Part shown: in pieces, positions 1 through 64,000 of the stretch | Layout: every line of letters starts with the position of its first letter | How positions within the stretch are numbered: position 1 is the first letter of the stretch | Assembly: GCF_025698545.1 (NCBI RefSeq) | Contig: NC_068569.1 | Span: forward strand, 15,004,001 to 15,068,000 | Direction of reading: 5' to 3' | Origin: Gossypium raimondii | Taxonomy: Eukaryota; Streptophyta; Magnoliopsida; Malvales; Malvaceae | DNA length: 64,000 nt | Position numbers and translations under genes: made by a program | The notes under the pieces: generated by a model | Told to the model about the DNA's origin: nothing | Databases searched by the model: none | What the model saw: only the letters and a program-made list of their open reading frames with translations

Positions 1-537
1 TAGAAAATTAATATATTGTTCTTCACTTTCTCATTTTTGCCCCTTTCCGGATGGTTGCATTTTTATTATTCCGAATCAATGAATACTGCTAGATAAAACG
101 CTAAAGGAAACCAAGCTACACATCTTCAGATGCTTTATTTATTTATTTATTTTCCCTTTTCTTCGTTGCTCATTCATTTGCAACATTTTCAGATGATTAG
201 CTTTACTTTTTTCTGTTCTTTGCATTGTTGCTCTTTTCACGAAAAGCATGTAAAGGTTTGACGAAACTACTTCAAAAACAAATAGAACAAAATTGACTTT
301 GATTGAATATGTAATCGAGAATTTGGCCAACAAATGCATTTCCTAAAGCATCTGCAGAAACTAGTAACATTTGAACACTATTAATGGCTGTAGAAAATAC
401 AGGCATCTCCGTCTCTGGCAGTAAGCTAGCTCTCCCTCTCAAGAGGAAGTGTAAGGACCATAACGTTCACCCATGGGGCTGCTCCCACCAACATAAATGG
501 CTACGAATTTTGGTGTGCCCAATATATTGTAATTGGG
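1..537. other. Downstream flank / 3' UTR side of the RNA helicase gene
   Basis: There is no independent gene here. The stretch lies immediately downstream of the helicase stop codon on the minus strand and probably holds its 3' UTR. An overlapping AATAAATAAATAAA run on the minus strand (about 131-149) is a possible polyadenylation signal, roughly 390 nt after the stop. Open frames on the plus strand around 384-803 show no family resemblance and overlap the helicase terminal exon and last intron. Confidence 0.45.
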
Positions 538-3500
538 CTACTTGCGCTTGTAACTGGAAAACGAAAGAAAATTTAGTAAAAAACAGTACCCCCGGTGCAA
601 AGCTCCAGCGAATTAAAAATTCAAGACACATATTTACGAATATATTGAGAATAGGAAGATTATTGAACCAAGCATACATCTGCCTTACAGGTGTTCCAGA
701 TATTGTAGGTCTAGAATCTACTTGGAAGAAAAACTTGCCTAGAGCAAAAGAGGGACGGAAACTAAAGATGCTAATGCTGTCCATAAAACCAAGTTTGACA
801 TGAAACAGTTTCTAAGAAATTGTGCTGAAGAATGTGTTATTTTTCTTAAAACACATTTGTGCAAACAACACCAAAGCGATTCAAAAAATGACCAACTTTC
901 TGGTTTAATACGTGAAATTAAGTTCTCCTACATGATTTTGAACCCAGAACACAGTTAATATAGATAGTCGAAGAAACAAGACAGAAAATTATTAGAGGAA
1001 TGCATCATGTTTCATACCGTGATTTGCTCTTAAATGAACTTTTGGGCTTTTTCCTTCCGGCATTACTAGAACTTTTCTGTCTTCTCTCACTCATGTCATT
1101 TTCGAATAGCTCCCGCATTTCCTCTGTCCTTGATTGAGTTCTTTGTTTATACTGCTTTGAGCATTTATTGGATTTCTTCACAATTTTGCCAGAATCTACA
1201 GCCTTCTTCACAGCTTTTACTGCTTTTGCTCGCCGGTATGCCAAGTCAACCAAAGATATACCTTCCTTCTCTTTCTTATTTTTCCCACTACCCTGCAATT
1301 CTCATATATGAGTATCACAAGCTATATCATAAAATAAAGAAACAAAACTTGCTAGCTCTTAACACACACAAAGAAAAACTTAAACAGTAAAACATCTCCT
1401 AGTGGTGAGAAATAAACATTTTGACTGCGCTCAATTTTAACAGTTCAGGGAGTCTAGAAAGGCTCGCAATGGCAAAGTTAGTGACATGTAAGGTCGGTGT
1501 ATAAGCATTATACAGCCTAAAAAGGATTATATTTCCAAAAAAGCAAGAGATGCTTACATCTGGTTCATTAATTTCGCTTTGATCCTCCAACATTTCTCTG
1601 GCAGCTTCCAGTTTTCGACGTTTCTTCCGAGGTAAATTTTTCTGTTCAGCAGAAGTTAGCATTGTGCACAATGCAAAAGTTCTAAAAGCAGGTTTTGAAA
1701 TGAGAAAGATGTATGACCTCACGCTCTCGCTTCCTCTTTTCCTTCATCTTAAGGTCCTCAGCTTGTTGAGCACTGATGATTGCATCTGCAGAACCTTTTT
1801 CTTTCTCTACAGATGCCTGTCAAATGAGATGAGATAATCTCATCACTAAAATTCTTTCCCATCACAGTAGCTAAACAGAAATTTTGGTTATAATAAAGAT
1901 TATGCAGCATACAGCCTAGCGACAGCAATACATGAAAATAAAACTTTTACTTGCAAGGATTATTTACCTTTGCTTCCTTAGCTACAAGTTTTTTCTCCTT
2001 TTCTGTCATAAACCAGGTTCTTTTAGGTCGTGCATAAATTTCATCCTTATGTGCAATCATATTTTCAGCCTTGCATCACAGAAGCACATGAGATTAAGAA
2101 ATTATTTACTAGGTTCTGGAAATGGTACTATATTTTCTGGACATCTAGGTATAAATAGCATGAAAATGAGAAGATCCCATACCTTCGTTGCTTCCATTTC
2201 AGCCTTTCTTAGGGCTCTCTCCGCCCTGCCAAAATCAGAAGCTAAATAGTGGTACCAAGAGAACAGAAAAAAACTTTGAAAATGAAACAAAACCAAACCT
2301 CTCCTCTTCAATAACTTCAGTGACTTTCTCCTCCATCTCCTCAATTTTTTGTGACCACTTAGTGATAGACTGCTCCGCAACAATCCGGCTCTTCAACTTT
2401 GAACCTACTCTCTTTGCCTGTCAGATTCAAACCACCAATATAGAATTATAAGCAAGGGAAATTTCTGATAGAAAATGTCCAGCTACTTGCTCCAATAGGA
2501 GAAACTGTTCCAGATTGTTCATGAAATTGAAGTTTAATATGGTATTGGAGTGAGAAGAAGATATATGGCCTTAAAGTGTCCAATTCAAAGTTTCACAGTT
2601 AATCTTTTATTAAGGCCATCATGATTCTGTAACATGATAGGAACCACTAGTGACATGCATAATAACTTCCATAAAATTTTCATAAAGCAGAAAGTGATAC
2701 TGAATGCCTATTCTAGGATCTCAAATGAAGGCAACCAATAAAAGTAAAAAATGGCAAACCAGGATGATCATCACTTACAATAGCTTTTAATAGAGATCGG
2801 TCATTGTCAGTAACAAATGTAACGGCATATCCTTCTCTACCAGCTCTTGCTGTCCGACCGACTCGGTGAACGTAACTGCATAAAGAAAAAACAAAGGAGC
2901 CAACCGATTGCAATTGAGCATAGTGCACATCAAGACAGAAAGTTCCACAAATTTTTGTAGAAAACAAAAAGATGACTCGTGCTGGTCAAACATAATTCAA
3001 GGAGTGTGGAAATACCTTGTAATATCTCGAGGACAAGCATAATTAATAACAGTCTGAACACCAATTATATCAAGTCCCTACAAGTTGCAACCATGCAGAA
3101 GCGTCAGAAAACAAAACAGCTGCTGCATAAAATAGAGATGTATGGATGTACATGCAAGGGCAGATACATCAATCATCTAACATATGTAAAATTGACTCTT
3201 TACAATGGCCAAGATCTATCAAACATGAGCACATGGAAGTTTACAAGCTTATGAGGGCATAAGGGGAAGGGATGAGTTTCAGTGTAGGCACTTACACGAG
3301 CAGCCACATCAGTTGCAATTAAAAAATCAACTTCCTGCTTCCTAAAACGTTCCAAGGCCTACACAAACAACCATCAGTGAAAATGAGCAAGCAGTGAACC
3401 AAAATGATTTGGTTTGATAAAATAAAAAGAGGGGGCATTTTCAGTGATTTCACAACTTGAATAACCTTCAAGATAAAATCTAGTTAACATACCCCACAAA

Positions 3501-6343
3501 AAAGAAAAAAGAAGAAAAGTGAACTGAGGGCAGGGACTAAAGAACAACAATAGAAATTACTCACATCAAGGCGCTGAACTTGAGTAAGATCTCCATGAAG
3601 CTCAGCTGCTTGAAGGCCAGCCAACTGAAATAAAATCTTCAACCTATGAGCAGCCTGCTTAGTTCCACTGCCAAATGAGAGGGAATATCATTTATAAAGT
3701 CATAGGGGCTTGCCCTGGTATCTAGGGGTGAGCTAAAACTGGTTGGTTCAAAAACCTGGTTATAAATTAAACTGAAACAAAAGAGAAAGAAATCATATTT
3801 TCTTTATTGAACCTAATTTTTTTTCTCAGAACAAGTGTAATGATTCATGAAATACAACACTACCCAAATATCTGAGTTTCCTAAATTCCCCATTTGTATA
3901 TAGTTAAATCAGCATGACCTTCTACATGTGTAATAATAACCTGAAGATAATCACTCTGGATGTGAAGGTCTTTGTACACAATGACAGAAGAACTGCTTCT
4001 TGATTTACTTCACGCATTCGGCGTATCCTTACAACCCTAATGAGAAATAAAAATAACATAGTCAACATAAAGAAAAGGGGAAACCAGCAAGCAAAATAGA
4101 ATGTGAACTTATATCAGAGATTACTCCTCGGTCAATGTTGATGGCCGTTTAGTTGATGAGTCAGCTGAGAGACGCAAGGGTCTGGTCAAAGAAAGCTTGA
4201 CAAGCTCATCAACTTCCTCTGTCATTGTAGCTGAAAACAGCATAGTCTGTCTCCTTTTAGGACAAAGGCGAACCTATACATGGTTGCATTAGATGAATAC
4301 AAATCCACCAAAATAAATTTCAATTCAACGCAGACAAACAGAGCAAGGAAGATTAGGAAGTGACTGTTTCAAAGATGGAAACCAGTTCTACTTTATCTCT
4401 TCGTACTACTACGTCATAAAAATTATACAAAATCCATCAAGTTGGCAAGTCATATAAAAATATTTCTGATAGGGAGGAGTACCAATTCATGAATTTCAGC
4501 ACTGAATCCGAGCTCCAGAAGACGATCTGCCTCATCAAGGATCAAAACTGCAAGATCATCCAAATCCACAGACATGGTATTGCGTAAATGATCTATCATG
4601 CGTCCAGGAGTAGCCACAACAATGTCAGGCATTAATCTCAAAGCTGTCTCTTGTGCCTATAAAGTTGACATAAAATAAAGGAAGACAACATAAGCATAGG
4701 AATGCACATATTGAAACAAAAGTTGTAACATCAGCTTCCAAATAAACAGACACACTAAGAAGCAAAGTAGATTCATTTGAAAAAAGAATACTTTTTATGT
4801 GTCATTCCAAAAGCATCAATGATAGAAGTTTCAGAAACCAGTCAATTGTTTAAGAAAATGGAAAAGGGTGATTACAGTCTTATTGCAATGAAATGAGTGG
4901 AATAACTTTAGACCAAGTTAAAGATAAAGAAACACTTAAAATGGAGTGCTGAAAGGATTGGAGATATAACTTTTTGCCAGTATAAAAAGTGAGCGCAAAT
5001 TAAACCAGCTAAGGATGGAAATCCATGGGTCAAACCTTTAATGAAAGCCCACCAACAATCAGACAGCATCTAATATCGGTATACTGGGCCAGTTTCTCTA
5101 TCATACTGTGAACCCTGCAACAAACGAAGGTAAAGTAAGATAACCGTAATGACTACCCAAAAGTACAAATTAAAGATATTTATAGTCAACACAACTTGAA
5201 GGATATAAAGACCAAATTGCCAAGCCTAACAAATATGTTCAACAAACCATCCAAGCGAGAAAATGCATAAACCAGCTCAATAGCTTATGATAACATAATC
5301 CAATTGTAAAAGAATATTAATTCTCTAACACTAAGCAAGGATGAAGAAAAAGCAAAACCCTGAATAAATTTGTGATAGAACCCAGAAAATGGTCAAAAGT
5401 ATTATGAGCACTTACTGAACGGCCAACTCTCTAGCTGGAGTAAGGATAAGTACCCGTATAGCTGAAACCCTTTTAGGACGAAATAACAGCCTTTCTAATG
5501 TAGGTAAGGCAAATGCAGCCGTCTGCATGAAGCGCAAATTTAAAGCAGTTAAGCACAAATTCAAATATTCAATCACATAATAAACGGCATAGAAAGATAT
5601 ACAAATTAAAAGAAATATACCTTCCCAGAACCAGTAATTGCGCTACCACATATATCGCGCCCAGTCAAGGCTAAGGGTATACAAGCAGCCTATAAGAGAA
5701 ATACCCAAAAAATTTCATTGAACAAAACTCGATTAATAAAACTAAAATATAAAAATCAGGAAGAATGGAGACCTGAATGGGCGTAGGCTTGGTGTAACCC
5801 AATGTTTCACAAGCACGAAGCAAAGGACGCGAAAGATTGAGCTCCATGAAAGAATTGGCATGAAACGACGCTCCTTCAGCTGGTGCAAAGAACGATTTAT
5901 TGTCTCTTGCATTGCTATTTTCCTCATCTTCATCTTCTGACCTATAATCAACCTGATATATATATATATATAAGAATTATTGATTCAGAAGAAAACAGAT
6001 TCGGAATTTATAATAAAAGAGCAAACTGATAAAGAAATACTTGTTTGTCGGATTCAGAATCGGAGGTCTCCTCCTGCTGAGCTGGAGCTGAGCTTTGTTG
6101 GAGGATTTTAGAGATTTTGAAGTCAACAGAGGTGGTACCACGGCGAGCGTGTTCTTCTGCGACGGATTCAGAGTAAGAAGCAAAGTCCCATGGAGATTGG
6201 GATTTGGGTTTTGGTTTGGAAGGTTTGTCTTCTGCTTCATCTCCTTCTTCTTCCTCCTCAGCTTCTTCATTATCTTCATCCTTCGATTCAGAGAGTTCGG
6301 GTTCTTCGTCGCTGGGGGCTTCGAACATGAAGCTTGGAGCCAT
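538..6343 (-). CDS. RH28: DEAD-box ATP-dependent RNA helicase 28-like (RH28/DRS1 type), 19 exons, 739 aa
   Basis: Nuclear/nucleolar ATP-dependent RNA helicase; the yeast relative Drs1 acts in large-ribosomal-subunit assembly (family knowledge). Exons from the start: 6343-6041, 5952-5773, 5689-5621, 5522-5416, 5114-5036, 4656-4483, 4273-4125, 4036-3941, 3667-3565, 3358-3296, 3077-3016, 2875-2779, 2417-2299, 2225-2183, 2069-1968, 1816-1718, 1641-1558, 1292-1018, 553-538. All junctions are GT-AG and the phases sum to 740 codons. Visible motifs: acidic N-terminus ([13 protein letters not shown]), Q motif ending at Q161, Walker A AITGSGKT (178-185), PTRELA, TPGR (262-265), DEAD (287-290), SAT (318-320), [16 protein letters not shown] (465-475), then a Lys/Arg-rich tail. 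The last exon has only 16 bases and restores the family-type ending SRYKRK; without it the frame would end SRYET. Start MAPSF was chosen by family resemblance; an in-frame ATG at 6421 would add 26 residues. Confidence 0.93.
5953..6040 (-). other. RH28 intron 1 with (TA)n tract
   Basis: Short first intron of the helicase gene. A (TA)n microsatellite (about 5955-5972) sits directly against the 3' splice site, replacing the usual pyrimidine-rich tract with alternating TA. Confidence 0.6.
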
Positions 6344-6521
6344 GGAGTTTGGATTCGGAGCAAGGGAGTTTGTGTTTTTCCCTGGAAGCAACTCTTCGAA
6401 AGGAGAATAGATGGAAACCAAAGACTGGCTCCACCAGGTGTCTGTATTCGCTTAAACCTAAACTCATAAACCCTAGAGACAAAAGCTAGTTTTTTTTTTT
6501 TAACTACATTAAACAGTGTAT

Positions 6522-6658
6522 AAATTTTCGTTTTCATCCTTTAGTTAAAAATTCATAAATTTCATTTAAATCACTGAATTATTCAAATATAAATTTTGTT
6601 TTCATTCTTTAATTAAAAATTCATAATTTTCATTTAAATTACTGAATTATTCAAAAGT
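6522..6658. repeat. Two-copy 69-bp tandem duplication upstream of RH28
   Basis: Two adjacent copies (6522-6590 and 6591-6658) begin AAATTTT(C)GTTTTCAT and run through TTTAAAT(C/T)ACTGAATTATTCAAA. They differ at only a few positions. They lie about 180 bp upstream of the helicase ATG, within its likely promoter or leader. Confidence 0.8.
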
Positions 6659-7260
6659 TTTTATTTAAATTACTAGACTCTTAAATCTTTTTTTAAATGT
6701 TTCACGAGTAGTCTCTAAGCAACGATTCGACAATCAGTATGATTGACGAGTAGAAGAACATACTTTAGATCCAAATTGATTTAATAATCAGTATCGGAGG
6801 TAAAAAAAACTGTTTGAATTTTTATTTGCATATTCGTGACGTCTAAAGCTATTTTATGAAAAAAAACCTTAATTATAAGAAAAAGGGAAAGAAAAGTTTC
6901 GATTGATGTAGTTGGTGCAAATAAAATAAATAATATAGTATCGATCTTAACAATCTATGACTAAAATAAAACTTTCGAATAATTTAATAACTAAATTGTA
7001 ATGTTTTTAATTGAATAACCAAAACGAAAAACTTAACAAATAATGGTAGCTTACTTTTTATTCTTTTAGGGTAAAAATAAATATGTTATTGTGTATTTTA
7101 TTAAAATTATATTAAATCAAATTATTTTTATTATTCATAATAGACATTATTTATGTTTATTTTAACTAAAAACCAATATTCATTTTGTCGTTTAAAAATA
7201 TAAAAGTATTTTAATTATTATTTAACTTGATTTTTTTGATAATTTATTGATTTAAATAAT
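6659..7260. other. AT-rich spacer, no gene seen
   Basis: AT-rich intergenic DNA upstream of the helicase. No open frame with family resemblance and no clear repeat boundary was seen. Confidence 0.6.
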
Positions 7261-7439
7261 GATAAATTATACCAACAGTCACTTTAATTTCAATTCAATC
7301 ACTCAACTTTCAAAAAATAATAAAACAATTACTACCGTTACAAACATAACAAAAAACTGAGGTGACCCGTTAACTTGCCATGTTGGCATCCCACGTGGAA
7401 ACAACGAAAAAGAAGAAAAAACAAATCTGAAAAAGAAAA

Positions 7440-7590
7440 ACAGTGGGGAAGCAAAAGATGAAAAGGGAAACCTAGATCTAAAAGCTCTACACCTTCATTA
7501 ATTTGCAGTATTCGACTAGAACAAAAAAAGAAAAAAACAGTGGGGAAGCAAAAGATAAAAGGGCAAACCCAGATTTAAAAGCTCTTTTTT
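7440..7590. repeat. Direct ~50-bp duplication inside the inverted-repeat element
   Basis: A segment starting CAGTGGGGAAGCAAAAGAT and ending near AAAAGCTCT occurs at about 7441-7490 and again at about 7538-7586, with a few substitutions and one indel. Confidence 0.75.
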
Positions 7591-7894
7591 TCTTCTTCTC
7601 TATTTGAGTGTTTTTCTTTTTCACCTTGTTTGTTTCTTAGGCAGAAAAGAAAAGAGAAGACAGTAAAAGTAAATTGAAACCAAAATTAGCATTTAGAAAT
7701 TGGTAAAATACTAAAAACTCATATCTTTCTCTCTTTCTCCTACTTTATTCTTCTTATTGTTTTTCAATCTTTGTTTTGTGTTCTGATTACTTATGAATTG
7801 TTATTAACCAAAATTAGGTAAAGAATGCTCTTTTTTTTTGTGTGTGATTTAGTATCTCAGGAATTTGTGGGACAAAGTTTAGCCTTGGAAAATT

Positions 7895-8260
7895 TAGAGT
7901 ATGTTTGGTTGGGTGTATTGGATTAGCCAATACACCCCTAATCCGTGGCCCCACCGATTACTGTGTTTGGTTGGTTGTATTGCCCTAATACGGGCCTATT
8001 ACGTTCCGCACGGATTCCCCATTTTCCCTTATGCAGCGCCGATTTGTAATCCCTTCCAAAAGAAAAGATTACCTAATCGGTCCTCTTTTACCCTCCCAAG
8101 CCTCTCCCAATCTCCACCCACCCTCTCCCTCCCAGCATCGACAGAAGCTGTCAGCGAACCAAAGCTCCAGCCCGTCCCGACTTCCATCTTCGCATATTTC
8201 TCTGCTAAACGGTCTCAGATCTCCGGAGGCATTGAAGCGGCAAGTGAGTAATCTCCAGCC
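7895..8260 (+). other. GC-richer island in the element; possible captured exon, unrecognised
   Basis: Base composition changes sharply from the AT-rich arms to a GC-richer stretch with overlapping open frames (8031-8306 and 7901-8251, plus strand). It begins with two GTTTGGTTG(G/T) repeats around 7899 and 7969. A GCAAG/TGAGTA sequence near 8242-8252 could be a splice donor. I do not recognise a protein family; the frames may be chance. Confidence 0.3.
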
Positions 8261-10680
8261 GGTCATCATTTCTCATCTTGGCATCTTTCCTCTCTGCATG
8301 CATTAGTGGGTGTTGTTGCAATTTTTTTTATAAATACTATTGCAATTGTTTCAGTTTCTTGGTAAATCGGCATAGGGTTTCTTGCTGGTTATGATTTTTT
8401 TTCATTATTTGTTTGCCTGCATTATTTGCTGGTTATGGTTTCGTTTCAACACTAACTGATTTCCCTTTTCTCATTACAGGTTCTTTGTTCCAACACTTTT
8501 TCATCGCAGTCGTCCCGATTTGCTCATTACAGGTTAGTTTTCCATTTGTATTCATGGTTTTGTTTGTATGTTTTCCCCGATTGCAGGTTTGTATTGCTGT
8601 AGCAGCTTTTGTTGTTTCTGTTTTGTATGGTTCTGTTTTGTATGTTTGTATTGCTCATTACAACATTTGTATGATATGAATTGAGGAATCATATTTGTAT
8701 GATACATCCATTGACTTGTCTGGTGAGTGGAAGAATAGAAAACTTAAAAAATTTCCCTTTTTGAATCTGATTTGATTGGCTTGTTGGTCCTTTCTGTGGA
8801 CCAAATCTCCTAGTGGTACACTATTTGCATGTTAAGAAGGGCAAAGTTTTAGTGATTAGATGATGTATGGAAGATGGTTGGAGAATGGAAATAATATGAG
8901 CAATTGGATAGACTTCTGTGATTAGCAACAAAGGTCTCCTTTTCAACTACAGGATATCACTTTGAGAAAATTAATAAAGGTTTTATTGCAAGAGACATTC
9001 TACTCTAGGTCTATATATCTCTGTAAACCTCCTGGACTAAAAAGAAAAGGGGGGAAGGGGATTAGTTGGTTAGGGCTTTTCTTGTTCTATATGATATTAG
9101 ATTCATGATATGTTCTATCTTGTTTTTCTCACATTTTGGCTGATCTTTTGATCTAATTCATCTCTGGAGATTTATGGACTGATGGGTCAAATGGTTGGCT
9201 GGCTTGTAAAAGTCTGCATTAGTTTTATTTACTTTGCACTGATCCAAACATATCTTTGCATCAAAAGTTCTGCATTAGTTGATGGCAAGGAAAAAATACT
9301 GGTTGTTAGTTATTTATTTCCAAAACCGAAATTAAGCATAACCTAATTTAGGCAAAAGGAATGGTGGAAGTCCGGTGATGTTTTCTTTGGGCTCTTGGGA
9401 ACCAATTTTTTGTAAACTAAGGCATCTTCAATGTAGTAGCTATTATCAGTTTCGTTTTGACTAGGTGGTCGAAGTTGGTTGATCTGGCTAAGTAGAATAG
9501 TGGCCTCTAACTGCTAACTATGAGATAATTTCCTTGCTGGGGGATGAGACAACCATTCCCACGAAGATTGATGCTTGCACTTTGATAAGCGATGTATGCA
9601 TAAGTTAAGTTGAAGGGATTGGAATGAGTGAATTACAAGGTTGTCGAGATCATCGAAGATATTCAACCCATATGAGATATTTAGGATTAGTTTGGACCAA
9701 GTTAATTCATGACTAGCACAAACCAGCCTGAATTATGCTAGTGGATAAATCATTGGTTTTCTAAGAACTCTATTGTTAATATATTCCAAGGTTCCTCATC
9801 CCAAGCATGGGTTATGAATCTTCTTAAAATAATTCCACCACTTCCGAACCACTCGTGTTCTTTGCTAATATGATGTTAAAAAGCTACTAATGTGTGAATG
9901 TTGCACTTTCTTTTAGATTTGTGGTTGCAAGCGATTCTGTGTTTCTCTTTGTTGTTTATGGGCTCTTGGGAGTGTCATATTGGGCATCCTTTGTCATGTC
10001 GTTTTTATTTTTATTTTTATTTTTGTTTCTCCTGTTTCTCCTTATGTCCGACCTTGTTTCCATTCTTGTTTATTGATGGATATTTTCTTCCATAATGGTT
10101 GTTTCCTTTTCTTGTGGTTTTCTTTGTTTCGAAAGACCGATTCAGACTCTAGAATTAGTGATTCACTGGAGGAATTTCGACTTCCCATCAAGTATTCTTT
10201 CATCCTTCACCTCTTCTTCTTCTCACGGTCCCCATTCCTTATGCATTTGACTTGCTTTTCCTCGGATGATGTCCCCAACAAACAATACCGGCCTTCATCG
10301 GCTCACGATAGATTTCTAAGCTGAGCTTCGTCGTGCAATTCGAAATGGCAATACCGACAACTGACTACTGACAAAGTGTGATAATGGCAAATGTGGACTT
10401 ATGAAGAACTTCATGAACTTTGCACTCAAAGTACCAGTTGTATGTGTTCATTAGTTACTGAAATCAAATGCTACTTATTTGGGCGATCGTGTTATTCAGT
10501 GTAAAGCATGGTCCAGGCATTTGTTTATGTCCTGGTCCTTGGACATGTAATTTAGATGAAAACGTTATGAAATCTGTCAGCTATACAGTGTTATATTATT
10601 ACTCTGGAACAATAATAGAAATTAAGGGAAGAAGAAGAAGAATATTGGGGGAAAAAAAATCCTAACCCAGTTTAATAGTG
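8261..10680. other. Interior of the inverted-repeat element, no recognisable gene
   Basis: Moderately AT-rich sequence with short, T-rich plus-strand frames (for example 9894-10324). None shows motifs of a known family. No transposase, helicase or other mobile-element protein was identified here. Confidence 0.5.
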
Positions 10681-11209
10681 GTGCAAATGGTGGTGGCAGG
10701 AGCACGTGTCGTCAATGTTGCTGGTTTATTTGTGGGTCGGTTGTATTGGGGTCGTTGGAGACTTTAAGAGGGATTTTATAATTTTTTTCTCTTCTCTCCT
10801 CCTTATCCTCTTCTTCTTCTGTTATTGGGGTTTTTTTTCACAATTTCTTCTTAAATTGGGTGGGTTTCCACTGTGACATCAAACGTAGCAAGTTAACTGG
10901 CCGCGTCACCTGTCCCATTAGGTTTGAACGGAAAATATTAGTGGGTGACTGAATTGTCACTTTTTGATAACGTAGTGACTGATATGTTATTTTTTGAAAG
11001 TTGAGTGACAATAGAATCAATCAATATTTTAAGCTATATAAATTTTGTTATTCACTACTCCATATTTTTAATTCTATCATTTATTAATCAAAATTAAAAC
11101 TATTTCCTTAACTTTTTTGTAAGAGATATTATTTTGTATGTAAAATATTACTAAAAAACGTGTCATTCTTAATAAGTCACAATCTTCTATATGGAACCGA
11201 ACTTAAAAA

Positions 11210-12518
11210 TCCCTCTCCATACAATTAATTGGGTTCCTTGTCTCCAACTCAAAGTGGCAAGACTACAAACACCTATCAAATTGCAAACTTCAAGCCAGTA
11301 AACTTGTCTTTGGTTGGCAACCTATTCATAATTGTCATTCAAGCCCGACTAAATGAATGCTTAAAAACGTGAAAAGGAAACTACAGGAGCTTACTCCATG
11401 TGATATTTACATTCCTTTCTCGAGTACTAAATTCACTGGATACTTGTGGTTGGAAACAATCAACTCCCTAGATCAATGATATGGTCAATTTGCACCTTAG
11501 CTTAAGAAATTTCCTCCAACTCCAATTGCAACCTTGAGTTGGAGAAATTTGCAATAGAATTCTACCTTTTAGAACATAAGCTTTAACCCAGGCCACTGAA
11601 GATGTATTGTTTGGATTAAGATACTCCACAATTGTTGCATCACTCTTGCTTGATTCCAGCTTTCTAAACCTAGTTCAACCCTCAAACCACTTTCACGATT
11701 TGGCTTACAAATATTCATTTTAACCTTGGCACTTGTTGCTACTTTATTTTTCAGAGTTGATCAAGGGCTTTAAGAATAGCTTTGGGAAAAAGAAATGGTT
11801 GACATTTGTTATATCCCTACTACCCTACTACAATTTGGACCTGGTTTGGCCCTCACCTCTTTTATAACTATCCCAAGATACCATAATGGTTGGTTGAGCG
11901 TGGACGTTCAAATCCCTTCTTTCTTATTATTTCAGCATGCCGTCACCCTTCCTTCCACTTTTTCCTTTTGGCCGCAAGCCTTATGCCATCTTCAATTGTC
12001 TTCTAGTTACTATCAAAATGACTTCAATTTGTTCTCAATGGTCGCGGCTTGCTACTAATCAGCCTTTCCAATGCTTTTTACTTGGATCGTTAAATTATTA
12101 TTGGTGCGCAACCTTCTTCAAATCGGTTGTCGATTATTCCCTCAATTTTGATTTCAATTTTGCAGCTATCATGGCTGTCGAAAAGAATTCGACGTTGGTC
12201 TAATTATTGTTGTCCATTTAAATCCCGGGTACTGGACGAGCTGATGTCAACATGCATAAGTAAACTTCTTTGTTGCCCACCCATGTATTCGAGCTTTAAT
12301 CTTTTCAATCAGAGGAAAGCTATTCATTTCTGTAAGCCTCATTATGACTAGAGGAATTCCAAGGTATCTAATAGGAAGCACCCCAAACTTAAAGCCAATT
12401 TGTTTATGAATCTCGCGAAGAATATCTGCTGAGATGCAATAGGAGAAAATCTCACTCTTAGAAGACTTTAATTCCAAACCATGATAAGTATAGAATTCCT
12501 GTAAAACACATTGAGCCC
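11210..12518 (-). mobile_element. Degenerate LINE (L1-type) non-LTR retrotransposon relic
   Basis: On the minus strand, 12518-12247 reads as the C-terminal part of a LINE reverse transcriptase: YHGLELKSSKSEIF, then GFKFGVLPIRYLGIPL, then IEKIKARIHGWATKKFTYA. These correspond to the motifs that follow the catalytic core in plant LINE polymerases. Farther along (about 11350-11270, minus) MNRLPTKDKFTGLK resembles the start of the zf-RVT domain at the ORF end. In between, the frame is broken by stops and shifts. The element is truncated at 12518/12519, where endoplasmin sequence begins abruptly. No poly(A) tail or target duplication was recognised. Confidence 0.75.
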
Positions 12519-14340
12519 TTCCGAATGATGTTAAGGCTATATGGTTGCGCAGTCCAAAGGATGTGACAGAGGAAGAATACACGAAATTCTATCACTCTTT
12601 AGCGAAGGTAATTTACCAGATGCCCTAGCTCTAGAATGCTTCAAATACTATGGAGAAGTTTGTAACTTTTATTTATTCTTGTAAATGTAATTTCTTGTGC
12701 TCTGCAGGACTTTACCCATGAGAAGCCCATGGCCTAGAGCCATTTCACTGCGGAAGGTGATGTTGAATTCAAGACTGTTCTGTTTGTGTCTCCTTAGGCT
12801 CCTTATGATCTGTATGAGAGTTACTACAACTCCAACAAAGCCAACTTGAAGTTGAAGTTGTATGTTAGACGAGTTTTTATCTCTAATGAATTTGATGAGC
12901 TTTGCCCAAGTATTTGAGTTTTTGAAGGTAATTGAAGACATGCCAAGTTACATAGCTGGCTGGAATATGCATTAATGAGGTTTTTGAGTTATTTTCTTGT
13001 GACCTGATTCGTTTTTTATCGGATAACCTATTGAGCAGGGTCTTGTTGATTCTGATACATTACCACTCAATGTGTCTTGTTGATTCTCATCAGGAAGGCC
13101 CTTGATATGATTCGTAAAATAGCTGAGAATCCTGATGAGTCCAGTGGCAAAGATGATAAAGATATGTTATAATTGTTTCTTTAGTAGTTACTTTGAATTT
13201 AATTTGCGAACACTTCATCCTGTACTGTGGCCTAATGTCCCTTCAAATGAAACTCTTTTTGTTCCAAGTTATTTCTGGGTTAATGATTGATACTGAATAT
13301 CGGTGGTGATGCAGAAGTTGAGAAGTCTGGCGATGATGAGTACCTGATGCAGTACCTGATGGATTAAGAAGGAAAGCAGTTCCAAAATGTGTCCAAGGAA
13401 GGCCTAAAGATTGGGAAAGACTCCAAGAACGAAGAACTCGAGGAGTCATTTAAGGAACTAACCAAATGGTGGAAGAGTGCACTTTCCCGCGAGAATGTTG
13501 ATGAGGTAAAAATTAGCAACCGTTTGGACAACACTCCTTGTGTGGTTGCTACATCGAAGTTTGGCTGAAGCGCTAATATGGAGAGAATCATGCAATCTCA
13601 AATCCTATCAGATGCTAGCAAGCAAGCATACATGCGCGGAAAGCGGGTTCTTGAGATCACCCAAGGCACCCAATCATCAAGGAGCTTCGTGAGAGAGTTG
13701 TCAAGGACCCTGAGGTATGTACACATGCAAGCGGAAACATGCATGTTCAATGACACTATATAATTCATATGCTATAGTAATTTTCCTCTCTACATCGTAT
13801 TCCAAGCATTGTAGTAATCTAGCATGAATGTGTAGTTAGTACATAGGAGCAATTCACCATGGCACTATAAGAGTTCATGGTATGTGCCACAAAGTGATGC
13901 TCGCTCTGTGAAATCTGAAATCGGGACTGTTTATTCCTGCATGCACTCTTTTAACTAAAATATAGAACCCGTTTTTGATTCTGCTAGTCTCTCTTTCAAC
14001 TGAACCTTTTTTCTGGATCTTCAGGATGAGGGTGTGAAGGAAACAGCTCAGCTTATATACCAGACAGCACCGATGGAGAGTGGCTTCAATCTACATGACC
14101 CCAAGGATTTCGCCTCACGCATCTACAGCTCAGTTAAATCTAGCCTAAATATCAGCCCTGATGCAACAGTAGAGGAGGAAATGATGTAGAAGAAACTGAG
14201 ACGCAGTCTGGGACAAAAGAAGATGCAGGCAGTCCCAAAGGCGAAGCTGAAACTGTCAAAGAGGATGCTTCCGATCTTAAGGATGAGTCGTATCGTGAAA
14301 CCATGGGATACTACTTTGTTGAGTTTTCCCCTTCGTAATT
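12519..14340 (+). pseudogene. Endoplasmin (GRP94/HSP90.7, SHEPHERD-type) 3' pseudogene
   Basis: The intact family member is an ER-lumen HSP90 chaperone. Only the middle and C-terminal coding region is present. It starts mid-exon at NDVKAIWLRSPKD (from 12520), followed by VTEEEYTKFYHSLAK and a normal donor. The next exon (from 12708) begins DFTHEKPMA and then has a stop where family members have Trp; a second stop follows at VSP. Later segments include LYESYYNSNKANLK, KALDMIRKIAE, VSKEGLKIGKDSK, NMERIMQSQ, ASKQAYMRGKRVLE and DPKDFASRIYSSVKSSLNI. Parts of the expected protein are missing between LPLNVS and KALDM and between SGDDE and YLMQ. There are further stops and a frameshift in the acidic tail. 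Introns are retained, so this is a duplicated genomic fragment, not a processed copy. The KDEL-type end reads KDES and runs on. Confidence 0.88.
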
Positions 14341-16526
14341 ACTTTTGTTCAGTCATTGGTACCTGAAGAAACTGCATCATCAAGCCTTTTTAAGTCTGAA
14401 ACTTGGATAAAAGAAAAACATTAAAGACAATAGAGTTAATATAACAATAGCGACCAGGAATTTTGTCTTTAGTTGTTGTTGAGGTACTGTAATTAATTAA
14501 GCTATGTGCAATTTGTACTCACGTGTCATATAAATGGACCTTGGGCTTGTGACCCTCAATAACAGGCTTTCCCAATTTTACTCGGTAACCATGCAGGCTT
14601 CGCTATATACTTAAAATGCCTAACTACATTGAGGATTCTTCTTCGTGTCGGCTTTTAGTAACTCAGCAGGTCCAAGCGGTATGAAAACTAAGACTGTTGG
14701 ATTTCTGTTTTTTTCTTTTCCTTGGATAACTATGAATGTTATTATCAAAATGAACTTAAAAACCGAAATTATTCATGATCAAGATTACGGAAAGAATAAT
14801 ACCTTTTAATACTGTATGGAAGTGAACTGAAGCTTTGGACGACAAAGATTCCACGTTTTTACTAAATTACAAAGTTCGACAGGCAAATTTTACTCATAGG
14901 CTGGCTGGCTGGCAGCCTGGCTTTCCATCGCAACCATCCAACGAATAATGAAAAGAAGCACTACCGAAAGAGAGCTTAAAAGAGGCAGATTTGATTCGTT
15001 AGAGATTAGATTTTAATCAGTTGCCATTGCTTTAGATTTTATCTGTAATTAAAAGGTTTATTCCGATTCCTCCAATTTTATGTCATTCAGCGGATGAACG
15101 GAACCATTTTTGAGTGTCATGCACGGGCGTAATTCTCCTTGCGGGGCTGTGGTTTTGGACCACTTGGACTCTTTTAAACAAAACAAATAAATGGTAATCG
15201 ACATTCTTAAGAAATTAGAAAGGACTCCTAGACGAATTGTCGCTTTGTTCCTTTGGAAAATCTAGGCGAGAGGTCAGAAGGGTCTCCCTCGAAGGTTTTG
15301 CCAATTTCTCAACCCACTGAATATAGCATCTTAACGGTAGCTTTTTCAAGCTTTACCAACCAAATTTGGGTATCTTTACCTTTCTATCCCAAGATTCAAC
15401 TGGCATATCTACATTCACATGGACAAAATGCTAGACTGATGACCACTCCCATCACACTATTTAATATAATTTAATTAATGGTCACTTGAAACTGAGATAT
15501 AACAATAAATTCAGGGGTTCATTACGTAGTTTCGTGTACTTGGATTGTGATTTAGTTCATTCACTTCCTGATAAAGATAAAAAAGAAAAAAAGAGACCAT
15601 TGGTGAGAGAATCCATGGTTGATTTCGGCCAACTCTTACTCTGTTCTTCTCAAAAAATATACGCAAGATACTAACGTTCATGCAGTTAAAGCCTCAAGGA
15701 AGAACCTCAATCCGCAAGTGATCAAAAGGCAACTGCTTTAGAAGGAGTGTCAGAAAAGGCAGAACGGATTCCTTTTCCTTTGTCATCCTCTGAGTTTTTA
15801 TGATAAAGGAACTGTTTTTTTAGTAATTGACACGCATATTATTAATTATTAATTTATTATTCATCACTCATACTTGTTAGATCAAGTGATATCCCTTAAA
15901 CAAAGTTTTAAATTTAAATATTATATATAAAAAAATAAAATAATTGTCTTTTAGTTATGGTTCGACCCAACTCGACTTCTAATTTAATTGAAGTTTAATG
16001 TAATTACTTAATATGAAAGAGTTTCCAATAAAATCAAGATAATAATATAAAAAATAATAAGAAAACGACATGCATATATAACCACAACCTTTAAATGCAT
16101 AAAAACAAATATGAAAGATGGCATTGTCATGGACACCATAATTGCTAAACTCCATTGCGGCTAAAATAAATAATCCAACTACCAAGCTTGCAAATCCAGC
16201 AAAGGAGGGCTTCCTTTATCAGCTACCCACAAAGAAAAAACCAACCAGATTGCTCACAATCACAGTAAAGTAACACACTTTTAAATTTCTTCAAATGTCT
16301 TCTTAATCAATTTAAAATAATGACTAAAGCTCTTCCTTTTCTTTTTTCTAATCTGTTGCTTTAGGTGTACAACTCTTCCAATGTAAAGGAAAACAAAATT
16401 AACCGTAGTCTATTGTTCTATACACATGGCCATGAAATTTGGGCTTTTATAATCCTATCTTCAATGGTAGTACTCCCCAGAAAAATCCCAAATAAAAATT
16501 CCATTCAGGTTTGAAGATGGTTGAAA
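14341..16526. other. Intergenic spacer, no gene seen
   Basis: AT-rich DNA between the endoplasmin pseudogene and the first thaumatin-like gene. It contains short GGCTGGCTGG-type low-complexity sequence near 14900-14925. Small plus-strand frames at 15253-15474 and 15486-15674 show no family resemblance. The last few hundred bases probably include the 3' UTR of the thaumatin-like gene. Confidence 0.55.
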
Positions 16527-18090
16527 TTATGAATAAAATCTAAAGAGGCAGATAAAAGAAATCGCTGAAGCCAACAATGTCGTATGGAGAACACCAGAAG
16601 AAAGAGTCCTGGAAGATTCTCCTGTAAGAAAATCTGGTAACCATGAACTATTGTCATCACTTGGAACCTGTCCTGTCCCTGTAATAGATCCATATGTTGT
16701 GTTTGCTGTGCCTGTTGTTGGGCTTGTACTGCTTGCAGATTTTTGACTGTAGAAAACAAAATTACAGTGAAAAGATAGAGAAAATATTAGAGAACATAGA
16801 ATTTGAACCTAAATGGAGCTTTTAAAAATTACAGCAATGAAATAGTTGAAAAGGAGATTCTGTTCTGATACAAATGGAACAAAGTTGTATTTATTTTAAT
16901 ACTCCTTTTTTTCATGGGTTCTAATATATCAATCAGAAAAGTATTTCACAATAAATTTATACACTAAAAAAGTGACTCGTTTTGGACATAATATTGCTAA
17001 ACAATTGACAGCAAGATCCTTAATGTATGCCACAAGCTAATGGCAATGACTAAATGACTCATGACCTGTAAACTTGTGCTTTACAGAAGGAAATTTAAGG
17101 CTTAGAAAAAAAATGGTATGAAAGCAACTATAGAACACACTTTCAGATTCAATGAGAATCTCACCCCCAACTACAACGCCGATAAAGTTTTGTAATGTTT
17201 TTAAAATAACTTCAACTTAAAAATATGATAATTAAAAGAAAAATAGAAATAATGGAATATTTCTAAGTCGATAGTGCTTACCTTGTTGATGAAGGGCAGA
17301 ACGTAATCGTATAGTCAGCGCCGGTACATGTAAACGTACTCGTAGCATCATCATACGCGTAGCTATACGACCTTGGGCAAGCCGCTTTGAACATCCCCGC
17401 ATAAACAGACGGTTTACAGGTGTCCGGGGTGGCGTAGGCGCCGCTGCAGCAGTACTCGGGAGTCCCAAAAGCTTCGCATGCACTCTTACAGGCCTCACCG
17501 GAACCGACCCTTAACTCCGCCGGGCACTGCCGGTTCAAGTCATTGACGCACCCTGTTGACAAGCAGGAGCCTGAACCACCACTTGGCTCCACGATCATTG
17601 GCAAGTTGTAGCCGTCAACTAAGCTAACGTCGTAGAAATCCTGTGTGCCTGACCCGATCGTGAACTCTGCTAAGGTGGCTGGGGGACTTGCACCTTTGCC
17701 ATTGCATTCGATTTGGTTTGAGCCACAGTCACCGGTTTGGCAGGTGAGTTGACCAGTATTTTGGTCCGATGCGCAACCTGATCTTCCCCAGAACCTACCT
17801 GACCAACCAGACGGTGCCTGAAACGGCCTGGACCCTCCAGACGGTAGCTCAAACCCGGTGCTACCTAAGTCGGAGTTGCCAAGGATACCAGGCCAAACTG
17901 TGTGGTCACATTTATTCACCAGTGTAAATGTAGTCCCTGAAATCCCTGCGTATATGTGTATATATGCAGACTGTGTTAATATTACGGCCGCTAATATTGA
18001 TTCTATGTTATATAAACATGGAATGTTGAAAATGTTACCTGGGAAGAGGGAGCTCAGACATAATAAACCAATGGAGAAAATCAGATCCAT
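16527..18090 (-). CDS. Thaumatin-like protein with GPI-type C-terminal tail, 3 exons, 311 aa
   Basis: Secreted thaumatin-fold (PR-5-like) protein; family members are linked to defence or wall roles, and the C-terminal tail here suggests plasma-membrane anchoring. Exons: 18090-18039, 17945-17282, 16746-16527; GT-AG junctions and phases agree (312 codons). Exon 1 gives the signal peptide (MDLIFSIGLLCLSSLFPG). Exon 2 carries the thaumatin domain from TTFTLVNKC, with the signature GQLTCQTGDCG, FYDVSLVDGYNLPM and a Cys-rich end YCCSGAYATPDTCKP. Read-through of the exon 2 donor gives an immediate stop (STR*), which makes exon 2 look terminal. Spliced, it continues STSQKSASSTSP..., a Ser/Thr-rich linker ending in hydrophobic LLASAISFICLF, as in GPI-anchored thaumatin-like proteins. 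It shares its exon plan with the gene at 39828-42255. The GPI anchor is inferred. Confidence 0.9.
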
Positions 18091-18375
18091 CTGTAATGAA
18101 AATTTGAGGGTACAACTAAATACTTAAATTTCACTACGCCAAAAAAAAGGGGCGGGTGAATGCTGATGAAAAGATTATACCTTTCTCTTAGGAAGAAAAG
18201 GTTGCATTTCCAGTGTGATGATAATCAGTGGAAGGGAAAATGAAATAAAGGGTTGGTTTAATGGTGTTGTTTGGGGATCATCACCTGAAACAGTGGTGGT
18301 GATTTTTCATATATCCCAAAAAGAAATGGGTTAAGTTTGAGGTCTCTTATGAGATGATGAAAGGAAAAAAAATTC

Positions 18376-18392
18376 ATGTCCTATATATATAG
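18376..18392 (-). promoter_or_regulatory. Candidate TATA box of the first thaumatin-like gene
   Basis: CTATATATATAG lies about 290 bp upstream of the ATG on the minus strand. It is a good TATA match by sequence; the implied 5' UTR of about 250 nt is long but possible. No other core element was identified. Confidence 0.35.
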
Positions 18393-18944
18393 ATGGATAA
18401 TATTATATTTGATAATAGGGTAGAAAGTGGAATAAAATCTACTGTTATACAAGGACAAAATGATCGACCACGTTAATTTTGGTAGAGTTTCTAAAAAGTT
18501 GATATTTTCCATAAAAAAAGAGAGTATATTTCGGTATTTATTTCTGTAATTCAAAGCAAAATTTATTAGTACTAAGATTTTAACCATTCTAAGTGACGAA
18601 TATTTTTGACCAAATACCAAACGTTGAATAAAGTAATGAATTTATTTGGTGCAACTAAACTCTGGCAGTAAAGGTCTTCGTGGCCGGGCGATCCATCCGG
18701 CCCGGTCAACTCAGCCCAATTTAAGTTGAATTTAATCTTCAAATTTTCAATTTCGATTCCATCCGAATAAATTTTAAAAATTATTTTATGTTAATAACTA
18801 ATATATTTTTGTAACTAATTTGTTAACAAATGGTTAATTTTATAACAGTGAAATAAAGTAAGCAGGTTGAGAATTTTTTTTTATCTTAGTCTTTAGTTTT
18901 TTATATGATGCCTAGAATTATTCATAATCCCTCTCTAATTCTTA

Positions 18945-19045
18945 AATAAGAAGATAATACGTTTTAGTGCACTTAAATCCACGTCCTCTTACACTGGCAA
19001 TAATGTCGATGCCAACTGAGTTAAGACTCAATCGGCATTTGTTTT
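18945..19045. repeat. Dispersed repeat, second copy at 35533-35635
   Basis: Both copies contain GATAATAC-TT--AG-(G)CAC, then TCCTCTTAC/TTCTCTTAT followed by CAATAATG/CAACAATG, and then GAG(T/C)TAAGACTCAATC, in the same orientation. They are diverged but clearly share the order of motifs. Likely a fragment of an old retroelement; the family was not identified. Confidence 0.6.
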
Positions 19046-20859
19046 TGCTCTTAGATGAAAAGGAATTTAAAGTCAAAAATCGACTTTGGTCCGTCTTTTA
19101 AATCAACACTATACGCCAATAAATAAAATTAAATAATTATTTTAATTTAAATAGAGTGATGATTAAAATTTTTATGAGACGCTCATTTAGCATGAATTTG
19201 AATCAAGTTATCTCTATCATGTATCTTTAATATTATATATAAAATAAATAAATAATTTAAATTTTTTAAAACCACTTCCACTTTTTTTAATGTAATTTTT
19301 TATCAATAAACCGGCTATATTTTTATCAATAATAGTTAGTAAGTAATTTTGTTTTCATATTTTTGGTCTATTTCTGGTCCAAGCCCTATACTTTCTAGAC
19401 ATTTGAAATCTACTTTTATTCCAAAAATTTGTTATTTACTTTTTCATTTAGAAATTACAATCTAATTGATAATAACTTTCATTGAATTTTTAATGTGTCA
19501 TTTCAATAATATAAAATTGTTAATGTAGATAATTTAATAAAGTTATATAATCCCATACATTAATGTACATTAATCATCGTGATGTGCATATGGATAGCTG
19601 TATTTAAAAAAATACTTTAGATCGATGCACAAACTACAGTGACTTGTCTTGAGAAAACCTCTAAATTTTATAAATAAATTCCTAATTACGAAAACAAAAC
19701 GCCGCCGAATTTACCAAGCATTAGTGTGTTTGGATAGTAAAACTTCAATTGTATGATCTGTTTGCGGTCTATCAAATGTAAAACATATCGGACACTACTT
19801 TCCTTACATATAATTTCGGTCTTGCTTTGCAAACATGTTGGATTTCTGTTGGCTGGTAATGTGAAAATCTTTCTCTTTTTTTTTTCTCGACTTCCGCAAT
19901 GAGAATCCCAGTAGCTAAAATTCAACTGCTATACATATATATAATTGTTTTGGCCAATTTTGGGTCGACAAGAGATTTCCTTTAGAATAGGATCTAGTGA
20001 TGAATTGGCCTAATTAAGAATCTTAATTATTTGGTTAAGTTATGATCAAACCTAACAAACCTACGTGCTTGAAGAAATATATATGGCAAAGAATCTAAGC
20101 TTCCGAGGTTTAAATTATGATGGATGTTGCTATCATTCTTGGCTAAAGTTTTGCAAACTATATTGATTTTCCAAAGGAATCAGATTCCTCGCTATCAGAC
20201 CTTGCCTGCCTGCCTGCCTTCTTTACCCATTGCTTTACAGTATAATATTAATACTAATCATTATAAAATTTGCAAAAATTTTACCGACACCATCCCTACT
20301 TGACACTGCAGATCCTTTCCCGTTTCTAGCGCCGTCAACAACAAACTCATCTACGTGATCCACTTTCCCCGCCAATTCAAGGTTAACACACGTGAATTAA
20401 TTAACACTAATCTTTAATTTCTCTTCCGACTTTGGAGCTTTGGATCATTAGGAAATTTCCCACTAATATGTTAACTAAGAAAATTATAATAAATCTCATA
20501 AATATATGTTGGTACTTGAAAGTTTATTTGGGCATTGGGATCTATTCGAGGATACATGAAGCCTAGGGATCGAGGCCATTAAAAGGCTAAATACTGCAGA
20601 AAAGTAAGAACCCGATTTTGCTTTTAAGTAAGCAATTACAGTATAATAATAGTTGGTCATGCTGATGCTAATGCTAATCCGCGTCAACGGATACGTGTTG
20701 CCCTAGAAAGCACTTGCCTGTGGGACCTTACAATCTTCATTTGCCCACCCGCACCATCATTCAGCATTAACAACGACGCCGCCTTGGTGGGGCTTGGATC
20801 ATTAGAGCGTTCGAATTATTAGCATTAGCGGTATAAATGAGATGCTGATATTAATAAGT

Positions 20860-21245
20860 TATTTGAGTTCTATTTGAAAAAAAATTAGATTTGATTCAGT
20901 AATTATTGAGTCAAGTTTGAACTATTCAAGTTGAATTCGAGTTTTGTAATACTTGATGCGAACAGTTTATAAGTCTTATCAAGCTTTTCATATTATTAAG
21001 TTGCATTATTACCTTTAATAGATATTATTAACACTAAGCTTAATTATTAAATTGAACTCGAGCTTGAGTACAAAAATTGGTAAATGAAATTAATTGAACT
21101 TGAGTAGTTCGATTATATTTCGAGCCGAGTTTGTATTTAAAAATAGATGTTCGATTGAACTTGAATCGAGTTTTAAACCTTAAATCAAAACTCAAATTTA
21201 ACAGTATTCGAGCTTAGATCGACTCAACTCGATTACAGTGTTCTA
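20860..21245. repeat. Degenerate TCGAGTT/AACTCGA-rich dispersed repeat
   Basis: Many diverged copies of short motifs such as TTGAACTTGA, TTCGAG and AACTCGA occur in both orientations across this stretch. This suggests an old interspersed element with internal inverted repeats. Boundaries are not sharp and no target duplication was found. Confidence 0.35.
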
Positions 21246-24200
21246 AAGCTCCACACATAAGTGCTGGTTCTCATTATCCTTTGTTCATTGTTCTTTTAGC
21301 TATTATTGCCCCATCAAAATGCGATGGAAAAGAAAACATGATGTATTTTCAATTTCCTACAACAAATTAAACCCCGTTTAAAGTCGAAAATGATAACCAA
21401 GGGCCGAAAGAGCGGGAGCCTATGTAAAATTGGCAATTGCAGCCCATTGATTCATTCATAAACAAATAAAATACTCAATGATGTCTGGACTAAAATATGA
21501 AAACTTTTTTATTTTTTTCTTTTCATTTAAGAAAAGAAGAGAAAGCTTTGGAAAATGAATGGCGTGTCTGAATGCACATGCCAATGTTTTGCTAAAGTGA
21601 AAATGCCTACGTTGCATGCGTAAAAGTTCATCCTGAGGGGGAAAAAAACTCAAAATCTGTTTCCATTAAATACGTCTACGTAGTGCTATACGTAAAACGT
21701 TCCATATAATGCTATATGGTAACCATGAACTATTATTCAGAATTAACCTTGCAAATTAATTATGAAGATTAACCTTTAAGAAATCAAAACACAGGAAGAT
21801 GTGTACCTTATAAGTCCAATATTCTGTTTTGACAGGAAAGCTAGATTTTCCCTACATCATCTGCCAACATCATGTATGTTTAGCCTGTCAAACTGTAATT
21901 TATCGATTCTATTTCGGGTTTTTTCCCCTTCTGTTGGACCCTTGTATATAAAATTCACTTTTTTCCCTTTTTCTTTTTCATCTATAAACCAATAACCCAA
22001 GAAAACAGGTTTTCACGAAAATGGTTATAGATTGAGAGCATTGCACAGTCAGAATAAGTACATCTTCATTTAAAGCTGCTCAAAGACATCCAAATGCCGC
22101 TGCTCAGGGAAGAACCTTTTTCATATATATAAAATTGTTTGTGGCTGATATTAACCAGGATATTACAGCTACCGTACCTAAACAAGCGGTTGGGCATGCA
22201 CGACTTTTATTTCTTTTTCCTTGCATTTACATGCAAAAGTGGAATGTCTACGTTGCATGTTCCAAAATTTCTGCAGCTAACCTAATTCCCATGTGTACAT
22301 AACCAGAGGAAAAGTATTCGATGCTTAGCCGGCACTAGCTAGTAATTGGCTTCCTCTTTTAGACACCTCATCCATAAAGAAGCAATCTCTCAACTCAACA
22401 ATCCTAGCATCGAGCTGACCATGAACCTGAAGCCAAAGGTACAACGTTGTCCATTTGTTTCTCCACCGTTGGTAAGACTGAAGAGCTGTTAAATTTTAAA
22501 GGATATTGTGTGTGAGCTTTGTCATCAACTAAGACATTTTCATGACAGATTAAAAGTAGTCTGGTTGTCAACTAGCCAAGGATAATGCAAAAGTGCTAGA
22601 ATTCATGGGGAGTGATCAGCTTTTCTGCTAAGAAATTACTCTCAATCTCTCTGGAGTCAAGTGATCACAACTAGATATAGCAAAAGAAATTCTATGAAGA
22701 TTCAACATCTGTGATCCTTTGACATGTTATCCATCGTGTAAAGTACCATTTACTGTTATTCACTTAATTTTTATTTTCCCCATCACTTCTTTTTTATCAC
22801 CATTCTATTACTTTAGTAAAGATTTGCGTCATACCAACAGAAGCCTATATATCTGATTTGAGGCCCTCTAAAAGCAGTAACTTTTGCTCGCTTTTATTTT
22901 TTTCCCTTTTCTTTTTCTGGACTTTACATTATCCGTAAGAATAGTCAAGATGATTCGTACCCAATCCATGATAAGTAGAAGATTACGATTAGGATAACTG
23001 CCGCCATGTTGATTAGATATTATGTTGTATAGGGGCGGGACCAAAGAAGCACAACTTTCTCAGGGCAAAAATCATCGAGGGATCCCCACAATATCCAAGT
23101 TGTTGAATCATATAAATTGATACCTTTAGAAATTTCATAGATTTATGGGACCTCAAAAGTTTTTGCCTCATAACCTTTAAGCTAATTAAAAAAAAAAACT
23201 TTTCTTTCGAGAATGCACGAGTTTTTTAGTTAAAGAGATATGGGAAAGATGTCAAAAGGACAATCAATGACGTGGATGCAAATATGACCGGGAAGAACAA
23301 TTGGAAAGGAGTTAAAGCAAATTATCCCAAATTTTATGTTGAACATTATCCCCAATTTATCTCTCTGGAATGCAAAAAAAAAAAAAAAAAGTCTCAGTAT
23401 TTTTCGAACCTTTGCTTTATTATTTACTGAAAACGAAAGAGATTTAGAACAACGACGAAGCCTAAATTTTTTTAATTTAAGATCTCCAAAAGATAGTCGC
23501 TGTGGAAAAACTCGTTCGAATTAAGAAATGGAAAGGGACCCTTGCTCCATCAATCACCTTAACTTTGGCATGACCTTCTGACTAGATGCTTACAAAGATG
23601 CTACTAGAAAAGGCACTGACAAATTTTTGGGAGATTTTTTGTTTCCTAGAAATTAACTTAGTTTTCTTTAAAATAAATTTGTTTTTAAATCTAAAAGACT
23701 TAATTATCCTTATTACTTCATACATTTTTATTGTATTAATTTCTAATCTTACATGTTTTTACGCATTTAATTTTTAAATCTTGTATTTTAATTATTGTTA
23801 TGATAACTTATATTATTTTTAAATAATATACAAATTTAAAATTATACAACAATTACAATAACAATTCATGATAAATATGAAATATATTTAAATTAAATTA
23901 ATAAACGCATTTAATAATAATGATTTAAAAATAATTATTAAAATTTAACTCTTATTTTTTCCAAATAAACATACAAAATATTTTCTCATGCACCAAACAA
24001 ATAACAAATAGATAAAACAAAACAACGATTTTAAGAGCGTTTGCTTCACACGACATGAACTTCTAGAAAAAATTTTAAAAATAATATCATGATATTATAT
24101 CATTTCATCATCTATTAAAATAATTTTCGATCACTTTTCAGTGTCATTGTTGTTCGAATATGATTCGACATTGCTCTTCAAGAACCATTACTTTAATTTT

Positions 24201-25934
24201 CCATTCTTTTTATATAATTTTAAAATCTTCATTTTATTACCTATATTTTTCTTAGTTGTTGATTGAATATATCTAACTATTACATGTTAGTTATAAAACT
24301 AAACTTAAATTTTAATTGGTACATAACTCTAATATTAATTATGTGATAGTTAAGATGATTAGAATTCTATTCAAATAATATCTCTATTTTACATTAATAA
24401 AATTAATTAATTATCACAATTTTTTCTATAATTATGCTTAATTAAAGTTCTATTTAAATAATAAATATTTTTAAAAATTAGCACATTTCTTTAACTAATC
24501 ATTATAAATTATAATTATAATTATTATAATTATTCAATCTTTTTCTATATTTTATGATTAGTGTTCTATTCAAGTAATAAATTTATTTTAAAATTAGCAC
24601 AATTTTTTAACTAATAAGTCTAAATTAAATTATAATTATTTTTAAAGTTAATTTAGTAATATGATAGAAAATAAAGGATATTATGCCAATTCAAAAGTCT
24701 TTCCAAACTCGTGTTTTATATATATTATTTAATGAAATATTTTTATTTCTTATAATTGAAGATGTATTGTTTTAACACTTATTACGAGTTTGAATAAAGT
24801 TAAAAGAATAATTTTATCTTAAAATTTTATATAAATTAAAGATTGAATTTCAATAAATCAATATTATTTTGATAATTGAGATTTGAGTGTGATTTAATTT
24901 TGATGTTTAGCATAAATAAAATTAATTATGATTATAATATATTAAAATTATTGAATTAATTATTAATTTTAAAACATAATTTCAATTTTTAGTTTTAGTT
25001 TTAATATTAAAACTATTTTCTAACATTTTATATTTTAAATTTTTTCTATTTAAAATAAAATAACAATGTCATTAATTAGAAAGTAAATTAAATTTGTATA
25101 AAATATAATTAAATTAAACTTTATAACTCTTGTTCAGTTTTATAGTGTCAAATCTTAATTTTAATTGGTATATAACTATAATATTAATTTAAATGATAAT
25201 TTTATGCTCTAATTAAGTGACAATTAGTATTAAATAATAAGTATAATTCAGTATGAATACAAAGTCTAATTAAATTATAATAACTATAGCATAAGGAAAA
25301 CATTATTAATAAAATAAATGAAATTGTAGTTATTTTATATTTTATATTGATAATTTGTTATCGAAAATCAAAGTAAAACTCATATAATAGTTTTATATCA
25401 ATATTGATAATAATTAAAGACATTATTAATAAACAATTAAAATTACAATTAATTGGTTTTATAGATTTAAAAACTATGAAAGATATAAGTAACACAATAT
25501 ATTAATTTCTTAATTGAACTTTTTTAGATTAATTTTTTTAAATAGATTTGAGTCAAGTTATTTATATGAATGAAACCGATTGAATTTGGTTGAATTCATA
25601 TTTACCAATAATTCTTTTCATATAATTATAAAATATAGAAATAAGTATAAAATATATTTAGTTTAAAGCATATTATCAATATATTACTATTATTTTTATA
25701 TAATGTTTATCTAAAGCATTTAATTTCTATGAATTATGAAGAATTTTGATAACATGATTTAATTATTATGGTATTTAAAATAAATTTCGATTTATAGATA
25801 AAATTAGATTGATTTAATTACAAATAAGCTTTTATTATTTTTTAATTTATCAAAATATATTCAATTAATTTATAAATTTAAAATTTTTATTAATTTATAA
25901 TATATATGATGTTTTTTTACACTACAACATATTT

Positions 25935-26088
25935 TTAGCGGCGTTTTTACAGCGTTTTTACATGCGCCACAAAAAAACGCTGCTAAATTTTGCGGCATTT
26001 ACGTGGAAAAACGCCGCTATAAAACATGATCTTTAACGGCGCTTTTCCCACAAATGCCACTATAGAACATGGCCTTTAGCGGGGTTTT
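25935..26088. repeat. Left subterminal repeats of the CACTA element
   Basis: Inverted and direct copies of GCGGCG(T/C)TTTT and AAACGC(C/T)GCTA alternate here. The array is cut at 26089/26090, where the gypsy element begins. Confidence 0.8.
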
Positions 26089-26404
26089 TTGTAGCACCCT
26101 TAGCCCGAATCCGACGCCGGAACAAGGTTACGGAGATTAAACAAACAACTCATCTACAATTCACATTTAAATCAATAACCATTCAAATTCATTCATATAG
26201 TCCCTAATACGATCCCTCGAGGCCCAAAATAAACATTAAAAATGGTTCGGGACTAAACCGAGTACTCAAGAACTTTTTCGAAAAACATGTAAAATTTTCA
26301 AAGGTACAGGGGACACAAACCCATGTGGCCAGGCTGTGTGGGCATTTGAAATGAGGCCACACGCCCGTGTCCTTTCCTGTGTCCTCGCCCGTGTCCAAAC
26401 TAGT

Positions 26405-28835
26405 GAGCATACCTTTTAGCTTGCAAGTCATTATCACATTTCTAAGCCTCGCAGATTTGCTAAAGAAACATCGGTTTAACTTTTAACTCAGCTAATATCG
26501 ATTCATCATCTAACAAAGTCAATCAAGTACTCATCGATCTCAAGGCAAATAAGGATTTTCTACTCAAAGCATCTGCAACTACATTCGCTTTACCCGGATG
26601 ATAATTAATAATTAGTTAATAATCTTTCAACAGTTCGAGCCATCTTCGCTATCTTAAATTTAGATATTTTTGTGACATCAAATACTTCAAACTCTTGTGA
26701 TCAGTAAATATGTGGCATTTCTCACCGAACAAATGGTGTTGCCAAATCTTTAAAGCAAACACAATTGCGGCCAACTCCAAGTCGTGTGTCAGATAATTCT
26801 TTTCATGCGGCTTTAACTGTCTGGAAGCATAAGCTATCATTTTGTCTTCTTGCATTAAAACACAACCCAAACCGCTCAATGACACATCACTAAAAATTAC
26901 AAATTCTTTACCCGACTCAGGCAGAACTAAAATTGGTGCTTCGGTTAACAGTGCTTTCAACTGATTAAAACTTTGTTGGCATTTTCAGACCACTCAAACT
27001 TTACATCTTTCTGCAATAATCGAGTCATCGATGTAGCTATCATCGAGAATCCTTTTACAAATTTCTGCTAATAGCCAGCTAATCCCAGAAAACTTTTGAC
27101 TTCGGATATGTTTCTTGGTGGTTTCCAGTCAACAATTGCTGAAATCTTGCTCGGATCAACTCTGAGGCCTTCCGCCGAAAAAAAGTGTCCCAAAAACCTA
27201 ACTTCTCAGAGCCAAAACTCACACTTGCTAAATTTAGCAAACAGTTGTTATCTCACAAGTTTGTAACACAATTCTTAAATGCTGGGTATGCTCAGACTCA
27301 TCTAGGAATAAATAAAGATATCATCAATGAATACAACAACAAATCTGTCCAAATACGGTCTAAAATTTTGATTCATCAAACCTATGAATACTGCAGGAGC
27401 GTTAGTTAACCAAAATGGTATAACAAGAAATTCATAGTGCCCGTACCTGGTTCTGAACGCAGTTTTCGGCACATTCGAATCTTTAACCCGCAACTGATAA
27501 TAACTAGAATGTAAATCAATATTTAAGAATATTGTTGCACCTTTCAGCTGATCAAATAAATCATCAATTCGTAACAATGGGTACTTATTCTTGATCGTAA
27601 CTTTATTGAGCTGACGATAGTCAATACACAATCTCATTGAACCATCTTTCTTTTTAACGAATAAAACTAGTGTACCCCAAGGCGAGAAACTCGGCCATGC
27701 AAAACCTTTATCTGTTAACTCTTGCAACTGAGGTTTCAACTCTTTCAACTCTGTAGGAGCCATTCTGTACGGAGCTATCAATATCGGTGATGTTCCCAGT
27801 ACTAATTCAATAGCAAACTCAACCTCTCTAATCGGTGGTAACCCGAGTAACTCTTCTGGAAACACATTTGGATATTCACAAACTTCTAGCACTAATTCAA
27901 TCTTCGATTCAGACACTTTAGTATCCAATACATATGCAAGGTAAGCATCGCATCCTTTTCTCACATACTTTTGCGCTAACATAGTCGATATCACAATAGG
28001 CAACCCACTCAAATCATTGGATTCAATACAAAGAGTTTCATCATTTTGACATTTCAATACAATAAGCCTTCGTCTACAATTTATAATCACATCATGAAAA
28101 GTCAGCCAATCCATACCCAAAATCACATCGAATTCATCAAACGGTAAAAGCATCAAATCGGCCAAAAACTGTAACCCCGAGTCATCAAAAGACAATTCTT
28201 GCAAACATTATCAATTTCGACATACTGACTTAAAGGGTTTGACACTTTAACCACGAATTCAATGTACTCAACAGGTAAACTCTTACTAGACACTAAACTC
28301 GTACACACATAAAAATGGGTTGATCCGGGATCAATCAAAACAGTTACATTAGCGTTAAAAAGAGAAAAAGTACCAGTGATAATATCTGGTGCAGATGCAT
28401 CTTTGCGAGTGCGAATATTATAAGCTCTGGCTGGCGTCCATGCCTCAGATCTCATTGCAGAATCTCTCGTTGCACCTTGACTACCACTAATATTTTTGGT
28501 ATTTCAGGGTGGTCTCCCTCTAGCAGCTGTATTGTTCGACCTCGCAGTTTGTGCTTTTTCTTTCTCAGACTTCTCAGGGCAATCTCTAAGATAGTGGTCG
28601 AAGGAACCACAACTGAAACATGCTCCGCTTTTCACTTGACACTCGCCATAATGTGGCCTGTTGCAGTATTTGCACTCGGGTCTAGCATTTCTAACACTAC
28701 CCACACTCGCTACAAATATAACCTGGGGTTTAGGATTGGAGTGTCATACATCTCTATCTCTATTAGAATGCCCCGCAGGCACAGTAGGACGGTAGTGATA
28801 TTCTTTAGATTTCTTCGATGTTGACTGATAAGACT
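26405..28835 (-). pseudogene. Ty3/gypsy pol relic: zinc knuckle, protease, reverse transcriptase, RNase H; no integrase
   Basis: In minus-strand order: a zinc knuckle (CKYCNRPHYGEC / CFSCGSFDHYLRDC, 28704-28504); a protease with LIDPGSTHFYVC (28455-28153) and GMDWL; a reverse transcriptase from IELVLGTSP to FIDDIFIYS (to 27302), carrying the gypsy-type F-x-DD catalytic box; then RNase H with [14 protein letters not shown] and [11 protein letters not shown] (26960-26649) and the HPGKANVVADALSRK-type linker (to about 26560). Frameshifts and stops separate the parts. The integrase that should follow is absent; sequence passes into LTR near 26405. It is not functional. Confidence 0.88.
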
Positions 28836-28837
28836 TT

Positions 28838-31453
28838 TGTGATAGCCCGAAATAGGGCCTAATCAGAATAGTAGTTTTGTAACCACAAATCCGAAGTGAA
28901 ATAGTTTAATTTTATAAAGTTTTATTAATTTTCGATTGATTGAAATATTGTGTGAAAATATGGATAGGAAATTTTAATGATTTAGTGCCTGATTGAATTT
29001 TTAGGACTAAATTGAGAAAAATGCAAAGTGTGTCTAATTAGTGATTAAATGACTTAATTGAATTATTGCATGTAATTGGAAGTGTTTATGTGGCAATTAG
29101 ACCATAAATTAGTGATATGGACACAAAAGGGTAATTCTAGAAAAAAATATCTAAGTAATGGGTCAAGGGCATTTTTGTCCAAAATGAGAAAAAAGACAAA
29201 ATAAAGAGAAAATAAGTGTCCATCTTCTTCAAAATCAGAAGTTTGCTGCCAAAAAAATTCATGTCACCATAGCTAGGGTTCTTGATCTTTCTAAGCTCAA
29301 TTGTAAGTGATTTCTTGCCCCGTTTTTAATTATTTTCATATTTTTATGCTTATTGATGCTTGAATTTCATGTTTCTACCATTTAATTTAAATGAAGCTAA
29401 AGTTTAAAAATTGACCCATTCATGATATAATTGTAAATTGATTAGTGATGCTAGATAATGAATGTTTGAAGTGTTAATTACAAGTTTTACTAGATGAATT
29501 TCGATGAAAATGTTGAAAAAGGACTAAATTGTGAAGGATGGTAAAGTGTGCATAAAGTTGTGATTTTGTGAAATTGAGGGCTATTATGAGCATGAAATAT
29601 GATTTAGTAAAGTTTGAAATTTAAGAATTTAGTGAATTTTATTTTTACGAGCTTTGGGACAAAAGTGGAATTTTTGAAAAGTTATAGGGAAAAATGTAAA
29701 TTTGCCAACATGTTGTGTATGAATTGTATTTGAATGGAATATTGATAAAATGTATTAAATTGTGTTAATATAGATCAAGAAAGAAGAAATAGTGGAAGTG
29801 ATCGGGGAAAAGAGAAAGTTATCGACTAAATTACAAAAATAGTCGTTTTGCATCCGAGGTAAGTTACGTGTAAATAATAGTTATATTTTTATAAATTGTG
29901 AATTATATTTGATATGTTAATTAATATTGAATGTGGAAGGAAAATTATTCATGAATTATTTAAGTGATAAAGTGTTTAAAATAAAGTGTTAAGTGTAAAT
30001 TCTCGGTTGAACTTAGGAATAGAAGTGGATACAAGTGACATGTCACTAGAGATCAGTGTTACAGTGTTACAGTGAGTCCTGGGTGCTGGGTGATCTAGCA
30101 TGTGTTGCAGACACCTGACAGCTTGTGTGAGCAGGCCCGTGGACATTTCCAGTGTTATTGATCAGTGGTAGCTTCGGCTACATATCAGTGGTAGCTTCGG
30201 CTACATTTCAGTGGTAGCTTCGACTACATATCAGTGTGACACTTATGTGCTAAATCTCTACGTATCTGTGTATATTCCGAGTGTTCAACGGGATTAATAA
30301 TGAATTAAAGTGAATATGAAATGAAGTGTGTATGCAGGTACGTTTTAAAAGAATGAGCAGATGTGATAAATGTTAAGTGCATGAGTGCATGTGCAAGTGA
30401 AATGGGTAAGATTATGCATGTGTAAATGATTGAAATTGCTAAGAAATGTTTGATTAGTTGTATGAGAGAAATGTCAATTATTAAATGAGTACTTATTGTT
30501 TACATGTAACTTACTAAGCTAATTGTAGCTTACACCTTTCTTTCTTTCCTTTGTTTTATAGTGATTTAAGCTTGCTCGAATTTGGGATCGTCGGTGCTCG
30601 TATCACACTATCATAACCATCTCGGTATTATGTGTTTTCAGAATGTTTAAAACTATGGCATGTATAGAGTTTTAATCATTTTGAGTATGTTCATATGATA
30701 TGGCTAAGATTAGCTATTGAAATGGTTAGTAAAGATTATGTTTTGGTGTTATATACGTGTAAATGGTAGTTAATACAAAGAAACAGTTTCTTTGACAGCA
30801 GCAGTGACGTGAATGTGAAAAATCACCATAAATAGTAGAAATGGAATTAGAGAGTGAATGATATATAGAATTAAATATTATCAAGTCTATTTTACATGAA
30901 AGAAACGTCATAGGCAAAGGAATTTTATATTCTGATATATTTTAACTTTAGTGTGACAGGGTCAGAATGGTTTTGAAGTCCCCTGTTTTGAGTTTAGAAA
31001 ATCATTATAAATTTCACAGAAAGAATTATAGGTCATAATTTATATTTCTAAATTCCTTAGTGAGTCTATTTTAAAAATAAATAAATTTTAACCTTATATG
31101 AATTTTGTACAATGAGATAATTGATTTTTAGTGCAAAGAGGTCAGAACTGTCAAGTAGTGAAACAGGGGACACTTCAATGAATAAACTGTACTAATTGGC
31201 TATACCAAAAATTCTAAAAATTTTATGGTAAGAAGGTATATGAGTCTAGTTTCATGAAAAATTTACGGATTTAAATTTTGAGTTTTTTAACTCAATATAT
31301 AATTAAATTGGTGACAGTCGCACAGATGGACAGTTTTGCTGTGAACAGTGAATTTAATTTTAAAAGCAAATTTTTATGCTCCGAATTGGTAAGTTAAGTT
31401 GGATAACATCTCGTACTTGATTCCGACGATGGTCTTGGGTAAGGAGTGTTACA
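28838..31453 (+). mobile_element. 2.6-kb solo LTR inserted in the gypsy gag
   Basis: The sequence begins TGTGATAGCCCG and ends GTGTTACA, so it has TG...CA ends, with no internal coding region. It splits the gypsy gag: minus-strand reading resumes sensibly across it, with a Lys/Arg/Ser-rich linker between the gag core (31905-31651) and the zinc knuckle. Flanks ACTTT (28833-28837) and AATTT (31454-31458) fit a 5-bp target duplication with one substitution. Length and lack of internal domains point to a solo LTR formed by LTR-LTR recombination. Orientation is arbitrary without coding sequence. Confidence 0.75.
30163..30240. repeat. Three-copy ~25-bp tandem repeat in the solo LTR
   Basis: The unit ATCAGTGGTAGCTTCGGCTAC occurs three times in a row (the last copy has GACTAC). 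Just upstream there is a short GTGTTACA duplication (about 30057-30072). Confidence 0.85.
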
Positions 31454-31459
31454 AATTTC

Positions 31460-31905
31460 TCGTAAATCTCTTTCTCGAATCTCTATCTTCAAATTCAGCT
31501 TTTCTCTTTTCTTTACTAAGTTCTCGACTTTGTGTGCTCTGCCGACTAACATAACAAACTCTTTCAGTTCAAGTATTCCAACTAAAAGCTAATGTCTTCA
31601 TTCAACTCATCTTCAAAACATTTGCACATAACCACTTCAGTTGGAATGCACTAACGGGCATACTTGCTTAATTTGACAAGCTCTCTTTCATATTCAGATA
31701 TGGTCATACGACCCTGTTTCAGCTCTAGAAATTCTTTACACTTTTGATCGAGGAATCGTTGACTTATATACTTTTTTCTGAATTCTATCTGAAAGAATTC
31801 CCATGTAACACGTTTCCTAGGTAATACAGAAATTAAAGTGCTCCACCACTGGTATGCAGCATTTTTCAGAAGAGATACAGCACATTTAACCATGGCATGA
31901 CACAC
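31460..31905 (-). pseudogene. Ty3/gypsy gag fragment
   Basis: Minus-strand reading contains NAAYQWWSTL, WEFFQIEFRKKYIS and FLELKQGRMTISEYERELVKLSKYAR, typical of the plant retrotransposon gag core. It is truncated at the N-terminal side, where LTR-like sequence abuts near 31905, and is interrupted on the other side by the solo LTR. A nonfunctional relic. Confidence 0.85.
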
Positions 31906-32479
31906 GCCCGTGTCTCTACCCGTGTGGATAAAAATAGGTCATTTTTCAAGCCATATTTCCCACCCAAATTGGTACCAACCTACACACATCAATTTGCATA
32001 TAACCATGGCATAAATAGGCATTCAATACCAACCAATATCAAGTTTATAACATGTAATATCAACACATACAACATGATTTCCACAAGCACTTCAATTAAC
32101 CACATATACTTAAGCAATCTATGTATCTCAACACATACTTAAATGGTCAAATACTTACATGCATCATTGTGCCTAAACATATCATGCATACCACTTATCA
32201 ATCTCAATCATTTGGTACCCAAAATACCAATTCACAAACAAGGCATTCACATGACAACCATACATCATATACAATAAAGTTATTTACATATTTACATAAT
32301 AAAATATACTAACTTCAAGCCAAATCAAATGGCTAAATACACAATAAAACATAAAGGCCTCCAATAGCCAAAAAGACATATACATGCTATTTAACCCAAA
32401 AAGACATATACACGCATGTAAATTAAAGTTAACATTACTTTGAATTTCTGCAGGTTCGTAAGTTGTATTCGGAACATTC

Positions 32480-32990
32480 GAAGATCCAATAGCAGTCTGT
32501 TGTTCATTATTTGTTTCTTCCGATTTTGGAGGATTTTGAACAGTACTTAGATATCACAATCTTCTTCTAGGTATTTTATCTGCAATATACATAAAATAGT
32601 TGAAATTTTAGTAACTAATAACAACAATAATAGTACATATAAAATAGTTGAAATATTTAACAAGATCAAGATTTAAATTATAATATTACATATAATTAAA
32701 AAATCGTAAAATCTTACTACATCATAATTCATAAATATCTTCATCCACATCCTGGCGAACCCATTGAAATTGTGTACTAGTACTAGGGATAGTTTCATTT
32801 AAGCTTTGTTCTGAAAAATGTAAAGTTTCTGATCTTTCGTCGATGCCATCTCTACTTCCATTGCCCATGTCAAACAAGTCTCTAGGGGTGTTACGGAGTA
32901 CAACATACAAACCCTAATAAGTTGGATCTTTCGAGTAAAAAACTTGTTTCATTTGAGAAGAAAATACATACGTCTCATCTATTAACTGTT
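32480..32990 (-). pseudogene. CACTA transposase (TNP2-type, DUF4216 region) relic
   Basis: The minus strand reads TYVFSSQMKQVFYSKDPTY, one in-frame stop, then GLYVVLRNTPRDLFDMG, followed by WVRQDVDEDIYEL. The arrangement 'QVFYSKDP...W-VVL...PRDLFDMG' is the pattern of the region after the catalytic domain in TNP2/En-Spm-type proteins. The remainder of the transposase is missing, perhaps removed by the retroelement insertion. The position and minus orientation fit the enclosing CACTA element. Confidence 0.7.
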
Positions 32991-33214
32991 GTCTAGTGTG
33001 AATTCATCGAGAGAAGTTCACCATTGTAAAACCAAATTGATATTTTTTAATTTTGTGAGCAGTATTAACATCAGCCCAATCACATCGAATATACAAATAA
33101 TATTAATTTTAGTTACAAATATTATACAAATAGTAACAAATAGGGAATTGAGTTTGACAATATCATTTTTATAATTTCATGAAATGGCAAAGCATGCAAA
33201 AATTGGAAACTGTC

Positions 33215-34100
33215 TTACCTGAGACAATGTGGATTGAAGCTAAGCAAACTGGATGGCAGATAACAGAAAACTAGATGGCAGAAAACTGGATGATAAAAAA
33301 CTGGATGGCAAATCTAAAGTAAGTAAAATGATCCAATATTTGAAAGAAAAATCAGCAATACAAGACTAATAGCAAAATAAAACTCCAAACAGGTTTAACT
33401 ACTATCATTTGGTCGAGGCTAAAGTTCGAGTTTCCTTTATCAGGCATTGTTAACATTCATTTTTGACCTTAGCAAAGCAGCCAATGAAGAACCGATTCCA
33501 GGGTCCCCTAGCTAATAGTCATGCAATTCTAACCAATTTTAAACTTGTGTGTTTTAAATCACTATCACAAACAAAAGAAAATTTCAAATCAAAGCTGTCA
33601 CCACCAAGAAACCAAATCAATGAAATAAACAAAAGTAATACAAGACTAATGAAACAATAAAAAATTTCACAAACATATCTATATGTTGCTATTTTAATCA
33701 CATAAAAAACTAAATAAGTGATCTGAAAACCAGTTACGCCAAAGTTATCACCACAACCAGCATAATAACACAATGTACTTAATTGAAACTTCAATGAAAA
33801 TCCAGAATTCAGATAAGAAAATTAAAAACAAAGAAAGAAATGAAGCATAATTGTCTTACTTGAGACAATGTGGATTAAAGCTAAGCAAACACACCAAAAA
33901 GCTATCTTTTCAATGTCAAAAGCAACTAAAATAGAAGAACAATGACAAAATCAGAAAAGAAAGGACTTCTAAATGCAATAAACAAGAAAACTGGATGGCA
34001 GATAATAGATAACAGTGTAAATTACTGGAGACTAAAGTTTCAAAGTTCCAAACAGATTTAACTACTATCATTTGGTTGAGACTAAAGTTTTAAATTTTGA
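33215..34100. repeat. ~640-bp-spaced direct duplication inside the CACTA element
   Basis: GAGACAATGTGGATT(G/A)AAGCTAAGCAAAC occurs at about 33230 and again near 33870. CCAAACAG(G/A)TTTAACTACTATCATTTGGT occurs at about 33387 and again near 34047. The two segments are in the same order and orientation. The intervening sequence also has several AACTGGATGGCA copies (33250-33310 and about 33990). Confidence 0.75.
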
Positions 34101-34156
34101 AAATTACAGTAAATATATATAAATCGAAATCAATATAATATAGAAAAAAGAAAAAC

Positions 34157-34425
34157 CTGAGATCGTGCTCTCTGAAGTTCTTGTTCAAGTTAAGTTAGCT
34201 TTATTCTACTCGACTCTAGTTGTTGAACATATGCCTGTTTAAACATATATATATATATATGCATCAGTTTATATGTTATAGACACGTAAGTAAGAAACTA
34301 CACGCAAATGTATGTGTTTATTTCAGTGTATATATGTCTTTTTTATGTTACATTCTTTCTAAGACGGCTTTTCTTTGCAGCTTCTCTGTTTTGAGCTAAA
34401 CGCCTCAATTGTTTTCACGTTGAGA
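34157..34425 (-). pseudogene. TGA-class bZIP transcription factor fragment captured by the CACTA element
   Basis: Two exon-like blocks on the minus strand. The first (about 34425-34352) reads LRRLAQNREAAKKSRLRKN, the basic DNA-binding region of TGA factors, and is followed by a GT donor-like site. The second (34234-34157) follows an AG acceptor and reads AYVQQLESSRIKLT, a stop, then LEQELQRARSQ, the leucine-zipper start, again ending at a GT. The intron position between the two matches the RLRKK/AYVQQL junction expected in plant TGA genes. The in-frame stop, the absence of further exons and the location inside a transposon argue for a dead gene capture. Confidence 0.85.
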
Positions 34426-34834
34426 CTTAATGAACTAATCTGGACAAAAAAAACGTTACAATCCCTAAAAGCTATTACCAAACTAAGGCTAAAAAATAAA
34501 TTAAGCCCATGGACAACAATGAATTTATGGAAAAGAAGCAATAATCAACTACTAATCTATTTTCCTACTAACAATCATATCGTTTATAAAATTCATAATT
34601 ATAAAATTCATAAAATTCATTCCAACCCACGCAAAAAATTCCGTTTTCCTTCCCATTACTGTAAAAGTGATTTCACTAAACTATAGTTTTTTTTTTCGTC
34701 TATATCTAAGAAAATCTAATTTATACATTTTTTCTCTAAAACAACATTGAAGAATGTTAGAAGAGAATTAAAAGCGACGACAGAGGAGTGAAATTTATTG
34801 ATTGGTTGCGGCAAAGGAGTGCGACGGTGACGCA

Positions 34835-34925
34835 GCAGAGGGGACAGTCAACGGTAACACAATAGATGGTCGAGTCGACGGTGATGCAGCAGATAGTCGG
34901 GTTGACGGCAATGCAACAGATGGGT
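34835..34925. repeat. Degenerate ~27-bp minisatellite in the CACTA element
   Basis: Three units of the form GTC(G/A)A(G)-TCAACGG(T/C)-A-GCA-CAGATG are arranged head to tail. The copies are imperfect; the unit boundary was judged by eye. Confidence 0.55.
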
Positions 34926-35049
34926 TGGGATTTTGATTTGGGGAAAATTTAGGGATTAGGGAAATTTTTTAGGGGGAAAAAATAAGGTGTATCATGTATA
35001 TGGGTTGGGATAAAATGGAGGAGAGCAAAACGACGTAATTTCGTTTAAA

Positions 35050-35250
35050 ACAAAATGACCGTTTGCAGCGTCTTTTACCTAACGCTGCTAATGCTCGATC
35101 CATTGCAGTGTTGTTCACCTAGCATTGTTAATGCCACTAAAAACGGCGCCGTTTTGTTTAAAGTAAAATGTTTTTTTGCGGTCTTTTTTATTAAAAACGC
35201 CGCTATTGCTTACCTTTTGCGGCATTTTTATCATAAATGCCACTAATGCC
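35050..35250. repeat. Internal block of CACTA subterminal repeats
   Basis: Repeated GC(A/G)GCG(T)CTTTT / AACGC(T/C)GCTA(A)TGC motifs and GGCGCCGTTTTGTTTAAA palindromic sequence. It resembles the right-end array (36968-37195), about 1.9 kb inside it, which suggests either a long bipartite subterminal region or an older nested copy. Confidence 0.7.
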
Positions 35251-35819
35251 TTTGATACTAATAAATATTTATGGTTTAATTATTTCTTAAATTCCTTTAA
35301 ATTAAGTTTGTTTTGTTTCAAACAGTATATTTAATTTGTAAAATTTTATAATTGTGTACGAAAATAATTTTAAAAAGTGAAACCAAACTTCCTTACAAAG
35401 AGTTTGTATCCACGAGTTTAATTTTTTGTGCAACTGATAGAATTTATCCAATTTGATTTTGATAAAATTCAACTTCTCAAATTCTTTTTTGATATTATGT
35501 CTACAACTACTCATAATTCATTCCCAACTCATAAACAGGAGGATAATACATTTCAGCACACTCAAACTCATGTTCTCTTATATTGACAACAATGCTCACA
35601 CTAATTGAGCTAAGACTCAATCTGCTTAACTTCTCAAATTCTAAATTACCAAGAGGTGGATTTTTATATGCAGAACTGCGGGAATAATGAATTTCTCTCT
35701 CCTTTTTACTTATATAAGCTTTTGATATTAATTTAATAATATATATTACAAGGTACACAAGTAATTAAAAAAATAATTTTATTGCTTACCTAAACCTTAA
35801 AATAAATTGATTTTTTTGT

Positions 35820-35965
35820 CATTTTTATCAAAATCCCTAAACCCTAAAACATAAACAATGAATCCTAAACCCTAAAATCCTAAAACATAAACCTTAAACC
35901 ATAAACATTAAACACCAAACACCAAACACTAAAACATAAACACTAATCCCTAAACCCAAAAACAC
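35820..35965. repeat. Degenerate telomere-like (CCCTAAA) tract
   Basis: Many CCTAAACCCTAAA-, CCTAAAACATAAA- and CCAAACACTAAA-type units occur in a row. A second short block lies at about 36222-36272 (AAACCCTAAACCTTAAACATTAAA). Being inside the CACTA element, it is interstitial and not a chromosome end. Confidence 0.7.
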
Positions 35966-36967
35966 TAAACCATGAACATTATGTAAGAGAAGCAATTTTG
36001 GTTTGAATGGCAAGAGTACTTTTTCATTGCTTTGCATTACAAATAAATACAAGTGTTTAACTAGGTGTTTGATATAGAATACAACAGTGGTTTGAATCTT
36101 TCAAACTATTCAAAAAATAAACAAATCTAATCCTAACTTATTTGAATTAAAAACAAGAAACAAGCCATGTCAGCTAGGTGAGGAAGTTGACGTGGATTGA
36201 GTCAGTTGCTTAACACATTAAAACCCTAAACCTTAAACATTAAATCTTAAACCTTAAACCCTAAAATAAAATGATTTTTTGCCACTATTGCTTACCTTTT
36301 GCGACGTTTTTCTCATAAACACCGCTAATGCTTGAGTTTTTTACATTTTTTATATTGAATTATTATATCTTTCATATCAGTTTTAAATAAATAATTTTTG
36401 AAAATTTAAGTAATATTTAAAAGAATTAGATAAATTTTGAAATTTTATATAATTTTTATGCAAGAAAACAAAAACAAAACAAAAATTTTAAAATATGAAA
36501 AAAAGCTTTAGAAAAAAATTCTCTTTGTAACTATATATTCTTTCAATATTTTAGGAAATGTAAATAATTTTTCAATTTACTAATTAATTTTGTTTCTCTA
36601 TAGAAGCATGGGTTAGTAATTTTTTAATTTTAATATATATAAAGTTTATCTATTATCTCTTAAATAATTTAAACTATAATGATAATTTTAATATATTAAA
36701 ATTAATATTATCTCTTTACAATTATATAAGAAATTATTTAATATATAATTAAAATAATCAATCATATACCCAAAAATTTTAAAATTATTTTAAATAATAG
36801 TATTTTATTTTTTCATTTTTAACATATATTTTTCTATGTTTTTACTTTCAAATTTTTTCTACGTATCATTAATTTTTTCTGAAGATTTTAAATATTCAAT
36901 TAAAAATAAATTATATTTTAATTAATATAAAGAAACTAGTTAAATAATAAATAGATAGGAAGCAAAA

Positions 36968-37195
36968 AGGCGCCGTTTTTGTTTAAAATAAAATGTTTTT
37001 TACGACGTTTTTCTCATAAATGCCTCTACTGCTTGACCTTTTGCGGTGTTTTTCTCACAAACACCGCTACTGCTTGACCTTTTGGGGCGTTTTTCTAATA
37101 AACGCCGCTATAGCTCTAACCTTTTATAGTGTTTTCCTATTAGTGCCACTAATGTATAACTTTTACGGCGTTTTTGGTCCAAACGCCACTAAAAA
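36968..37195. repeat. Right subterminal repeats of the CACTA element
   Basis: At least six spaced units of (T)GCG(G/A)(C/T)GTTTTTCT...AAA(C/T)GCC(G/A)CTA run up to the right terminus. They mirror the left array, as expected for this superfamily. Confidence 0.85.
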
Positions 37196-37341
37196 CCTGT
37201 TTTGCTGTAGTGTTAGTAGAACATTTAAATGGTATGACCAAGTTAATTACCACATTAATATATTATCAAATTAATTAATAGTTAATGAATTTTATATTTG
37301 TTATTATCACATAAAAATTATTAATATATATTTTTTAATTT

Positions 37342-37762
37342 GGCATAATGATAAATTTAAGCCTTAACGTTTGCATTTTCTGTCAATTTGACCTTTTTTT
37401 TTTTTTGAGATAAAATTAGCATTTAACCTTTAGTATTGTTGGTGTGGCAACTCGCATAGTAGTCCATGTGCATATCATGCTAACATAATATCATTTGCTT
37501 TATATGTCACGTTAACAAAAATTTCAAAAATTATAAAAATCAAAAATCAAAATCGAAATTAAAAATATAAAAATATCATAAAAATTCAAAAAGAGAGCAT
37601 AGAGTACACATAGAATGTCATGTAGGTTGTCGTATTTAAAATTTAACATTTTAGTTAGTATTCTTATTAAAAAAAACATCATTTTGACTCTTTTCCAAAA
37701 AGAATAAGGGCCACATTGAGGAAAAAAAAGCGTATGTCAAGGGCTAAATTTGACATTATGCC
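37342..37762. mobile_element. MITE with 9-bp target duplication (MULE-type), 421 bp
   Basis: The left end GGCATAATGATAAATTTAAG pairs with the reverse complement of the right end, GGCATAATGTCAAATTTAGC, and inverted similarity continues inward (GTCAATTTGACC-like and GTCAAAATGATG-like arms). The exact 9-bp direct duplication TTTTAATTT flanks it (37333-37341 and 37763-37771), the size expected of Mutator-like elements. No coding capacity. Confidence 0.85.
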
Positions 37763-37771
37763 TTTTAATTT

Positions 37772-39827
37772 TTAGTACATAATAAATTATTTTTAATGTT
37801 AATTTAATAATATAATTAATAATAAATGAGATTCTTGTTAGTTGAAAATGATATTTAAAATAAATAATATTTAATAAATAAAAAGTTGGAGTCATAATTG
37901 ACGTAATGATACAATATTGAAATATATATATTTGTACTGTGTTTAATATGCAGACATATTGCAAAACCATATTTCTACTCTTCATATAAATAAATTAATT
38001 ATATGATGAATGTAATTAATATAATAATGTTATTTTTATAAATGTTTTAAAAATATTGTATATTATACAAAGTAAATTAAATAATTAATACCAAATCAAC
38101 AATAATTTCCTTTTAAATTAAACCTGTCACCAAACGAAATTGAAATTCTGTATTGTTTTACTTACCTTATTGATTTTTTCGATGGACCAACATGTTTTCT
38201 CATCAACTGCCATTGCAACTTGCAAGCCAATTGCTGTGTCATTGACTTCGACAGACAAAATGCATTTATCAAAGGCGACAGTCAAAGGTTCAATGCAGCA
38301 AAACATAAGAGGTCGTTTTTTTTCATGACCTGGGAATGTCGTTTTATACATTTCAAAACAGTGGATATCGATTCGGTTGTCGAAAGTTCAACGCGGTTAG
38401 GCAGACACCTGACCACTTTTAACTAGTTGTTCCTTTTGAAACTTGCAGATGAATATAATCCACACAGGTCTCCTCTCGCACTCGACAATAACAGTGTGAT
38501 AAAATGTAAAAAGAATTGCATCCCTTGAATTGGACGGTTGAAACTCAATAAAATTTATTAATTGTTCATATTTCTTGTTTACTAACTTACACGAAGGATC
38601 TCATCCACTTAAATTAATGGAGATTCCCTCGCCAGCTTAGTTGACTAAGACGTTTTATCTGTCTGATTATAATTTATCAGTGCACACAAACAGTTAATCA
38701 CGCTACCATCGAGCGTTCTACAGTTTCCGTAGCCCTGGGGGAATGGATAAAACATGCATTCAAATCATTAATTATTACTTCGTCTGGTTTAATTTTATAA
38801 GTTAATAAAAATCATAAAATTTTTAACAAAAAATTATTAAAAAGAAAGTAAAAAACGATTCAATTTATTTAGCCATCCAGTTTTAAATGTTTTGCTAGTC
38901 AATCAATTTAATCCATCTCGTTAAAATAATATTTCTACTCAACTAATTCAATCGATTTTTAATTTGAATGACGATCTAGTCCGATTTAGATGACATTGGT
39001 GGAAAAGGAAAAACAATGTTGTGCCACCAAAACGCTGTGGTTGTGATTAATTGACGTCAACATGTTGCAGCCAATTAGAGCATCTACGCGCATACAAACA
39101 TTTGAATTATTAAGCAACAATTATTTGTACGATCTTATCTTCACAGCCATTGCTTTGATTAGGAAATTTAAAAAAGGTTGCATATTCTGCATGCTAGTTG
39201 TCGATGAAAAGGTATACTAATAATAGAAATTAAATAAAATTGCGGGTGGGAAAATAACTGATAAAATTGACAATCACCCTCCACACTAATTGCAACCCCT
39301 CCAGTACCCAAATATAATTGCTATTTAGCTGGTTTATTAGTAGTCACTTTGCACGCCTTTAACACTCGATCCTTTTAATTTAATTTAATCAAACTCCCAA
39401 TGGATACGACATAAAACAGGTCATAATTTCATTTTGCTTGGAAGCAAATGTTGCAGTTGTTGGTAGTGGCAGCGTACATGATAATACTAATATAGTCCAT
39501 ACATTCCATGAATTCAACAATCGAAAGAATCCCATCCCCTCCCCTCCTGTAATATATACTATAAAAAAAATATTCATCCTAAAATAACTTTAAAATAAAC
39601 CTAAAAGCCTCCCTTTCCTTCATTAGCTTCTTCACCCCCAGCCCCACCCATCAAGTGCTCCATTGGACCGTTGCAAGTTGAAAAGCAAATGGTTGGGCAA
39701 ACTTCCGTTGATTTGACGGATGAGCTTTTAAGTCCTGCCCGGATCCCACGTCATAGTGGCCCACGCTCATGGGCCTACTGGGGTCACAAGGCCCAAATAT
39801 TGATGGGGCTTTCGTAAGTTTATAGCC
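37772..39827. other. Intergenic spacer, no recognised gene
   Basis: AT-rich DNA between the CACTA/MITE block and the second thaumatin-like gene. A minus-strand open frame at 38351-38127 (with LSVEVNDTAIGLQVAMAVD and a GT-like site after EKINK) has protein-like composition, but I recognise no family and there is no second exon. Nothing else was identified. The last bases probably include the 3' UTR of the thaumatin-like gene. Confidence 0.5.
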
Positions 39828-42255
39828 CTATATGGCCTCTAATATGGATGAAGTTAGTGAAATAGGCCATGACCACCAAAACGCCATAAACAATGTTATG
39901 CCGACGAACACGTGGGTGCACGTGGACGGTGATGCTGCATTTTCATTCAAGGCACCTTCGTAGACCATTGTGCTGTTTATAAGAGGTGACGTTGGCGTTG
40001 TTGTTGTTGTGGGTTCCCCGTTTTCCCCTTTTGATGATTTCTGGCTGCAAATTTACGTGCCAAAACAAAACGTTAGAAACATTGCAAATTAGAAGGAAAA
40101 AAAAAAAGAACTCTGGGTCAGAGTAAAATATATTGAAAAACCCTTGGAATTGAAGCATTTATTTTGAGTATTACAATAATAGAATATTGATGATAGGCGT
40201 GCACTGCTCAGTCTTGCTCTTGAGATTGGTATCAAAAAGCGATGCCTACAGGCTATAATAAATTAAAATGTAACGGTAATAATGCCTATCGGGAGATGAA
40301 GAGGGATTGATGCATTAAAATTCAGCTAGAACGCCTAAAATGTCCATTCCACGGCCACCCTACCTAGCAAATCAAGGAGGCAGCCATACAGCGACTCTTC
40401 ACTTTTTAAGGTTATTTTACCCATTTGACCCCCAAAAAAACAATATTTTCAAAAATAACTCTGATTAGAAAAAATTCACTCAAATAATTTGAAATAAACA
40501 GTAAAATTGAATTATGAGAAGTAGATGATCGACACCACTATTTTTTTCTATTAAAAAAATAACTTTTGTGGTTTTAGACACTAGATGGCCAGCATTTATG
40601 TATTTTTTTTCAAATTTTTTTGTGCTAACACATTAATGGTCGACACCTGATTAAATTTTTTTTAAGATGCATACTGGCCAACAAATAGCCAAAATCACCC
40701 AGCAAATGATATTAAGAATATTGCAACATAATCTCTCCTTGTTTTCTCATCTTTTTTATTTCTCATGTTTAATTATATATTTTATATCTTAAAACAATAT
40801 TGAGTTACCTATCATGTTTTTTAATTATTATTGCATCACTCATATCATTATTTAATATATTTTAAATTAATTTTAAATTTAATAATAATGTGAGTGATGC
40901 AATAATACTTAAAAATATGATAAATATTTTAATATTATTTTAAAATATAAAATATGTAATTAACTTTAGAAAATAAAAAAAATAAGAAAATAAAGAGGGA
41001 TTACATTACAATATTCTCAATCTCTTTTGTTGGGTAATTTTGGTCATTTGTTGGCTAGCACTACACCCTTAAAAATTATTTTTTAATTAGATAAAAAAAT
41101 ATCGACGATCAATATATCAGCATCCTAAATTTTTTTTTTAAAAAAATACATGATTGCGGGCTATCTAATTCTCATAACCCAATTTTACAGCCTACATGGA
41201 ACGCCAACTTTCACATTTATTATTTACTGCCATTGGGGATAGAACCTTTTTTTCATGATAAAAATTACCCTTTGACGTTAAACTTGCGAAAAAGTTGGAA
41301 AAGGTTGGTAAAGTCCACCAACAAAAAAGAAAAAAAAACAGTTTGGTAAAGTAAATTACCTGGTGTTAGGCGAAGGGCAGAAAGTAATCGTGTAATCAGC
41401 ATTGGCACATGTGAAAGTACTGGTTTTATCATCGTAGGCATAGCTGTAGGCGAGAGGGCAAGCTGTCTTAAAGATCTTCGAGTACGAAGAAGGCTTGCAG
41501 GTGTCTGGTGTTGCATACGCGCCGTTGCAACAGTACTGAGGCTGGCGGAAGGCCTCGCAAGCACTCTTGCAAGCGACGCCGTCTCCGCCGTCTGCGCTCA
41601 TCACCCTGAGATCTGAAGGACACGAGTCATTAAGATCCACCGCGCAGCCGGTGTAGGTACAATTCGGCCCTGTGCCACCCTGAGGAACTACTAACATAGG
41701 GACGTTATAACCATCCACCAAGCTCACATCGAAAAAATCGAGTCCGCCAGCGCCATCTAAAGTAAATTCAGCCAAAGTGGCAGGCGGAGTAGCGCCATTC
41801 CCCGAACATTCGAACTTGCCGGAGCCACAATCGCCGGTCAAACATGAAAATTTACCGGTGGAATCTTGGGAGCAATGGGTTCTACCCCAAAAACGACCAC
41901 CCCATGATGTCGGTGCGGCAATGGTCTTGGTTTCACCTCTTTGGAGAGTGAAACCTGTAGTGGGAAGCGGTGGAACACCTGCGTTTGTGAGAATTCCAGG
42001 CCATACAACATAGTCGCATTTGTTTACTACGGTAAAGGTTGTTGCTTGTACACCTGTTTACAATGCAGCGAAAAATCTAAATTTATAAGAAAAACCCAAA
42101 CTAGAATCCAAATCTCGATGTTTAACAATAGAATTGATTAAATATGTTTGAATGTTTCCCAAATCAGTACCTGATATGACCGAATGTGATAGAATAAGAA
42201 CAAAAATCGAAGCAATAAATGTAAGTTGGGCCATGAAGTTTGCAAGGAAAACCAT
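39828..42255 (-). CDS. Thaumatin-like protein with GPI-type tail encoded by a remote last exon, 3 exons, 331 aa
   Basis: Paralogue of the gene at 16527-18090. Exons: 42255-42171, 42053-41360, 40044-39828; phases close at 332 codons. Exon 1 encodes the signal peptide (MVFLANFMAQLTFIASIF...); a second ATG at 42234 is an alternative start. Exon 2 has the thaumatin domain (FTVVNKCDYVVWPG, signature GKFSCLTGDCG, FFDVSLVDGYNVPM, YCCNGAYATPDTCKP) and ends ITFCPSPNT. As in the paralogue, failure to splice gives an immediate stop (NTR*). The third exon, 1.3 kb away, starts in the right phase with SQKSSKGE, matching the paralogue's SQKSAS, then Thr-rich TTTTTPTS and a hydrophobic end VFVGITLFMAFWW, typical of a GPI signal. 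Anchoring is inferred; family roles are in defence and cell wall. Confidence 0.86.
40505..41190. mobile_element. ~690-bp foldback (hairpin) element inside intron 2 of the second thaumatin-like gene
   Basis: The sequence folds on a centre near 40865. Left arm motifs, for example GAGAAGTAGAT, CATACTGGCCAACAAATAGCC, ATTGCAACATAATCTCTCC and TTATTGCATCACTCA, recur in order in the reverse complement of the right arm (GAGAATTAGAT, TGCTAGCCAACAAATGACC, ATTGTAATGTAATCCCTC, TTATTGCATCACTCA). Arms are about 330 bp each and moderately diverged. No target duplication was read with confidence, so the class is left open (MITE-like). Confidence 0.8.
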
Positions 42256-42380
42256 TTATATAATGCGAAAGAAGAAGAAGAAGTTTTGGGGAAGGCCAAA
42301 ATCCAACACAACACTTCTTCTTCTTCTTGAGAAATGGTGGTCGGGAAAAGGTGAGATTATGCAATGGCGATACAGCATGG

Positions 42381-42390
42381 GTATTTATAA
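42381..42390 (-). promoter_or_regulatory. Candidate TATA box of the second thaumatin-like gene
   Basis: The minus strand reads TTATAAATAC, about 126 bp upstream of the first ATG, which gives a plausible 5' leader of about 95 nt. Confidence 0.5.
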
Positions 42391-42399
42391 AGGGAAATC

Positions 42400-45300
42400 G
42401 AGCTTGAGCTATGTACAAAAAAACCTAACGTCAGATACAGTCAGAAAGATGATGGGCGGGCCCAACTAGACGTTGCTATTTTGTCTACCTCACCGAGTTT
42501 TGAGATGAGCTGCAGTGCTCAGTCGAGAATTTATTTTCCTTCCTTCGGCTTTCTTTGCATGTAAAACAACTTCGATGATAAAAATACAAATACGAGGCTC
42601 CACTACAATGAAACCATAATAGTTTCCATTTGCTGAAATAATCTGCCGTGTAAAGTTACTAGTTAGAGACGTCATAATAGATATGACTAGAAATAGGGAG
42701 AATTAATCAGTATAACTTTTAAAATTTTAATTCGCTCAAATTTTACAAATTATTTTTATACTGTATTTCGAAGCCGGAAGAATGGTAAAACTTGTGAACA
42801 GGGAGAGCCAAATCATTGCCGAGGATGATGCAGAACACCAAGTCAAATGCGGCTGGCTACAGCCCTTACATCTTCACTTGCTCCGGTCCCTTAATTAGAC
42901 GGTTTAGAACTGTTTTGATATAAAATAAACAAGAAAATCAACGAGGGAAAATAGTTTATCATAGATTAGCTTTTTCTAGACCCATAAAGGTCGCAGCAAG
43001 TCTAAAACCAAGATTTTGAAATATTATCTTCATTTGTTTCGAATTTTGCAATATAATATATTTTAATAATTAAAACACTAATTTTCAATTTCCCAAAATT
43101 TGAACAAAGAAATTAAAAAAAATCAACCTAACTTGATTCTACAGGCATAATAAGGAGAGAGCAGACAAAAAAGTTCACTTAAAATTAATGAAAAATTAGT
43201 TCAAAATTTTATCATTTGAAACAATTTTTTATCTTTAAATTTTTGTTTAAAAGACGAACCCCACTGACCAATTTTTGGTTAAACTAATATTTGTATGAGT
43301 AGAACCCATTGGCCCCTCCAAGACAGAGTATGGCGTTGGTTGAGCAACTTCTATGTTAACTATGTTTACACCGTAAAGCAAAAAGAAGATAAAATAAAAT
43401 AAACCAACAATAGTCTGAACTCTGAAGTTAATAAGTACTAATGAGTCAATTTCTAATAATGAAGTGTCATGAACACAAATGGTATAACCTGAAAGCAACC
43501 ACTTTAAAGATATTTGCCCTCGAAAATATCTTAATACTAACTACCCCAATTAAAATATCTCAACGCTTAAATGCTGAAATTTCCCTCGGGAGTATTTCGT
43601 GCGCAGCCGTCGGCTTTAAACTTGAAACCACTAGACCAGGAGGTGTGTGGTTGAATTTTGCAGTTAGCAAGGTGGGCACGCCAGATACGGTCCAAATTCA
43701 TCACTTTTTATGTTATTGGGTGTTGCTCGTTTTCGCTTACAGCGGATTGCTTCTAATGCACACTCATTGCCCTAAGACCCTTCAAATTAAAAACTAAAAT
43801 TGAGATTTCTGAAAGCAATGTAATTAATTACAACCAACAAGATGCCCATTCATAGTGCATTTTTTAAACTTTTCTAATCATCTTACAAATTATTGTAACC
43901 GCAATGATCAAAATTAAAATTGTGATTAAAATGAAAACGCTAAAAAATTCAAGTGATCAACTGAACAATTTACCGAAAAGAAAATTACCCATTTACCTCA
44001 GTTGAAAGATATATATATATATATCTAAATCTTCTGTCAAAATTTCAGTGGAATCCAAATAAATTTAAAGCAGGCACTAAAATTGTTTAAAGCACATTTT
44101 AAGCTATCAACATGTCTGCATTGGCGCATTCTTTTAGCCTCTGAAATAAAAGAATTCATTTACCTTGATTTTCAGTGAGGCCAATCGTTTAACCGTCGAA
44201 GTTTGTCTCCCCTAACCCAGAAAAATCCCAACCACAAACAAAGGCGCCAACGTGCTAATAACATACTAAAATTTACATGATTGTGTTACATTTTTTTTTA
44301 ATTAATATTTAGGAAATATTCACTGAATCACTCAGTTTTTATTTATGAAATTTGGTTATGACTACAAGACAAATGAACGGGTCTAAATTAAATGACAGTG
44401 ATTTGTCGAGAGAGGTAGAATCCAAATGCTACTCCTCTTGGTATTTGGTAGAAAATTGAACTGAATATTAGCGGTAATGATTAGGCTACTGACGTTTAAA
44501 CAAACATATTACACCGTAATTAAGTTGTACAATATTAAATTGTAACTATTGGTTTCTCATTCATATTTTGGAACACAAATTAAATATTGAAATATAATTT
44601 TTTTCGTAATATTTAATTTATTGAATCAACAAGTTGGAATATTGAAATATATGTTTGTTGAGAGAATTTTACGTAGATATTATTTTCACCCGAATGAAAT
44701 TGTGCTCAAATAATATAGCTATACGATTATACTTGATATCATAATATATACAGTCAATCAACTTAATAATAACATAATATTAATTTAACTTTATTTTTAA
44801 TGATGTGATACTCTTTTTATTAATGTCAAAAGTATTCAACAACTGGCTTATGGATAAAATGTATCGATAAGCAACGACAGCGACATTAACGACATGTTTT
44901 TTTATCACCACAGGCCACAGCAAGATCAGTGAATACAAATCTATCACGGCTGGGCTATAAAATTAGATTCACATTCTAGAAAAACGTCAATACTTCGTCG
45001 GTGTTTGGGGAAAAAGAGAGGAAAGAAATTGCTAGTTTTAACTTATAATGCATAGATACGATAGGTTTTTTATGATGCGAATCGTTGAACTATAATATGA
45101 ATAGGGATTGGGCAAATGATGTTGAAATAATGGCGTGAAAATTCAAAGAAGAATTCCAAGAGTAGAAGCATGAAAAAGGTGTATATCATTGGTGTCTTGT
45201 TTTTCTGTATGAATGATTTGAAAAGAGAAGGAAAAGTAGGGTTTTTGTTTTTGTAAATGTGAAACATTGAATTTTTTAGACTTGGCAAGAACAAAATGCA

Positions 45301-46363
45301 GAAGGCCCCGACATTTAATGGGATGGTTTTTTTTGTTGATGTTGTTGTCATATTATATGATTTGAGAAGATGAGAAGCACTGAAAAAGAGATGACATCAT
45401 GCTATTCGTAATATTCCAACAATGGGAGGTGGTGATAAGAATAAAAAGAGAATCAAATGAAATCAGCTGATGCAATAAGGTTGGCCTGTGGTGAGAAAAA
45501 TAATAACACCAATTATTGATGAGGTTATCAAGATTAGTTAATTTAAGAAGCAAGCATTTGTTGGTTACTAATAGGAAAAATGTGTTGTTGTCTCTCATTG
45601 CCGTCTATTGGCAATACACTTTCCATTAGTCAAGTGATGTACTACATTCGGAAAATTTGATTAGATTATTTGTTACAGATATTGGTGATTTGCACTAACA
45701 AACAAGAGGACAACCCCAGACTACTCCAAAGAAATAAAAAAGAACGTAAGCCCATTTGACTCTCTGTGTATTGTGTACCCTTTCCTCACATGTTAGGCTT
45801 TTACCCATTTAATGACTTTAGATGAGGTATTGAATCATTGGGCTTGACGGGTCCAAATATAGTAGTTTTAGAGCCAGGCCCAATAAATACTTTAAAAGTT
45901 GGAATTTTCTGCTCTTTTTGGCTAAGAAGGTGTTTTTGTAATGTATTTTTTGTCCCAATAGCACTTTTAAAAAGCTCAAAAACATCTTGTTTAGCAATGC
46001 TTTTATTTCAAAAGTATTTTTTTTGTTCCAAAAATACTTCTAAGAAGTAATGTTAAACTGACTATTAAAATGATAATTTCAATATACTCACTTTAATGTA
46101 TCAATTCGGAGATCAAATTACGTGGAAAAAACAAATGTTAAAATTGTAAAAGGACAAAAACAATAATTAGACCAAAAGAAAAAAGAAGAAGGATATTACA
46201 GGATACGAACTTATCTCCTTCAAATTTGCACTATACAACCTGTTCTGAGGCAAGAATTTATGAGTTGAGTTGATAATTCAACTTCTACAGCATCAAACAA
46301 GTTCAAAAAGAGATGGTGCAGAGAGAAGCAAGGAAATGACTGAATGGCAAAATCCCACCTAGA
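42400..46363. other. Intergenic spacer, no gene seen
   Basis: Mostly AT-rich DNA with a few moderately GC segments. Open frames (such as 43441-43797 plus and 45351-45070 minus) lack any family pattern. Around 45890-46040 a run with 'AGCACTTTTAAAAAG / AAAAGTATTTTT' resembles a common dispersed plant repeat, but no ends could be set. A TATATATATATA microsatellite lies near 44010-44023. Confidence 0.5.
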
Positions 46364-48634
<2,271 letters not shown>

Positions 48635-49751
48635 TGTTTACACGCACAGAAAAAAAGAGAAGACTGAATTGAGGCCTTCAAGTGGAGGAAGAACTTAAGT
48701 CAAGTAGAACCAAATTGAAAAAGGAAATAAAAAAGACAAAAAAAAAAGTATGGGAAAGGATTACAGATTGGTTGGATGAGAGAGGAGGACAAATTCAGTG
48801 GCAGTTTAGTATCTATGGTTGGAAAGTATTCTCGGTTTAGATTCTTGGGAGATGCATTTGTGGTGTAAGTGGCCTTCATTGCCAATGGGAAACTCCTAAA
48901 GATGTTGATTCCATTTGGGAACCACTCAATTTTATGAAGCCCATTAGCTTTCAGGTTAGATATTTAAGTCCTGGGTGAATTTGCTGTCTTAGAGCCTGTG
49001 AAGGAAGGCCTAAACCCAATAAAACCAATTGAATATTTTATGGGTTGTAATTAAAACCCCAAACCAGAAAGACTATAATGTAAATTATTTTATCCTTTTT
49101 ATGCCCCTTTCTTGACTAATATAGCTAGGCTTACCCATTAACCAAAATTAAGTTTAGGTCACCTATGGTTCACTTGTTTAACTTCTAAAACCACCGGCTA
49201 ATGTTGTTTTATCATGTAAAATTTTAAAATTTTGAGGTTTTTTTATATTATTTTTTATCCATTCATCTCATTGTCATACATAAAACTTCTTTTCCTCATT
49301 TATTTTTTAGGAATTCATTTTCTATTATAAATTGAATAAATGTAAAGGAAAAAAGAATTGCACTTGAGTTATATGGCTAGGCTTACCCATTAACCATTAC
49401 AAAGTTTAGGTCACCTATGATTCACTTGTTTAACTTCTAAATCCACCAACTAATACCGTTTTATCATGTTAAATTTTACAACTGAAATGATAACATATTA
49501 ACAAGGATAGAGTGAATTTTAATTTAAACCAGTAAAGATATGCATAACAATTCAAATTTCAAAAGTAAGACACCTTTTTCCATCATTCTCTCACTTCATC
49601 CCTATATCACTCGAGTGTTTGAATCCATGTATCCCATTGCTTGATGGAATTGCTGCCAAAAAAAGCGCATCAAACCCAAACTAGAAATCTTCTTCTTTAT
49701 CCAATCTAGCCTAGGGTTGCTTTGTTTGTGATCAGCTATAACCTCCAAGCA
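48635..49751. promoter_or_regulatory. Shared upstream region of divergent FNR and SKU5-similar genes
   Basis: A 1.1-kb spacer between the start codons of two oppositely transcribed genes must hold both promoters. No core element could be assigned with certainty. It contains a two-copy direct repeat (49121-49220 and 49372-49480). Confidence 0.5.
49121..49480. repeat. ~100-bp direct duplication, 252-bp spacing
   Basis: Both copies read GGCTAGGCTTACCCATTAACC-type sequence, then AAGTTTAGGTCACCTATG(G/A)TTCAC, TTGTTTAACTTCTAAA(A/T)CCACC and GTTTTATCATGT(A/T)AAATTTTA. Copies start near 49121 and 49372. Several substitutions and small indels separate them. Confidence 0.85.
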
Positions 49752-51932
49752 ATGAACCCCATCAGGCTGTTAACATCGTCAGAGCTTTGTCTTTGCACTT
49801 GTTTTTTACTGGTGTTAATTTATAGAGGCTGGTCACAACTTTTCTATGATTGGACTGTTTCTTACTCTCAACTCGCCCCTCTTGGCGTTGATAAACAGGT
49901 TCCTTTTTTTCCCCATTGTCTTAGAAGTTCTGGTTGTAGTTTTTAGTATCTATTTGATTCTGGTTATAATGTTGTTGTTGTTTGTGTGACAATTAGGTGA
50001 TTGTGATCAATGGTATGTTCCCAGGGCCAGTGTTGTATGCATCAACAAATGACGTTGTGAATGTTAATATTCATAATAACTTGACAGAGCCCTTTCTCAT
50101 GACATGGTTAGTTTAGAAAGTAGAAAATCAAGATCAAAGTCTTTCTACTTTTTCCCCTTGGAGACATTGATGTTTAGTAAATACTTGATCTTTGAATATA
50201 ATTTGTGGTGGAATGAGTTTTTTATTTTATTATAGGAATGGGGTTCAAATGAGAAAAAATTCATGGCAAGATGGTGTGCAAGAGACGAATTGCCCTATAC
50301 TGCCAGGGCAAAACTGGACGTACAGCTTTCAGCTTAAGGATCAGATAGGAAGTTTCTTTTATTTTCCTTCACTTCTCCTACACAAAGCTGCTGGTGGGTA
50401 TGGTGCCATTCATTTGAATAATCTCCCTATCATTCCCATTCCATTCCCACAACCATACAAAGACTATGCAGTGCTGATTGGTGATTGGTTCAATGCCGAC
50501 TATAGGGTATGCTAAATTGAATTGGTTCCCTTTTTTTCATTCCAGGGAGTTGTTGAATCTGTGACCTTTTGCAGGACCTGAGAGCATCACTGGAAAATGG
50601 TGTCTTTTTGCCCCATCCTGATGGGATTCTCATCAATGGACTAGGGCCTAATCAAGCAAGATTTGAGTTCGAACCAAGTGCCACATACATGCTAAGAATT
50701 TCAAATGTAGGCTTGAAGACATCCTTGAATTTCAGAATCGAGGACCATCCGATGTTGTTGGTGGAAACTGAAGGTTCTTACTTGATTCAGCAATACTATG
50801 ATAGCCTGGACATCCATGTTGGGCAGTCTTACTCTGTATTGGTAACAGCAAAGAACCAGGCCAATGGCAAGTCTTACTACATGGTTGCAAGTTCTCGCTT
50901 TACTATTCTCGAACATTCCGGCATCGGTGTCATTCATTATCCAGATGCTGCTGGAGACCCTGTCGGTCCTCTTCCTTTAGGACCAGGCCTGTCCAATTAC
51001 AATTTCTCGATCGAGCAGGCTCGTTCCATGAGGTAAACCACACAGGCTTTGCTCCCAAAAACTGGCCCAAATCGTTGATTCTGACTTATTTTTATTTCAA
51101 TAGGTGGGATTTAATAGCATCAGCCGCTAGGCCAAATCCACAAGGCTCGTATCACTATGGCACCATCCCTATCACTCGAACGCTTATCCTTGAAAATAAT
51201 GTGATGGTCATTGGATCGAAACGAAGATTTACGATAAATGGAATATCGTTTATGCATTCTGATACACCATTAAAGCTACTAGACTACTTCCAGCTCAATG
51301 AAGAATCCAAGTATGCTGCTGCTGCTGCCCTTCCATCTTCAGCCACTTCCGTTGTCGATGCCTTTTACCGTGACTTCTTCCATATTGTGTTCCAGAATCC
51401 TTTGCTAGAAGTGCAATCGTGGCACATTGATGGCTACAACTTTTTTGTCGTTGGGTAAAACCGGTCCTTTTTCATGTCTCATAGTGTTGGCTAAATCATC
51501 GGTAAATCTAATGAAACTGATGTAATCCTGCTATTTGCAGAATGGGATGGGGCTTGTGGGATGAAAGCAAGAAAGCAGGATATAACATTGTTGATGCTGT
51601 TTCTCGATCAACAGTTCAGGTTTTGTGTCCGACAAAAACATTTAGTTGATGTATGTTTCATAAACTTGTACACGTGTTTTGATTGATGAAAGTTAATTGT
51701 GAACGAGCAGGTTTATCCGTTGTCATGGACAGCGATATTGATGGAATTGGACAACCTAGGGACGTGGAATCTGAGGTCTCAGAATGCAGAGAACTGGTAT
51801 CTAGGGCAAGAGCTTTACATAAGAGTTAAAGGTGTTTGGAATTGGTTGGATGAGCAATCAGACATTTCTGCAAGGGATGAAGCTCCCATCCCTGATAATG
51901 TCATCAAATGTGGAAGAGCTGCTGACCTATGA
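49752..51932 (+). CDS. SKU5-similar (SKS) monocopper-oxidase-like protein, 7 exons, 545 aa
   Basis: Secreted multicopper-oxidase-fold glycoprotein of the SKU5/SKS family, linked to directional growth and wall expansion; relatives usually lack the full set of copper ligands. Exons: 49752-49898, 49997-50106, 50236-50506, 50575-51032, 51104-51454, 51541-51619, 51711-51932; all GT-AG, 546 codons. After a signal peptide (LCTCFLLVLIYRGWSQ) come FYDWTVSYSQLAPLG, the cupredoxin 1 block NGVQMRKNSWQDGVQETNCP and DQIGSFFYFPSLLLHKAAGG, cupredoxin 2 (VETEGSYLIQQYYDSLDIHVG) and cupredoxin 3 (WHIDGYNFFVVG, NLGTWNLRSQNAENWYLGQ). It ends CGRAADL without a hydrophobic GPI signal, unlike SKU5 itself. Starting the frame earlier would need a non-ATG codon, so the ATG at 49752 was used. 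Confidence 0.94.
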
Positions 51933-52265
51933 AGTTTTCTGGAATTCAGTAGTTTATATTGGTTCAATATCATAATTGTACAAATAGTCCCTGTACTTTT
52001 AGCTTTCTGCAACATCGGTCCTCCATTATTATTTGCTCAAAACTAGTGTTTTACTTTTTCAATCCAAATAGTAACAAATTCTATTTGCTCCATCTAAAAT
52101 TATAACCTCCACTTTTTAATTTGCACATCATTAATATTTTTATTTCGGTGTTAGGTGCTTGGTACATTTCACCATATTCATTTGCCACTTTTATTTCTTT
52201 TCTCCCTTTAATACTTAAATTTTAAATTACCTATGAGTTTAGCCCACAGGCATTATGACTTATTT
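51933..52265. other. 3' flank of the SKS gene
   Basis: Presumed 3' UTR and spacer; no gene seen. Confidence 0.5.
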
Positions 52266-52684
52266 GAACCTCTAATTTTATATAAAAGTTATTTTAGTCT
52301 TTCATTTAATTTTCGTTTTCTTAACTAATTATGCTTTTGTCAAATCACCCTAAAATGATGGAAAAGTTAACATACTTTGCTAATGTGACATACGCATAGA
52401 TGACACATTAGTATTTAATTAATATTTTAAATTTTTAAATTTTTAAAAAATTATACAAATTATTTTTAAATTAAAATCATTAAAATTTATAAAAGAAATA
52501 TTTTTAATATTTCTAAATTTTAAAATTTTAATTAAATCTTAACATATTATCTATCGTATGTCACATCAATAAAGTTAACAAATTATTTTAGACATCCATT
52601 TTGGGTGATTTAAAAAATTATAAATTCAAAGGATAAACTTAAATAAAAACTAAAATGATCTTTTTTTATATAAAATTAGAGAGA
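52266..52684. mobile_element. AT-rich foldback MITE, ~415 bp
   Basis: The left end CTCTAATTTTATATAAAAG with ATTTTAGT-TTTCATTTAA matches the reverse complement of the right end (CTCTAATTTTATATAAAA, then ATTTTAGTTTTTATTTAA). Inner blocks (AAATCACCC(T)AAAATG, GTTAACATACTTTGCTAATGTGACATACG versus GTTAACTTTATTGATGTGACATACG) also pair. No clean target duplication was found. Non-coding. Confidence 0.75.
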
Positions 52685-53806
52685 AAAATATTATTATACA
52701 AAATCATTATAGCTTTTGTTAAAAGACAGCAGGCAGGTGGTGTTCATTTTCTTCACCATGGCAAAAATACCACTTCTTATTATATTTTAATACATATATT
52801 TTTCATTTATCTCTTTTCGTTTTCTTATTTTATTTCATCCCTCTCAACTTAAAGCTTAAATTCGAGCAGCGGCCACCACTTAAGTCATTGATATTTTTTT
52901 TTCTTTTCTTTCAAATTTTTAAGGTTATTAAAATCTATAATAATTTAATTGTCTTGACCTACTTATTATCTATTTGAAAGAATATTGATATTATATTAAA
53001 ATTATTAAATTTATATCAAATGCTATTAAAATTAATCAAAAGTTAACAAAATTATATAATAAAAGAACTCAAATAAAAAATCACTACACTTTTTACCTGA
53101 TCATCTAGCCCAAGAGACAATATTTTTCATCGGATTTATGTAATCACTAGTGAATCAAACAATTCATTTATCAAGTCAATGGTCAATCTTGACACCAAGC
53201 ATGATAGGACCTCACATTATTAAACAAATGTCTAATCATTAATACTTGTTTTACCCTATCTCAATTTAATTATGGAGCATGAGGATGAAAGGAGCTTCTT
53301 TCCTTAACCAAGTCAATGGTCAATCTTTCTTTCTTTTATTTTGGTTCTCGTTCTGTCACAAGTAAACCGGCTTCTTTATCTCTACCACCAGCTTCTTCCT
53401 ATCTCCTTCTCAAGTATTAACAATACTAAAAATCAAATCTTACATATTTAATTTACACATTAATTATTACAACTCACATCTAACTTTATTTTATTGACTT
53501 TAAACATTACCGTGTGAACTTTTTTATCTTATTTTAATAAGTTAAATATAAAAATAGTAAATGAATGTATCACTAAGCCTAACCAATTCAAAAGTTGTAA
53601 ACTAATTCACTTTTTCATATGATAATGTCCTGAACCTTTCTTGTATCAAGTATGGATATAGGAGCAAATGTATTTTTTGAATTTTATTACTTATTAAATA
53701 CATCTAAAACAAAACTCACAAGGAAAATGACAACCTATACAATAGAATAAGTAAGAATTTATGAGTTATGACAAGAAGCTAGGGTGAAAAGTTTTTAATG
53801 CCACTC
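52685..53806. other. Intergenic spacer, no gene seen
   Basis: AT-rich sequence between the SKS gene and the convergent PSI-type gene. It contains a repeated phrase GTCAATGGTCAATCTT (near 53177 and 53311) but no coding potential. Confidence 0.55.
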
Positions 53807-56800
53807 TCAAGTTGCTAGATCTAAACCATCCATAACATCCAATATGTTTGAATGGGGATGCTTCAAAAGTTTTCTTGCCCTAAAACTCCTATCAGGAGAG
53901 TTCCCAGTACTCCTGCTTAATGCCCAAACTTTGATCCCTTTGCTTTTGCCTAAAGGAAGTTCTTGGCTTTTGCTAACACCCGGAATCAATCTCCTTGCAG
54001 TCACCTTGTTTAATAAGTTTCTTTCTTCTTCACAAAGTTCAATCCTCTGGACTTTAGTACCATCTTCGAGGGAAAGAAACCGCTGCATCTTAGAGTGAAA
54101 AACAAAGCCTTTATAAGTCGGAGACCGAACTGGCTTTGGCTTGAAGCTCTGATCTCTTTGTTTTGCTAAGCTGGTCAGATGATGGAGCCATGTCACCAAT
54201 TCAAGGATGTATGCATCTGTCTTCTGTTTATTTGCATGATGAAGTGTCTGAAGGCGGGTCAGAGTAATATTTGCGGCTCCACCTTTCCCAAATTCAATGC
54301 TGTGGAAAAAGAACAAACAACCAGGAAATCTCATATTTATGATGTAATACCAGTGATTCAATGAACTTTTACATTGCATTGCATATGACCATGTGCACAT
54401 AGAGATGATAAAGAGAAGCCTTGACTAACCCAGTGTTTGCCCATTCTCCAACCCATCCAAAACCTTGATGTGCTCTGTTGCAATAAATTACAGCAAAAGG
54501 AAAACATGGAAACAAACATTACTTAGGAAATGACATCAATAAGACAATAAGTTTTTGCAAGCATTTTAGTTTTAGCATACTTGGTTGTGTTTGTGGCAAC
54601 CGGAACAAGCCACTGTAGTGTCTTTTCCATCTCATCCTTAACCTGTGAAATTGAGCGCTGTAGGAAAAAGCAAGGAATCAAGAATAATGTTAATCAGGAA
54701 CTTAGGGTAACAAATAACCTCAAGCCAAATGATGCTGGAAAGGAAAAAAGAAATGAATTAAAGAAATGAAGATCAAAGTCTGTTTAAACAATACCTCTTC
54801 CTTGGTGTCAGTGGACTGTAACCTGGACCTTAAAGATGTCTTAACACTGGGTGGCAACCCACGGTATAATGTGTCCCTGATATTAGGTGGAAGGTAGGCT
54901 GGGCGAGCTGCCTATAACATATAAATCCAATTTAAACAAATGCGATATTTAAGTGTGCAAATAATAAAGCAGAAATGAGGAAATGGAGAAGGACTTACAA
55001 TGTTATCAATCTGATGAATTACATTAGCATAGTGTAGTGCAAGTCCAGCAGCACCTAAACTTTGAGGATTTTCAGTGGTCTCCTTTGTAACTGACGCCGG
55101 TACTGTAACATGTCGAAGATTATATTGTTAACGTTGTCAACTGACATAGCCATCACTAATACTTTGATAGTAGTCGGGTCTATATGATTACCTCCAAAGG
55201 CTTCAGAGATTGCTTGATGCATGTAAGTAACAATATCCACAAACTTCTCTACGACCTGAAACAAAACAAAATTTATTTCATATGCATAATCCAAAAAGCA
55301 AAATAGATTCCATAGCATTTCAGACCATTGCGAGTGTTAACAGTCATAAAAATCAGACATGATTAACATTGAAAAAAAGGCAGTAGTGAATCAAACATAA
55401 CAGTCATGAACAACAGAATATTTAAGGGTTACAGTTCCACTGAGAACTCTGAAAATATCAGTTCAACTCATAGTTATATACCTCTTCCAAGGTTCTAGAC
55501 CAAAGTGTTTTCTTTTTCAAACTCTTGACAAGCTTTCTTTGTTGTTTTAACTCACTTTGTAAAATCATGAGACTTTGTCCTACAATTCAAAAGAATGAGC
55601 TGTTAATACAACAACTGCAATCCAGGTTAGCAGCTCCCTGGCTAATATCAGAAACACAGAAATAATAGGAAGCTGTTAACAAGAGAAATTCGACCACTCT
55701 GAAGTTAGCATATTTAAATCATTTGGATGGTGTACAAATGTTGAAACAAAATTGGAAATGGATCAAATGTCTGCATACATAAAAGAAAGCTCTGGAAAGA
55801 GAAACCGATTGTCTAAGCCTAACCTCTTTTAGGGAGATTTAAGGACTCCGCTTCTTCCAGCTTTCGCTTAACCTCTAGTTCAAATCTTCCCAGATCATTC
55901 AATTCGTGGTACAATTCCTACATATGTAATTATACGTTAAATTCTCGGTGGACAATTCACGTAATAAGAAATTTTCAAAACCAGAAACCAATATACAGCT
56001 ATAAATCATTCCCATAGATGAATAACTCTGATATCACAGCTTTAACATAATACACGATGCAGGATAATATCTCAAAGGTATCAGACAGGCTTCCTAAAAA
56101 TGAGATACTCAAGGTCCCATTTACGTGGCAAAGCTTTATTGCAAACAAGAAAGTTAAACATTCTGTCATGTAGAATATATCATGGCACTCCAAAACATTC
56201 ATACAAGACAACGAAAGCATCTAAAAGTCCTAATGCATGGAATAGGAAAAACATAAAAGGTAGAGAGGCAAAGCTAACAATTAAAAGGAGGATAAACTTA
56301 CAGAGGTATACTGAGCAAGAGAAGTTAGTTCTTGCATTGTCTGCTCTGCATCAGCTCTAGCTTGTTTATGAAGTGAATTGCCTACATCCAGTCTGACAGA
56401 TAATGACAGTAGCAAGAGATATATTTCTCTGTCAGTAAACATCAGAGCATTGCAAGCTGAAGTAATGCTACCAAAAGAAACTATCTTACTTTGAAAAGAA
56501 TCGGCCGAGGTTGTGCCATTGTGGATCTTTACATCGATCTCCGAACCTTATTACTTCACGCGAAAAAATATCCAATTCATCCCTAGAATTCCCAAACGAT
56601 TGAGTGTTATGAAAAGAGACCAAAGAGCAAGAACTAACATATAGAGAAAAAGAAACCATTTTCTCTAACAAGTAACCTACCTCTTGTCAGCTGCTGCAAT
56701 ACTTTGCAGCTCATTCATGTTTGTAGAAACTAGCTTTTGCACCCCTTCTGATTGTAGGACCTCCTTTTTCAGGAACTGAATGTTTTCTTCTGAAAGTGAC

Positions 56801-57631
56801 TGCAATAAGCTTGCTCCTTTAGCTATTGTGTTAGCCACTTCGAATGCCAACATAGATATTCTCTGCCCTCTTGAAGCCAAGCCCGTAACAAAGCCACTCC
56901 CTGCATTCAAATATGACATGCTACTTCCAAGTGTATCTAGAACGTCGACTGCCTTTTCTAATCCAACAATGCCGGCTTTTCCAAGATATGAGTTCCTCTG
57001 GGAACCCTACAAAAAGAAAAATAAACATGAATTGCATAGAAGCCACTTTCCCTACATAAATTGATCTCGGCATTTTAATTCATGCCATTGTTCTTCTAAA
57101 AAAAAGCATTCTTAGAGATAAGCCCAATATAATTGAAACTTTAGTTTATCTGGCAATTCAGTTGGCCAGCACAAGATTCTAGCTGATAACATCTTATGTG
57201 CTGCAACAAAGGAATATTTAGGTTCCATGGATACACGTGAATTTGGACACTGTATCATCAACATTGTTTATTTGCCCATTAGCTGCTCTTTCGGTCAATA
57301 TTTAAATCGTTGCAGTCCATACATTTCCGACCTTGAAAGCTCATTACAACTAGAAACGATGTGGTAAAGCAAGCAATACCTTGGAAAATGCAATCCTGGC
57401 GGGTGTCGATGACTTCAATTCCCGGGAAAATTGTAATCCCAAGTCACCAGAATCGTCCCACTGTCGCGTTTTGTCGGAACCACTGCCATTGGCATGGGAA
57501 TGTGAATCTGAATTTCCTTTTTGCTTACCAAAGCTCCTTTTGGACTTGAGCTTCCCTGAAAATCCTGTTGTGGTCTTTTGTTCAAGCTTTGTATTCCGCT
57601 CCTTTGTTCCAGAAGAACAAACACCTCCCAT
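53807..57631 (-). CDS. PSK SIMULATOR (PSI)-like protein, DUF3475 plus DUF668, 12 exons, 612 aa
   Basis: PSI proteins promote plant growth and are linked to phytosulfokine responses (family knowledge). Exons: 57631-57380, 57006-56681, 56582-56490, 56392-56302, 55917-55824, 55579-55482, 55255-55192, 55102-54999, 54911-54795, 54642-54581, 54474-54430, 54299-53807; phases close at 613 codons. The start MGGVCSSG offers Gly2 (and Cys5) for N-myristoylation and S-acylation, suggesting membrane attachment. A low-complexity linker precedes the DUF3475 part (ISMLAFEVANTIAKGASL, FSREVIRFGDRCKDPQWHNL) and a charged helical segment (ELEVKRKLEEAE...LVKSLKKKTLWSRTLEEVVEKFVDI). DUF668 follows (GLALHYANVIHQID, LRSRLQS, MEKTLQWLVPVATNTTKAHQGFGWVGEWANTG). 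The C-terminal exon ends MDGLDLAT. Each short exon was placed by reading frame plus splice sites. Confidence 0.93.
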
Positions 57632-59328
57632 TATTCTTCAAGCACTTAGTTTTATCTCAAACAATACCCGAGTCTATATCTCACACAGAATTTAACTGGA
57701 AAAAAAAAAAACAGAATCATCCTTAATCCAGGCTATGTTTGTTAGTGATGAATCTCTGAATAAAAAATAAAATAAAAAAGAAGGAAATTTGCAATCAAAG
57801 ATTTTCTGTATAAAAGCCTGACAAAAGCTAAAACCAATATTTAGAATTAGATAAAACCAAAGAATCTTTGGATTTTTCCAATCAAACTTTACGGGAGAAA
57901 AAAAACGTTTCCACTAGATGATTCTACAATCAAATAAAGGATGATATGGAACAGTTTCCAAACCAATAATAACAAACCTGCTAAACAGAGAGGAACTGCA
58001 GAAGATGCAAGAAAAACCAAAGATAAGATTTGGTATGGTAAAATGAAGAAGAAACAGATAAGAGTCAGGGTTATACAGGAGACTGAAAAAGATTTACTCT
58101 GATTGACACGAAACTCCACAGAATCAAGGCGATATTTTCCCTTAAGATCGAAAAGACGCGTAAATAAGTTTCAAAGGCAAGGGATGGAAATGTGGTGGTG
58201 TTTCCAGGAGATTTGTAGTTTGACTGAGAATTGAATTTTGGAATTAGACTTTTAGTATGAAACATGCAGCCTTGGAAAGCATGGAAGCGACCCGTCTGGG
58301 CTTTGATTTCGTTGGTTCCCTCACATTCTCTGATTTGCCCCTCCCTCTCTCTCTCATTTAAAATAAATCAAATCCTAAATTATATTCCCTCGTTTATTTC
58401 TTTGCCCTTTTTCAATTTTTCTTTTTAAAAAAGTATGTTAGTAACTTGCTCTTTATGTGATATTCTTTTGTTTTTGGTTACGTTTAAGATCATTAGAGAT
58501 TACCATATCTTTGTTGCTTAAAAAAAATTCAGTACTACTAGATTCCAAGGCCATTGATTTTAAAATGTTTAACTGAAATTACTTTCGTTTTTATCTTAAT
58601 GACGGATTCATAGGGATAACGTCAAAGAAAATTATTAATCAGGTCCTGTTATCTGAGTTAGAGAAAGTATGTTTATTTCAATAAAAACATTACAAATTCG
58701 GAGAAAAATAATCCTTTAGGAAATGCAAAACCAAAGAAATGAAATGTTGTTTGAATAGAAAAGTAGTAGCACAGGCTCCATTTGATATATTATATTCCTC
58801 ACTCTCCGACCCAACATTTTGAAGATTACTTAAAAGACAGAAGAAAGACTAGTCAATGGCTATAGTTGGATAAATCAACTACAAAGGGACAGGAAAAGTG
58901 TTAAGAGGAGGAGGAACGAATTGTTGCCATCTGGGGGTTGAAAGTAAAGGTTGTTATAAACAATGAAACCCGCGTGTGAGTTTCTTATTCGTTGTTGCAG
59001 GCGCTGATGCTGCCGCCACAGCGGAGAGATTTTTTTAAATGATTCCCCCGTTGACTTGGGATTTTGACTTTCATCGAAACTTGACACTTGATGGGTTTTC
59101 TTAATTTTCATTAATTTTATATATAAAATTTTTATTTTAATTTTATTGTAAATAATTAAAGTTTCATTTATGTTCGTTTTACCATCTACGAAGATTATCT
59201 TTTTTTCCAGAATTTGTGATTGTCCTCCCAACAATATTATTTCTAATATTCAAACTTGTTTTCTCTATTGCCAGTATTTAATTGTATATATTTAAAATAT
59301 AATTATATCTATTTACTTTTATGTAGGA
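57632..59328. other. Upstream region of the PSI-like gene
   Basis: No gene was seen. The first several hundred bases likely hold the 5' leader, possibly with a leader intron, which cannot be proven here. A CTCTCTCTCTCT tract near 58345-58358 is the type often found close to plant transcription starts. Confidence 0.4.
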
Positions 59329-59337
59329 TAAAAACAA

Positions 59338-60685
59338 GAGTAAATTAAACTAGTAGTTATTCATCTACTAGTATTTTTTGGTCAACTAACTATGAAAAAT
59401 TACAAAATGGTCATATAACTATTCAATTTTATTTTTTTGGTCACTAGCTCAAAGCTAACAACTTTTAAAATTGTCGTAATAGCAACAACTTTAATCCTCA
59501 ACATTTATATTATGTCAATTTAGCCTTGATTCTAAAAAATCTAATCCTAAACATCTATTCATTGTGTAATTTGGTCTTTTTTGTATTTTGTTTTCTTTGT
59601 GACCCTTTCACCTAAAAAGCTAAAAAATAAATTTATCAACTAAATTTGATTGAAAATATACAAAAAAAAAACATGTTTCCTCATTCTTTTAAAATAAATC
59701 CTCAACGTCACCAAAAAAACTACAGAAAAAAAAAAGACTTAATTGATATCATTTATAAACGTTGAAGGTCTTTCTTTTAGATTCAAGACTAAATTCATAT
59801 AGTTTATAAATGTTGGGGGTTAAAGTTGCTATTATGTCAATTTTAAAAGTTGTCACCATTAGCCAACTGGTAGAGGTGCTCATGGGCCGAGCCGGGTTCG
59901 GGTCGGGCTCAACTAAAAATTCAAGCCCATTTACTAGGCCTGGGCCTAAAAATGGGCCTAAAATTTTGCCCAATCTTGACCCGGATAAAAATGCTAAAAT
60001 CGGGCCCGACCTGACCCACCCGTATTAATTTTTATATAATTTTTAAATATATATAATACATCAAAAATACTAAAAATATCAAAATAAATATTTCCCAACA
60101 AATTGAAAATAAATTTTAAAAAATATGTAGACTTAAATAACACTAAGATAAATGCAACTTAACAAGCAAATGCCTCTAAAATAATAACAAATGCCTTTAA
60201 AATAATAACAAAATTAACAATAAAATAGTTTTTGTACAATATCCAAACAATAACTACAAAATAGTAGCAACATAATAGTAAAATGGTAGCAAAATAGGGA
60301 CAACAAGAAAATAACATTGAAAAACAAAAAAAAATAGCAGATTTTTTGTCATTTAGTGAATTTGGGCCGACCCTTGCCCGTTTTTAAATGGGCCTTATTT
60401 TTTTGTCCAAGCTCATTTTTCGGGCTTATATTTTTTCCCAAACCCTCCCATATTTTGGGCGGGCCTTTGGGCCTGATCGAGTGGCTCGACCCTAAAAAGA
60501 ATTTTAGGTCTACCAAGTACTGGTGACCAAAAAGACAAAATTGAATAGTTGGATGACTATTTTGTAACTTTTCATGGTTAAGTGAGCAAAAAAGAATTTT
60601 ACTAATAGTTTGGTGACATTTTGTAACTTTTCATAAAACCGAAAAAAAATAGTAATAGTTGAGTGAATACTAGCATAGTTTACCC
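59338..60685. mobile_element. MULE-type element with ~130-bp inverted ends and near-perfect 9-bp target duplication
   Basis: The left end GAGTAAATTAAACTAGTAGT continues with AACTATGAAAAATTACAAAATGGTCAT and AACTATTCAATTTTATTTTTTTGGTCAC. The reverse complement of the right end (60685 inward) reads GGGTAAACTATGCTAGTATT, then the same blocks in the same order. Flanks TAAAAACAA (59329-59337) and TAAAAATAA (60686-60694) differ at one base. No transposase is present. The element is split by a GC-rich insertion (59871-60512). Confidence 0.85.
59871..60512. mobile_element. GC-ended hAT-like element nested in the MULE
   Basis: Ends are rich in GGGCC(G/T)-type sequence (TAGAGGTGCTCATGGGCC at the left) around an AT-rich core. 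Its reverse complement aligns with the element at 61361: both contain GGCCCG, AAATATGGGAGGGTT, GGCCCGAAAAATG/GGCCCGAAATATG, GCTTGG(A/G)CAAAAAAAT and AAAACGGGC in the same order. No convincing 8-bp target duplication was seen. Class inferred from that relative. Confidence 0.65.
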
Positions 60686-60694
60686 TAAAAATAA

Positions 60695-61352
60695 TCAACT
60701 GTATATGTAAGATAGTACTATGTTGATAACAAACTTAGTTTGAAAATCAAAATATAATCGAATAAGGTTATCACATAATATTTACGAATGGTGAGGACTC
60801 AAACAAGACACATCATGTTTTTGAAGACTTCAATCTTACAATGCTTTGTTAGCAAATTTATTTTTGTTAATTACATGTTGTTTGAATTGGATAGAGATTT
60901 AATTAGAGGGGTTCATAGGTTAAGTTTGACTAGATTGAACCAAGTTTTTGTCAAGCCTATGAATGTTATTAATATCATGTATAATTGTCCAATCACAACT
61001 CAACTCGGGCTTCAAAAATTGTCCAAGTCCACTCATATTTCTAATTGACCAACCTAAGCCTATTTAGGCTCATATTTATTAAAATGCTTAATTGATTTTT
61101 TTATTTTTTATTAAATTTAAACATACACAATTTAACCTATTTTAATATTTATTATTTTTCATATGACATAGATTACGCAACATATAAAATAAAATAAAAA
61201 ATAACGTAACATCATATAACATAAAATTTGAAAATAGGTTGAGTCGGGTTTAAGAGTTCAAGCATGACCTATATTTTAAATAGATCTAACTTTTTTTACT
61301 CAAACTTATTTTTTAAGCCTAATATTTTTGTCAAGGTTTTTAGAACCAGACA
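60695..61352. repeat. Probable older, AT-decayed relative of the neighbouring hAT repeats
   Basis: From about 60990 to 61345 the order GGGCTT, AACCTAAGCCTATTTAGGCTCATATTTATT, a long AT core, then GGTTGAGTCGGGTTTAAGAGTTCAAGCATGACC and AAGCCTAATATTTTTGTC parallels the GC-rich elements on both sides, with many G-to-A/C-to-T differences. Limits are uncertain. No gene was seen in the rest of the stretch. Confidence 0.4.
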
Positions 61353-61360
61353 GTGGTTGA

Positions 61361-61787
61361 TAGACCTATCCAGGGGCCGGACGGCCCGGCCCGGCCCGAT
61401 GGCTCGCCCGAAATATGGGAGGGTTCGGGTAAAAATATAGGCCCGAAATATGGGCTTGGGCAAAAAAATTAGGCCCGTTTAAAAAACGGGCCGGGCCTCG
61501 GGCACCACTTTTTTGGCCCCGACCCGGCCCGACCCGGCCCGAATATAATAAATATATTATTTTTATTTTTATTTTTTAATTTTAAAATACTTTTAAAATT
61601 ATTTTTTATTTTTTTATTTTTAAAATATTTTTTAATGTTTATTTTAAAAATGGGCCGGGCCGGGCTCGGGCTTATGATATTTTTCCCGGGCCGGGCATGG
61701 GAAAAATTTCATGCTCATATTTTGGGCCGGGCCTAGGAGGCGGGCCAAAAAAATTTTTGGGCCCGACCCGGCCCATGGACAGGTCTA
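61361..61787. mobile_element. hAT-type MITE, 427 bp, with perfect 8-bp target duplication
   Basis: The terminal inverted repeats are TAGACCTATCCAGGGGCCGG (left) and TAGACCTGTCCATGGGCCGG (reverse complement of right), 18 of 20 matching. The exact duplication GTGGTTGA flanks the element (61353-61360 and 61788-61795), the 8-bp size of hAT transposons. GC-rich ends bound an AT-rich centre. No coding sequence. Confidence 0.92.
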
Positions 61788-61795
61788 GTGGTTGA

Positions 61796-62756
61796 ACACC
61801 ATTTTAAATAAATAAATAATTAAAAATATTAAAAATAATTTAACCAATTTTTTCTCCGATTCAAACGGTAAGTGTCGATTCTACAATTAACCGACCTAAT
61901 AATTTACTTTAAACCAATACCTCAATTGGTTCCAACCGATTCATCCAATTTAACTAGATTTTACTTTAAAAAAAAAAGTTTGAAGATAAGAATCTCCTTA
62001 AAGTTAGGTTCGAGTTTCCAATGGTTCTACCTGATATTCAATTAAGGGACTAGAAGTTAAGGATTTTGACTCAATATTAGTCTAACAGTTATGTATATTA
62101 GCTGATTCGCTAGAAAATTGGGCCAATCAAGCAATCCGGAGGCTGCAGAGCTATTGTCCAAAGTGCCATTTCCAAACTAATCAGGATTAGGAGTTTTTAT
62201 TTCCTACAATTACAAACTAGACAATTTTGTTAGTTAAACGGTTAGTCGAAATTAATTAAATCTTGATTCAGTTTTATTAGGTTAGAACGGAATTATACAC
62301 TTCATCGAAAAACAACAAAATAGTACACCTAACCAATAACCCAATAACCGGACCACAATTATCCAACTCAGGGTCACGAACACGGCGGGTAAAAACTAAA
62401 AATAAGAACAGAAATTCCTAAATACAAGCTCAATTGAAAAACAAATTGGTAAAATGGCGCCTCACCACGCTCGATTGGCTCACTCTTTTACCCTTTCAAT
62501 TGCTTCGTATGGGCGGTTAGTTGTTAACTCTGGTTCTCAATTGTCCTTCTCATGACAGAACAGACAAACAGACAATCCTTCAAAAATATCATGCCACTCT
62601 ATTAATTGTTATTATTATTCGCATTTTCCTTCTTTAACATCTTCCCCTCAATAAATACTCCTTTCATTTCCTTCTCTCCACTCCAAACAACATTTAAGAA
62701 AACCCTTAAACCTCTTTGCCTTTTTTATTTTTCGTTTCATTTTCGACGAAATAACA
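61796..62756 (+). promoter_or_regulatory. Upstream region and 5' leader of the beta-tubulin gene
   Basis: No gene was seen. A weak TATA-like AATAAATAC at about 62650-62658 lies some 100 bp before the ATG, within a pyrimidine-rich leader (CCTTCTCTCCACTCC). Confidence 0.4.
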
Positions 62757-63156
62757 ATGAGGGAAATCCTTCACGTGCAAGGAGGCCAATGCGGGAACCA
62801 AATCGGATCCAAGTTTTGGGAAGTGATCTGCGACGAGCACGGTGTTGATCCTACCGGAAAGTACAATGGAGATGGATCATCCGATATCCAACTGGAGCGG
62901 ATCGATGTGTATTACAACGAGGCTTCCGGTGGAAGGTACGTCCCTCGTGCGGTTCTCATGGATCTTGAACCCGGTACCATGGATAGTATCAGATCCGGTC
63001 CCATTGGCCAGATCTTTAGACCTGATAATTTCGTGTTTGGACAATCCGGTGCCGGAAACAACTGGGCCAAAGGTCATTACACTGAAGGAGCTGAGTTGAT
63101 TGATGCTGTTCTTGATGTTGTTCGTAAAGAGGCCGAGAATTGTGATTGCCTGCAAG
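62757..63156 (+). CDS. TUB: Beta-tubulin, first exon (gene continues past the window)
   Basis: Subunit of the alpha/beta-tubulin dimer of microtubules; binds exchangeable GTP. Exon 1 encodes residues 1-133 plus one base: [24 protein letters not shown]..., [46 protein letters not shown], ending ENCDCLQ, then a GTATAT donor. The N-terminal MREI tetrapeptide is the element known to mediate tubulin mRNA autoregulation in animals. The first-intron position after CDCLQ/G is where plant beta-tubulin genes have it (family knowledge). The rest of the protein, including the second GTP-binding loop, lies beyond position 64000. Confidence 0.97.
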
Positions 63157-64000
63157 GTATATGTTGTTTTCTCTACTTATGTTCCCTCGTAATCTAAATC
63201 TGCGTTGGTTTTCGTGAAATTGATTCTATCTGTTCTTTCTTAATGCGGTATTTTTCTTTGATCCATTCCAACATAATTACTCCGCTCTATTTTTTTTCAC
63301 CTCGAAGTTTGAAACTCCAATCCATTTGAGTTACCATGTCAATTTCATGATAACGATATAAAACCTTTTCTGCTGTTCATCTTTTCATTTTCTTTCCGGG
63401 GATGGAAATACCAAGGTGAAATAATCTCATTTTTCCTATCCAATAAACTGCAATAAAGACGAGAAAGATCTTGAATGTTAAGATTAATAATTCACTGTGA
63501 ACTGGCATGGAAGGTCTGCCAATTTGCTCAATTATTAAGCTTCGTTTTATCTGGTATGGAGGCAGTGAGCATGTGGTTTTATAGACATGTGATAGAAGAT
63601 TATCTATATTTTCTATATGATATTTTTCATTTTATCTTCCTTATACCGACAATCTTTTTCTGTATTCTATTTTTCTTTCCAAAAATTAACAAAAAGTTAG
63701 ATCTTACACCACTTGATAAGCTTTTCGATGAATAAGGTGGAGCCTTGGGGGCCCTCACCAGCTCATCAGCATATATATGAATCCTTGCATTATTAACGAT
63801 GATTTTATCAATATTTTAATACATGAACCTATAGGAAAAGTAAAAGATTTTTAAAGGAGCATGGAAAATGATAACTAACATGCTGTAACTATCTAAAAAT
63901 TCTAATTACAGTATCTATCTAAAAATTATGACAATCACACAGTAAGCTGTAACATTGGCTCGAGTACCATATACTATCCAAAAATTGAGGACTAGTAGGT
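63157..64000 (+). other. Beta-tubulin intron 1 (5' part)
   Basis: No sequence resembling the expected next exon (starting GFQVCHSLGG) was found up to the window end, so the intron is at least 844 bp. Open frames in it, such as 63475-63735, look like intron noise. Confidence 0.75.

Follow-up and report, generated by a model that had tools for sequence, protein, structure and literature searches.

A fragment of a TGA-type bZIP gene carried by a CACTA transposon family in Gossypium raimondii

Within the 64,000-nucleotide stretch of Gossypium raimondii DNA that was analysed (C5:15004001–15068000, hereafter the window) lies a short block of TGA-type bZIP coding sequence, which we consider with high confidence to be host DNA captured by a transposon of the CACTA (En/Spm) type, multiplied by transposition and now decaying. 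A TGA-like fragment that includes intron sequence sits between the flanks of one transposon family at three loci, namely the window and two further CACTA copies found to carry the fragment, one at C9:29.119 Mb (L009) and one at C7:28.894 Mb (L010). The features of the window are collected in Table 1.

Table 1. Features in and around the CACTA element, in window positions
Feature	Position	Strand	Remarks
Left target-site duplication	25917–25919		TTA
CACTA element, 11,293 bp	25920–37212		Ends CACTACAACA... and ...TGCTGTAGTG; GCGGCGTTTTT-type subterminal repeats
Decayed Ty3/gypsy retrotransposon pieces nested in the element	26649–31938	-	Pfam RNase H, reverse transcriptase, protease, gag
Start of the ORF-like region (MPRRRLRALS... 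in L010)	32410–32635	-	92% to L010; this piece without Pfam match
Element body left of the cargo	33514–34107		81% to the independent family copy L027
Start of the donor's next intron	34107–34156	-	End set by eye; break crossed by a small deletion seen only in the window
Captured TGA exon B (zipper start)	34157–34234	-	Interrupted by one stop codon; AG and GT retained at the borders
Captured intron, 117 bp	34235–34351	-	GT–AG; aligns with the donor intron
Captured TGA exon A (basic region)	34352–34409	-	Last codon Lys to Asn; own 5′ border lost
Second patch	34407–34583		81% to a single other site (C12:52.9417 Mb); common to L009; about 3 bp overlap with the TGA block
Segment common to the C9 copy, C13 (11.138 Mb) and C4 (9.275 Mb)	34605–34795		
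Element body right of the cargo	34791–35031		GTCGACGGTGATGCAGCAG-type repeats; 74% to L045
Right arm	36287–37194		84% to the C7 element L010
Right target-site duplication	37213–37215		TTA

The coding block consists of two exons on the minus strand, recognised beforehand in a reading of the letters made without database searches (the sequence-only reading) as the basic region and the zipper start of a TGA protein, and both translate as quoted there: exon A gives LRRLAQNREAAKKSRLRKN, and exon B gives AYVQQLESSRIKLT*LEQELQRARSQ, with AG preceding and GT following. The GT–AG intron that had been proposed between them is indeed present and aligned with the donor intron. The same reading had put the whole feature at 34157–34425; here the exons were placed correctly, but the capture extends past these limits, with BLAST support over 34133–34409 and, by eye, a continuation to about 34107. 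The 33-residue peptide joined from exons A and B has a match at 8.3e-9 to Pfam bZIP_1 that passes the curated cut-off. A TGA bZIP query matched 34100–34450 with 58.9 bits in tblastn; among 500 dinucleotide shuffles of that stretch, 7 gave any match to the same query, the top score being 19.2 bits. Since donor sequence ends at 34409, exon A has lost its 5′ border, and together with the changed last codon of that exon and the stop codon in exon B this makes a protein product from the window copy, a shortened and decayed version of the cargo, unlikely. A frameshift before exon A was considered as decay and rejected, being the junction with the patch that matches C12.

The exons lie inside CACTA ends flanked by a TTA duplication, as had also been claimed from the letters. 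There are 947 CACTA/TAGTG pairs 1–20 kb apart in the window, 25 of which have identical 3-bp flanks, and a single one of these 25, the TTA-flanked pair at 25920–37212, has 3 or fewer mismatches in 13 at its ends; it is the sole well-paired, flank-matched segment in the 64 kb. The terminal inverted repeats begin with CACTA (CACTACAACA and CACTACAGCA, with 3 mismatches in 13), and GCGGCGTTTTT-type subterminal repeats are present at both ends. The element is composite, with decayed pieces of a Ty3/gypsy retrotransposon inside it, and self-BLAST of the window found no second long terminal repeat for this nested retrotransposon, so that the history of the window copy is resolved in part only. The body to the left of the cargo (33200–34107) has long matches in L027, L028 and L039, which are independent copies. 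The sequence-only reading had allowed that the enclosing termini might belong to different elements; L027, L028 and L039 carry the surrounding body independently, which argues against this, and because they do so, and because four relatives have the flanks without TGA sequence, the TGA block is part of the element and not of the locus. Within the window element, stretches of the body occur twice (33208–33426 against 33849–34089, 42–43 bp at 93%), with a 15-bp tandem repeat beside them at 33264–33310, and a 140-bp part of the right arm (35486–35625) matches 18897–19036 outside the element at 73%, probably as another dispersed repeat. The element lies between two minus-strand thaumatin-like genes (17278–18123 and 41356–42057; Pfam 9.3e-81 and 8e-86), and the stretch between these genes is rich in transposons.

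The fullest copy of the cargo is that of L010, a compact element of 4.7 kb (positions 2509–7224 of its locus) with AGT on both sides, as judged by eye. Its right terminal base is altered, and this end is supported by L028, which keeps an intact right end (...CCTGTAGTG) with nearly identical terminal sequence. About 890 bp of donor-like sequence, aligned in two pieces to the donor locus L011 (L010 5109–5996 against L011 4968–4036 reversed, at 89% and 85%), hold three recognisable donor exons and the introns between them, with stop codons of their own. L009 carries a shorter version of the cargo, as in the window; the element ends of this C9 copy were looked for and not found, and ends with target-site duplications were found for two of the three loaded loci (the window and L010). 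A search with the L010 cargo (43 matches; 40 of 147 candidates scored) again led to the three loaded copies and the donor, and to two more TGA-like genes; the loaded copies number at least three, counted among the best 40 of those 147.

A search for the donor, made with 34100–34450 against the 750.8-Mb assembly (281 contigs; the listed loci include C1–C13, of 48–63 Mb), gave nine matches, the block itself included, and all nine candidates were scored. A match was found in L011 at C7:38.186 Mb, which on its similarity to the block is the likely donor of the captured TGA fragment. Between the 10-kb L011 locus and the window element the match is confined to 34133–34409 (87%), and identity of L011 to captured sequence is 87–89% with introns counted in. 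L011 holds an intact bZIP exon pair. Upstream of the pair is a stretch ending EKQLDAK, which we take to be an exon, and downstream there is coding sequence with a DOG1 domain (2.3e-30). The top PDB matches of the L011 peptide are TGA7 and TGA3. Because of the exon pair and the DOG1 stretch we regard L011 as a TGA-type gene, an assignment read from coding stretches and not from a full gene model; its RARSQ ending presumably resembles those of TGA9 and TGA10. TGA-like bZIP exons are also present at L012, L013, L014 and L016.

Intron sequence common to the donor and to the three element copies indicates that the capture was of genomic DNA, as the sequence-only reading had held, and not of a processed (cDNA) copy. 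The latter is scarcely credible: it could draw on the 85–95 bp or so of donor, further upstream (around L011 4142–4226), that are absent from L010, but no exon borders are identifiable at this missing stretch, and introns stand between the captured exons, two of them in L010 and one in the window and L009. It is also very improbable that the exons are local host sequence, as they would be if a resident TGA pseudogene had been the target of a CACTA insertion. The window copy taken alone could fit such a history, but the block and its left flank recur together at C9:29.119 Mb and C7:28.894 Mb, and in the window and in L010 the block has element body to either side.

Capture of genomic DNA by the element would have taken place once, since the left break, next to AAGTGTC, is exactly common to L009 and L010, and intron sequence absent from the donor is common to the window, L009 and L010; in the window copy that break is spanned by a small deletion, with the same sequence on either side. 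In the shared block the K2P distances are 0.054 (window–L009), 0.049 (window–L010) and 0.066 (L009–L010), and those of the three copies to the donor are 0.086, 0.098 and 0.104. Donor sequence stops at 34409 in the window and L009 and is followed by the C12-like patch, where L010 keeps donor sequence; the ancestor of the window copy and L009 would later have exchanged about 590 bp of cargo for DNA matching C12. The candidate sources of cargo DNA are the C7 TGA gene and the place at C12:52.94 Mb, the second of these as a match only. The segment at 34605–34795 is probably family sequence and not from a third donor, which was set aside as adjoining family sequence is likewise present at the C13 place. 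Of the copies, the window and L010 have the stop codon of exon B, whereas L009, like the donor, lacks it. This pattern conflicts with the sharing of the C12 patch by the window and L009, and could be accounted for by a parallel C-to-T change or by gene conversion.

Downstream of its cargo L010 has three ORF-like pieces in order on the minus strand, the first of which is kept in the window. Two of the three are without Pfam match and the third matches Transposase_24 (plant En/Spm) with an E value of 0.026, below the cut-off, and we tentatively take the ORF-like region to be transposase-related. The TGA exons lie upstream of it on the same strand. Family sequence between '...GGAGCTAAATTTGAC' and 'ACAAACAAACGG...' would have given way to the cargo, probably through template switching during gap repair or through aberrant excision of neighbouring elements. 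Gap repair is one of the routes proposed for such capture. Another is tandem insertion followed by aberrant excision, as put forward in the available parts of two papers (PMC8903248, PMC13317346). Both routes are compatible with the observed breaks, and we make no choice between them.

Transcription from the right end of the element would yield the exons in sense, and chimeric spliced RNAs or the production of siRNAs could follow. Captured sequences are treated as siRNA reservoirs in maize Helitrons, Pack-MULEs and Sirevirus elements, in the available portion of one account (PMC13317346), and this would be in keeping with the idea that the fragment is retained for small RNAs acting on TGA genes, or for shielding the element from silencing, an idea that we nonetheless think improbable. 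L010 shares 313 of 857 21-mers with the donor locus, but the window block shares just 14 of 257, and the exons of all three copies differ from the donor in amino acids. For L009 the count in the donor locus is 34 of 258, and of the 257 21-mers of the window block 14 occur in L012, 8 in L013 and none in L014 and L016. Judged by such shared words, the case for a small-RNA effect of the window copy on TGA genes is weak, and if there is any effect on these genes L010 would be the better candidate.

Gene capture by CACTA elements is already known; new here is this TGA-carrying element, with the putative slot that it shares with its relatives as the most interesting feature. The closest known element is Tgm-Express1, a soybean CACTA element which, in the accessible parts of its description, carries fragments of several unrelated host genes, exons and introns included (PMC1947982). 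It is alike in this and in its kept splice sites. Its site is an intron of an expressed gene, with splicing of its exons into transcripts, whereas the window element lies between the two thaumatin-like genes. Pack-CACTA and Pack-TYPE elements, as far as the excerpts of two papers go (PMC8903248, PMC13317346), are similar in having CACTACAA-type ends, host DNA that sometimes comes from several loci, and few copies, but the carrier here retains an ORF-like region of its own, and the window element is 11.3 kb long with a nested retrotransposon. The traits of Pack-CACTA and Tgm-Express elements that are found here are a host fragment inside the ends with its likely donor elsewhere, and cargo multiplied by transposition, at three loci. 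Among the titles and abstract openings of the literature on CACTA and Pack-CACTA elements in cotton we found no published description of the window element, and a survey of TGA genes in ten cotton species mentions transposons once, in general terms, in its available part (PMC12564017).

Fourteen loci (L027–L040) were compared for what lies at the cargo site. L027, L028, L029 and L030 have both cargo flanks, with 625–953 bp between them and no TGA sequence; the donor gene itself is L032, the left flank and slot sequence are present in L031, L039 is matched more weakly on either side, and at seven loci (L033–L038 and L040) the left flank alone matched, a flank that holds a dispersed repeat. The slot contents of L027–L030 are partly common to one another, and much of the slot is thus family sequence. 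The slot of L030 (1790–2440; C6:27.15 Mb) has an alcohol-dehydrogenase-like last exon after an AG border, oriented opposite to the ORF-like region of the element, which matches residues 342–377 of the 379 of a plant class-P alcohol dehydrogenase in the PDB at 4e-10 (with X at the internal stop), so that a different host-like exon lies between the same flanks. Comparison of these copies suggests that the cargo site may be prone to capture. We hold as possible, though rather doubtful, the wider proposal that the family has a cargo slot, that is, a fixed interval upstream of the ORF-like region in which siblings carry different host fragments, with cargo partly exchanged and flanks constant.

CACTA elements of Chenopodium carry captured transcription-factor and other fragments in the 5′ region upstream of the coding sequence, and their authors suggest that capture happens readily in some CACTA regions, according to the available sections of that work (PMC8978399). 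The captured fragments occupy the same relative place as here; the donors are other, and here copies with different contents and the same flanks are comparable within one genome. The present case adds the capture of a transcription-factor gene in cotton and offers a comparison for that suggestion. The likely donor occurs in one genome together with three loaded copies and with four whose slots are otherwise filled, and the sequence of events in a transposon gene capture, its breaks and its decay are readable directly from donor and copies; if the proposal of a cargo slot is true, the family would be a natural capture series, with its mechanism readable break by break. On the minus strand the slot of L029 reads SLCINGRKITSNAQRDLDQVAGRIAGNLEKI, which may be a coding fragment, and a similar interrupted reading is found in L028 (around 2120–2200), with shared DNA in L031.
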